DNA of 48,172 nucleotides, from NCBI GenBank assembly GCA_024655945.1, contig JANLFK010000014.1:57283-105454 (forward strand), written 5' to 3'. The stretch's first letter is position 1, and each line of letters starts with the position of its first letter. Below the pieces are notes generated by a model, which was not told the DNA's origin, searched no databases, and saw only the letters and a list, made by a program, of their open reading frames with translations. The position numbers and the translations under genes were made by a program. This document shows positions 1 to 48,172 of this stretch, piece by piece. This DNA comes from a candidate division KSB1 bacterium. GTDB taxonomy: Bacteria > Zhuqueibacterota > Zhuqueibacteria > JANLFK01 > Oleimicrobiaceae.

Positions 1-2
1 TG

Positions 3-3000
3 CCAGGGGCATTGGGGTCGTTTGGGCTGACTGGGGTTCCTGCAGCGGTGGTGGCGGGCAGCGCTTTTCCGTCCTCGGTAGTGGTGACTGCCTATGATGT
101 CTACGGCAATGTGAAGACCAACTATGCTGGCAGCGTAAGTTGGAGCAGCTCGGATACCCAGGCGAGCCTTCCGACCGCTGGCGGGGGGTTCAGTAGTGGG
201 CAGAAGAGCTTTGGCGGTTCGAGTTTTGCGTTAAAGACTGCAGGGGCGCAAACCGTGACCGTTACCGATGTCGAGGCAGGTGTTTCTGCCACCTCCGCCG
301 CAGTCACGGTCAGTCCAGCAGCTGTGGCCAGCTTTACGCTTGCTGACCCGGGGAACCAAACGGCCGGTGTGCCTTTTGCGCTGAGCATCAGCAATGCACG
401 GGACAGCTACGGCAACTTCGTGTCGGGGGTTTTCACGCTCGACGCCGTCGCCGGTGGAGAGGCAGCGCCCGACGGCACGGCACCAGTGCTTACACCTATC
501 ACCGTGGTTGCCGGCAGTGGTTCTGCCCTGCAGACCTTGTACCGGGCGGAAAGCGGTGTGCGTCTGCGGGCCCAACAAGCAGGGGTGAGTAGGAGTACCG
601 CGTCATTCACTGTGGCGCCAGGGACCGCGCTCGGCACCTTCGGCCTGACAGGCTATCCCAACGCGGTGGTGGCCGGCCAGACCTTTGGTGGCGATTCGGT
701 GGTGGTCACCGCCTATGACCAGTGGGAAAACATCAAGACCGATTACGCAGGCCAGGTCTGGTTCACGAGCACCGATACCAATGCAGTGATCGCCTACGAT
801 GCCGCGCATCCGATAGCCCTGGTCAACGGCAGCCGCAGTTTCCCGTGGAGCGACTTTGATCTCCGCACTTCCGGGCAGCAGCGCATCACAGTGACCAACG
901 GCACCGTAAGCAGGGTCAGCGACTACATCAACGTGTCCGCCGCTGCCATTTCTGACTTTACCTTGGGTGCGAGCAGCCCGCAGACCGCAGGTCAGCCCTT
1001 CGCATTGACGGTGAGCAATGCGAAGGACCAATACAACAATGCCGCCTCCGGTCTGGTGACGGTGAGCATCGCCTCGGGTGGCGGCGATGCACCCAACGCT
1101 ACGCCACCTCGTCTTGCCGACATTGTCGTCGTGAACGGCACTGGCTCCGCGATGCAGACTCTCTACAATGCGGTCTCTACACAACTGCGTGGGCAGACTG
1201 GCTCGGTGACGCGCACGACCGGTACCATTGCGGTCACACCCGGAACTCTGGGGCGGTTCGCCCTGACTGGTTACCCGACGCGCACCGGGGCGCAGACGAG
1301 CTTTGCTCAAAATGTGACCGTGATAGCCTACGACCGCTACGACAACCTGAAGACCAACTACACCGGGCAGGTCTACTTCACGAGCAGCGACGCAGGCGCC
1401 ACACTCCCCTATGATGTCAACAACCGCTATACCTTCACTCCAGAAGAGAACGGCACCCACACGTTCTCAGGGAGTGGTTTTGTGCTGCGCACCCCCGGTT
1501 TGCAGAGCATTACGGTCAACGATTATGCGACCAACATTAGCAAGCAATCCGATCCGATTGACGTCTATGCCCTGGAGATAAACTCGGTCACCTCTGCGGT
1601 CGCCAATGTGACGCAAGGGCAACAGGGCGTGCAGGTGACCATGGCCGTGCGCAATTACGGGGCGCTGCCGGTCACCATCACCGCCGCCGACCTGAGTTTC
1701 TCCTCAGCCCAGCCGCAAGACCGCTCTGCCGACTATGTGGTGGTGCGCACGGACCCCGCGAAGCAGATACCCGCTAACGGAACGCAGACCCTCACCTTTT
1801 CGGTTGTGGTGAAAGCCCCGGCAAGTCCTGGCCTCGTCACGGTCGACGGGTCGGTTTCCGGACTGTACGACGGCACGGCGGTTTCGGCCGTGGGCGCCGC
1901 GAGCAAACACCTGTGGACCGTGCAAACCCCTCCCAACTTGGCGATTACTGCCGTGAGTGTCGTGGCGGACACGGTGCGTCAGGGACAGGCGGATGTGGCT
2001 ATTACGGTTTTGCTTCAGAACACCGGAGCGAACGCGGCCACGGCCCGCATCGATAGCGTGCGGTTTTCCCTGCAGAGGGGCGGAATCCCAGTCGACAGCG
2101 AATACAGAATCGTGGCCTCTCCGGCCAATCCCACCACCTTGTCTGCAGAGCAATCGAGGCAGTTCGCTTTCACGCTGAGCGCATCGCGGAGTGCCACTCC
2201 TGGGGTAGTTCAGGTTACGGCTCACGTGTATGCGAGGGACGTCAACACGGGGAATAGCTACACCGCGTCCAGTATGCAGCCAGAGCTGTTCACGTTGGTG
2301 CAACAGCCGAGCCTGGAACTGCAGGACATTCGCGCCTCGCAAGCGAACGTGACGCAAGGGCAGACCGCTGTCTGGACGGTAACTGTGCGGGTGCAGAACA
2401 AGAGCTTGACTGACTTGATAGTAGACCTTTCGCCGGGCAGCACCTACGTCACCTTCCGCAAGGGGGCCCAGGACGTGACAGGCGAGTACACCATTTCCAG
2501 GCCAGCGGCGCTGGAGGGCGGGGGGACGATCCTGGAAGGTGGAGGTCCGCCCGATAGCCTGGTGTTCACTGTCGTTACCACCGGGCAGACCACCGGTGAC
2601 ATTACCATAGCGGCGCGCGTGGCGTGCAAAGATGGCACGTACGACGATTCCGGGCGCTCTGGCGTCTTTGGCGGGGTCACGGTGCAAGCGGTGCCCGTGC
2701 TGACCATCGACCGCGTCGTCCCCTCTCAGGACAGCGTCACCGTGGGGCAGAGCAGGGCGTGGCAGATCGATGTGCACATCCGCAACAGCGGAGGGACCAA
2801 TCTCCTCATCGATTTTGCGCAGTCGGCGTTGTCCCTCTCTCCGGAAGAGGCGCCTGGCGTAGAAATTGTCAAGCCGAGCGCTTTGCTCAATGGCAACGAC
2901 CTCATCCTGGAGGCGGGGACCGCTGATGTCATGAGGTTTGTGGTCACCCGCACCGGAGTAGCCGCTGGGCAGGTGAGCATTGGCGCCACCGTGCGCGCGG

Positions 3001-6000
3001 TGAACGTGAACTCTGGGGCATCACTCGCCCGCACGGCCACGTCCACGGTATGGGCACAGACGGCCGCCGACCTGAAGATCACGCGGGTGGAAGCCTCCGA
3101 CACGACAGTCACCGCAGGGCAAACCAGGGACTGGACGGTGCGCGTGCACCTTGCCAACCTTGGGCAGAGCGACGTGCTCTTGGACCTCACGCCGGGAGCT
3201 ACGCGTCCCATCTTTGCGCCCACAGGCAATCATAAGGTGGTCTGGCCGACCGGCCTTGAGGGCAGCGGGGGCACAAGGCTTCGCGGAGGCGCCACCGGAG
3301 CTCTGCTTTTTGTGGTCGACCAGACCGGCCCCACCGCGGCCGAGGTGGCCGTACACGCGCAGGTGCGTGCAATTGAAGTGAACAGCGGTCGCGAGCTGAC
3401 GGACGACACGTACGACGCTGGCAGCGACACGGTGCTCATCCAGTCTCCAGCGACAGTCTCCTACCTGGCGGGATCGTTGTCGCCCGGGAGCGTGAACCGG
3501 GGTAGCTACGCGGCGTTCAGCCTGAGAGTGCGCAATAGCGGAGGTTCAACGGTCATCCTCCAACAGCAGAGCACCTGGCTGAAGATCGACGACGGGCAAG
3601 GGCACATCTTCCAGGCGTTGCTCAACGGCCCGGCAGGGAGCGTCATAGCCCCTGGGGACACCACGCTGACCTTTGTGGGCACGCAAGTGCCCCGCACGAT
3701 GCTGCCGGGTTTCTACGCACCCGTGCTGCAGTTGTCCGGCACCGAGAACCAGAACCCCTTCTCGCAGCAAACGACGTTGCCGGATGTGGTGCAGGTGGCA
3801 GCGGAGGCACGTCTGGCCATTCAAAACACTGCCGCCTCGCAGCCCAGTGTGACGCAGGGACAGACGCGACCTTGGTTCCTTTCCGTCTACGTGAGCAACA
3901 ACGGGGTGACGCCGGTGGCCCTTGACAGTGCCCGCGTGCGCCTGTATCGGCTCGGCAACGAGGTGACCGGGGAGTACACACTCCAACAACCTACTGTGTT
4001 CTATGGCAGTGGGATGCGGGTGTTGGCTCCGGGCGCAAGCGATGAGCTCCGATTCCCGGTCGTGCAGACGGTGGCGACTACCACAGGGCCGATTCGCATC
4101 TACGGCGAGGTGTGGGCAACTGAGGTAACCGACCCGACGAATCATCTGTATGCGGCCACCAACACGCAGTGGGGTTACTTTACGGCTCAGACGCCGGCTC
4201 AGCTGGCCGTGCTGCGGGTACGCCCTTCACAGCCCGCGGTGACCGTGGGCCAGAGCACCGAGTGGAGCATAAGCGTGGTCCTTGGCAATGCGGGTGGCAG
4301 CGACCTCCTTGTGGACACGCTTGCGGCGCGCACCTTCGTGGGCTTTTCTGCGGGCAGTGGTTGGGCAGTAGTGCCTCCGCAGGCCCTTGCCGGCGGCGGC
4401 CTGCTCTTAGAGGCAGGAAGCCTGGACAGTCTGATGTTTGTGGTCACCAGGAGCTCGACCACGCCAGGCGTGGTAGCGGTCACTGCTACTGTGGCCGCCG
4501 AGGAGGTCAACAGCGGCCGCCAGCTGACGGCGTCCTCCGACGTGGAGCAGGCGGGAATGGTGACCGTCCAGCAGCCGGCAGTGGTGCGCTTGGCCGGATT
4601 GGAGGTGGAGGCGCCAAACACGCCCTATGTCAACGTGGGCCAAGGGTACAAGTTGCGGGTGCAGGTGCGTAACCTTGGGGAAGAAACTGCTACCAACGCT
4701 GTGGTGGCGCTGAAGTCTGAGCCACAGTTGAGTGCCATCCCTACCACGGTCACGCTTCCCAGTGTTCCTGGTGGGCAGCTCGTCGAGGCACGGGCCAGTG
4801 CTATCGCAGGCGCCATCCCCGACACGGTGGAGGCGGTCACTGCCAGTTTGGTGCAGGCACTGTCCAAGAATACCGGTTTGCCGGTGACCATCCTTCCGGC
4901 GGAAAGCGCGAGCGATTCCTTCACCCACGTCTACATGCAGAGGCCAGCCGCGTTGGACATTACCAGCGTGGTGGCCGTACCGGACACGGTGCTTGCCGGG
5001 CAAACAGGTCCGTTCTGGACAATCCGCGTGGCGGTCAGGGACACTGGCTCGGCTGGAGCAGTGCTCGCGGCGCCGGCGCCCTCCAACTTGACCATCCTCG
5101 TCAGCGGTCAGGAGCAAGGGGACTATCTCATCGGCGCGCCGAGCGAATTCGTGGGCGGTGGGCTAACCCTGTCCGGCGGCCAAGAGCGTCTCCTGGAGTA
5201 CACCGTATTCAAGACTGGGGCGAAAGGAGGGATAGGCCAGATCCTGGTGGAGTTACAGGGCCAAGACCTGAACGACCCGACGCAGGTGCTCCACGTCACC
5301 AGCCACGGTAGTTTCTATGTGGCGAGCCCGGCGCGCGCACAGATCGCCTCCACCGTGGTCCGCGCCCACAACGTTGCGCCCGACGGGACCGCCCACGTCA
5401 ACGTGCGCCAGGAGTTCGCCGTGGAGGTAGTGGTGGCCAATGTCGGTGGCGAGGACTTGGCCGATGTGCGCGTTGGCTTGCGCACGCAGTATTCGCAGGC
5501 GCCCCAGTCGCAGCTCATTCCTGTCGTCAAGGTTGGGCAGGAACAAACGGTAGTATTTCCGCTGCGCGCCGACAGCCTGCGCCGCCCGCAGGGGGAGCTG
5601 TTTGAGGCGGTGATCGAGGCGGCAAGAGGTGCGGCCAGCGGCCTTGCGGCGCAAGTCCTGCCGCCGCTGGATGCAACGGCGCTCGCCATTATCGACAGCC
5701 CGGCACGAGTGCGGCTCCGGCGCGTGTACTTGGCCATGCCGAATGCGCCTTACCTCACCTCTGCAGAGAAAGTAGACGCGCGGGCGGTCGTTGAAAACCT
5801 CGGCTCGGAATCCGTGCACAACGTGCGGGTCCGCTTGGGCGCGGCGCCGGACAATGCTCTGATACCTGATACCCTCGTGGTGACCACAAGTGCCCTTGGT
5901 GGGACTCCGGACAGTGCGGTCGTCAACTTCTCGATGCGGGCAGGCACTACGCCAGGACCGGTCACTTTTCGGGCGTACGTGGACAGTGCCTACGCAGACA

Positions 6001-9000
6001 ACGTCCCTGAACCTGCGACGATCGTCGCTGCGGCGGCGGATAGCTGCCTCGGCTTTGTGCAAACTGCGCCGGTGCCCCAGGTGGTGGGCCTGTTCTTCTC
6101 CCAGGATACGGTGCTTGCTGAGAGCAATGAGCCGTGGCAATGCGAGGTACGGCTGCGCAACGACGGCGAAGCGGGCCTCTTGTTCGAGCCGGCCACTCCC
6201 ACCGCGTTCAAGATCTCCATCCAGGGTGTGGACCAGACGAGCACCTACGAAGTGGTGCCGCCCAGCAGCCTCAGCTCCGCAGGCAGCCACCTATTAGCGG
6301 GCGGTACAGGCGACAGCTACCTCTTCGTGGTGCGGCGCACGGGCCCCTTGGGGGGCATGGCGGTGGTGCGGGTGACTCTCCAGGCCCACGACGCCAATCT
6401 CGGCCAGAGCGGGCCCACCTATGAGGTCATAGCGGAGGACAGCTTGTTCGTCAAGACTGCGGCGGTGGCGCGCGTGCGCCGCACCGAGGTGGTGAGCCGC
6501 AACGTCGACCCGCTCGGGGTGGGAATCGTCAATACCGGCCAGCAATTCTCCATCAAGGTGGTAGTGGAGGAAAAGCAGGGACGGGAGGGCCTGGACAGCG
6601 TTCGCGTGCAGCTCTTCCCTCCCGACACCACATTTGCTGTGGCCGAAAGTGTGCTGGTAATCCCCTGGATCGACCGTAACGGGGCAGACTCGGTGACATT
6701 TGCTGCGACTGCGCCTGGCCAGGAGAGGGCACAGCCGCAGCGATTCCAGGTGCGGGTGCTGTCGGCGATCGCCCATGAGAGCCGCATCCCGGCGACGGTG
6801 ATGCGCGAGCCTTTCTTGGAACAGGCCCTGGTGGTTGTGCAGCGTCCGGCCAATCTGAGCGTCAGGGTGGCGCTGGAAGGTGGTAACACCGTCCTCACTG
6901 CAGGACAGCCTTTCCGCGTGTTGGCGACGGTGACCAATCTTGGTTCAGCCGCCTGCGATAGCGGGAAGCTCCTGCTCACGCCCCCCGCAGGCTATCGGCT
7001 CGTCTCTGAGAAGGACACCTCGGACGCGCCGCGCCAGCTGCCCTTCGACCTGGGGAGCAAGCCTTCCACGACGCTTGCGGTGTCAGGCATTGCCCCTGGG
7101 GTAGCGAGCTCCGGTGATGTGTTCCGACTCGCCCTCACGGAAAAGCCTCGGGACCTGAACACCGGCGCAGAGGTGGCCGTGGCCAAGGGGATTGACACCC
7201 TGGCAGTGCAGACAGTCGCCCCCGGGATGGTGGTGGAAAGGGTGTGGCTAAGCTGGCCCCCCGGCGCAACTGATGACACCGTATCCACAGAACAGGACTT
7301 TGTGCTTTCGGCCCTGGTGGTTTCTTCCCCAGACCTGGCGCAGCGTCGGGCTGTCCTGCGTCTGCCGGCTGCGTCTGGCTACCAGTTACGTGCCGATTCG
7401 GTGCGTGCCATCAACTCATCTCCCCAGACCGTGAGCTGGACGGTGCGAGCCCCGTCAGATCCGGACATCCAGCCGGCAGTGTTGGTGGTCGTCGCCTCCG
7501 GTGTGGACGGTGCCGGCAACCCAGTGCGAGGCGACAAGACCCACGAGGTCTTAGCGGTCAAGAGGGCAATCTTGGCTCTTGAACCACTGGCTATCGTCGA
7601 GCCAGCGGGGGCCGCAAGCGGTGACCTCTCCGTCGGACAGAGGTTCAAATTGCAAGCGACGGTGAGGAACACCGGCGAGGCAGGCACCACGGGCACAGGT
7701 CGGCTCAAGCTCTCCTTGGGGCAGACCCGCTGCACCCTCGACCCCAGCGAGTCCGACTCCGTCAAGGCCTTCACCCCTGGCGCATCGCTCTATTGGTGGT
7801 TGCGGGCTGCGCCCGAGTTGACCTCCTCGGCAACGCTGAGCGTCACCATTATCGAGCGACCTGACGACGAAAACACCGGGAGCAGGGCGCAGGTCTCCAA
7901 TGCCACGAGCTTCCTCAACGTGCGCACTTTGGACCGTGGCTTCGTCCGAGTCGATACCGTGTTCATCAGCGAGCCGGCAGGAGCAGTGGACGGCACCTTG
8001 TCGACCGGACAGACCTTCATTGTGACCGCGCAGGTCACCTCCGCCAGGGTCTCTGGCGATACGCTGAGTGCCGTGCTGCGTGTGTCCGACGATAGCTACT
8101 ACGCCGAGTCGTGGAGCAAGAGGGTGGTGAGCGGGGAGCGCGCAGTGGTGCAATGGCGGGTTGAGGCGCCGAACCCGCCGGCGACCACCGGGCTTCCGGA
8201 CACGCTCTGGGTGACTGCCCTGGGTCGTGACTGGCGGAGCACCGACGTGTTCCTCACCTCGACCTCTGAGCCGCTGCTGGTGGTGCTGCAGAGACGAGCC
8301 GACTTTCGCCTGCGTGCGGAGGTCTTCCAGCCGACCGAGGCGGCGCGCGAGCGACGCCTCTCGACCGGACAGCTCTTCCAGATGCGGGCGTTGGTGGAAG
8401 TGGAAGGAGAAGCCGGGTTGATGCCGGGCGACCTTTTCACCGTGGAAATGACCACGCCCGGAAGCCGCTACAGCGTAGAAGAACCATTGGTGCAGAGTAC
8501 CAGCTCGGGGGTGCTCATCTGGACGCTGCGCGCACCCGCTACCCCTTCGGCAGGGCCGGAGCAGTTTAGCTTCCGCCTCCTCGACTGGCCGCGCGACGTG
8601 AACTCCGGGCAACGGGTGAGCACCCCGCTGGATCCGGACGACAAGGTGGCTGTGACCACGGTCAACAGGGCGCGACTCGTCTGCAAGGTTGCGATTGTCG
8701 CTCCGGCTGACGCTGTTGGCGGACAGGTGCGCGTGGGCCAGCACTTTGTGGTGCGTGCGTATGTGGAAAATCTTGGCGAGGCAGGCTACACGCGGGTGGA
8801 GGACTTTCGTTTCGGCCTCTCTCTTCCCTCCGGCTATGTCACGCAAGAGGAGACCGCCAAGGCGCCGACTGGTGAGGTGGCGACCGTACAGTGGCAAGTG
8901 CGCGCCCCTCTGCTGGCCACGCTGCAGTGGGACACCATCAGAGTGCAGCTGCTGGACGTCGGGCTCGACCAGTATTCTGAGCAAAAAGCCGAGGTGGCCG

Positions 9001-9863
9001 ATCCCGTGGCACTCCTTCCAGTGCGGACGGTAGCAGCCGTGGTGCATATGAGCGTCTACCAGGTGGACAGGCGCTCTTCGGCCATGACCGGGGCCACGGG
9101 AGTACCTCTGTTGGGGCTCCGCTTCTACAACCCTGCGGCGGAAGGGAGCACCCATTTCTTGCTGGAAAGGCTGGTGGTGCAGCTCCGTGACCCGCAAGGG
9201 GGAGAGCTGTCGCCCCAAGAGACCATTTCTCGGACAGCGGCCATCAGACGCGGACAGCCTCTGTGGCCATTCGTGCAGGTAACCGAAATCCCGGCTGCGA
9301 ACCCACTGGTGCTGGACTTTACCACCGGCTCTCCGGACACCTTATGGGCCAGTGTGCCAGACTCGGTGGAGCTGGTCGTGGACCTTCTGCCTCACACCAG
9401 GGCGCAGCGCCTGATGCTGGCCGTCGATTCGGCGCTGCATGTGGTCGTGCGCGATGCCGAGTCGGGCCAGCTGGTCACGGTGACCGACACCCTTGGCAAC
9501 TTCAGTGCGGCCATGCGCTTGCGGTCGGATTTCCGGGTGGTCGTGCAAGGGGAGTTCGACAAGGCTTTTGGCACGTACCCCAATCCCTTTGGCCAGCCGG
9601 ATAGGCCGGTGACCACCTTTATCTACAACCTGACGGCCGATGCCGATGTGACCATTTCCATCTATTCGCTGATTGGCGAGCTGGTCTGGACGCGGCATTT
9701 CCCCAGGGGCTCTCCACCCGCAAAGGCGGGGGCCCACGAAGGGGAAATTTTCTGGGACGGGCGAAACGATCGTTGCCAGCGGGTGCTCAACGGCATCTAC
9801 ATCGCGCGCATTGTCACCAGTACTGGGCAGGAGGCTATCACCAAGATTGGCGTGGTGCATTGA
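3..9863 (+). CDS. Giant modular secreted surface protein with C-terminal T9SS-type sorting domain (5' partial)
   Basis: The reading frame is open from the first bases of the window. The text before the first possible start (TTG at 12) reads PGALGSFGLTG, matching the later internal repeat PGTALGTFGLTGYP, so the true start lies upstream. About 3,285 residues are visible. Numbering from nt 12, residues 1-520 are alternating Ig/filamin-like modules in the order A-B-A-B-A (A modules carry VTAYDxxxN, B modules QTAGxPFAL). From about 521 to 3010 come roughly 20 CARDB-like beta-sandwich modules of about 120 residues, each opening with a motif like VTxGQ followed by VxVRN. The last ~97 residues hold YPNPF, ISIYSLIGELV, WDGRN and LNGIYIARI, which is the FlgD-Ig/T9SS type A sorting-domain pattern. 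I infer an outer-membrane-exported, cell-surface or released fibre-like protein. No catalytic domain is apparent, so adhesion or structural roles are guesses. The PorV-like gene follows after 23 bases. Confidence 0.85.
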   Translation, partial: PGALGSFGLTGVPAAVVAGSAFPSSVVVTAYDVYGNVKTNYAGSVSWSSSDTQASLPTAGGGFSSGQKSFGGSSFALKTAGAQTVTVTDVEAGVSATSAAVTVSPAAVASFTLADPGNQTAGVPFALSISNARDSYGNFVSGVFTLDAVAGGEAAPDGTAPVLTPITVVAGSGSALQTLYRAESGVRLRAQQAGVSRSTASFTVAPGTALGTFGLTGYPNAVVAGQTFGGDSVVVTAYDQWENIKTDYAGQVWFTSTDTNAVIAYDAAHPIALVNGSRSFPWSDFDLRTSGQQRITVTNGTVSRVSDYINVSAAAISDFTLGASSPQTAGQPFALTVSNAKDQYNNAASGLVTVSIASGGGDAPNATPPRLADIVVVNGTGSAMQTLYNAVSTQLRGQTGSVTRTTGTIAVTPGTLGRFALTGYPTRTGAQTSFAQNVTVIAYDRYDNLKTNYTGQVYFTSSDAGATLPYDVNNRYTFTPEENGTHTFSGSGFVLRTPGLQSITVNDYATNISKQSDPIDVYALEINSVTSAVANVTQGQQGVQVTMAVRNYGALPVTITAADLSFSSAQPQDRSADYVVVRTDPAKQIPANGTQTLTFSVVVKAPASPGLVTVDGSVSGLYDGTAVSAVGAASKHLWTVQTPPNLAITAVSVVADTVRQGQADVAITVLLQNTGANAATARIDSVRFSLQRGGIPVDSEYRIVASPANPTTLSAEQSRQFAFTLSASRSATPGVVQVTAHVYARDVNTGNSYTASSMQPELFTLVQQPSLELQDIRASQANVTQGQTAVWTVTVRVQNKSLTDLIVDLSPGSTYVTFRKGAQDVTGEYTISRPAALEGGGTILEGGGPPDSLVFTVVTTGQTTGDITIAARVACKDGTYDDSGRSGVFGGVTVQAVPVLTIDRVVPSQDSVTVGQSRAWQIDVHIRNSGGTNLLIDFAQSALSLSPEEAPGVEIVKPSALLNGNDLILEAGTADVMRFVVTRTGVAAGQVSIGATVRAVNVNSGASLARTATSTVWAQTAADLKITRVEASDTTVTAGQTRDWTVRVHLANLGQSDVLLDLTPGATRPIFAPTGNHKVVWPTGLEGSGGTRLRGGATGALLFVVDQTGPTAAEVAVHAQVRAIEVNSGRELTDDTYDAGSDTVLIQSPATVSYLAGSLSPGSVNRGSYAAFSLRVRNSGGSTVILQQQSTWLKIDDGQGHIFQALLNGPAGSVIAPGDTTLTFVGTQVPRTMLPGFYAPVLQLSGTENQNPFSQQTTLPDVVQVAAEARLAIQNTAASQPSVTQGQTRPWFLSVYVSNNGVTPVALDSARVRLYRLGNEVTGEYTLQQPTVFYGSGMRVLAPGASDELRFPVVQTVATTTGPIRIYGEVWATEVTDPTNHLYAATNTQWGYFTAQTPAQLAVLRVRPSQPAVTVGQSTEWSISVVLGNAGGSDLLVDTLAARTFVGFSAGSGWAVVPPQALAGGGLLLEAGSLDSLMFVVTRSSTTPGVVAVTATVAAEEVNSGRQLTASSDVEQAGMVTVQQPAVVRLAGLEVEAPNTPYVNVGQGYKLRVQVRNLGEETATNAVVALKSEPQLSAIPTTVTLPSVPGGQLVEARASAIAGAIPDTVEAVTASLVQALSKNTGLPVTILPAESASDSFTHVYMQRPAALDITSVVAVPDTVLAGQTGPFWTIRVAVRDTGSAGAVLAAPAPSNLTILVSGQEQGDYLIGAPSEFVGGGLTLSGGQERLLEYTVFKTGAKGGIGQILVELQGQDLNDPTQVLHVTSHGSFYVASPARAQIASTVVRAHNVAPDGTAHVNVRQEFAVEVVVANVGGEDLADVRVGLRTQYSQAPQSQLIPVVKVGQEQTVVFPLRADSLRRPQGELFEAVIEAARGAASGLAAQVLPPLDATALAIIDSPARVRLRRVYLAMPNAPYLTSAEKVDARAVVENLGSESVHNVRVRLGAAPDNALIPDTLVVTTSALGGTPDSAVVNFSMRAGTTPGPVTFRAYVDSAYADNVPEPATIVAAAADSCLGFVQTAPVPQVVGLFFSQDTVLAESNEPWQCEVRLRNDGEAGLLFEPATPTAFKISIQGVDQTSTYEVVPPSSLSSAGSHLLAGGTGDSYLFVVRRTGPLGGMAVVRVTLQAHDANLGQSGPTYEVIAEDSLFVKTAAVARVRRTEVVSRNVDPLGVGIVNTGQQFSIKVVVEEKQGREGLDSVRVQLFPPDTTFAVAESVLVIPWIDRNGADSVTFAATAPGQERAQPQRFQVRVLSAIAHESRIPATVMREPFLEQALVVVQRPANLSVRVALEGGNTVLTAGQPFRVLATVTNLGSAACDSGKLLLTPPAGYRLVSEKDTSDAPRQLPFDLGSKPSTTLAVSGIAPGVASSGDVFRLALTEKPRDLNTGAEVAVAKGIDTLAVQTVAPGMVVERVWLSWPPGATDDTVSTEQDFVLSALVVSSPDLAQRRAVLRLPAASGYQLRADSVRAINSSPQTVSWTVRAPSDPDIQPAVLVVVASGVDGAGNPVRGDKTHEVLAVKRAILALEPLAIVEPAGAASGDLSVGQRFKLQATVRNTGEAGTTGTGRLKLSLGQTRCTLDPSESDSVKAFTPGASLYWWLRAAPELTSSATLSVTIIERPDDENTGSRAQVSNATSFLNVRTLDRGFVRVDTVFISEPAGAVDGTLSTGQTFIVTAQVTSARVSGDTLSAVLRVSDDSYYAESWSKRVVSGERAVVQWRVEAPNPPATTGLPDTLWVTALGRDWRSTDVFLTSTSEPLLVVLQRRADFRLRAEVFQPTEAARERRLSTGQLFQMRALVEVEGEAGLMPGDLFTVEMTTPGSRYSVEEPLVQSTSSGVLIWTLRAPATPSAGPEQFSFRLLDWPRDVNSGQRVSTPLDPDDKVAVTTVNRARLVCKVAIVAPADAVGGQVRVGQHFVVRAYVENLGEAGYTRVEDFRFGLSLPSGYVTQEETAKAPTGEVATVQWQVRAPLLATLQWDTIRVQLLDVGLDQYSEQKAEVADPVALLPVRTVAAVVHMSVYQVDRRSSAMTGATGVPLLGLRFYNPAAEGSTHFLLERLVVQLRDPQGGELSPQETISRTAAIRRGQPLWPFVQVTEIPAANPLVLDFTTGSPDTLWASVPDSVELVVDLLPHTRAQRLMLAVDSALHVVVRDAESGQLVTVTDTLGNFSAAMRLRSDFRVVVQGEFDKAFGTYPNPFGQPDRPVTTFIYNLTADADVTISIYSLIGELVWTRHFPRGSPPAKAGAHEGEIFWDGRNDRCQRVLNGIYIARIVTSTGQEAITKIGVVH

Positions 9864-9886
9864 GGGCGATCCTGGACAAGAAGCCA

Positions 9887-11833
9887 ATGAGACTTCAGCA
9901 GACAGCAATAGCAGGCTTCCTCGTTGTGGTCCTATGCGGGCTTGCCTTTGCGCAGGCAGGTGGCCAGCGCCACCTGTTCACTTACGGCATAGGAGCCCGA
10001 GCATTGGCCTTGGGTGGGGCCTGCGTGGGCGATCCTCGCGATCCCACTGCCTTGTTCTGGAACCCAGGCGGCCTGGACCACTTGGAACGGAAGAGCGTCA
10101 CGACCTTCTACGCGAATCTGCTCTGGGGCGCCAGCTTGCAGTCCGTGGGATTTGTGCTCCCCACCCGCAACGTGGGGACGCTGGGTCTTGGCTACGCGCG
10201 CATCGGAATCGGTGGGGTGCCTGGCCGGAGCGAGCACAATGAACCGGAGGGGACGTTCGGCTTCGAACAAGAAGAGTTCCTCGTCTCCTACGGCAAGCAG
10301 GTTTTCTCCTGGCTGTCCGTGGGGGTAACTGGCAAGTTGGAGCGGCAAGAGTTGGCAGGGTTTACGGCCAGTGCCTTGGGTGCAGACGCCGGCGTGTTGT
10401 GCGCGCTCCCCTTGGACAATTTCCTGCTCCGCGATTTGCGGTTGGGCGTCTCGGTGTGCAATCTGGTCAGCCCGCGCCTGCGACTGACGCGAGCTGAGGG
10501 CGAGGTGGCCGCCGGCGCAGAGCGGTTGCCGGCCATGTTGCGCGCAGGGTTGGCCCGCACGATTCGCACCACCGGCAATGGCAGTGCCGTGGTTGTGCAC
10601 TTTGACGTGGACAAGTCGCAGCATGTGCCAATGCAATTCCACATTGGCAGCGAGTACCTGTTCCGGGGAACGGCCATGCTGCGCGCAGGGTTCAACAATG
10701 GCGCGCCATCGTTTGGTGCCGGACTGGTGTACAGTTCGTTCCAGATCGACTATTCGTACGGCTGGCTTGCCGACCGTGACTTAGACCCGACGCATCGCGT
10801 GTCGGTGACCTTTTCCTTTGGGCCCACCAAACAGGAGATGGTGCGGCGGGCAGAGCTGCGCCGGGCGCAGGAAATCGAAGAGGAAATGCGGGCCCGCCGG
10901 GAATGGGAGCGGCGCCAGACCATTCTCAGTGGCCTCCGAGACGGGCAGGCGGCCCTGGAGCGCGGCGACTACTACGTGGCCTTTCGCGAATTCACCAGGG
11001 TGCTCTCCATCCCGGACAGTGTGGGCCTGGATCCCGACTTGATCGAGGCCCGGCAGGAGGCGCGGGACAAGCTGCGCCTGACGGACGAGCGGCTCCAGGA
11101 GCAGTTTGCGCAGGAAGCTGCACGCCGCGCCCAGGAGCGCGAAATCCAGCGGCGCCAGGCGTTTGTGGAAGAACACTTCAAGAAGGCGCAGGCATTCCTG
11201 GCGCAGAACAACTTTGTGGCCGCCATCCGCGAGTTCGACCGCATCCTGGAGGAGTTTCCCGGACACGCCCAGGCCCTCGAGTTCCGTGACAAGGCCGTGC
11301 AGGAGCAGCGTGCTGCCGCGCAGGGGCTCATCCAGGATGCTGAGCGAGAGGCGCGCAAGACAGGTGGAGCCAACGAAGCTATCCGCATCTACCGGGAGGC
11401 AGCCCGCGTGGCGGATGGGCAAGCCGACTTGGTGAGCCTGGTGGAGGGGCGCATCGCTCGGTTGACGCAACAGCTCAACTTCGACAACCTCTTCCGGCAG
11501 GGACTCGAAGAGAAGCGCAACGGCAACTATGCCGCGGCCGCCGAGGCGTTCAAGCGGGCCATGCAGTTCCAGCCACAGAACCCCGTGGTCCGGCAACACT
11601 ACGAAGAGGCGATGCAGCGGGCCTTGGCCAAGGACGTCGAGCCAGAGGGTCGCGCCCGCGAGCTGTACCGCGAAGGCTACCGGCTCTACCAGCAGAACAA
11701 GTTCGAGGAAGCCTTAGAAAAGTTTGAAGAGGCCAACCGCGTGCAGCCGTACGTGCGCCGCATCCTGCAAGGGATAGACGCCGCCAAAGAGCAGATTGCC
11801 AAGGCTCAAGGGCGCCAGCGTCAGGAGAAGTAG
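9887..11833 (+). CDS. PorV/PorQ-like outer-membrane protein fused to TPR/coiled-coil region
   Basis: The 648-residue product begins with a signal peptide (MRLQQTAIAGFLVVVLCGLAFA). The ATG at 9887 is chosen over upstream in-frame starts because it places this peptide at the N-terminus. Residues ~25-310 resemble the PorV/PorQ (UPF0164) beta-barrel family: the early GARALALGGA and ALFWNPGGL motifs are typical, followed by alternating hydrophobic strands. After about residue 315 the protein turns into charged helices rich in Arg, Glu and Gln, with several TPR-like units (for example AFLAQNNFVAAIREFDRIL and ALEKFEEANRVQP). In known T9SS, PorV shuttles cargo to the attachment complex. Sitting directly behind a T9SS-type cargo gene, this protein may do the same. 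The large periplasm-compatible TPR tail is not part of classical PorV. It ends 6 bases before the phosphatase gene, so the two are probably co-transcribed. Confidence 0.8.
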   Translation: MRLQQTAIAGFLVVVLCGLAFAQAGGQRHLFTYGIGARALALGGACVGDPRDPTALFWNPGGLDHLERKSVTTFYANLLWGASLQSVGFVLPTRNVGTLGLGYARIGIGGVPGRSEHNEPEGTFGFEQEEFLVSYGKQVFSWLSVGVTGKLERQELAGFTASALGADAGVLCALPLDNFLLRDLRLGVSVCNLVSPRLRLTRAEGEVAAGAERLPAMLRAGLARTIRTTGNGSAVVVHFDVDKSQHVPMQFHIGSEYLFRGTAMLRAGFNNGAPSFGAGLVYSSFQIDYSYGWLADRDLDPTHRVSVTFSFGPTKQEMVRRAELRRAQEIEEEMRARREWERRQTILSGLRDGQAALERGDYYVAFREFTRVLSIPDSVGLDPDLIEARQEARDKLRLTDERLQEQFAQEAARRAQEREIQRRQAFVEEHFKKAQAFLAQNNFVAAIREFDRILEEFPGHAQALEFRDKAVQEQRAAAQGLIQDAEREARKTGGANEAIRIYREAARVADGQADLVSLVEGRIARLTQQLNFDNLFRQGLEEKRNGNYAAAAEAFKRAMQFQPQNPVVRQHYEEAMQRALAKDVEPEGRARELYREGYRLYQQNKFEEALEKFEEANRVQPYVRRILQGIDAAKEQIAKAQGRQRQEK

Positions 11834-11839
11834 CGCGAC

Positions 11840-14800
11840 GTGATCCGCACGCCCATAAAAGAGCAGCTGGTTGTCCCAGCCCACATCGACTATCTTGCCG
11901 ACATCCGCGATTTTGTCGCCAAGATCGGGCAGAAGTACGGCTTCTCCAAGCAGGTGATCAACGCCTTCAAGCTGTCCATCGACGAGGCGACGACCAACAT
12001 CATCAAGCATGCGTACCGCGATTGGGAGGGGTCCATCACGGTACGCGCCATTGTCAAGCGCAACAGCCTCACCTTCGTACTCATTGACCAAGGCAAGTAC
12101 TTCGACCCGCGGCGGGTAAAGCCGCCCGACCTCAAGCGCTATGTCAGCATCGGTAAGAAAGGCGGACTCGGCATCTTCATCATGCGCCGCCTGCTGGACG
12201 ATATCGACTACCGCAAGACGGAGGAGGGCAATGAGCTCCGCCTGACCAAGCGGCGTGAGCCGGTGCGGGCGCGGCGCTTCCATGTGCCTTCGCTTTCGCT
12301 CAGCCTCAAGGCGCGCTATTCGGCCATTGCCTGCGCGGCAGTCACGGCCATCGTGACGGCAGGCTACCTGTACTTCTACAGCCAGGAAGACGACAATGCC
12401 CTGCGCGAGGTGCTCGGGCGCGGGGTCCCCATTGCGCAAACCCTCACCAGCAGTATCGCTGCGGACATCAAGGGCAACACCATCGACTTCACCGCAGAAG
12501 TCAGCGCTGGCGAAAAGATTCAGAGCACCATGAGCAGGTTCCCGGAGCTGGTGGTGGATTGTTTCATGGTGGACTCCACGGGCACCGTGCGCGCCGCTTC
12601 GGTCTCCTCGCCCCTCCTCTACGCTCGGTTCGTCTACCCTGCCAAGGTCCGCCGCATCGATGAGCACACGGCGATCTTCGCCTGGGAGGGGAAGGAGGTC
12701 ATCGAGCTTTCGTATCCCCTCTATGCGCAGGAGACCGGGGCACCTGTGGGCAGCACCCACCTGTGGTTGCGCAAAGGAGTGGCTGATGCCATAGCTGCCA
12801 GCCGCCGCAAAGAGAGCCTTCGTCTCGCCCTGGTGGTGCTGGGCATTGGTGTGGCAGGCACTTTCCTGCTGGTCTACGTGGTGCTCAATCCCTTCCGCAA
12901 GTTGGCGCAATGGGTGCGCACGCTCGGACACGAGGAGGTCGAAGACGAGCTCGACATCGACTCCTCCACCGAATTGGGCGAGATCGCCCAGGCGTTCAGC
13001 GATATCACCACCAAGCTCCGCGAGTCGCAGAAGAACTTGGCCGAGCAGGAACGGCTGCGCAAAGAGATGCAGGTGGCCCAGGAGATCCAGCGCACCTTGC
13101 TCCCCACCGAGCTGCCGAAGATCGAAGGCTACTCCATTGCCACCTTTTACGAGGCGGCAAAGGAGGTCGGTGGCGACTATTTCGACTTTGTGGAGGTGGA
13201 CCGCGACACTTTGGGGATCGCCGTGGCTGACGTCTCCGGCAAAGGCGTGCCAGGGTCGTTGGTGATGACCATGATTCGCACCGCGCTGCGCACCGAGGCG
13301 CGGGGTATCTATTCGGCCGCCGAGGTTCTGGCCCGCGTCAACGACTTTGTCATCAACGACATGAAGAAGGGGATGTTCGTTACTGTCTTTTACGCGATTC
13401 TCGACTCCAAGCGGCGCCGCATCAACTACGCCAGTGCCGGACACAACCCCATGATCCTGTATCGCGGCGCCACGCGCAAGACCTACTACTTGAACCCGCA
13501 GGGTTTCCCCATCGGCATCGCCCTGCCGGAGAAGGACTTGTTCCGGCGGACCATCCAGTCCGATACCATCCGCCTTGCGCCGGATGACATTCTCATTCTG
13601 TACACCGACGGCATCACCGAGGCGATGAATCCGCAGCGGGAGATGTTCGGCGATGAGCGCCTTCTGCAAGTGATCCGCGACTACAGCCATTTGCCCGTGG
13701 AGGCGTTCGTCGAGCAGCTGAAGAACGAGCTCCATTCCTTCACCGAGGGCAATCCGCAAAGCGACGACATCACCCTGGTGGCGATCAAGGAGCAGGCCAG
13801 CGCCGAAGTTATCGAGCTGGAGCGTGCCAAACGTGCCTTCGGACTGATGCAGGCAGGCAAGAACCTGCGCGAGGCATGCGCCGAGGCGGGCATCTCCACG
13901 TATGCCATGAGCAAGTACCGCCGCCTGTTCGAAGAGCGCGGCGTCGAGGCGGTGGAGGTGGATGCCGGTGTTGTCCCTGTGGAGGCAAAGCACCTCAGCA
14001 TAGAGGAAAAGACCAAGATCTACGACATCATCCGCGAGCACCCGGAGTACGGGGCCAAGCGCATCGCCGAGGAGTTGGCCACAGAGAAGTACGGCTTCGA
14101 GACGATTTCCGAGGCGGCCATTTACGATGAGTTGGTGCGCAGTCGACTGAACACACGCCAGCTGCGGGAGGCCTTCGTGGCCAAACGTGGCACCAGGCGC
14201 CGCATGAAGCCCCCGGGCACGCCGCTGCTCACCCTGGACGGTCGCGTCATTATCGAAAAGCCGCAGCCCCTGGAGGCGCCCTTGTTGCCGGTCGGTCCAC
14301 CTCCGCGTCGCGAGGAGCGACGCGAGGAACAAGTGCCGCCGCAGCGTGAGCGCCGCGCCGAGCGGGAGAAGACCGCGGAACCGGCACGGGCCACTCCACC
14401 GCGGGAGCCGGAGATCCCCGCGCTTGCGTTCCCAGATATCGAGCTGGAACAGCTCCTCACCGAGCCGTTGGAAGAACTGCTCAGCAAGCCGGTGCCTCCG
14501 GTAAGGGAGCCGGTGCCCGAGGCTGAACCTCCTGCCGTAGAGCAGGAGCCAGAGTTGGCTGAGGAGGAGGCGCCCCCAGTGCCGACCCAGGGCGAGGCCG
14601 TTGAGGAGCTCATCGGCGGGGATGAGTGGTTAGAACTGTTTCAAGAGCTCGAGCCCGCGGCGGAGGCGCCGGAAGAGGCGGAGCCGCAGCAAGAGGCCCC
14701 GCCACAGGCGCCGGAGGGCCACGAGGAGGTGGAAGCCGGCTTCGCCTTCGAAGAACTGGAGCGCTTCTGGGAGGAATCCGTGCCGCCTCCTGCTGCCCCT

Positions 14801-15379
14801 GAGGAAGAGCTGTTGCCCGAGCACGCTCAGGATGCCGAAGAGCGCGCCTTCGCCGAGTTTCTGCAATCGCTGGAAGAGGCGGTCCCCGAAGAGGGTGGCA
14901 ATGGGCGCCAGGAAGGTGCCGCCTCCTTCCACGCAGATCGTGCAGAAGAAGCGCCGTACCGGCAACCCGTGCAAGTGCGCAAAGCCCAAGAAGAACGGTT
15001 GTTGCCCGAAAAGGTGCTGCTCAAGGGCCTGCGTCTCTACCACGCAGAGCGCTATGACGAGGCCATCCAGGAGTTCCGGAGGGTGGTGGAGGAGTACCCG
15101 GATTTCAAGGAAGCACACAGCATCCTGGGCAACGCCTATTTCCGCAACAAGATGTATCTGGAGGCAGCCGAAGAATACCGGAGAGTCAAGGAGATCGACG
15201 CCTCGGACCCCGATGCCTACGAGAACATGGGCGCCATCTACGCCAACCGGGGCGAGTTCGAGAAGGCTATCGCCGAGTGGCAGACGGTGCTGCGCCTCGA
15301 CCCCAGTCGCAAGGACATCGAGAAAAACATCGAGAGAGCGCGGCAGCTTTTGGCCAAGCGCAGCCCTCATGGCAGGTAG
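11840..15379 (+). CDS. Membrane partner-switching regulator: RsbW-like kinase + sensor + HAMP + SpoIIE phosphatase + HTH-like + TPR
   Basis: The 1,179-residue product starts at GTG. Residues 1-140 form a GHKL anti-sigma-kinase domain: N-box E49, N53 and H57, then DQG at 83-85 and GGLGIFIMRRLLD at 108-120. Transmembrane segments lie near 158-180 and 328-350 and flank an extracytoplasmic sensor region. A HAMP-like linker follows to about 400. Residues ~410-650 are a SpoIIE/RsbU-type PP2C phosphatase with metal-binding candidates D446, D464, D590 and D642/D643 (GGDYFDF, VADVSGKG, LYTDGITEA, SDDITLV). Residues ~660-785 look like two helix-turn-helix units. A long Pro/Glu-rich linker (~790-1050) leads to TPRs (~1055-1170). 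In partner switching, such phosphatases dephosphorylate STAS proteins and RsbW kinases phosphorylate them. Both activities appear to be in one polypeptide here, with the STAS protein encoded next. Confidence 0.88.
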   Translation: MIRTPIKEQLVVPAHIDYLADIRDFVAKIGQKYGFSKQVINAFKLSIDEATTNIIKHAYRDWEGSITVRAIVKRNSLTFVLIDQGKYFDPRRVKPPDLKRYVSIGKKGGLGIFIMRRLLDDIDYRKTEEGNELRLTKRREPVRARRFHVPSLSLSLKARYSAIACAAVTAIVTAGYLYFYSQEDDNALREVLGRGVPIAQTLTSSIAADIKGNTIDFTAEVSAGEKIQSTMSRFPELVVDCFMVDSTGTVRAASVSSPLLYARFVYPAKVRRIDEHTAIFAWEGKEVIELSYPLYAQETGAPVGSTHLWLRKGVADAIAASRRKESLRLALVVLGIGVAGTFLLVYVVLNPFRKLAQWVRTLGHEEVEDELDIDSSTELGEIAQAFSDITTKLRESQKNLAEQERLRKEMQVAQEIQRTLLPTELPKIEGYSIATFYEAAKEVGGDYFDFVEVDRDTLGIAVADVSGKGVPGSLVMTMIRTALRTEARGIYSAAEVLARVNDFVINDMKKGMFVTVFYAILDSKRRRINYASAGHNPMILYRGATRKTYYLNPQGFPIGIALPEKDLFRRTIQSDTIRLAPDDILILYTDGITEAMNPQREMFGDERLLQVIRDYSHLPVEAFVEQLKNELHSFTEGNPQSDDITLVAIKEQASAEVIELERAKRAFGLMQAGKNLREACAEAGISTYAMSKYRRLFEERGVEAVEVDAGVVPVEAKHLSIEEKTKIYDIIREHPEYGAKRIAEELATEKYGFETISEAAIYDELVRSRLNTRQLREAFVAKRGTRRRMKPPGTPLLTLDGRVIIEKPQPLEAPLLPVGPPPRREERREEQVPPQRERRAEREKTAEPARATPPREPEIPALAFPDIELEQLLTEPLEELLSKPVPPVREPVPEAEPPAVEQEPELAEEEAPPVPTQGEAVEELIGGDEWLELFQELEPAAEAPEEAEPQQEAPPQAPEGHEEVEAGFAFEELERFWEESVPPPAAPEEELLPEHAQDAEERAFAEFLQSLEEAVPEEGGNGRQEGAASFHADRAEEAPYRQPVQVRKAQEERLLPEKVLLKGLRLYHAERYDEAIQEFRRVVEEYPDFKEAHSILGNAYFRNKMYLEAAEEYRRVKEIDASDPDAYENMGAIYANRGEFEKAIAEWQTVLRLDPSRKDIEKNIERARQLLAKRSPHGR

Positions 15380-15382
15380 AGG

Positions 15383-15402
15383 CAACTTTCGGGTTGACTT
15401 TT
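15383..15402 (+). promoter_or_regulatory. Candidate operator overlapping the -35, copy 1
   Basis: CAACTTTC at 15383-15390, two bases, GTTGA at 15393-15397, then a pyrimidine and TTT. The same element with identical spacing occurs at 19084-19102. CAAC and GTTG form a short dyad spaced by six bases. A regulator-binding role is inferred. Confidence 0.35.
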
Positions 15403-15424
15403 AGGGTGGTTTCTGATATATTTC
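15393..15424 (+). promoter_or_regulatory. Promoter of the STAS gene
   Basis: GTTG at 15393-15396, 20 bases, then TATATTTC at 15417-15424. Read as sigma-70 this is TTGACT-N17-TATATT. It also resembles the Bacteroidetes -33 TTTG / -7 TAnnTTTG type. It sits between the phosphatase and STAS genes, so the STAS gene can be transcribed on its own. Confidence 0.6.
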
Positions 15425-15517
15425 CTTCGGCTTGACACCTTGGGTGAAGGGCAGAGCAGGAGCCCTGCGCATCGCCGAACGGTGTCCTGGTCATTGCACA
15501 TCAGGAGATGCTCGCCT

Positions 15518-16183
15518 ATGGAAGGTATTCAGCTATCTGTGGAGAAGCCGAGCAGCAGGGACGATATCGCCATCATCAAGGTGGGCGGCTACATCGACAC
15601 TACCACCTCGGCCGAACTGGAGCATTCGCTCTCCTCGCTGCTCAAGGCCGGTACCTACAACGTCATCATCGAGCTTGCCAATGTCGACTACATCAGTAGC
15701 GCGGGCTGGGGCATCTTCATTAGCGAGATCAAAGGCATTCGGGAGAAAGGGGGAGACCTCAAACTGGTGGGCATGATCCCCGATGTCTACGAGGTCTTTG
15801 AGCTCCTGGAGTTCCACTACATCCTCAAAGCCTTCGACACCGTGGAAGAGGCCATCAGGGACTTTGATGCCGAGGCCAGGGCCAAGGGGCGCGTGGTGGT
15901 GCCGGTAGGCGAGGAGCAGGGTGGTCGCGGCTGGGAGTCGGCCGGAGCCACGATGGCGACTGCCTCTGCCGAGCGCCAACAGGAGGAAGAGGCCATCGTC
16001 GAGAAGATCAAGCGGGTGGTGGCTGAGTTTCCTGAGGCCGGTACCGCCAAGATACTCAAGGAGCTCAACACCCCTCGCTTCGGTAACGTCAAACTTGGGT
16101 GGTTCCAGATTCGCAAGTACCTCAAGCAGCTGGACCTCGACTCGAAGAAGAAACGGCAAGATTTTGCTCGGCCGTCGTCTTGA
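15518..16183 (+). CDS. STAS-domain anti-anti-sigma factor with C-terminal HTH-like extension
   Basis: The product is 221 residues. ATG 15518 is preceded by AGGAG at 15503-15507, and the STAS fold starts immediately after it, so in-frame starts further upstream are unlikely. Residues 1-115 are a STAS domain with the phospho-site region DYISSAGWGIF, where S60/S61 replace the usual DSSG. In partner switching the unphosphorylated STAS protein sequesters an RsbW-like kinase and frees sigma factor. Residues ~158-216 form an additional helical segment that aligns by eye with residues ~722-780 of the preceding phosphatase: shared PExG, then an AKRI/AKIL-like helix, EELxT/KELNT, and a later aliphatic helix. 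This extension is not part of ordinary SpoIIAA/RsbV proteins. It is the likely direct partner of the upstream kinase/phosphatase. A hairpin follows at 16211. Confidence 0.85.
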   Translation: MEGIQLSVEKPSSRDDIAIIKVGGYIDTTTSAELEHSLSSLLKAGTYNVIIELANVDYISSAGWGIFISEIKGIREKGGDLKLVGMIPDVYEVFELLEFHYILKAFDTVEEAIRDFDAEARAKGRVVVPVGEEQGGRGWESAGATMATASAERQQEEEAIVEKIKRVVAEFPEAGTAKILKELNTPRFGNVKLGWFQIRKYLKQLDLDSKKKRQDFARPSS

Positions 16184-16210
16184 ACTGGCCTTATACTCCG
16201 GCGAGCGGTG

Positions 16211-16236
16211 AGAGGCAGATGCAGGTCTGCCTCTTT
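16211..16236 (+). terminator. Hairpin, probable terminator after the STAS gene
   Basis: A perfect 9-bp stem, AGAGGCAGA (16211-16219) and TCTGCCTCT (16226-16234), encloses a 6-base loop and is followed by a short T-containing tail. It lies 27 bases after the STAS stop and before bioY. The U-tract is weak. Confidence 0.5.
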
Positions 16237-16269
16237 CAGTATGTGGACAGGTGAGGATAGCGCAGTTCA

Positions 16270-16845
16270 GTGCTAAGGACGGTGAACAGACAAAGGAAGG
16301 CACTCCCCCTGGTGTTGGCTGGCGCGGTGGCTGGGCTCACGGCGGTGGGGGCGTATGTGCGCCTGCCCATGTGGCCGGTGCCCATCACGCTGCAAACGCT
16401 GTTCGTGTTTCTGGGCGGCAGTCTGCTTCCGGCTGGGTATGCCTTGGCTGCCCAGCTCGTCTACCTGGGTTGCGGGCTGATGGGGCTGCCGGTTTTCGCC
16501 ACGGGCGCAGGCCTGGGTGTGGTGCTGCAACCCACGTTTGGCTACCTTCTGGCGTTTCCGTTGGCGAGCGCCCTCGTGTCGAGGTTGGTGCATCAGCGGG
16601 GCCAGTGGCATAGCCAAATCCCTTCATGGGGGCGCCTCGTGCTGGCAAACAGCGGCGCCGCGTTGCTGGTCCTGGTCTTAGGCGTCAGCTACCTCTATTT
16701 CACCCTCAATGTGGTAGTAGCACGACGGATGAGCCTCGGGGTGGCCTTGTGGTCGGGTGCGGCGGTCTTTTTGCCAGGGGAGGCGCTGAAGGTGGTCGTG
16801 GTGAGCTTGGTGGTGCGTAAGGTGTGGCGGGTAATGCAGACATAG
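16270..16845 (+). CDS. bioY: BioY family biotin transporter (S component)
   Basis: The 191-residue, very hydrophobic protein has about six membrane segments. The N-terminal part carries the BioY signature PVPITLQ (36-42) followed by FVFLGG. GLPVF and QPTFGYLLAFP further on are also typical. BioY is the substrate-binding membrane subunit for biotin uptake, working alone or with the ECF energising module. No ecfA or ecfT gene is in this window. The start is uncertain: GTG at 16270 is used, and GTG at 16282 would also fit. The next gene follows after 12 bases, so it likely heads a short operon with the two sugar kinases, a pairing with no obvious metabolic logic. Confidence 0.88.
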   Translation: MLRTVNRQRKALPLVLAGAVAGLTAVGAYVRLPMWPVPITLQTLFVFLGGSLLPAGYALAAQLVYLGCGLMGLPVFATGAGLGVVLQPTFGYLLAFPLASALVSRLVHQRGQWHSQIPSWGRLVLANSGAALLVLVLGVSYLYFTLNVVVARRMSLGVALWSGAAVFLPGEALKVVVVSLVVRKVWRVMQT

Positions 16846-16857
16846 AGAGGGAAGACT

Positions 16858-17829
16858 ATGGCACTGGTGGTCGGAATAGACGGAGGTGGCACACGAACCC
16901 GGGCCCTGCTGGCGAAGGAAAGCGGCGAAGTCCTGGCGCAGGCGGAGGCTGGCGTGTCGAACGTGCAGGTGGTCGGGCCCGACAAGTTGCCGGGCGTGAT
17001 TGCAGAGGTGCTGCAGGCATTGCAGGAAAGGAGCGGTCTCGCGAGCCTCCTGCCGGATCACATGTACCTCGGCCTGGCAGGGGCAGGCAGGCCCGGCGAC
17101 CGCGAGGCAGCCCAGCAGGCGCTCGGCAGAGCAGGCCTGGCACGGGCCCTCACCGTGGACACCGATGCCAGCATCGCCTTGGCTGGAGCTTTTCCCGAAG
17201 GCCCTGGCATCATCATCATTGCCGGCACCGGCAGCATCTGCTTCGGTAAGTCGGCGGACGGCCAGGTAGTGCGCTGCGGAGGGTGGGGCTACCTGTTGGG
17301 CGACGAAGGGAGCGGCTACTTCTTGGGGCGCGAGGCGCTCCTTGCCGCCCTCAAGGACTTGGACGGCAGGGGGCCGGCCACCTCCTTACGGCCTCGCCTG
17401 GAACGGGCCTGTGGGGTGGAGCGCATCGACCAGGTGATTTCGCGGGTGTATGGCGGAGACCTCGACCGAGCGGCGATTGCCTCCTCTGCCCCCATGGTTT
17501 TTGAGGAGGCGGCCGCCGGCGACCAGGTGGCACGGGACATTGTTGCGCTCACCGGGCGTGAACTGGGCAAGATGGCCGCCACCGTCGCGCGTAGACTGGG
17601 TTTGGAGGGCGGAGAAGTAAAGGTCGCGCTGGTGGGCAGCGTGTTCAAGCAGAGGCCGGTCCTGGAGCCGTTCATGCGCGAAGAGTTGGACAAAGTCTCG
17701 GCAAGGGTGAGCATCGACTGGCCCAGGTTCGAGCCGGTGGCCGGCGCGGTCATCCTGGCATTGCAGAAGGCCGGCATCCCGGTCACCGAGGAGGTCCTGG
17801 CTAAGCTGCACCGGGGCCAGCAGGCGTAG
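16858..17829 (+). CDS. BadF/BadG/BcrA/BcrD-type ATPase, probable N-acetylglucosamine kinase
   Basis: The 323-residue protein has an ASKHA fold. The phosphate-1 loop is GIDGGGTRTR near residues 6-15, the mid-protein loop is IIAGTGSICFG, and RCGGWGYLLGDEGSG follows; all match the BadF/NagK-like family. These enzymes phosphorylate amino sugars, chiefly GlcNAc, in the cytoplasm. The anmK gene starts 6 bases downstream, which fits a role in reusing GlcNAc and anhydro-MurNAc from cell-wall turnover. A different amino sugar or a glucosamine kinase role cannot be excluded from sequence alone. A start codon preceded by GAGAGGGAAG gives a normal ribosome site. Confidence 0.82.
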   Translation: MALVVGIDGGGTRTRALLAKESGEVLAQAEAGVSNVQVVGPDKLPGVIAEVLQALQERSGLASLLPDHMYLGLAGAGRPGDREAAQQALGRAGLARALTVDTDASIALAGAFPEGPGIIIIAGTGSICFGKSADGQVVRCGGWGYLLGDEGSGYFLGREALLAALKDLDGRGPATSLRPRLERACGVERIDQVISRVYGGDLDRAAIASSAPMVFEEAAAGDQVARDIVALTGRELGKMAATVARRLGLEGGEVKVALVGSVFKQRPVLEPFMREELDKVSARVSIDWPRFEPVAGAVILALQKAGIPVTEEVLAKLHRGQQA

Positions 17830-17835
17830 GGGCGC

Positions 17836-19023
17836 ATGAGACTGCTCCAGCTTGCCCAGAAGCGGCAGAAAGTGGTGCTGGGGCTCATGTCCGGCACCTC
17901 AGCCGACGCTGTCGATGCCGCTCTTTGCCGCATTGCCGGGGCCGGCGAGGGGATGTCGCTGGAACTGCTGCACTTCCGCTGCGCGCCCTGGCCACCGCAG
18001 GTGCGGCGTGAGATCCTCGCCTGCTCTTCGGCGCGCACAGGCCGTGTGGACCGCATCTGCCGCCTGAATTTCCTCTTGGGCGAGCTCTTCGCCGAGGCGG
18101 CCCTTGCCGCAATGGCCGAGGCCGGACTGGCACCTTCTGATGTCGACCTCATCGGCAGCCACGGCCAGACCGTTCACCACCTGCCGGTCCCTGAGGAGCT
18201 CTGCGGGCGCCAGGTCACGGGCACACTCCAGATCGCTGAGCCGGCGGTGATCGCCAAACGGACAGGCATCGTGACCGTGGCCGACTTTCGCCCTGCCGAC
18301 ATGGCCGTGGGCGGCCAAGGCGCTCCGCTGGTTCCTTTTGTGGACTATCTGCTCTTCCGCTCGCCCACGGAGAATAGATGTGTGCTGAACATCGGCGGCA
18401 TCGCGAACGTGACCCTTCTCCCTGCCAGTTGCGCCCCTGAGCAGGTGCTGGCCTTCGACACTGGCCCCGGCAACATGCTCATTGATGGGCTCATGAGGCG
18501 GTTCTTCCGCCGAACCCTGGACAGAGACGGTGCCGTTGCGGCCAGAGGGAGGTGCGACGAGAGGCTCGTTGGCGAGGTGCTGCGGCATCCGTTCTTCGCG
18601 CGGCTGCCTCCCAAGTCAACGGGGCGAGAGGAGTTCGGTGGGGAGTTCCTCCGCTGGTTCGTGAGGCGAGGGGAAAGGCTTCGTCTCGCACGCGCCGACC
18701 TGGTAGCAACGGCCACTGCTCTCACCGCGGCCAGCATCCACGACGCAGTCGTTCGCTTTGCCGGGTCTGCGCTGCCGCTGCACCGCCTGATTGTCAGCGG
18801 TGGCGGCGCCAGCAATCCCACCTTGCTCCACATGCTGGCCTGCCGTTTCGGCTCATGCACGCTGGTAGAGCGTAGCGATGCGCACGGCATCCCCGCGCAG
18901 GCTAAGGAGGCCATCTCCTTTGCCGTCCTCGCCAATGCGACGGTCGCCGATCAGCCAGGTAACCTTCCCGGCGCGACCGGGGCCAGCCGGAGGACTGTCT
19001 TGGGCAAAATCTGCCTCCCGTAG
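17836..19023 (+). CDS. anmK: Anhydro-N-acetylmuramic acid kinase
   Basis: The 395-residue protein is close to the normal AnmK length (about 370). Diagnostic motifs are GLMSGTSADAVDAAL near the N-terminus, GSHGQTVHH, NIGGIANVTLLP, FDTGPGNMLIDGL and KSTGREEF. AnmK hydrolyses the 1,6-anhydro ring of anhydro-MurNAc and phosphorylates it to MurNAc-6-phosphate in the cytoplasm, feeding recycled peptidoglycan sugar back into metabolism. MurQ, the usual next enzyme, is not in this window. The gene is tightly linked to the preceding amino-sugar kinase. The following 108-base gap carries a promoter for the envelope gene downstream. Confidence 0.94.
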   Translation: MRLLQLAQKRQKVVLGLMSGTSADAVDAALCRIAGAGEGMSLELLHFRCAPWPPQVRREILACSSARTGRVDRICRLNFLLGELFAEAALAAMAEAGLAPSDVDLIGSHGQTVHHLPVPEELCGRQVTGTLQIAEPAVIAKRTGIVTVADFRPADMAVGGQGAPLVPFVDYLLFRSPTENRCVLNIGGIANVTLLPASCAPEQVLAFDTGPGNMLIDGLMRRFFRRTLDRDGAVAARGRCDERLVGEVLRHPFFARLPPKSTGREEFGGEFLRWFVRRGERLRLARADLVATATALTAASIHDAVVRFAGSALPLHRLIVSGGGASNPTLLHMLACRFGSCTLVERSDAHGIPAQAKEAISFAVLANATVADQPGNLPGATGASRRTVLGKICLP

Positions 19024-19083
19024 CACCTCCCCCCCGCGCGTGAAAGTCGGATGGAGTGTTCAGGGGTCAGTCAAAAATCGCGC

Positions 19084-19102
19084 CAACTTTCCTGTTGATT
19101 TT
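19084..19102 (+). promoter_or_regulatory. Candidate operator overlapping the -35, copy 2
   Basis: CAACTTTC at 19084-19091, two bases, GTTGA at 19094-19098, a pyrimidine and TTT. Order and spacing are identical to the element at 15383-15402, 3.7 kb upstream. Confidence 0.35.
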
Positions 19103-19125
19103 GTCCGGCTGAAGGAGTACCTTAA
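19094..19125 (+). promoter_or_regulatory. Promoter of the EnvC-like gene and downstream operon
   Basis: GTTG at 19094-19097, 20 bases, then TACCTTAA at 19118-19125 (TTGATT-N17-TACCTT in sigma-70 terms). It has the same geometry as the other candidate promoters here, with a weaker -10. The gene starts 7 bases later, giving a very short or leaderless transcript. Confidence 0.4.
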
Positions 19126-19131
19126 CAAGAT

Positions 19132-20313
19132 ATGAGGGGCACGAAGAGAGCGGTGGCTGTCGGGGCGATTGGCGGTCTGCTGGCCTTGCTGCCGCTGGCG
19201 CTGGGGGCGCAGGCTCTGCCGGAAGACCAGGAGCGGGAGCTCAAGCGTGTGCGCGCCGAGATCGAGCGTTATCGTGCGCAGTTAGCGCAGCGCGAGAAGC
19301 GTGAGTCGGCGCTCCTGGACATGCTGGCCAGCCTCGACCGCGAGATCGCCCTCACGCGCTCGCTCTTGCAGTCGCTGGAGCGGCAAGAACGGCGCAATCG
19401 TGAGGCGATCGAGCGGTTGCGCGCCCAGTCCGCAGAGGCACAGAAGGAAGAGGCGCGCATCAAGGAGGGCCTGCGCAGTCGCATCGTGCACTACTACAAG
19501 TACGGGCGCAGCAAGGACCTGGAGCTTCTGCTGCGGGCTCGTTCGTTGACGCAAGCACGCGCCTGGGCGCGTTTGCAAAGGCGCATCGCCCAAGCCGACC
19601 AGCTGCGCCTGCGCAGCCTGACAGCCAAGCAAGAAGAGATTGCCGCGCAGCAGGTGGCACTCCGTCGGCAACTTGATGAACAGGCGCGCCTGCTCGCAGA
19701 AAAGCGACGCGAGGAGGACAACCTGCGCGCCAGCCGCAGCACGCGCGCCAAGCTGCTCGCCGAGGTACGCCGCGACAAGAGCCAGTTGCAGCGTCGGCTG
19801 CAAGAGTACCAGGAGGCGGCGCAGCGCATCGAGAAGCTCATTGCTTCGGCGGAGAAGCAACGGTTAGGCACTCCCGCGCCGAGTAGCGCCACCACTTTCG
19901 CAGGTTTGGCTGCCCAGAAGGGACGCCTGCCGTGGCCCACTGCAGGAAAAGTCGTGGGCAAGTACGGCCGGAACAAGCACCCCCAGCTGGGCACCGTTAC
20001 CGAAAATATCGGCGTGGATATCGAGAGCCGGGAAGGGGCGCCAGTGCGCTGCGTGGCTGCGGGCAAAGTGGCAGTGATTACCTGGCAGCGAGGCGGTGGC
20101 AACATCGTAATCGTCGACCACGGTGCTGGCTACTACACCGTCTACGCTCGGCTGGGAGAGATCAACGTCGCGCAGCAAGAGGAAGTCGCCGCTGGGCAGA
20201 GCATCGGCACCGTGGGGGAAAAGGGGGTCTTGGGTGGAGCAGTGCTCCACTTCGAGGTGTGGAAGGGCACAAATCACCTCAATCCATTGGAGTGGTTGAG
20301 CGCGCGTCCGTGA
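19132..20313 (+). CDS. EnvC/NlpD-like murein hydrolase activator with degenerate LytM (M23) domain
   Basis: The 393-residue protein has a signal peptide (1-26, ending ALGAQA), a long charged coiled coil (~32-245) and a C-terminal LytM domain (~265-390). In active M23 peptidases zinc is held by HxxxD and HxH. Here the first His position reads ENIGVD (Asn instead of His, near residue 292), and the usual YxH is YARL (Arg instead of His). VDHG and LHFE are kept. With two of the metal ligands replaced, the domain is probably not a peptidase. Together with the coiled coil this is the EnvC architecture, in which the inactive LytM domain activates cell-division amidases. No ftsEX or amidase gene lies nearby. 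It has its own promoter and heads the run toward holB. Confidence 0.85.
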   Translation: MRGTKRAVAVGAIGGLLALLPLALGAQALPEDQERELKRVRAEIERYRAQLAQREKRESALLDMLASLDREIALTRSLLQSLERQERRNREAIERLRAQSAEAQKEEARIKEGLRSRIVHYYKYGRSKDLELLLRARSLTQARAWARLQRRIAQADQLRLRSLTAKQEEIAAQQVALRRQLDEQARLLAEKRREEDNLRASRSTRAKLLAEVRRDKSQLQRRLQEYQEAAQRIEKLIASAEKQRLGTPAPSSATTFAGLAAQKGRLPWPTAGKVVGKYGRNKHPQLGTVTENIGVDIESREGAPVRCVAAGKVAVITWQRGGGNIVIVDHGAGYYTVYARLGEINVAQQEEVAAGQSIGTVGEKGVLGGAVLHFEVWKGTNHLNPLEWLSARP

Positions 20314-20343
20314 GCGGAGCGGCGCAAGCGGCATCGAGAGGCT

Positions 20344-21441
20344 ATGGCATTCGCACAGGTCATCGGCCAAGAAGGAGCAAAGAGGGTTCTCCAGCGGGCG
20401 TTGGAGCACGGCCGCCTGGCTCACGCCTATCTCTTCTTTGGCCCGGAGGGCGTGGGAAAGGAGGTCACCGCTCTGGCCCTGGCGCAGGCGATCCTGTGCG
20501 AGAGGCAGGGTTCTCATGGTTGCGGGGAATGTGCCAGTTGCCGCAAGGTTGCCGCTTTGACCCACCCAGATGTGCGTTTCGTCTTCCCGGCACCACGCGA
20601 GATAGACGCCGAACGCGAACGAGAGATACTGGACAGCGTGGTCCAGGAGCCGTATGCCAGGCTCCGGCCGTGGGCTAATCCGGTCATTTCCATCGAACGG
20701 ATTCGCGCCATCCGCCACGATAGCTCGCTCAAGTCCTTCGAGGGCCGCGGGCGCCTGGTGATCCTTGCCGAGGCAGACGCCATGACCGCAGAGGCTGCCA
20801 ACGCGCTTCTCAAGCTTCTTGAGGAGCCGCCGCCGGCGACCACGCTCATCCTGACTACCACGATGGTGCAAGCGCTGTTGCCCACCATCGTGTCGCGCTG
20901 CCAGCAGGTGCGCTTTGCTCTGCTCACCGCGCAGGAAATAGAGGAGGCGTTGATCGAGCGGCGGCAGGTGCCTGCGGAACAGGCGCGCCTCATCGCCGGC
21001 ATGGCCAATGGCAGCTACCGGCGAGCGATAGAGTGGTTGGAGCAAGACGTCAATCAACGGCGCGACGAGGCCATCGAGCTCCTGCGGACGGCAATCCGCG
21101 CCGACCATGACCATGTGCTGCAAGCCGAACAGCTGCGCGCGTTGGGCGACAGAGGGATGGTCAAAGAGTATCTGCGCCTGCTCTTGAGCATCTTCCACGA
21201 CGCGTTGGTGCTCACGGCGGCAGGCCCCGAGGCGGACCGCAGACGCATGCTCATCAACTTTGACCGGCTCGACTGGCTGCAAAAGTTTGTAGGCGCATTT
21301 GAGCAGATCGACTTTGAGGAGGCCATTGGCGCCCTCGAGGAGTCCATCGCGCGCATCGACCGCAACTTGGAGCTGAGCCTCGTGCTGATTGTCCTGTTTC
21401 AACACCTGAGGCGTGCCCTCAGGAGGAAGAGCAATGTCTGA
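20344..21441 (+). CDS. holB: DNA polymerase III subunit delta'
   Basis: The 365-residue clamp-loader subunit carries an AAA+ fold. The P-loop is GPEGVGKE at 33-40, where Glu replaces the usual Thr/Ser, as expected for delta', which does not hydrolyse ATP. A four-cysteine zinc module follows (C52, C60, C63, C66). ANALLKLLEEPP and TIVSRCQQVRF are characteristic. The protein helps load the beta sliding clamp at the replication fork. Its stop overlaps the start of the PSP1 gene by 8 bases. holB next to a yaaT-type gene is a conserved arrangement known from Firmicutes. Confidence 0.93.
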   Translation: MAFAQVIGQEGAKRVLQRALEHGRLAHAYLFFGPEGVGKEVTALALAQAILCERQGSHGCGECASCRKVAALTHPDVRFVFPAPREIDAEREREILDSVVQEPYARLRPWANPVISIERIRAIRHDSSLKSFEGRGRLVILAEADAMTAEAANALLKLLEEPPPATTLILTTTMVQALLPTIVSRCQQVRFALLTAQEIEEALIERRQVPAEQARLIAGMANGSYRRAIEWLEQDVNQRRDEAIELLRTAIRADHDHVLQAEQLRALGDRGMVKEYLRLLLSIFHDALVLTAAGPEADRRRMLINFDRLDWLQKFVGAFEQIDFEEAIGALEESIARIDRNLELSLVLIVLFQHLRRALRRKSNV

Positions 21442-22273
21442 CTACATAGAGATAGTTTTCAAAGGCGAGCGCAAGGAGATCTTTGCCAATCCCCAGCAGT
21501 TTCCCTTCAAACCGGGCGACTATGCTATTGTCGAGGCGCAGCGGGGGGAAGACCTGGGCATCGTGAACCAAGTCGGGCCGCTCATCACGCGGAAGGCAGC
21601 CGGCATGGCCGTGCGCAACATCCTGCGCAAGCCCAGCCCTGCAGACATGGAACGCTATCGCGCCAACCGCGAGAAGGAGGCCGAGGCCTTTCAGGTCTGC
21701 AAGGAGAAGATCGCCAAGCACGGCCTGGCCATGAAGCTGGTGGATGTGGAGTTCCAGTTCGACTGCAACAAGATCACCTTCTACTTCACTGCCGAAAAGC
21801 GGGTGGACTTTCGCGAGCTGGTCAAGGACTTAGCTGCGGAGTATCGCGTGCGCATCGAGCTCAGGCAGATTGGCGTGCGCGACGAAGCACGGCGCATCGG
21901 CGGCTTCGGTGCCTGTGGCCGGCAGCTCTGCTGCAATACCTTTCTGCGCGAGTTCGAGCCGGTGACTACCCAGTGCGCCAAGGAGCAGAACCTGCCGCTG
22001 AACCCGCAGAAGCTGTCGGGCCTGTGCGGACGGCTGTTGTGCTGCCTGGTCTATGAGAGGCAGTTCTACAAGACAGCGCTGGCTTCCTTTCCAGAAGTGG
22101 GCTCCCGGGTCAAGACGGCCAAGGGGACTGGTGTTCTGGAGAAGGTAGACATCTTCCGGGAGCAGGTGCATATTCGCTACGAGGATCAAAGTGTGGAAGT
22201 CCTTTCCCGAGCGCAGCTGGAGCAGTGCCAGGTGCTGCCCAAGGCCGAGAAGGTGGGGAAGAAGAAAAAGTGA
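21434..22273 (+). CDS. PSP1 C-terminal domain protein (RicT/YaaT family)
   Basis: The 279-residue protein has the family's conserved cysteine motifs: GACGRQLCCNTFL in the middle and LSGLCGRLLCCLVYE further on. In Bacillus, RicT/YaaT is part of an Fe-S-binding complex that affects RNase Y-dependent mRNA processing and developmental signalling. The role outside Firmicutes is less clear. ATG 21434 is preceded by AGGAGGAAG at a good distance and overlaps the holB stop by 8 bases. The last residues are lysine-rich. It lies between holB and metG, an order resembling Bacillus, which supports the assignment. Confidence 0.88.
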   Translation: MSDYIEIVFKGERKEIFANPQQFPFKPGDYAIVEAQRGEDLGIVNQVGPLITRKAAGMAVRNILRKPSPADMERYRANREKEAEAFQVCKEKIAKHGLAMKLVDVEFQFDCNKITFYFTAEKRVDFRELVKDLAAEYRVRIELRQIGVRDEARRIGGFGACGRQLCCNTFLREFEPVTTQCAKEQNLPLNPQKLSGLCGRLLCCLVYERQFYKTALASFPEVGSRVKTAKGTGVLEKVDIFREQVHIRYEDQSVEVLSRAQLEQCQVLPKAEKVGKKKK

Positions 22274-22282
22274 GGGAAGGTA

Positions 22283-24346
22283 ATGCCCAAGACTGACTCG
22301 GAAGGCGAAAACTCTTTTTCGCGCCTCCTGGTGACCGCTGCGCTCCCGTATGCCAATGGCCCCATCCATTTGGGGCATTTAGCGGGCGCCTATCTGCCGG
22401 CGGATGTCTACGTGCGCTACCAGCGGCTGAAGCGCCGCGACGTGCTCTTTATTTGCGGCACCGATGAACACGGTGTGCCAATTTCCATCGCTGCCGAGGC
22501 CAAGGGCGTTTCGCCGCAGGAGGTGGTGGACTACTGGCACCGCGACCACAAGGAGAGCTTTGCGCGCTTTGGCATCAGCTTTGACTATTTCTCGCGCACC
22601 TCGCTGCCCATCCACCATAAGACGGCACAGGATTTTTTCCTGCGCCTGCACAAGGCCGGCTATCTCGTCGAGAAGGTGGTGGAACAGTACTTCTGCCCCA
22701 CGTGCAACCGTTTCCTGGCGGATCGCTATGTGGAGGGCAAGTGCCCCAAGTGCGGGGCAGCGGGTGCGCGCGGCGATCAGTGCGAGCGCTGCGGCAGCTC
22801 CCTCAGCCCCACCGACCTCATCGAGCCCTATTGCAAGGTGTGCGGGGCACGGCCAGAGGTGCGTCCTTCCACCCATCTCTTCCTGCGGCTGCGCGCGTTC
22901 CAGGAGAAACTGGAGCGGTGGCTGGCCGAAAAGACCTCGTGGAAAGACAACGTGCTCAATTACTGCCGTGGCTGGTTTGCCGAGGGCTTGGAAGACCGGG
23001 CGGTGACGCGCGACCTGCCGTGGGGCGTGCCCGTTCCCCTGCCGGGTTACGAGGGGAAGGTCATCTACGTCTGGTTCGAGGCGCCCATCGGCTACATCTC
23101 TGCGACCATGGATTGGGCTTCCTCGAGGGGCCAGCCGGAGCGCTGGCGCGACTACTGGCTGGACTCCGGTACGCGGCTGGTGCACTTTATCGGCAAGGAC
23201 AATATCGTCTTCCACGCGATCCTCTGGCCGGCGATGCTCATGGGGCACGGGGAGTTCATACTCCCTGCGGACATTCCAGCCAACGAGTTCCTGAATATCG
23301 CCGGGGCCAAGCTCAGCACCAGCCGCAACTATGCGGTCTGGCTACGAGACTGCCTGGAGCGCTTCGACCCAGACCCCCTGCGCTATTGGATAGCGGCGAA
23401 TGCTCCGGAAACCAAGGACGCCGACTTTACCTGGGAAGACTTTCGCCAGAAGAACAACAGCGAGTTAGCCGATATTCTGGGCAACTTTGTCAACCGCACA
23501 CTGGCCTTTGCCCACAGCAAATTCGGCGGAGCGGTGCCAGAAGCCGGCCAGCCGCAGGCAGCCGATGAGGAGATGCTCCGCCTTCTTGCACAAGGCCCGG
23601 TGACGATTGGCGATCTCTTGGAACGCTTTGAGTTGCGCAAAGCTGCCGCCGCCCTCATGGACTTGGCGCGGGCAGCGAACAAGTACTTCAACGACCAGGA
23701 ACCGTGGCTGACCGTGGCCTCTAACCCGGAGCGCTGTGCCACCACCATCAACGTGTGCCTGCAGACGGCGCGCGCTTTGGCAGTCGTGCAAAGCCCCATT
23801 CTCCCTTTCTCCGCGGCGCGCCTGTGGCAGATGCTGGGTCTGCCCGGCCGGGTCGAAGACCAGGAGTGGGACCGCGCAGGGACCGATCGTCTCCCCGCCG
23901 GACACAGGCTCTCTACGCCGGAGATCCTGTTCCGGAAGATCGAACCCGAGGAAATCGAGCCGGAGATACGCAAATTGGAGGCACGCCGGCGGCCAGAGGA
24001 CAAGGAGGAGAAAGTGAGCGAGCAGGTTAGCTTTGAGGAGTTCAACAGGGTGCAACTGCGCACGGCCAAGGTGTTGGCGGCGGCACCAGTGGAAAAGACC
24101 GACAAACTGCTGCGCCTGCAGATCGATATTGGCGGGGAACAACGGCAGATCGTCGCGGGCATCGCGCAGTACTATCGGCCAGAGGAGCTGGTGGGCAAGA
24201 CCATTGTCGTCGTGGCCAATTTGGCTCCGGCCACCATCCGCGGCGTGGAGTCCAGGGGCATGCTCCTGGCCGCGGTCGACAAGTCCGGACAGCTGGCCTT
24301 GGTGACCACCGACAAGGAGTTTCCTGCCGGGGCGCAAGTGGAGTGA
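22283..24346 (+). CDS. metG: Methionyl-tRNA synthetase with C-terminal tRNA-binding (OB-fold) domain
   Basis: The 687-residue class I synthetase charges tRNA-Met. The HIGH motif is HLGH at 29-32, in the context PYANGPIHLGH. A connective-peptide zinc region with paired Cys knuckles (CPTC, CPKC, CERC, CKVC) spans ~130-190. The KMSKS loop reads KLSTS at 343-347, lacking the second lysine; I recall this variant from Bacteroidetes-type enzymes. From about 578 there is a Trbp111-type OB-fold (FNRVQLRTAKVLAA and later VVVANLAP) that aids tRNA binding and dimerisation. The stop overlaps the tatD start by 3 bases (GTGA), so translation is probably coupled. Confidence 0.95.
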   Translation: MPKTDSEGENSFSRLLVTAALPYANGPIHLGHLAGAYLPADVYVRYQRLKRRDVLFICGTDEHGVPISIAAEAKGVSPQEVVDYWHRDHKESFARFGISFDYFSRTSLPIHHKTAQDFFLRLHKAGYLVEKVVEQYFCPTCNRFLADRYVEGKCPKCGAAGARGDQCERCGSSLSPTDLIEPYCKVCGARPEVRPSTHLFLRLRAFQEKLERWLAEKTSWKDNVLNYCRGWFAEGLEDRAVTRDLPWGVPVPLPGYEGKVIYVWFEAPIGYISATMDWASSRGQPERWRDYWLDSGTRLVHFIGKDNIVFHAILWPAMLMGHGEFILPADIPANEFLNIAGAKLSTSRNYAVWLRDCLERFDPDPLRYWIAANAPETKDADFTWEDFRQKNNSELADILGNFVNRTLAFAHSKFGGAVPEAGQPQAADEEMLRLLAQGPVTIGDLLERFELRKAAAALMDLARAANKYFNDQEPWLTVASNPERCATTINVCLQTARALAVVQSPILPFSAARLWQMLGLPGRVEDQEWDRAGTDRLPAGHRLSTPEILFRKIEPEEIEPEIRKLEARRRPEDKEEKVSEQVSFEEFNRVQLRTAKVLAAAPVEKTDKLLRLQIDIGGEQRQIVAGIAQYYRPEELVGKTIVVVANLAPATIRGVESRGMLLAAVDKSGQLALVTTDKEFPAGAQVE

Positions 24347-25140
24347 ACCTGGAGCTTATCGATACTCACGCTCACCTCGACTTTCCCGAGCTTGCTGAAG
24401 ATGTGGCTGATGTCACTCGGCGAGCCAGGGAAGTGGGAGTGGTTTCCATAGTCAACGTGGGCGTGGACCTTGCCAGCAGCCTCGCCTCGGTGCGCCTTGC
24501 CGAGAAATATGAAGGGGTGTATGCCGCGGTGGGCATCCATCCGCATGATGCCGCTACTGCCAGGGATGAGGCGCTCAGGGAACTGCGCACCTTGGCGCGG
24601 CACCCCAAGGTGGTGGCGGTCGGCGAGATCGGTCTGGATTACTACCGCGGCCATTCCCCTCGGGACGTGCAACGGCAGGTCTTCGGTCGTTTACTGAGCA
24701 TGGCTGCGGATGTGGGATTGCCGGTCATCATCCACACGCGCCAGGCCTGGGACGATGTGCTCGCCGCCGTGCGGGAAGTGATGGGCGATTCTGGCCGCGG
24801 CGTGTTCCACTGCTTTTCCGGCGGGATAGAAGGCGCCCGCGAAGTGCTGGCCATGGGATTCCATGTCTCTTTCACAGGCGTGCTCACGTTCAAGAACGCG
24901 CGCGCTGGCGAGGTGCTGGCCCATGTGCCGCTGGAACGTCTGCTGTTAGAAACCGACTGCCCCTTCATGGCGCCAGAACCCCACCGGGGCAGGCGTAATG
25001 AGCCGGCCTATGTGCACCTCATCGCGCAAAAGGTGGCGGATGTTCTTGGCGTGCCGCTGGCGGAGGTGGCGCAGAGGACCACGGAGAATGCCCGGCGGCT
25101 GTTCGGTTTTGCCGGCGGGAATAGGTCACCGGCGCGCTGA
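24343..25140 (+). CDS. TatD family metal-dependent DNase/hydrolase
   Basis: The 265-residue TIM-barrel amidohydrolase-type protein has metal-ligand motifs DTHAHLDF at the N-terminus, GEIGLDYYR in the middle, then IIHTRQAW, VFHCFSGG and LLLETDCPFMAP. TatD/YcfH/YabD proteins are Mg2+-dependent 3'-5' exonucleases or related hydrolases in DNA repair and quality control. The start is GTG at 24343, overlapping the metG stop. Placement between metG and rsmA matches yabD in Bacillus. Whether the substrate is DNA, RNA or a D-aminoacyl-tRNA-like compound cannot be told from the sequence. Confidence 0.93.
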   Translation: MNLELIDTHAHLDFPELAEDVADVTRRAREVGVVSIVNVGVDLASSLASVRLAEKYEGVYAAVGIHPHDAATARDEALRELRTLARHPKVVAVGEIGLDYYRGHSPRDVQRQVFGRLLSMAADVGLPVIIHTRQAWDDVLAAVREVMGDSGRGVFHCFSGGIEGAREVLAMGFHVSFTGVLTFKNARAGEVLAHVPLERLLLETDCPFMAPEPHRGRRNEPAYVHLIAQKVADVLGVPLAEVAQRTTENARRLFGFAGGNRSPAR

Positions 25141-25158
25141 GCGACTGGTGGAGGGGCC

Positions 25159-26010
25159 ATGCCGGTAACCGGGTTGCGCCCCAAGCGCAGTTTGGGCCAA
25201 CATTTCTTGGTGGACCGCAACGTGGCGGGCAAAATCGTGCGCGCCTTCGCGCCGCAGCCCACCGACACTGTGGTGGAGATAGGCCCTGGACAAGGGGCGC
25301 TCACCGAGCTCCTCGCCGGTGAGGTCCGCCGGCTGATTGCCGTGGAGCTCGACCGAGTGCTGGCTGCCGAGCTGGCGGCCCGGCTCCGAGGAGTTGCCGG
25401 CGTCGAGGTGGTAGAGGCCGACTTTTTGACGGTGGACTTGGCGGCCCTTGCCCCGCCTGGCGGGCGCGTGCGACTGCTCGGCAACATTCCCTACAACATC
25501 TCCGGGCCCCTCATCTTCCGGGTGCTGGAGCAAGTCGGCGCGGTGCAGGACATGATGCTCATGCTCCAGAAGGAGGTCGCCCGGCGGGTGGTGGCAAGGC
25601 CGGGCAGCAAGCAATACGGGCCGCTGGCGGTGCACAGCCAGCTGGTTGCTGACGTGCACTTTCTGTTTGAAGTGTCGCCGCAGGTGTTCCGGCCGCGGCC
25701 CAAAGTTGACTCGGCGATTGTCCGCTGGGCCTTCTTGGCGAGTCCCCGCTTTCAGGTGGAAGATCGGAGCTTTTTCGTGCAGTTTGTGCGGACCGCCTTC
25801 GGGCAGCGACGCAAGGTGCTGAGGAACGCACTGGCCCGAACGTGCGACAAGGCGCTCCTGGACGCGCTCCACGAGCCGCTTTTCGCGCGCCGTGCCGAGC
25901 AGTTGACCCTGGCGGAGTTGGTGCAGCTGAGCAACCGGCTGGCGCGTTGCCTGCAAGGGAAGTACAGTGGCCTTAGCCAAGACAGAGGCGATCGTCCTGC
26001 GCAGCCGTAG
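25159..26010 (+). CDS. rsmA: 16S rRNA dimethyladenosine transferase (KsgA)
   Basis: The 283-residue SAM-dependent methyltransferase dimethylates the two adjacent adenosines in the 3' hairpin of 16S rRNA. Motifs are SLGQHFLVDRN at the N-terminus, the SAM-binding VVEIGPGQGALTELL, and the catalytic NIPYNISGPL. Length is normal for KsgA. The 3' end overlaps the recO start by 44 bases, which is long for an operon overlap. Both frames show good family matches across the overlap, so it appears real. It follows tatD after 18 bases, as in the ksgA neighbourhood of Firmicutes but without rnmV. Confidence 0.95.
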   Translation: MPVTGLRPKRSLGQHFLVDRNVAGKIVRAFAPQPTDTVVEIGPGQGALTELLAGEVRRLIAVELDRVLAAELAARLRGVAGVEVVEADFLTVDLAALAPPGGRVRLLGNIPYNISGPLIFRVLEQVGAVQDMMLMLQKEVARRVVARPGSKQYGPLAVHSQLVADVHFLFEVSPQVFRPRPKVDSAIVRWAFLASPRFQVEDRSFFVQFVRTAFGQRRKVLRNALARTCDKALLDALHEPLFARRAEQLTLAELVQLSNRLARCLQGKYSGLSQDRGDRPAQP

Positions 26011-26758
26011 GCAGGGGGAGATGACCAAGATCCTCACCCTGTACACCAAGGCCTTCGGCAAGCTAAGCTTAGTAGCCAAAGGGGCGCGGAGCACTAAGAG
26101 TCGCTTCTGGGGAAGTCTGGAGCCGCCTAATCATGTGCACGTGGTGTTTTATCGAAAGGAGACCCACCAGCTGCAGTTCCTCAGCCAGGCGGACATCGTG
26201 TGCCCGTTCTTGCGGCTGCGCAGCGAGCTGGGGCGGATGACCTTGGCGTCGCTGGTCTGTGAATGGGTCCTGCGCACCGAGGTGAGCGAGGCTCCGCAAC
26301 CAGCCCTCTTTGCGCTGCTCGCGGAGACCCTGAGCGCGCTGGACAGTGCCGAGCGCGGCTTGAAAAATGTGGTGCGCAGCTTTCAGATGCACTTCTTGGA
26401 GCTACATGGGGTGAGGCCGCAACTGGAGCGCTGCGCCCAGTGCGGCGCGCACGAGGTGGGGGGCCCCGTGCTCTTAGACGTGGAAGGGGGAAGGTACTTT
26501 TGCGCCCGTTGCCGCCCGGCGGCGGAGAGCATGAGCCAAGCGGCCTTCACTCTGCTGCGCTGGACAGCGCAGGTACGTCCGGCTCAGGCAGGCAATGTCG
26601 CGGTGCCGCCAGAAACGGGAATGGAGGTGGATAGGGCGCTCTGCAAGCTGGCCTCCTTCCACTTAGAGCCTTTACGCGACCTGCGGGCGCTGCAGGTGTT
26701 GGCAGAGATTGAGGAGGGCCTGCGCCGGGCGCAGACAAAACAGGAAACGCACTCCTAG
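25967..26758 (+). CDS. recO: DNA repair protein RecO
   Basis: The 263-residue protein has the RecO N-terminal OB fold ([19 protein letters not shown] and [12 protein letters not shown]) and a helical C-terminal part with a four-cysteine zinc site (C156, C159, C179, C182 in CAQC and CARC). RecO works with RecR to load RecA on SSB-covered single-stranded DNA. The start is GTG at 25967, inside the end of rsmA. A downstream start would remove conserved N-terminal residues. It ends 22 bases before glyS, so it is part of the same transcription unit. Confidence 0.92.
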
Positions 26759-26780
26759 GGAACGGCACAAGAGAGGGACG

Positions 26781-28088
26781 ATGACCCACAGACCACCTGA
26801 TGTGATGGACAAGATTGTCTCGCTGTGCAAGAGGCGAGGCTTCATTTTCCAGTCAAGCGAAATCTACGGCGGCATCACCAGTTGCTACGACTATGGCCCG
26901 CTGGGCGTCGAGCTCAAGAAGAACATCAAAGAACGCTGGTGGAAAGCCATGGTGCAACAGCGCGACGATATCGTCGGCCTGGATGCCTCCATCCTCATGC
27001 ATCCGCGGGTGTGGGAGGCCTCAGGACATGTGGAGGGCTTCCACGACCCGATGGTGGACTGCAAGCAGTGTAAGCGCCGCTTTCGCGCCGACGAGGTGCA
27101 AGGCCCGCGCTGCCCGGAATGTGGCGGCGAACTGACCGAGGCAAGGCAGTTCAACCTCATGTTCAAGACGCACATGGGGCCGGTGGAGGAAGAGGCCAGC
27201 ATCGTCTACCTGCGCCCGGAGACTGCCCAGGGCATCTACGTCAACTTTCTCAACGTGCTCAACTCCTCGCGGAAGAAGCTCCCCTTCGGCATCGCCCAGA
27301 TCGGCAAGGCATTCCGCAACGAGATCACCCCAGGCAATTTCATCTTCCGCACGCGCGAGTTCGAGCAAATGGAGATGCAATACTTCGTCAAGCCCGGCAC
27401 CGACGGCCAGTGGTTTGACTACTGGCGCGAGCAGCGCATGCAGTGGTACTATGAGCTGGGCATCCGGCGGGAGCGCCTGCGCTTCCACGAACATGGCAAG
27501 GATGAGCTTGCCCACTATGCGGCACGCGCCTTTGACATTCAGTACGAGTTCCCCTTCGGCTGGAAGGAACTGGAGGGTATTCACAACCGTACCGACTTTG
27601 ACCTGTCGCGGCATCAGCAGTACTCGGGCAAGGACTTGAGCTATTTTGACGACCAGACGCGCGAGCGCTATGTGCCGTACATCATCGAGACCTCAGCCGG
27701 CGTGGACCGCACGCTGTTCACCTGCCTGGTTGAGGCGTACGATGAGGACGTGGTAGAGGGCGAGCAAAGGGTGGTGCTGCGGCTGTCGCCGAAAGTGGCG
27801 CCCGTCAAGGCCGGCGTCTTCCCGTTGGTCAAGCGCGATGGCATGCCAGAGCTGGCCCACAAGATCGTCGACATGCTGCGTCCGCACTTTGTGGTGTTCT
27901 ATGACGAGTCGGGGGCAATTGGCCGCCGGTACAGGCGGCAGGACGAGGCGGGGACTCCGTTCGGCATCACCGTGGATTCGCAGTCGTTGCAGGATCAGAC
28001 CGTCACCGTGCGGGAACGTGACTCCATGCGCCAGGAGCGGGTGGCGATCGATCGGCTGGTGGAGTTCCTGCGCGAGCGCGTGCTGTAG
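26781..28088 (+). CDS. glyS: Glycyl-tRNA synthetase (single-chain, dimeric type)
   Basis: The 435-residue class II synthetase is of the alpha2 type shared by archaea, eukaryotes and some bacteria, not the alpha2beta2 type. Motifs are [46 protein letters not shown] and the C-terminal anticodon-binding part. An inserted zinc knuckle uses C94, C97, C111 and C114. ATG 26781 is chosen: it follows GAGAGGGACG and begins the conserved N-terminus, while the in-frame region before it is basic and lies inside recO. It faces the minus-strand gene downstream with only 15 bases between the stops. Confidence 0.95.
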
Positions 28089-28103
28089 GCCCGAGGAGAG
28101 GTT

Positions 28104-29285
28104 CTAAGGCTTCTCCCTTTCCGGCGGCGGAGGGTTGGTCGCCTTTTGCGCAGCGACCATTTCGCGAAGTTTCTCCAGGATGCGGGCCACGCGCTCGCGC
28201 TCCTGTCTGATGCGCTCCAGCTCCTGCTCGGCCTGTTCTGCCGTCTGCTTCTGCCGGGCCAGTTGCCTGACGAGCGCATCGTCCTCCGGCGAGCCCTGCC
28301 GCGCCAACTGCGGGACCTCCTGCTGACGGAGCGCCCGCGGCTGCTTGCTGCGCAGCACCATCTGGGCGAACACGCGGAGCCGCCATGGCGGGTAGTTGTC
28401 AAAGTCGTGACCCACGCGTGGCAGGAGGCTCGAGTAAGCCGTCTGGTCGGTAGCTTCGTAAAGCCTGATGTCCAAGGTGCTCCCCATGGTCAGCCACCAG
28501 GCAAGGCGATAGGTCACCGAGGGCGAAAGGTAGAAGTAGCTCTCGCGGCTGTAGGCCGTGACCGGCGGTTGCTGGACGAAGCGGTTGCCGCTCATCGCTA
28601 TGCCAAAGGTGAACGGGGCGCGATGCACACTCAGCCCAAGTGCCCAGACCCATTGCCGCGACGAGGCGCGGGCCACCGTGCTGTCTGTGCGCACGGCCGT
28701 GAGGCGCTTTCCCACGTCGTTGTGGTTGAGCAGGCCGATGGAGCCGTCCATCTCCAGGCCGCGGCCAGGCGAGCCGGGCTCTGTTGTTAAGGAGAATAGC
28801 GCGCGGGTGCACAGCTCGATGCGGCCGGCCGAGTACGGCTCCAGCACCACGTTGTGGTATTTGGCCAAGGGGACGCGGGCCATCAGCTGGAGACCAAAGC
28901 TGAAGTGACCGCCGGCAGGACCAAACCCGGCCACAGCAGCCGAAAGGAAGAGGTCGTCGGGGAGATTGAACCCCGGGCTCACCTTGTGGTTGTCTTGATA
29001 GAGGATCTGGCGGAAGCCCAACTCCAAGCGGTCGGTGAGCGCGTAGCGCAGGCCCACGGTGCCCTGGATGTCCCAGTACGTGACGTGAAAGAGCCGGCCA
29101 TTGGGCTGCGTGTACTCAGCTTGCTTGAAATAGGCTTCCGAATAGGCAATGGCCACCAGCTCGCCCCGTGGCAGTGAACGGGCAGTGGTGTTGAGGCTCA
29201 GGCCGTGGGGCCATGCGGTGGCAGCGGCCTCCGCCGCGAGAAGGGAGAGCAGCAGCACTGCGGTGCTGCGAAGGCAGATCCTCAT
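28104..29285 (-). CDS. Exported, probable outer-membrane beta-barrel protein with C-terminal coiled coil
   Basis: I do not recognise a named family. The 393-residue product has a signal peptide (hydrophobic STAVLLLSLLAAEAAATA near the N-terminus). ATG at 29285 is chosen because it places that peptide first and follows a GGAG-type site. Residues ~30-310 show alternating short amphipathic strands rich in Tyr, Trp, Phe and Gly, with phrases such as GLRYALTDRLELGFRQ and FYLSPSVTYRLAWW that suggest a beta-barrel. Residues ~330-382 are a charged helix (AEQAEQELERIRQERERV) likely to form a coiled coil, and the protein ends in PPPPEREKP. It could be a porin-like protein with a periplasmic stalk. It is the only confident minus-strand gene and has its own promoter at 29321-29352. 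Confidence 0.72.
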   Translation of the reverse strand: MRICLRSTAVLLLSLLAAEAAATAWPHGLSLNTTARSLPRGELVAIAYSEAYFKQAEYTQPNGRLFHVTYWDIQGTVGLRYALTDRLELGFRQILYQDNHKVSPGFNLPDDLFLSAAVAGFGPAGGHFSFGLQLMARVPLAKYHNVVLEPYSAGRIELCTRALFSLTTEPGSPGRGLEMDGSIGLLNHNDVGKRLTAVRTDSTVARASSRQWVWALGLSVHRAPFTFGIAMSGNRFVQQPPVTAYSRESYFYLSPSVTYRLAWWLTMGSTLDIRLYEATDQTAYSSLLPRVGHDFDNYPPWRLRVFAQMVLRSKQPRALRQQEVPQLARQGSPEDDALVRQLARQKQTAEQAEQELERIRQERERVARILEKLREMVAAQKATNPPPPEREKP

Positions 29286-29320
29286 CAGATTCTTGCTCCA
29301 GTGGCGCTTTCGTCTTGCTG

Positions 29321-29352
29321 CAAATTTACCAATCTGCCGCGATTTTTGCAAA
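29321..29352 (-). promoter_or_regulatory. Bacteroidetes-like promoter for the minus-strand membrane protein gene
   Basis: On the minus strand, TTTG (29352-29349), 20 bases, then TAAATTTG (29328-29321), a full match to the -33 TTTG / -7 TAnnTTTG pattern. The start codon is 36 bases downstream of the -7 element. It is the clearest of the five similar promoters in the window. Confidence 0.6.
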
Positions 29353-29381
29353 CAATTTGTCTCCCGAAAAGGAGGGAATGC

Positions 29382-31037
29382 GTGGAGAAACTGCAGCGTC
29401 TGAGACATTTCCCGGGCCGCCAGGGCCCTTTGCTTGTGGTGATCATGGACGGTATTGGCATCTCGAACCATGAGGAGGGGAACGCGGTCCGCCTGGCGCG
29501 CACTCCGACCCTCGACTGGCTTCTCGCGACGTGTCCTCATCTCCTCCTTCAGGCGCACGGCACCGCAGTGGGCCTCCCATCTGACGAGGACATGGGCAAC
29601 TCCGAGGTAGGGCACAATGCCATTGGCGCTGGCCGGGTCTTCGACCAGGGTGCAAAGTTGGTCAATCGCTCGCTGAGCACGGGCGAAATGTTTGCCGGGC
29701 CAGTGTGGAGGCGCCTCATCGACAATTGCCTGCGCCACGACAGGCCCCTGCACTTCATCGGGCTCTTCTCCGATGGCAACGTGCACAGTCATATCGACCA
29801 CTTGAAGGCAATGTTAGTTCAGGCCAAACGGGAGGGAGTCAAGAAAGCGAGAATCCACGTGCTGCTGGACGGCCGCGACGTGGGTGAGACTTCCGCCCTG
29901 GACTATGTGCTGCCGTTTGAGGACTTCTTGGCAAGCCTCAACCGCGAGGGGGTCGACTACCGCATCGCCAGTGGGGGCGGCCGGATGAGGATCACCATGG
30001 ATCGCTACGAGGCTAACTGGGATATGGTAGCCTTAGGGTGGAAGACACATGTGCATGGCCAAGGTGAGCAGTTCCGCTCCGCCGCCGAGGCCATCACCAC
30101 TTTCCGCGCACGGCAGCCGGGAGTCATCGATCAGGACCTGCCGCCGTTTGTCATCGCCGAGAACGGGCAGCCGGTGGGCAAGATCGAGGACCACCATTCG
30201 GTGATCTTCTTCAACTTCCGGGGTGACCGGGCCATCGAAATCAGCAGGGCTTTCGAGGAAGACCAGTTCGACAAGTTCGATCGCAGCCCGCGGCCGAAGG
30301 TGGAGTACGCGGGCATGATGCAGTACGATGGCGACCTCAAGATCCCCAAGAGCTACCTTGTAGCGCCTCCGGCAATCGACCGCACCATGGGCGAGCTCCT
30401 GGTCCGGAGCGGGGTGCGGCAGTTCGCCTGCAGCGAAACGCAGAAGTACGGGCACGTCACCTACTTCTGGAATGGCAACCGCAGCGGCAAGTTCGACGAA
30501 GAGCTTGAGGAGTACGTGGAGATTCCCTCCGACATCGTGCCGTTCGAACAGCGCCCGTGGATGAAAAGCGCCGAAATCGCCGACGGCACCATCGGTCTTC
30601 TCAAGAGCGGCAGATATCGCTGGGGGAGGATCAACTATCCGAACGGCGACATGGTGGGGCACACCGGCGTGCTGCACTCGGCCATCATCGCTGTGGAGGC
30701 GGTTGACTTGGGGTTGAAGCGGCTGCTGCCGGTGGTGAGCGAGCTCCATGGCCTGGCCATCATCACTGCCGACCATGGGAACTCCGAAGAGATGTTCGAG
30801 CGCAAGAACGGCAAAGTGGTCACCGATGCAACGGGCAACCCAAAGGCGAAGACCAGCCACACGCTCAACCCGGTGCCGTTCATCGTCTTTGACCCTGACT
30901 ATGCCGGAGAGTACCGTCTGCGGGAGGACCTGCCGCGCGCAGGCCTCAGCAACATTGCCGCCACCATCTTGCAGTTGCTGGGCTTCGCGCCCCCTGAGGA
31001 CTATGACGAGAGCCTGATCGAATTCGTGCACAAATAG
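29382..31037 (+). CDS. gpmI: 2,3-bisphosphoglycerate-independent phosphoglycerate mutase
   Basis: The 551-residue alkaline-phosphatase-superfamily enzyme interconverts 3- and 2-phosphoglycerate in glycolysis and gluconeogenesis. The metal-binding N-terminus is VVIMDGIGISNHEEGNA (D23), and the phosphorylated serine lies in MGNSEVGHNAIGAGR (S74). LLDGRDV, SGGGRM, GMMQYDGD, YPNGDMVGHTG and ITADHGNSEEM are typical. GTG 29382 is chosen because GGAGGGA stands at 29371-29377. The open frame runs on upstream, but that part is antisense to the divergent gene's signal peptide. The product is slightly longer than the ~510-residue Bacillus enzyme. No clear promoter of the type seen elsewhere was found just upstream. 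Confidence 0.94.
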   Translation: MEKLQRLRHFPGRQGPLLVVIMDGIGISNHEEGNAVRLARTPTLDWLLATCPHLLLQAHGTAVGLPSDEDMGNSEVGHNAIGAGRVFDQGAKLVNRSLSTGEMFAGPVWRRLIDNCLRHDRPLHFIGLFSDGNVHSHIDHLKAMLVQAKREGVKKARIHVLLDGRDVGETSALDYVLPFEDFLASLNREGVDYRIASGGGRMRITMDRYEANWDMVALGWKTHVHGQGEQFRSAAEAITTFRARQPGVIDQDLPPFVIAENGQPVGKIEDHHSVIFFNFRGDRAIEISRAFEEDQFDKFDRSPRPKVEYAGMMQYDGDLKIPKSYLVAPPAIDRTMGELLVRSGVRQFACSETQKYGHVTYFWNGNRSGKFDEELEEYVEIPSDIVPFEQRPWMKSAEIADGTIGLLKSGRYRWGRINYPNGDMVGHTGVLHSAIIAVEAVDLGLKRLLPVVSELHGLAIITADHGNSEEMFERKNGKVVTDATGNPKAKTSHTLNPVPFIVFDPDYAGEYRLREDLPRAGLSNIAATILQLLGFAPPEDYDESLIEFVHK

Positions 31038-31039
31038 TT

Positions 31040-31071
31040 GTTGACTATGGCCTGGCGGTTTACTACATTGA
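31040..31071 (+). promoter_or_regulatory. Promoter of archease-rtcB
   Basis: GTTG at 31040-31043, 20 bases, then TACATTGA at 31064-31071, equivalent to TTGACT-N17-TACATT. It sits directly after the gpmI stop and 23 bases before the archease start, so the RNA-repair pair can be transcribed independently of gpmI. Confidence 0.6.
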
Positions 31072-31093
31072 GGCAGCAGGATCCTGGGAGAGC

Positions 31094-31519
31094 ATGGATA
31101 CGCGGCGGTACATCGAGCTCCTGAACCATACGGGCGACGTGGGCATCCGTGTACGGGCCGCAGAGCTGCCGGAGCTGTTTGAGCTTGCTGCCGAGGCGAT
31201 GTTCCAGATCATCTGCCCGAAGTGTGCGGTGAGAAATACCCTCACCCGCCATGTAGCGGTGGCAGGCGACGACCTGGGTCAGCTCTTGGTGAACTGGCTG
31301 TCGGAACTGAACTTCTGGTTCTGCACTGAACAGGAACTTTACGGAGAGTTCCGCGTTAGCTCATTGGGCGATGGTTTCTTGCGAGGAGTGGCCTGCGGCG
31401 AGAAGGTCGACCCACAGCGCCACGCCATTCGCACCGAGATCAAGGCTGTGACGTACCACAAGCTCTATGTGACCCAACGCGACCAGGAGTGGGAAGCGCA
31501 GGTGATCTTTGACATCTGA
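31094..31519 (+). CDS. Archease, RtcB activation factor
   Basis: The 141-residue protein shows the archease signature NHTGDVGIRV with metal-binding D15, the LxLLVNWLSELNFW helix, and EIKAVTYHKLYV near the C-terminus. Archease promotes guanylylation and multiple turnover of the RNA ligase RtcB. The rtcB gene starts 33 bases downstream, the classical pairing. It has its own promoter at 31040. Members are known in archaea, animals and scattered bacteria. Confidence 0.93.
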   Translation: MDTRRYIELLNHTGDVGIRVRAAELPELFELAAEAMFQIICPKCAVRNTLTRHVAVAGDDLGQLLVNWLSELNFWFCTEQELYGEFRVSSLGDGFLRGVACGEKVDPQRHAIRTEIKAVTYHKLYVTQRDQEWEAQVIFDI

Positions 31520-31552
31520 CCCTGGAGAGGCGAAAGGGGAGGATGGTGCCAT

Positions 31553-32995
31553 ATGAGTGAGCCGAAGCTGCGTAAGGTCAACGACTTTCTCTGGGAGATC
31601 CCAAAGGAGGGTAAGATGCGCGTGCCGGGCCGCATCTACGCCTCTGCGGAGATGCTCCCTGATGTGACCCGCGACAATGCCCATGAGCAGGTGGCCAATG
31701 TCGCCCAGCTACCGGGCATTGTCAAGTTTTCCTTGGCGATGCCCGATATTCATTGGGGATACGGTTTTCCCATCGGGGGCGTGGCCGCCTTTGACATGGA
31801 AGAGGGGATCATCTCCCCCGGCGGGGTGGGCTACGACATCAACTGTGGGGTGCGCTTGCTGCGCACCGATTTAGAGCGCAAGGCCATCGAGCCGAAAATA
31901 AAGGAGGTGGTGGCCGCGCTCTTCCGCGCCATCCCCAGCGGCGTGGGCTCCAAGGGGCAATTGCGCCTGAGCGCCCAGGAGGAAAAACAGGTGCTGGTGG
32001 AGGGGGCTCACTGGGCCGTCAAGAACGGTTACGGCCGGCCTGAGGACCTCGACAAGATCGAAGAGAACGGCAAGATGCGCGGGGCAGACCCGTCGGTGAT
32101 CAGTGCGAAGGCCATGGAGCGCGGGCGCCCGCAGCTCGGCACCTTGGGCTCCGGCAATCACTTCGTCGAGGTAGGCTATGTGGAAGAGGTCCTCGATGAG
32201 GCTCTGGCAGAGGCGCTGGGGATGTTCAAGGACCAGGTGACCATCATCGTGCACACGGGCTCGCGCGGATTTGGCCACCAGGTGTGCGACGATTACATTG
32301 CCGTGATGATGCGTGCCAGCCAGAAGTACGGCATCGAATTGCCCGACCGCCAGCTGTGCTGCGCCCCGGTCAAGTCGCCGGAGGGGCAGCAATACCTGGC
32401 TGCCATGGCCTGTGCGGTGAACTTTGCCTTCTGCAACCGGCAGATGATTACCCACTGGACGCGCGAGGCCTTCGAGAAGGCCATGGGCATGAGCCCGCGG
32501 GACATCAACGTGCAGGTGGTCTATGAGGTGGCGCACAACATCGCCAAGATAGAGCGCCACCGCGTGGACGGCAAGGAGATGCAGCTCTGTGTGCACCGCA
32601 AGGGTGCCACGCGCGCCTTCCCTCCTGGCCATCCTGACGTGCCGGAGCAGTATCGCGCCATCGGCCAGCCGGTGCTCATCCCAGGAGACATGGGAAGATA
32701 CTCCTACGTCCTGGTGGGCACGCAGAAGGCCATGGAGGAGACCTTCGGCTCCACCTGCCATGGCGCGGGTCGGGTGATGAGTCGCCACCAGGCGATCAAG
32801 AGCGCACGTGGCCGGGACTTGCATCGCGAGCTGGAAGACCACGGCATCTTCGTGATGGCCTCCGGCCGCGAGACGATGGCCGAGGAGATGCCGGAGGCCT
32901 ACAAGGATGTGTCGCAGGTGGTTGAGGCAGTCCACGGCGCAGGCATCTCCATCAAAGTGGCTAAACTGCGGCCGATGGGTGTGATCAAGGGCTAA
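31553..32995 (+). CDS. rtcB: RNA-splicing ligase RtcB
   Basis: The 480-residue ligase joins 2',3'-cyclic-phosphate or 3'-phosphate and 5'-hydroxyl RNA ends using GTP and Mn2+. Visible motifs are MPDIHWGYGFPIGGVAAFD, GGVGYDINCGVRLL with metal ligands D95 and C98, GSGNHFVEV, HTGSRGFGHQV, HKGATRAFPPG, and the guanylylated histidine H403 in TCHGAGRVMSR. All core ligands are present, so activity is expected. The bacterial role is RNA repair, for example of tRNA or rRNA cut by toxins. It follows archease and precedes ligA by 17 bases, so the RNA and DNA ligases may share a transcript. Confidence 0.96.
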   Translation: MSEPKLRKVNDFLWEIPKEGKMRVPGRIYASAEMLPDVTRDNAHEQVANVAQLPGIVKFSLAMPDIHWGYGFPIGGVAAFDMEEGIISPGGVGYDINCGVRLLRTDLERKAIEPKIKEVVAALFRAIPSGVGSKGQLRLSAQEEKQVLVEGAHWAVKNGYGRPEDLDKIEENGKMRGADPSVISAKAMERGRPQLGTLGSGNHFVEVGYVEEVLDEALAEALGMFKDQVTIIVHTGSRGFGHQVCDDYIAVMMRASQKYGIELPDRQLCCAPVKSPEGQQYLAAMACAVNFAFCNRQMITHWTREAFEKAMGMSPRDINVQVVYEVAHNIAKIERHRVDGKEMQLCVHRKGATRAFPPGHPDVPEQYRAIGQPVLIPGDMGRYSYVLVGTQKAMEETFGSTCHGAGRVMSRHQAIKSARGRDLHRELEDHGIFVMASGRETMAEEMPEAYKDVSQVVEAVHGAGISIKVAKLRPMGVIKG

Positions 32996-33009
32996 GCCTT
33001 TTGGGGTGA

Positions 33010-35022
<2,013 letters not shown>

Positions 35023-35025
35023 GGC

Positions 35026-35841
35026 ATGGTTGCCCTGCACCGACTTGTCGTCAACCTCCTTCTGATGACGGCGGTGCTCATTTCCATCGCGAGCTGTTCC
35101 TCTTCGGTCGGCACCCGTCACCAGGTGAGGCTCATCACCGTTGACCAGGAGTTGGAGCTGGGCAGGGTGTGCGCGAAGGAGGTGGCGCAAAGCTATCCGC
35201 CCCTCGCCGACAGTGAGGCGGAGAAGTACGTTGCTCAGCTGGGCCAGCGCATCGCGGCACACTCGGACTGGGCAGGGTTAAACTTTGCGTTCCGCGTCAT
35301 CGACTCCGAGGAGGTATACAGCTTTGCGCTGCCAGGTGGGTACGCCTACCTGTCGCGAGGCATGCTCGAGCTGGTAGACACGGCCTGTGAACTTGCTGCG
35401 GTTCTGGCCCATGAGGTGGCGCACGTGGCGTGCCGGCACGGCGCCGAGCAGGTGAGCGCCCGCTATGGTCTGGCCCTGGCGTCAGAGTCATTGTTTGGGG
35501 CAAATCCGGCTCTTGGGCGGCAGGTGGTGGCAGAGCTGTTCACCCCAAGGGGCATCCTCCTGTACGGCCGTGCCGCCGAAGAAGAAGCCGATGGGCGAGC
35601 ACTCAGCTACCTGGAGAAGGCCGGCTATGACCCGCGCGGCTTGTTGGGCGTGGTGGAACGCCTCCGGGCGCTGGAGGAGCAGCATCCGCAGGCCCTGGCC
35701 AGGTGGCGAGTCACCCATGAGCCGGCCAGACAGAGGCTGAAATGGGTCAAGCGGGGACTGAGGCGCGTCCCGGCCACCGAGGCCTTGGTGGAGGACGAGC
35801 CAGGTTTTCGTCAAATCAAGAGCCGGCTGCAACAAGGTTGA
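35026..35841 (+). CDS. M48-family zinc metalloprotease, predicted lipoprotein
   Basis: The 271-residue protein has a lipoprotein signal peptide with lipobox IASC (C24). It carries the HEXXH motif HEVAH (H129, E130, H133) and a downstream third ligand in EEEAD (E185 region), the BepA/LoiP/YggG-type M48 layout. It lacks the C-terminal TPRs of BepA. Such periplasmic proteases act in outer-membrane protein quality control. The gene lies 3 bases after ligA and is probably co-transcribed with it. A YtxH-type gene follows after 52 bases. Confidence 0.9.
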   Translation: MVALHRLVVNLLLMTAVLISIASCSSSVGTRHQVRLITVDQELELGRVCAKEVAQSYPPLADSEAEKYVAQLGQRIAAHSDWAGLNFAFRVIDSEEVYSFALPGGYAYLSRGMLELVDTACELAAVLAHEVAHVACRHGAEQVSARYGLALASESLFGANPALGRQVVAELFTPRGILLYGRAAEEEADGRALSYLEKAGYDPRGLLGVVERLRALEEQHPQALARWRVTHEPARQRLKWVKRGLRRVPATEALVEDEPGFRQIKSRLQQG

Positions 35842-35893
35842 ACTGGCTTGGTAAGCTGTGAGGAGCGGACTCATTTTCGTGGAGGAGAAAGCA

Positions 35894-36250
35894 ATGAACA
35901 AGGAAGGCGGCGCTTTTCTGAAAGGGTTTCTGATTGGGGGAGCCGTTGGCGCCATCATCGCGCTGCTGTACGCCCCAAAATCTGGCAAGGAGACGCGCGA
36001 GGACATCAAGAAGCGTACCGAGGAGTTTCTGGAGGAAGCCGACCGCGAAGTTTCAGAGCTCAAGAGGCGGGCGGCCACGCTGGTGGGCGAAGGGCGCCGT
36101 CGGGCCGCAGAGCTGGCTGAGGAGGCGGAGGAGAAGGTAGAGCAGGCCAAGGGCGCCGTCGCGGAAAAGACGGGGCGTCTGCGCCGGGCGGCGGAGGCCG
36201 GAGCTCGCGCCTTCGCCGAAGAAAAGGGCAAGAAGGGCGCAGAAAGCTAA
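35894..36250 (+). CDS. YtxH domain protein
   Basis: The 118-residue protein has one N-terminal hydrophobic glycine-rich segment (FLKGFLIGGAVGAIIALLYAP) followed directly by KSGKETR, the hallmark of the YtxH/general-stress family. The rest is a charged Ala/Glu/Lys/Arg helix resembling LEA-like sequences. It is probably anchored in the inner membrane with the helix in the cytoplasm. Function is unknown; Bacillus homologues are stress-induced. ATG 35894 follows GGAGGAGAAAG. A DUF948 gene follows, and that pairing is common. Confidence 0.88.
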   Translation: MNKEGGAFLKGFLIGGAVGAIIALLYAPKSGKETREDIKKRTEEFLEEADREVSELKRRAATLVGEGRRRAAELAEEAEEKVEQAKGAVAEKTGRLRRAAEAGARAFAEEKGKKGAES

Positions 36251-36301
36251 TCAGTCCAGAGCGAACGACAGGAACCGAGAGCGTGCCGCCGCAGAACCCC
36301 T

Positions 36302-36317
36302 GGGGCGGCACCGCCCC
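36302..36317 (+). other. Small GC-rich hairpin between YtxH and DUF948 genes
   Basis: GGGGCG and CGCCCC enclose a four-base GCAC loop (36302-36317). A second stem, GGCCCG (36330-36335) with CGGGCC (36351-36356), is followed by TTTGT. Either could terminate transcription or stabilise mRNA ends. There is no clear U-tract. Confidence 0.3.
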
Positions 36318-36381
36318 TGTGTGCTACCCGGCCCGTCGTGCCGAATAGGGCGGGCCTTTGTCTGCAGGAAGGAGCTCTGCC

Positions 36382-36762
36382 ATGCTGACGTCCATTAGCG
36401 TCACGGTCATTGCCGCCTTTATTGCCATCTTCGTCCTCGCGCTCATTCCGGTGCTGTGGCAGATCAGGCGTACCGCCAAGGAGGCCGAGAAGCTCCTGGA
36501 GACGGTTCGCCTCCAGATGGCGCCTGTTGCGCATGACGTGGCACGGGTGGTCGACGACGTGCGCGACCTCGTCAAACAGCTGCAGCGGCAGATGGGCAAA
36601 GTGGAGGAGAGCGTCGACGCGGTGCGCGACACCGTGGTCAAACTGCGCGACGTGGAAAGTCTGCTCCGCGACCGTATCGAAAAGCCGCTCCTCGGCATCG
36701 TCGGCACTGTGGGGGCCCTGCTCAAGGGCGTGCGCGTCTTCTTGCAGTACGTCCGCCGATAG
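36382..36762 (+). CDS. DUF948 membrane-anchored coiled-coil protein
   Basis: The 126-residue protein has an N-terminal membrane segment (VTVIAAFIAIFVLALIPVLW) followed by a long helix with heptad-like hydrophobic spacing (ARVVDDVRDLVKQLQRQMG). This is the DUF948 pattern, often found beside YtxH proteins. The function is unknown. ATG 36382 follows GAAGGAGC. The segment near the C-terminus (LLGIVGTVGALLKGV) is mildly hydrophobic. It is probably an envelope or stress protein working with its YtxH neighbour. Confidence 0.85.
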   Translation: MLTSISVTVIAAFIAIFVLALIPVLWQIRRTAKEAEKLLETVRLQMAPVAHDVARVVDDVRDLVKQLQRQMGKVEESVDAVRDTVVKLRDVESLLRDRIEKPLLGIVGTVGALLKGVRVFLQYVRR

Positions 36763-36853
36763 AAGGTTTCCGGCGGCCCAGACCCGCCAAGGCTATGCCG
36801 ATGCACGAGGGCGCGCTGGGTGGTGGAGACAGAGACTGGGATGGCATGCACCG

Positions 36854-39535
36854 GTGAATCAGCTTCTTTGGCATACCCTGCCGTGTGAAGAGGTGCTGCG
36901 GCAGCTCGGGAGCAGCAGCAGCGGTCTGACGAGCGCCGAGGCAGCGCGCCGTCTTGCCCAGTACGGCGCAAACGAGCTGGAGCGCGCCGAGGAGATCTCG
37001 CGGTGGAAAATCTTCCTCGGCCAGTTCAAGAACGTCCTCATCATCATCCTCCTCGTTGCCACCGCCATTTCCGCAGCGCTTGGCCACAGCACAGAGGCCG
37101 TCGCCATCTCCTTGATCGTGCTCTTTTCCGTGTTCATGGGCTACGTGCAGGAGTACCGGGCGGAGCGGGCGCTTGAGGCGCTGCGCCGCATGGCCGCCCT
37201 GCGCGCGACGGTGATCCGCGACGGCACGGAACAAGAAATCCCCTCCCGCGAAGTCGTGCCCGGCGATGTTGTCCTCCTCTCTGCGGGGGACAAAGTACCA
37301 GCCGATGGCCGCCTGCTGGAAGTGGTCAACCTCCAGGTCGACGAGGCGGCCCTGACTGGCGAGTCCCACCCGGTGGAAAAGAGTTCTGCGGCCATAGAGA
37401 ACGGCGCCCTCCCCATTGGCGACCGCGTCAACATGGTGTACAGTGGCACCGTCGTCACCTACGGGAGGGGACAGGCCGTCGTGGTCGCCACCGGAGCGCA
37501 GACCGAGTTTGGCCGGGTCGCCGAGCTCCTCAAGACGGTGGAGGCCGCCAAGACTCCCCTCCAGGAAAATCTCAATCGCGTGGGCTCCATCCTGGCGCAG
37601 GTAGCGTTGGTGCTGGTGGCCTTGATCGGCGCCTTGGGCGTACTGCGAGGCAAGCCCCCCCTGGAAATGTTTCTCTTTGCCATTGCCATGGCCGTGGCCG
37701 TGGTGCCAGAGGCCTTGCCGGCAGTGGTGACTATCGCCTTGGCGCTCGGGGTACAGCGCATGGCCAAGCGCAATGCGCTCATTCGTCGTCTTCCCGCCGT
37801 GGAGACATTGGGCAGTGCTTCGGTGATATGCACCGACAAGACCGGCACCCTGACTAAAGACGAAATGACCGTGCGCCGCCTGTTTGTGGGGGATCGCTTT
37901 ATCGATGTGACCGGCGCAGGCTATGAACCGATCGGGCAGTTTCTCTGCCAGGGGGAGGCGGTCGATCCGGCCGCTGATCCTGTGCTGCACCGGCTGCTGC
38001 GCGCCGCGGTACTGTCCTCCGACGCCCACTTGGTGCACCACGAGGAGACTGGGCGCTGGTCGATTCGCGGCGACCCCACGGAGGGGGCGCTCCTCACCCT
38101 GGCTGCCAAGGCAGGAGTGCACAAGGCTGAGCTCGAGGCAGAGTACCCGCGCGTGCAGGAGATCCCTTTTTCCTCCGAGCGCAAGCGCATGACCACCTTG
38201 CACCGTGCCCCGTCCGGGGTGGTGGCCTGCGCGAAAGGAGCCCCCGAGGTCATCCTCAGCTCCTGCTCGTTTCTGGCCACAGCCAAAGGGAACGTGCTGC
38301 TGGACAAGGCCAGCCGGGAGCGTATGCTGCAGCACGCCGCAGCCATGGCCGGCGAGGCTATGCGTGTCTTAGCAATCGCCTGGAAGCCTGAGGCCACCAC
38401 CGAAACGGCCGAGCAGGGGATGGTCTTCTTAGGGCTTGTGGGGATGATTGACCCGCCACGGCCGGAGGCGAAAGAGGCCTTGCGCCGATGCCGCCAGGCA
38501 GGCATCCGCGTGGTGATGATCACCGGCGACCATCCCATCACCGCGCAGGCCATCGCCGGTGAGCTGGGCCTGACGCAGAGCGGCGTGGCGGTCACCGGCA
38601 GCCAGGTGGACGCCATGAGCGACGAGGAGCTGGAGGCGCGCGTCGAGGAGATCGACGTCTATTCGCGGGTGGCGCCGAGCCACAAGCTGCGCATCGTTGC
38701 CGCCTTGCAGAAGAAGGGGCACGTGGTGGCCATGACCGGCGACGGGGTCAACGATGCGCCCGCGCTCAAGAAGGCCGACATCGGCGTGGCCATGGGGATC
38801 ACCGGCACCGACGTGAGCAAAGAGGCCGCTGCCATGACGCTCACCGACGACAACTTTGCCTCCATAGTCGCGGCCATTGAGGAAGGGCGGGGGGTCTTCG
38901 ACAACATCAAGAAGTTCCTCATGTACCTCTTGTCCTCCAACGTCGGCGAGATTGGCCTGATGGCTGGGGCCCTGCTTGCCGGGCTTCCGCTGCCCCTGAC
39001 TGCGGCGCAGATCCTCTACGTGAACCTGGCCAGCGATGGGTTTCCGGCGCTTGCTCTGGCGGTCGACCCGGCGGCGCCCGATCTCATGCGGCGGCGGCCA
39101 CGGCGCCCGCGCGCTGGGATCTTCACCAGACCCGTGGTCTCCCTGATGGCCTTGGCCGGTCTCTGGTCAACGATGGTCAACCTGGGCCTCTTCTCCAGGG
39201 CCTATGGGAGTGGGCGAAGCCTGCAGGAGGCCATGACCATGGCCTTCGTCTCCTTGATTGGCATCCAGTTCCTGAAGGCATACAACTTCCGTTCTGATCG
39301 CCATTCGGCCCTGCGGCGCCCGTTTGCCAACAAATGGCTGAACCTGGCCATCTTGTGGGAGATGCTTCTGTTGTGCACAATCATCTACGTTCCTTTGCTG
39401 CAGCGGGTGTTCGGGACGTATGCGTTACCACTAAGAGACTGGCTCATTGTGGGGCTGGCTACCGCAACGGTTGCACCCGCCCTGGAGTTTGGAAAGTGGC
39501 TGGTAAGGCGTGGGTGGCTCGGTGCCCTCGAATAG
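36854..39535 (+). CDS. Cation-transporting P-type ATPase, P2A Ca2+-type
   Basis: The 893-residue pump matches normal P2A length. It has an N-terminal cation-ATPase domain, TGES, PEALP at 285-289, the phosphorylated D328 in CTDKTGTLT, KGAPE, and TGDGVNDAPALKKADIG. The TM5-TM6 region keeps the SERCA Ca2+ ligands: Asn and Glu in SSNVGE, then Asn, Ser (for Thr) and Asp in VNLASDG; E286 corresponds to SERCA E309. Calcium (or manganese) export is therefore the best guess. GTG 36854 is used: the open frame continues upstream, but that part is the DUF948 gene in another frame and has no family match. A hairpin pair sits at the 3' end. Confidence 0.92.
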   Translation: MNQLLWHTLPCEEVLRQLGSSSSGLTSAEAARRLAQYGANELERAEEISRWKIFLGQFKNVLIIILLVATAISAALGHSTEAVAISLIVLFSVFMGYVQEYRAERALEALRRMAALRATVIRDGTEQEIPSREVVPGDVVLLSAGDKVPADGRLLEVVNLQVDEAALTGESHPVEKSSAAIENGALPIGDRVNMVYSGTVVTYGRGQAVVVATGAQTEFGRVAELLKTVEAAKTPLQENLNRVGSILAQVALVLVALIGALGVLRGKPPLEMFLFAIAMAVAVVPEALPAVVTIALALGVQRMAKRNALIRRLPAVETLGSASVICTDKTGTLTKDEMTVRRLFVGDRFIDVTGAGYEPIGQFLCQGEAVDPAADPVLHRLLRAAVLSSDAHLVHHEETGRWSIRGDPTEGALLTLAAKAGVHKAELEAEYPRVQEIPFSSERKRMTTLHRAPSGVVACAKGAPEVILSSCSFLATAKGNVLLDKASRERMLQHAAAMAGEAMRVLAIAWKPEATTETAEQGMVFLGLVGMIDPPRPEAKEALRRCRQAGIRVVMITGDHPITAQAIAGELGLTQSGVAVTGSQVDAMSDEELEARVEEIDVYSRVAPSHKLRIVAALQKKGHVVAMTGDGVNDAPALKKADIGVAMGITGTDVSKEAAAMTLTDDNFASIVAAIEEGRGVFDNIKKFLMYLLSSNVGEIGLMAGALLAGLPLPLTAAQILYVNLASDGFPALALAVDPAAPDLMRRRPRRPRAGIFTRPVVSLMALAGLWSTMVNLGLFSRAYGSGRSLQEAMTMAFVSLIGIQFLKAYNFRSDRHSALRRPFANKWLNLAILWEMLLLCTIIYVPLLQRVFGTYALPLRDWLIVGLATATVAPALEFGKWLVRRGWLGALE

Positions 39536-39559
39536 GCCATCGGCACCTGGTGGGGTGCC
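39521..39559 (+). terminator. Mutually exclusive hairpins at the end of the P-type ATPase gene
   Basis: GGCACC (39542-39547) can pair with GGTGCC before it (39521-39526, inside the last codons) or with GGTGCC after it (39554-39559). Both GGTGCC copies sit in the direct repeat GGTGCCCTCG. There is no U-tract, so termination is only a possibility. Confidence 0.3.
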
Positions 39560-39832
39560 CTCGCGGCAGAAGAGGCTCCGGGCGGAAGGACAATGAGGCC
39601 GAGCTGCGCTGCCGTTCTCCGCAAGGAGCCGGCACCACGGCCCGCATTGGTTAGGAATCGCCGGCCATGCCCCAGCCGGGCCGGAAGGTTGAGACACAAT
39701 GCTCGGGAAGGGTGCATGACCAGTTCCAAGGGCGTGAAATTCTGGCTTCCTGTGCCGACCAGGTGCGCATCATGTTGGGGATGCATCATATGGGACAGAC
39801 AGTTGCGAGGAAGACGCTTTTGGAAAAAACCC
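39560..39832 (+). other. Gap without a recognisable gene
   Basis: About 380 bases separate the P-type ATPase from the V-ATPase operon, and this is the part before the operon promoter. Short open frames here show no family resemblance, no good ribosome site and no conserved motif. The DNA contains several short inverted repeats, for example CCGGCC (39661-39666) with GGCCGG (39679-39684). I looked for features of tmRNA, RNase P RNA, SRP RNA and common riboswitches and recognised none. A decayed gene or an unknown structured RNA are both possible. Confidence 0.4.
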
Positions 39833-39864
39833 TTTGCAGTTTAGCTCGAAACAGGATATATTTC
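39833..39864 (+). promoter_or_regulatory. Promoter of the A/V-type ATPase operon
   Basis: TTTG at 39833-39836, 20 bases, then TATATTTC at 39857-39864, close to the -33 TTTG / -7 TAnnTTTG pattern. The -7 element is identical to that of the STAS promoter at 15417. It lies 51 bases before the first gene, in a local AT-rich stretch. Confidence 0.6.
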
Positions 39865-39915
39865 TAGCCTTGAAGGGGCGCATTGCTGGCGTGTGCGAAG
39901 CGGAGGAGATGGGTG

Positions 39916-40521
39916 ATGGAAGTAAAGCTTGAAAGCCTGATTGAGAAGATCAAGCAGGAGGGCATCGAGGAGGCGCGGCAAACTTCACAGGAGATCATTG
40001 CCAAGGCGGAGGCGGAGGCAGCTGCCAAGCTGCAAAAGGCAGAACAGGAGGCGGCGCGCATCGTGGAGGAGGGAAAGGTGCAGGCGGCGCGCTTCCAGGA
40101 GAACGCCGAGCGAGCCTTACAGCAAACAGCGCGCGACACCATCCTCAGCCTCAAGGAGCGCATCAACGAGCTCTTCGACCGGGTCTTCAAGCGGGCTGTG
40201 GCGCAAACGCTGTCGCCGGAGTTCCTCAGCCAGCTCATTGCACATCTGCTGACCAACTGGGCGCGCGATGGTGCAGTAGAGGTGGTGGTCAGCGCCGAGG
40301 ACAAGGAGAAACTGGAGGCGCTCCTGTTTGCCGGCCTGCGCCAGCAGCTGCGTGACGGCCTGGTGCTTCGGGTGGGCGATTCGGTGGGAAAAGGCTTCCG
40401 CATCGGCCTGCGGGGCGAGGACGTCTACTACGACTTCTCCGACGAGAGCATCGCGGAGGTCCTCAAATCGTTCCTCAACCCGACCCTGCAGGCGCTGCTG
40501 AACGGCCAGGACAATGGATAA
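39916..40521 (+). CDS. atpE: A/V-type ATP synthase subunit E (peripheral stalk)
   Basis: The 201-residue protein has an N-terminal long helix rich in Ala, Glu, Lys and Gln (about 5-95) and a C-terminal globular part, the normal subunit E layout. It forms the peripheral stalk that holds the A3B3 head against rotation. ATG 39916 follows CGGAGGAG; an upstream in-frame start would add only a basic leader. It is the first gene of the operon and overlaps the DUF2764 gene by 8 bases. Weak sequence conservation makes position in the operon an important part of this call. The symbol follows V-type naming and is not the F-type c subunit. Confidence 0.85.
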   Translation: MEVKLESLIEKIKQEGIEEARQTSQEIIAKAEAEAAAKLQKAEQEAARIVEEGKVQAARFQENAERALQQTARDTILSLKERINELFDRVFKRAVAQTLSPEFLSQLIAHLLTNWARDGAVEVVVSAEDKEKLEALLFAGLRQQLRDGLVLRVGDSVGKGFRIGLRGEDVYYDFSDESIAEVLKSFLNPTLQALLNGQDNG

Positions 40522-41011
40522 GCACTACTACCTCGTTTCGCAGCTGCCCACCCTGTACTTCGACAGGGAAGCCTACTTGACGGTGGAGACCTTCCTCCAG
40601 GAAGCGGCAAAGTGGCTGTCCGCCAGCGAGTATGCCACCCTGGCAGCCGTCGACATCAACGACGTCACCATCCCCAAGCATTGCCCTGGCGTGCTTGCCG
40701 CCTACAAAGACTTTGAACGACGCCTGTGCGCGGATCTTGCCGCCTGGCGGCAGGCGCAGAGGAGCGGCCAGGATTATAAGCCCGCCACCTTCGCCCCCAG
40801 CCTTGTCAGGGAGGGCAACCCATTGGAGGTGGAGAAGCGTTTGCTTCGGCTGCGGTGGGACTTTGTCGAGCAGCACGAGAGCGACCACCACTTCGATTTC
40901 GAATTCCTGATTTTGTACATGCTCAAGCTGCAGATTCTGCGGCGGCTGTTCACCTTCAACAAGGAAAAGGGGATGCAACTGTTCAGGCAACTTTGTGAGG
41001 TCCAGCCATGA
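40514..41011 (+). CDS. DUF2764 protein, V-ATPase operon subunit
   Basis: The 165-residue protein opens with YYLVSQLPTLYFD, typical of DUF2764, and has a helical C-terminal half with aromatic and charged residues (WDFVEQHESDHHFDFEFLILY). DUF2764 genes sit between subunits E and A in the V-ATPase operons of Bacteroidetes, spirochaetes and chlamydiae. No recognisable canonical subunit C is encoded here, so this protein may take the C-like place linking the central stalk to the membrane ring. That role is inferred from synteny. It overlaps both neighbours (8 bases with E, 4 with A). Confidence 0.82.
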   Translation: MDKHYYLVSQLPTLYFDREAYLTVETFLQEAAKWLSASEYATLAAVDINDVTIPKHCPGVLAAYKDFERRLCADLAAWRQAQRSGQDYKPATFAPSLVREGNPLEVEKRLLRLRWDFVEQHESDHHFDFEFLILYMLKLQILRRLFTFNKEKGMQLFRQLCEVQP

Positions 41012-42750
41012 GCACGGCGGTAGGCAAGATCATCGGCGTGAGCGGCAACATGGTGGCTATTGCCGTCGATGGCAATGTGATGCAGAATGAGGTGGGCCAC
41101 ATCGTGCACGGCGAGGAGCGCCTGGTCTCCGAAGTGGTGCGCATCAACCGCGACGTAGCCTACGTGCAGCTCTTTGAGAGCACCAAAGGATTGAAGGTCG
41201 GCGACCGCGCCGAATTCGCCGGGCACCTCCTTTCTGCTGAGTTGGGACCGGGCCTCTTGGGCCAAATCTACGACGGCCTGCAGAACCCACTGCCGCAACT
41301 TGCGGCAGAGTTCGGCTTCTTCTTGCCCAGAGGGGTAAAGCGACCGGGCCTGGACCTGGAAAAGAAGTGGTCCTTCACCCCGACGGTGAAGAGGGGCGAG
41401 GTAGTGCGGGCGGGAATGCCGCTCGGCCACGTGCCCGAGGGGATCTTTCGCCACTACATCATGGTTCCGTTCGACTTCCGAGGGGACTACACGGTGGAGG
41501 AGATTGCCGACCCTGGCGACTATGCGGTCACCGAGACGGTTGCCACGTTGCGCGCCGCCACCGGAAAGATGGTCCCGCTGACCATGTCGTTCCACTGGCC
41601 CGTCAAGATCCCGATCCGGGCCTACCGGGAGCGTCTCGTTCCCAAGGAGACTTTTATTACTCGGGCGCGGATCATCGACAGCTTCTTTCCGGTGGCCAAG
41701 GGAGGCACCTTCTGCGTGCCCGGCCCCTTCGGGGCGGGTAAGACGGTATTGCAGCAGCTCATCAGCCGCTACGCGGATGCGGACATCGTCATTGTTGCCG
41801 CCTGCGGTGAGCGCGCCGGCGAGGTGGTGGAGACGCTGCGGGAGTTCCCACACATCGAGGACCCGCGCACCGGGCGTTCGCTCATGGAGCGGACGATTAT
41901 CATCGTCAACACTAGCGCCATGCCGGTGGCCGCCCGGGAGGCATCCGTGTACACCGCCGCCACGCTCGGCGAGTACTATCGCCAGATGGGGCTGAACGTG
42001 TTGCTCCTGGCGGATTCCACCTCCAGATGGGCGCAGGCCATGCGCGAGATCTCCGGACGTCTGGAGGAGATTCCAGGTGAGGAGGCCTTTCCTGCTTACT
42101 TGGAGTCGCGCATCGCCGAGTTCTATGAGAGGGCGGGTTTGGTGGTGTTGCCCAATGGCGAGATGGGCAGCCTGACCATCGGCGGCACGGTGAGTCCGGC
42201 AGGCGGCAACTTCGAGGAGCCGGTCACCCAGGCCACCCTGAAAGTGGTAGGTGCCTTCTTGGGGCTGAGCCGCGATCGCGCCAACGCGCGACGTTTCCCA
42301 TCCATCGACCCGCTGGACAGCTGGAGCAAGTACGATAGCTTCATCCCTGCGGACCAGCTGCGCGATGGCAAACAGATTCTGGCCACTGGCAACGAGGTGC
42401 GCCAGATGATGATGGTGGTCGGCGAGGAGGCCACCTCCATCGACGACTTTGTCATCTACCTAAAGTCGGAATTCCTGGATGCGGTCTACTTGCAGCAAAA
42501 CGGCTTTGACCCCATTGATGCCGCAACCTCCAAGGAGCGGCAGCAATATGTCTTCGCCAAGGTGCACAAGGTGCTGACGGCGGATTTTGCCTTCGGCACC
42601 AAGGACGAGGCGCGGGAGTACTTCTATCGGCTGCGTCAGCATTTCATTGACTGGAACTACATGCCCATGGATTCGCCGGAATTCAGCACCCAGGAGCAGG
42701 CCATCGATCGACTGCTGGAGGAGCGCACCGCCCATGCGAAGAGTCTATAG
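41008..42750 (+). CDS. atpA: A/V-type ATP synthase catalytic subunit A
   Basis: The 580-residue protein has the N-terminal barrel, the A-specific non-homologous insert, and the nucleotide domain with Walker A GPFGAGKT at 239-246. [39 protein letters not shown] and the C-terminal helical domain are all in place. It hydrolyses or makes ATP in the A3B3 head. The ATGA overlap with the gene before and a 17-base overlap with subunit B indicate coupled translation. All catalytic motifs look intact. Confidence 0.96.
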
Positions 42751-44101
42751 CAGGATCCTGCAAGTAGTCGGCAACGTCATCACCGTGCGTGCCAGCGACG
42801 TTGCCTACGAGGAGCTGGCCGAAATCACCACGCAGCGCGGCAAATCCCTTGCTCAGGTCATCAAGTTGGACGGTGATCTGGTCTCGCTGCAGGTGTTCGC
42901 AGGAAGCCGAGGCATCTCGGTCAACGACGAGGTGCGCTTCCTCGGTCACCCCATGCTGGTGACCTTCTCGGAAAATATGCTGGGCCGCGTCTTCGACGGC
43001 GCGGGCATGCCGCGTGACAAGGGGCCACAACTGAGCGAGCACCTCATTCCAGTTGCTGGGCGGCCGGTCAACCCCTACAAGCGCATCATTCCCCGACGCA
43101 TGATCCGCACCAACATCCCGATGATCGACGTGTTCAACTCCTTGGTGGTCTCCCAGAAGCTGCCGATCTTCTCGGTCTCCGGGGAGCCCTATAACGAGCT
43201 GCTGGCCAGGATTGCTTTGCAGGCCGAGGTGGACATGATTATCCTCGGCGGCATCGGCTTGAAGTACGACCAGTACATGTACTTCAAGACGGTGCTCGAG
43301 GAAGGTGGTGCCCTGTACCGCTCGATCTTTTTCATCAATACCGCAGCTGACCCCATCGTGGAAAGCCTCATGGTGCCTGACCTCTGCTTAGCGGTCGCCG
43401 AGAAGTTTGCCCTGCAGGGGAAAGACGTGCTGGTGCTCCTGACCGACATGACTAACTTTGCCGACGCGCTCAAGGAGATCTCCATCACCATGGAGCACGT
43501 GCCCTCCAACCGCGGCTATCCTGGCGACCTCTACACGCAGCTTGCCCAGCGCTATGAGAAGGCCGTGGACTTTGAGGACGCCGGTTCCATTACCATCCTG
43601 GCCGTCACCACCATGCCCGGCAACGACGTGACTCACCCGGTGCCTGATAACACCGGCTACATCACCGAGGGCCAGTTCTACCTGCACGGTGGGCGCATCG
43701 ACCCCTTCGGCTCGCTCAGTCGCCTCAAGCAGCTGGTGAACAAGAACACGCGCAAGGATCACCGCGCCATCATGGACGGCATGATCCAGCTCTATGCGCA
43801 ATACAAGGAGACCGAAGAGAAACGCGCCATGGGTTTCCGCATGAGCACCTGGGACAACAAGCTGCTCAAATACGGCAAGCTCTTCGAAAGTAGAATGATG
43901 GACCTCTCGGTGAACATCCCCTTGGAAAGGGCATTGGACTTGGGATGGGAGATTCTGGCGGAGTGCTTCCGGCCTGAGGAGACCGGGCTGCGCACAGAGC
44001 TGATCAAGGAGTTTTGGCCGGGCATAGCGGAGCGGAAGGCGGCAGAGGCAGTGCCCGAAGAGGTGGGCGAGGCCGTAGCCGCAGAAGCAGCCAGGCAATA
44101 G
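42734..44101 (+). CDS. atpB: A/V-type ATP synthase subunit B
   Basis: The 455-residue non-catalytic nucleotide-domain subunit alternates with A in the head. It has the B-type degenerate P-loop region ([21 protein letters not shown]), the [10 protein letters not shown] segment, and [15 protein letters not shown], with SIPLE-like and C-terminal helical regions. ATG 42734, inside the end of subunit A, gives the normal B length and N-terminus ([14 protein letters not shown]). Longer in-frame alternatives are out-of-frame subunit A sequence. V-type naming applies: this is not the F-type subunit a gene that lies near 47267. Confidence 0.95.
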
Positions 44102-44113
44102 CAGGACCGGGCG

Positions 44114-44716
44114 ATGGCAAAGGTCAGGCTGACAAGGATCGAGCTGAAGAGGCAAAAGGACAACCTGCGGCGCTTCCTCCGCTACCTGCCGACATTGGAG
44201 CTCAAGAAGCAGCAATTGCTGCAGGAAATCCGCGCGTTGCAGCGCACCCGCGAGTCCTTGCTGGCGGACATCGAGCGGGTGAACAGCGAGGTCAGCCAGT
44301 GGGCAGACGTGTTTGCCGAGGAGGTGGGGCTGCCGTCCTTGGTAAAGGTGGCCGAGGTCGTCACCGATACCGGCAACATCGCGGGCATCGACATCCCTTT
44401 GTTTGGCGCCGTCCGCTTCGCGGAGGTGCCCTACGACCTTTTCACCACGCCGCTGTGGGTCGACCAGGGGATTGCGGTCTGCAAGGAGCAGATCGAGCGG
44501 CACATCCGGTTGCGCATCATCGACCGCCAGCTGGCGATCCTGCAAGAGGAGTTGCGGGTGACCATCCAGCGCATCAAGCTGTTTGAGGAGATCAAGATCC
44601 CGGAGGCGCAGGAGAACATTCGGGTGATCCAGATATTCTTGGGCGACCAGATGACCGCCGAGGTGGTGCGGGGCAAGATCGCCAAGGCAAAGCTCGAAAA
44701 GCGGCGCGAAGAATGA
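44114..44716 (+). CDS. atpD: A/V-type ATP synthase subunit D (central stalk)
   Basis: The 200-residue protein is a long antiparallel coiled coil typical of subunit D, with the conserved N-terminal TRIELKRQKDNLRRF and the C-terminal RRIIDRQ-like helix region (HIRLRIIDRQLAILQEELR). It is the rotating axle inside the A3B3 head. It starts 12 bases after subunit B and overlaps subunit I by 4 bases (ATGA). No subunit F gene is visible beside it. Confidence 0.92.
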   Translation: MAKVRLTRIELKRQKDNLRRFLRYLPTLELKKQQLLQEIRALQRTRESLLADIERVNSEVSQWADVFAEEVGLPSLVKVAEVVTDTGNIAGIDIPLFGAVRFAEVPYDLFTTPLWVDQGIAVCKEQIERHIRLRIIDRQLAILQEELRVTIQRIKLFEEIKIPEAQENIRVIQIFLGDQMTAEVVRGKIAKAKLEKRREE

Positions 44717-46488
44717 TTGTCAAGATGAAAAAGCTCACCCTGCTCGTGCGGGCGGTGGACAGAAGCGATGCGGTGGCGCGGTTGCGCCAGCTGGGAGTGG
44801 TGCACGTGCACCCGGTTGCCGCGCCGCAATCGGAGGACGTGGCGCGGCTGGAGGGTGAACTGACCGAAGTGGAGCGGGCCCTGAGCATAGTTGGCCCTGA
44901 GAGCCCCGAGCCGCCCGTAGAGGCGCAGGAGCCCGGGCAACTGATTGCGCACATCCTGGAGCGTGCCCGCCAACGGGAGCAACTGACCCGCGAGCTGGAG
45001 GAGCTGCGCGAACAACGTCGGTGGTTCGAGCGCTGGGGACGGGTGTCGCTCAGCGCGGTCAAGGACTTGGAGCGTGCGGGGGTGGTCCTGCGCTTCTACG
45101 TGGGGGAACGGCAGGCGGTACAGGCCTTGCCGCCGGAGAAGTCGATCCAGGTGGTCCGCCAAGAGCAGCGCATGCTGTACTTCGTCTACTTTGCTACCTC
45201 TGCTGATGACCGCCTGGACTTCAGAGAAGACCCCATGCCTGCCGTGGAAGTGGATGCTCTGGAAGCGCAAATGGCAGAGGTGGAAAGCGCCATCGGCGCT
45301 CTCGAACAGGAGCTGGCAGGGTTGGCGCGCCATCGCAGGGCGCTTGCCCGCCACCACGAGCACCTGGCCAAGCGCCTTGAGTTCAGTCGCGTGCTCGCCG
45401 GCATGGGCCAGGCCGAAGAGATCGCCTTCCTGCAGGGGTATTGCCCTGCCGATGAGGTGAAGCGCGTGACGGCCGCCGCCGACCGCGAGGGGTGGGCCTA
45501 CACCGTCGAAGACCCCGACAACCCTGAAGAGGTGCCAACGCTCATTCGCAACCCCCGCTGGCTGCGGATCGTGGAGCCGGTGTTCAAATTTCTGGGGACC
45601 GTGCCTGGCTACCAGGAGCACGACATCAGCTTCTGGTTTCTACTTTTCTTCAGCGTGTTCTTCGCCATCCTCATTGGCGACGCCGGCTACGGCCTCATTT
45701 TCCTTGGGGCGACCTGGCTGGCGCGCCGCAAGCTGAGCAGCGCGCCACGCGAGCCATTCCTGCTCATGTACGTGTTGAGCTTTGCCACGATCATCTGGGG
45801 GGCCATGTCGGGCAACTGGTTTGGCGTGGCGCAAATCGGGCAGCTGCCTTTCTTGCGCCGGTTTATCGTTGAGCCGGTGAATGCCTTTGCCCTCGACAAT
45901 CAAAATTTCCTGATGTACCTCTGTTTCGTCATCGGGGCGTTGCACCTGACGGTGGCCCATGCCATGAACGCCTTCCGGCTGATCAACTCGCTGCGGGCGT
46001 TGGCGCAACTGGGGTGGATTGCCATCGTCTGGGGGCTGTTCTTCACAGCTGGGCGCCTGGTCTTGGGCAAGAGCGGGCCATCATCGACGGTCATCTTGGC
46101 GCTCGTCGGCGGCGGCACGGCGCTGGTGCTCCTGTTCGCCAACGCGCAGTGCAAGTTCCTCAAGGGCGTGCTGCAGTCATTGGCGGAAACGCCGCTGAGC
46201 GTCATCAGCTCCTTCTCTGATGTGGTCTCGTACCTGCGGCTTTTCGCAGTCGGTTTTGCTTCGGTCACGGTAGAGTCCAGTTTCAACGACATGGCCATGG
46301 GCTTGGGCTTCAGCTCGGTGCTGCGCGGACTGATTGCGGCCTTTATCCTCTTCTTTGGTCATGCGCTGAACATCGTGCTCGGCTTCATGGCGGTGATTGT
46401 GCACGGTGTGCGGTTGAACATGTTAGAGTTCTCCGGCCACCTGGGTATGCAGTGGTCCGGGCGACCTTACCAGCCCTTTCGGGAGTGA
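44713..46488 (+). CDS. atpI: A/V-type ATP synthase membrane subunit I
   Basis: The 591-residue protein has a cytoplasmic N-terminal half with coiled-coil segments (1-310) and a C-terminal half with about seven or eight membrane helices. The start of the membrane part contains FWFLLFFSVFFAILIGDAGYG, and later SVISSFSDVVSYLRLFAVGFASV carries the conserved Arg that faces the ring carboxylates. It forms the ion half-channels and anchors the stalk. The start overlaps subunit D, and the K gene follows after 40 bases. Not to be confused with F-type AtpI/AtpZ. Confidence 0.95.
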   Translation: MIVKMKKLTLLVRAVDRSDAVARLRQLGVVHVHPVAAPQSEDVARLEGELTEVERALSIVGPESPEPPVEAQEPGQLIAHILERARQREQLTRELEELREQRRWFERWGRVSLSAVKDLERAGVVLRFYVGERQAVQALPPEKSIQVVRQEQRMLYFVYFATSADDRLDFREDPMPAVEVDALEAQMAEVESAIGALEQELAGLARHRRALARHHEHLAKRLEFSRVLAGMGQAEEIAFLQGYCPADEVKRVTAAADREGWAYTVEDPDNPEEVPTLIRNPRWLRIVEPVFKFLGTVPGYQEHDISFWFLLFFSVFFAILIGDAGYGLIFLGATWLARRKLSSAPREPFLLMYVLSFATIIWGAMSGNWFGVAQIGQLPFLRRFIVEPVNAFALDNQNFLMYLCFVIGALHLTVAHAMNAFRLINSLRALAQLGWIAIVWGLFFTAGRLVLGKSGPSSTVILALVGGGTALVLLFANAQCKFLKGVLQSLAETPLSVISSFSDVVSYLRLFAVGFASVTVESSFNDMAMGLGFSSVLRGLIAAFILFFGHALNIVLGFMAVIVHGVRLNMLEFSGHLGMQWSGRPYQPFRE

Positions 46489-46528
46489 CGGCAGCAAAGC
46501 TCTTTTGTGAGTCGAAAGGAGGCAGAGT

Positions 46529-46969
46529 ATGGTGCAGGGATTTGGTGACATGAGCATTTCGTTGGCCTTGGCGGCGGTGGGCTCGGCACTGGGTACCGGG
46601 GCGGCGGGGATGTCGGCGGTGGGAGCCTGGAAGCGGGCTTTTGCCCAAAACAAGGCGGCGCCGTTCATCATGGTCGCCTTTGTGGGTGCCCCCCTGTCGC
46701 AGACCATCTACGGCATGATCCTGCGCAATGCCATCCGCAGCGCCAATCTGCCGGCGGAATCCTACCTGTACCAGATCCTCCTGGGCGCCTTTGCTGGCTT
46801 TGCCATGGGCATGTCCGCCTACATGCAGGGCAAGGCGGGGGCAAAGGCAGCCGACGCCTTGGGCGAAACCGGCAAGGGCTTTGGCCAGTACATCATGGTG
46901 CTGGGCATCATCGAGACGGTCGCCCTGTTCATCATGGTCTTCACGCTGGCGGCCATTCCCAGGCTGTGA
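46529..46969 (+). CDS. atpK: A/V-type ATP synthase proteolipid subunit K
   Basis: The 146-residue, four-helix proteolipid consists of two hairpins, with the ion-binding Glu E129 only in the last helix (IIETVALF), as in duplicated V-type rotors. Helix 2 has S57-Q58 (APLSQTIYG) and helix 3 has Q100 (YMQGKAGA). These match T64, Q65, Q110 and E139 of the sodium-binding Enterococcus hirae NtpK, and the Q100-E129 spacing (29) equals Q110-E139. Sodium coupling is therefore plausible. A strong ribosome site (AAAGGAGG) precedes the ATG, fitting the high copy number of ring subunits. It is the last gene of the operon. Confidence 0.94.
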   Translation: MVQGFGDMSISLALAAVGSALGTGAAGMSAVGAWKRAFAQNKAAPFIMVAFVGAPLSQTIYGMILRNAIRSANLPAESYLYQILLGAFAGFAMGMSAYMQGKAGAKAADALGETGKGFGQYIMVLGIIETVALFIMVFTLAAIPRL

Positions 46970-47017
46970 GCGCGCCTGCCAGCGCAACCAGGCAGGTTCA
47001 AGCGCGAGGCCTTCCGA

Positions 47018-47244
47018 GTGGGCGAGCAGAACAGGCTTGCCACCGTTCGGCAGTTAAGCCTGGCGATGGCTACCGTGGCGCGCATCAGCGCCCTTGTCTT
47101 GGTCTGTGTCGCCGCCCCCTTGGCGCCCTGGGGCTCTACTTGGATCGGCTGTTTGGTACTGCACCCTGGCTGTTGATCGTAGGGATGCTCCTCGGGGTCG
47201 TGCTCTGCGTGGTGAGTGTTGCTCGTCTTGCTCGTCGGCAATAG
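47018..47244 (+). pseudogene. AtpZ/AtpI-like F-type ATPase accessory gene, frameshifted
   Basis: Reading from GTG 47018 gives a hydrophobic start (LATVRQLSLAMATVARISALVLVCVAAP), then switches to poor sequence and soon stops. The next frame from about 47110 gives PLGALGLYLDRLFGTAPWLL and IVGMLLGVVLCVVSVARLAR to a stop at 47244. That is the second hairpin of AtpZ/AtpI-type proteins, including the typical LDRxxGTxPW. Adding one C to the CCCCC run at 47115-47119 joins the two into one ~75-residue two-helix protein. It is therefore either a real one-base deletion or a homopolymer sequencing error. The GTG start is uncertain. In F-ATPase operons this gene precedes atpB, as here. Confidence 0.7.
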
Positions 47245-47266
47245 TTGAGCGCTGAGTATCCGCCGC

Positions 47267-47620
47267 ATGAAAAAGCGAACCAAGATCCTGATGATTCTCT
47301 TAGCGGCCGTGGCCTTGCTCGTCGCCGGCAACCTCTACCTGCGCTTCCGCTTGCCGCCGGTGATGATCCGGGCAGAGGCCACACCAGGGTTGTGCATCGG
47401 TCCACTGCAGGTAACCAACACGCTCCTCACGGCGCTGCTGGTGGATGTCATCCTGGTGGCGCTCGCCTTAGCTGCCACGCGACGCATACGCCTGGTCCCC
47501 TCCGGCTTGCAGAATTTCGTGGAGTGGGTCATCGAGACCTTATACCGACTCACCGAATCGGTGGCCGGAACCAAGTGGACGAGTAGCGTTCTTTTTATTC
47601 AGGCTTTTCTAAGGGGATAA
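47267..47620 (+). pseudogene. atpB: F-type ATP synthase subunit a, truncated by an insertion sequence
   Basis: The 117-codon frame starts with a membrane segment (ILMILLAAVALLVAGNLYL) and shows the subunit a N-terminal pattern: ITN-like VTNTLLTALLVDVILVALAL, then LVPSGLQNFVEWVIETLYRL and TESVAGTKW. Native subunit a would continue with several more helices, including the essential arginine. Here the similarity stops near 47580 and the frame ends in unrelated, AT-richer sequence at 47620. The remaining two-thirds is absent from this window, so the product cannot form a working proton channel. It follows the frameshifted atpZ-like gene by 22 bases. The rest of atpB may lie beyond the insertion, outside the window. 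Confidence 0.82.
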
Positions 47621-47646
47621 AGAACAGGGTTCACCTACCTTGTGTT

Positions 47647-47659
47647 AGACTTTTAGTCT
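47647..47659 (+). other. Hairpin in the transposase leader
   Basis: AGACT (47647-47651) and AGTCT (47655-47659) surround TTT, with possible extra wobble pairs outside. It lies 30 bases before the transposase start, within the insertion sequence. It may be part of the element's end or limit read-through translation. Confidence 0.3.
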
Positions 47660-47689
47660 GGGTAGAAAGCACAAGGAGGGGAGCCCAAG

Positions 47690-48172
47690 ATGAAGATAGC
47701 ACAGAGGATCTTAGAGTGCAACGACCCCAAAGAGGTAGCAGAGCTAGTAGATTCCCAGGCAAAAGCTAATCTAAGGGAATGGAAAAGGAAACTACTTGAG
47801 GAAGCCTTGGAAGGTTTAGTAGATAAACATCATGGTCAAAAATGGCTAAGAATAAGAGAAAGAAAGCCTACTCCCTGGATATGCCTAAGGTGTGGTCCCC
47901 GAGAAAGTAACCAGGTTAAGCGCAATGGACATTATCGGCGCCATCTAGTGGTACCCGAGGGTAGTATCCGCCTTAGAGTACCTCAGCTTGAGTGTCTGAG
48001 TTGTGGTAAGGAAGTAGCCTTAAACGCCCTCTTTCTGCCGAAAAGAAAGAGATACTGGATAGAGCTTGATAGGAAAATAACCGAGCTTTATCTCTCCGGG
48101 GCTAGCTATCGCCAAGTTAAGGCAATACTGGATCGGGAAATGGAATCGGACTGTGGTCTGATGAACTTATGG
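47690..48172 (+). CDS. Transposase with N-terminal zinc ribbon (3' partial)
   Basis: The frame is open for 161 codons from ATG 47690 to the window end. AAGGAGGG at 47673-47680 is a strong ribosome site. The N-terminus is helical. It is followed by a four-cysteine zinc ribbon, CLRC and CLSC about 40 residues apart, with NGHYRRHLV and GSIRLRVPQLEC between, and then by a helical DNA-binding-like part (ITELYLSGASYRQVKAIL). This combination matches mutator/IS256-like or UPF0236/ISH6-like transposases; I cannot fix the family because the DDE catalytic region lies outside the window. Codon use (many AGG, ATA, CTA, TTA) differs strongly from all neighbours, indicating recent transfer. Confidence 0.8.
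   Translation, partial: MKIAQRILECNDPKEVAELVDSQAKANLREWKRKLLEEALEGLVDKHHGQKWLRIRERKPTPWICLRCGPRESNQVKRNGHYRRHLVVPEGSIRLRVPQLECLSCGKEVALNALFLPKRKRYWIELDRKITELYLSGASYRQVKAILDREMESDCGLMNLW

Follow-up and report, generated by a model that had tools for sequence, protein, structure and literature searches.

The end of the stretch of DNA analysed here (48,172 nucleotides, hereafter the window) raises the question of whether a cell with two rotary ATPase operons in tandem is losing one of them. The window covers the final 48 kb of contig C14, and the two end together (G000:C14:105454), in a draft genome (G000) of 3.94 Mb in 26 contigs that is 97.7% complete and 0.45% contaminated. An earlier note on this DNA had described a complete A/V-type operon ending at 46969, followed within 50 bases by an atpZ/atpI-like gene and then by atpB, with both of these F-type genes broken, and had read the locus as one ATPase replacing the other.

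Two operons in tandem

The features of the locus, with coordinates in the window, are:
39883 to 46969, plus strand: complete V/A-type ATPase operon E-C(DUF2764)-A-B-D-I-K, seven genes, all frames open
39883 to 40521, plus strand: V-type E (NCBIfam V-type subunit E, 4e-49)
40514 to 41011, plus strand: DUF2764/C-like (Pfam DUF2764)
41008 to 42750, plus strand: V-type A, open (the operon shows Pfam ATP-synt_ab)
near 42747 to 44101, plus strand: V-type B, open
44114 to 44716, plus strand: V-type D (Pfam ATP-synt_D)
44713 to 46488, plus strand: V-type I (V_ATPase_I just below its cut-off)
46529 to 46969, plus strand: V-type rotor subunit K, two hairpins (Pfam ATP-synt_C)
47018 to 47244, plus strand: atpZ/I-like gene, split over two frames (PF09527 1.5e-8, second frame only)
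47267 to 47581, plus strand: 5' third of atpB (F-type a subunit); the rest lies on contig C10, minus strand, ending near 142013
47574 to 47581, plus strand: 8-bp target-site duplication AGTGGACG, with its second copy across the insertion sequence, on C10
47582 to 48172, plus strand: left part of an IS256/Mutator-like insertion sequence (IS), transposase from 47690, ended by the contig end

The V-type operon is as complete as the note had described, with seven open genes from E to K that include the core subunits A, B, D, I and K of a bacterial V/A-type ATPase. E-C-A-B-D-I-K is the gene order of the Chlamydia/Spirochaete-type V-ATPase operon, and the operon here is the same in order and content, with nothing essential different. 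The atpZ/I-like gene begins 48 bp past the end of K in the same orientation, and atpB follows at 47267, again as claimed. The stretch that the note had headed as the start of an F-type operon (46529–47620) opens with V-type K (46529–46969), and the F-type part starts at 47018. A search for a terminator or promoter between K and atpZ gave nothing above chance.

Directly upstream of the V-type operon, 36410–39535 holds the gene of a P-type cation ATPase (E1-E2 type, carrying both the N-terminal and the C-terminal cation domain); its translation probably begins well inside this frame, near 36.8 kb. At the opposite end of the window, a single open frame of 3283 aa (12–9860) has CARDB as its sole Pfam match, and TPR and SpoIIE/HATPase proteins come after it.

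Lesions in the F-type operon

Both F-type genes in the window are indeed broken. Compared with the intact gene of a sister species (G001), the reading frame of the atpZ/I-like gene shifts by a net +2 near 47123, seen as a frame change in tblastn and in a pairwise DNA alignment. The atpB gene is cut after 47581 by the IS256/Mutator-like element, which reaches the end of the window. In a profile search of the G000 contigs, the a subunit model matched exactly twice and each time in part: in the window (model positions 2–60) and at the end of contig C10 (55–216), which is the second half of the F-type locus. Read towards the operon, C10 opens within the second part of a transposase of the IS256 type, and the right part of the element occupies C10 142678–143274. 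The assembled parts (591 and 597 bases) come to ~1.19 kb together; the middle is unassembled, although the left part has one assembled copy in the genome. The transposase matched PF00872 (1e-7), and the right half matched NCBIfam IS256 at 8e-13, which is under the curated cut-off, both halves being incomplete. IS256-like elements are characterized by an IS256/Mutator transposase and a target duplication of 8–9 bp, and the element here has both.

The duplicated AGTGGACG is the only 8-mer common to the two junction stretches compared, and it is placed where a target duplication is expected. Joined together, the two atpB flanks give one uninterrupted 332-codon AtpB frame, and the two genes behind atpC on C10 (x1 and x2) stand behind atpC in the sister species too. 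The duplication, the single frame and these shared neighbours show that C14 and C10 are adjacent and that the IS is a real insertion. A false join through a multi-copy IS was ruled out, since the left part is assembled in one copy only.

The note had proposed a search beyond the IS for atpE, atpF, atpH, atpA, atpG and atpD. C10 reads, in order, the right part of the IS, atpB, atpE, atpF, a truncated atpD (atpD'), atpC, x1 and x2, which matches the order in the sister species; atpH, atpA and atpG are missing. Relative to the sister sequence, ~3.2 kb is gone between atpF and atpD: atpA and atpG are lost whole, atpH almost entirely, and atpD lacks its first ~80 codons. The deletion junction falls at a short similarity (GCGCGG...GCA) common to the atpH start and the interior of atpD, and the deletion may have arisen between such short repeats. 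The atpH start codon now leads in frame into what remains of atpD, and the resulting open frame of 401 aa has no N-terminal barrel (L003 14990–16195). The assembly is a consensus only, and the deletion and the frameshift are each read from that one consensus.

The gamma and delta subunits had no match anywhere in the 97.7%-complete genome in profile searches with PF00231 and PF00213, models that gave matches in nine control genomes. No F-type alpha was found among the genome-wide PF00006 matches; the others were a FliI-like protein (L005, judged by eye), V-type A and B, and a weak match on contig C17 that we take to be Rho. A second intact F-type operon, which the note had named as evidence against decay, and F1 genes scattered elsewhere were ruled out by these searches and a genome-wide search with PF00119. 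The sister species thus has the full F-type set of a, c, b, delta, alpha, gamma, beta and epsilon, while G000 lacks delta, alpha and gamma and has a truncated beta and an interrupted a. With three subunits missing and the a subunit split, no F1F0 enzyme can assemble. Judged by the gene content of the genome, the F-type ATPase is dead through at least three lesions (the atpZ/I frameshift, the IS in atpB and the ~3.2-kb deletion), and the V-type enzyme is the only rotary ATPase left.

Relatives, timing and origin

In the sister species, an intact F operon (Z-B-E-F-H-A-G-D-C) stands at the same site, 48 bp behind the V operon and in the same orientation, on a contig that starts inside V-type A. 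The second sister species (G002) has the same V-F order over two contigs, with a gap from mid-atpB to atpF; the frames of H, A, G, D and C are all open there, and atpZ/I can be aligned over the full length. Since the one species is intact and the other has the same order, the simplest reading is that the V-F tandem is ancestral to the sampled genus and that the decay is specific to G000. Intact atpZ and atpB in a close relative, which the note had listed as a possible objection, therefore represent the ancestral state and do not refute decay. Its proposal of two operons brought together, with the F-type being lost and the V-type kept, agrees with the C10 half of the locus, with a G000 genome that lacks gamma, delta and F-type alpha, and with the V-F tandems of the genus.

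The F-type remnants are still about 87–98% identical in amino-acid sequence to their counterparts in the sister species, with dN/dS of 0.02–0.25 that shows no clear difference from the kept genes (0.014–0.095 in the V operon); for atpD' the values are 98% and 0.023. No strong signal of relaxed selection in the remnants was found by dN/dS. High identity and low dN/dS indicate that the inactivation is recent relative to the species split. Amino-acid changes number 16 (G000 branch) and 5 (G001 branch) in the F genes, and 32 and 16 in the V genes; by raw counts, the excess on the G000 branch in the F genes is only mild. Two conserved helix-1 glycines of the glycine motif are changed in G000 AtpE, and AtpD carries L237P at a position that reads L in both genus-mates and in 13 of 14 class or phylum sequences. 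Together, the low dN/dS and the changes at these conserved sites fit a recent loss.

We surveyed 60 genomes of the class (G000 included) and found V-type D in 24 and atpB in 52. Both occurred on one contig only in this genus and in G034. There (L071 and L182, on C242 and C107), atpB-E-F, and probably H too, are arranged tail to tail with the V operon, with A-G-D-C on another contig, which makes this a second V-F neighbourhood. None of 80 further V-type loci showed a V-F tandem; the sequence behind subunit I reaches 2 kb or more in only 55 of them and 5 kb or more in 42. In one of the 80 (L085, apparently the same contig as in G034), atpE and atpF face the V genes tail to tail from the opposite strand. 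Six class genomes (G022, G037, G040, G041, G044 and G058) have V-type D and neither an atpB nor a gamma match, so cells with the V-type alone do exist. The V-type D of G022, G041, G044 and G058 is of another kind (E near 1e-50), and G022 and G044 have the common kind too.

Where did the F operon come from? The a subunit of the genus has no comparable relative in 82 phylum genomes: the best match elsewhere has an E value of 4e-9 over a quarter of its length, and the best matches outside the genus (G059, G030, G017 and G005) are short and lie in apparent N-type clusters. One such beta-first cluster (L077, G005:C231) has a Na+-type c subunit (IESTAIY) and is apparently an N-ATPase; its genome also has ordinary F-type and V-type genes, making three rotary ATPases. 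Against PDB 9itj, the a subunit of the genus scored 214 bits (4e-62) over nearly its full length, with the next PDB match at 3e-21, compared with 36.5 bits for the best ordinary F-type class-mate and 47.6 for an N-type class-mate. We take 9itj to be a Chloroflexus enzyme; a search of the literature for confirmation found none. The c subunit gave 80.5 bits against 9itj, 43.9 against the best ordinary F-type class-mate and 48.9 against the N-type. For the F1 subunits the scores were close: 233 bits against 9itj and 219.5 against a class-mate for gamma, and 706 against 727 for alpha. By these scores F_O is clearly of another kind than the phylum's own, the F1 signal for a foreign origin is weak, and the operon is possibly a mosaic. 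The F operon was probably acquired horizontally and arrived later than the V-type. Since the V-type is widespread in the class, and the F-type is confined to this genus within the phylum and looks foreign, the F-type is probably the newcomer now being lost. The replacement suggested by the note is thus right in that the F-type is lost and the V-type kept; the incoming V-type that it implies is the part that probably does not hold.

Ion use, the cause of the loss and known systems

The two rotors of the tandem differ in predicted ion use. In alignments, residues S57, Q58, Q100 and E129 of K fall on the Na+-ligand positions of E. hirae NtpK, where the ligands are T/S64, Q65, Q110 and E139 (PMC2359735). 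With all of these ligand residues in K, the kept V-ATPase is predicted to be Na+-type. The F-type c subunit of G001 and G000 reads AFAEAIAIY, with no helix-1 Q and no S/T after the glutamate; it lacks the signature of Na+-translocating F-ATPases (Q32 and S/T66 beside E65, I. tartaricus numbering), and we infer a H+-type rotor. G000 also has Nqr and Rnf operons that look complete, and a hydrogenase-4-like complex with a NuoH-type subunit that scores far below class-mates with strong NuoH matches.

In the reading that we favour, the F operon would have been gained horizontally as a second, H+-type enzyme behind the resident V-type. It would have been redundant where electron transport pumps Na+ through Nqr and Rnf and the V-type rotor is Na+-type; a cell with both could do without a H+ ATP synthase. 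The F operon would then decay under relaxed selection, and the V-type would take over all ATP synthesis or ion pumping. We are highly confident in this reading as a whole: a dead F-type and an intact V-type, through loss of a redundant, acquired H+ enzyme that leaves the Na+-type V-ATPase alone.

As to cause, the F-type may simply have been dispensable and lost by drift, with Na+/H+ coupling irrelevant. This view overlaps with the favoured one, and we give it a serious though somewhat less than even chance. All three genus members have Nqr/Rnf-type and NuoH-type subunits, and the tested ion-pump repertoire therefore does not set the species that lost the F-type apart from those that keep it; the pumps explain why the loss is tolerated, not why G000 alone suffered it. 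Against drift, the K and c rotor residues of this genus differ in just the Na+/H+ way in which multiple rotary ATPases of one genome typically do (1,137 of 1,388 genera; PMC11738941), which suggests distinct roles. In a more speculative extension, which we consider rather unlikely, the V-F tandem would be a two-ion cassette under one promoter, its Na+ V-type and H+ F-type exchanging sodium- and proton-motive force, and G000 would have been caught switching to sodium-only bioenergetics.

That the F operon is intact in the organism, and that contig ends, chimeric joins or sequencing errors from assembly or binning mimic its breakage, is very improbable. The genome is a draft, C14 and C10 both end inside the IS, and the frameshift by itself could be a sequencing error. 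The target duplication, the single AtpB frame across the IS site and the synteny with the sister species on both sides nevertheless rule out the contig-end artefact that the note had considered; there are three independent lesions, and gamma, delta and alpha are absent at 97.7% completeness. Least credible of all is that truncated AtpD, AtpE, AtpF and AtpC are expressed and serve the V-type enzyme or a partial complex: some product may be made from atpD', in frame behind the atpH start and so little changed from the sister gene, but gamma, alpha and delta are missing, the a subunit is split, AtpE is without its conserved helix-1 glycines, and recent loss predicts low dN/dS equally well.

Which ATPase a lineage retains, and why, is mostly reconstructed from presence and absence when the event is long past. 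This genus has both an intact V-F tandem, in a sister species, and a freshly broken F operon, in G000, and the loss is visible in progress. With an identifiable resident and probable newcomer that differ in predicted ion use, replacement and redundancy of ATP synthases become directly testable in close relatives.

Gene loss, co-occurrence of ATPases and operon transfer are each known already; a V-F tandem with one half freshly broken was not described in the open-licence literature searched. N-ATPases are horizontally spread second F-type ATPases, with beta first and delta lacking. The F operon of this genus is like them an extra, transferable operon beside a resident one, and differs in its ordinary gene order, which includes delta (not beta and epsilon first with atpQ/R), and in a c subunit without the Na+ signature. 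One F-type and one A/V-type enzyme in the same genome is a common pairing, found in 890 genera (ProAD, PMC11738941; Mahendrarajah et al. 2023, PMC10656485). The accessible parts of these papers count presence and describe no such tandem; here the two operons stand directly in tandem, 48 bp apart, and one is being lost. The Thaumarchaeota offer a parallel, in that a second rotary ATPase operon was gained horizontally and some species have both and others one (Wang et al. 2019, PMC6863869). Those are A- and V-type-like variants in archaea, whereas here a bacterial F-type operon stands behind a V-type one and its broken genes can still be seen.
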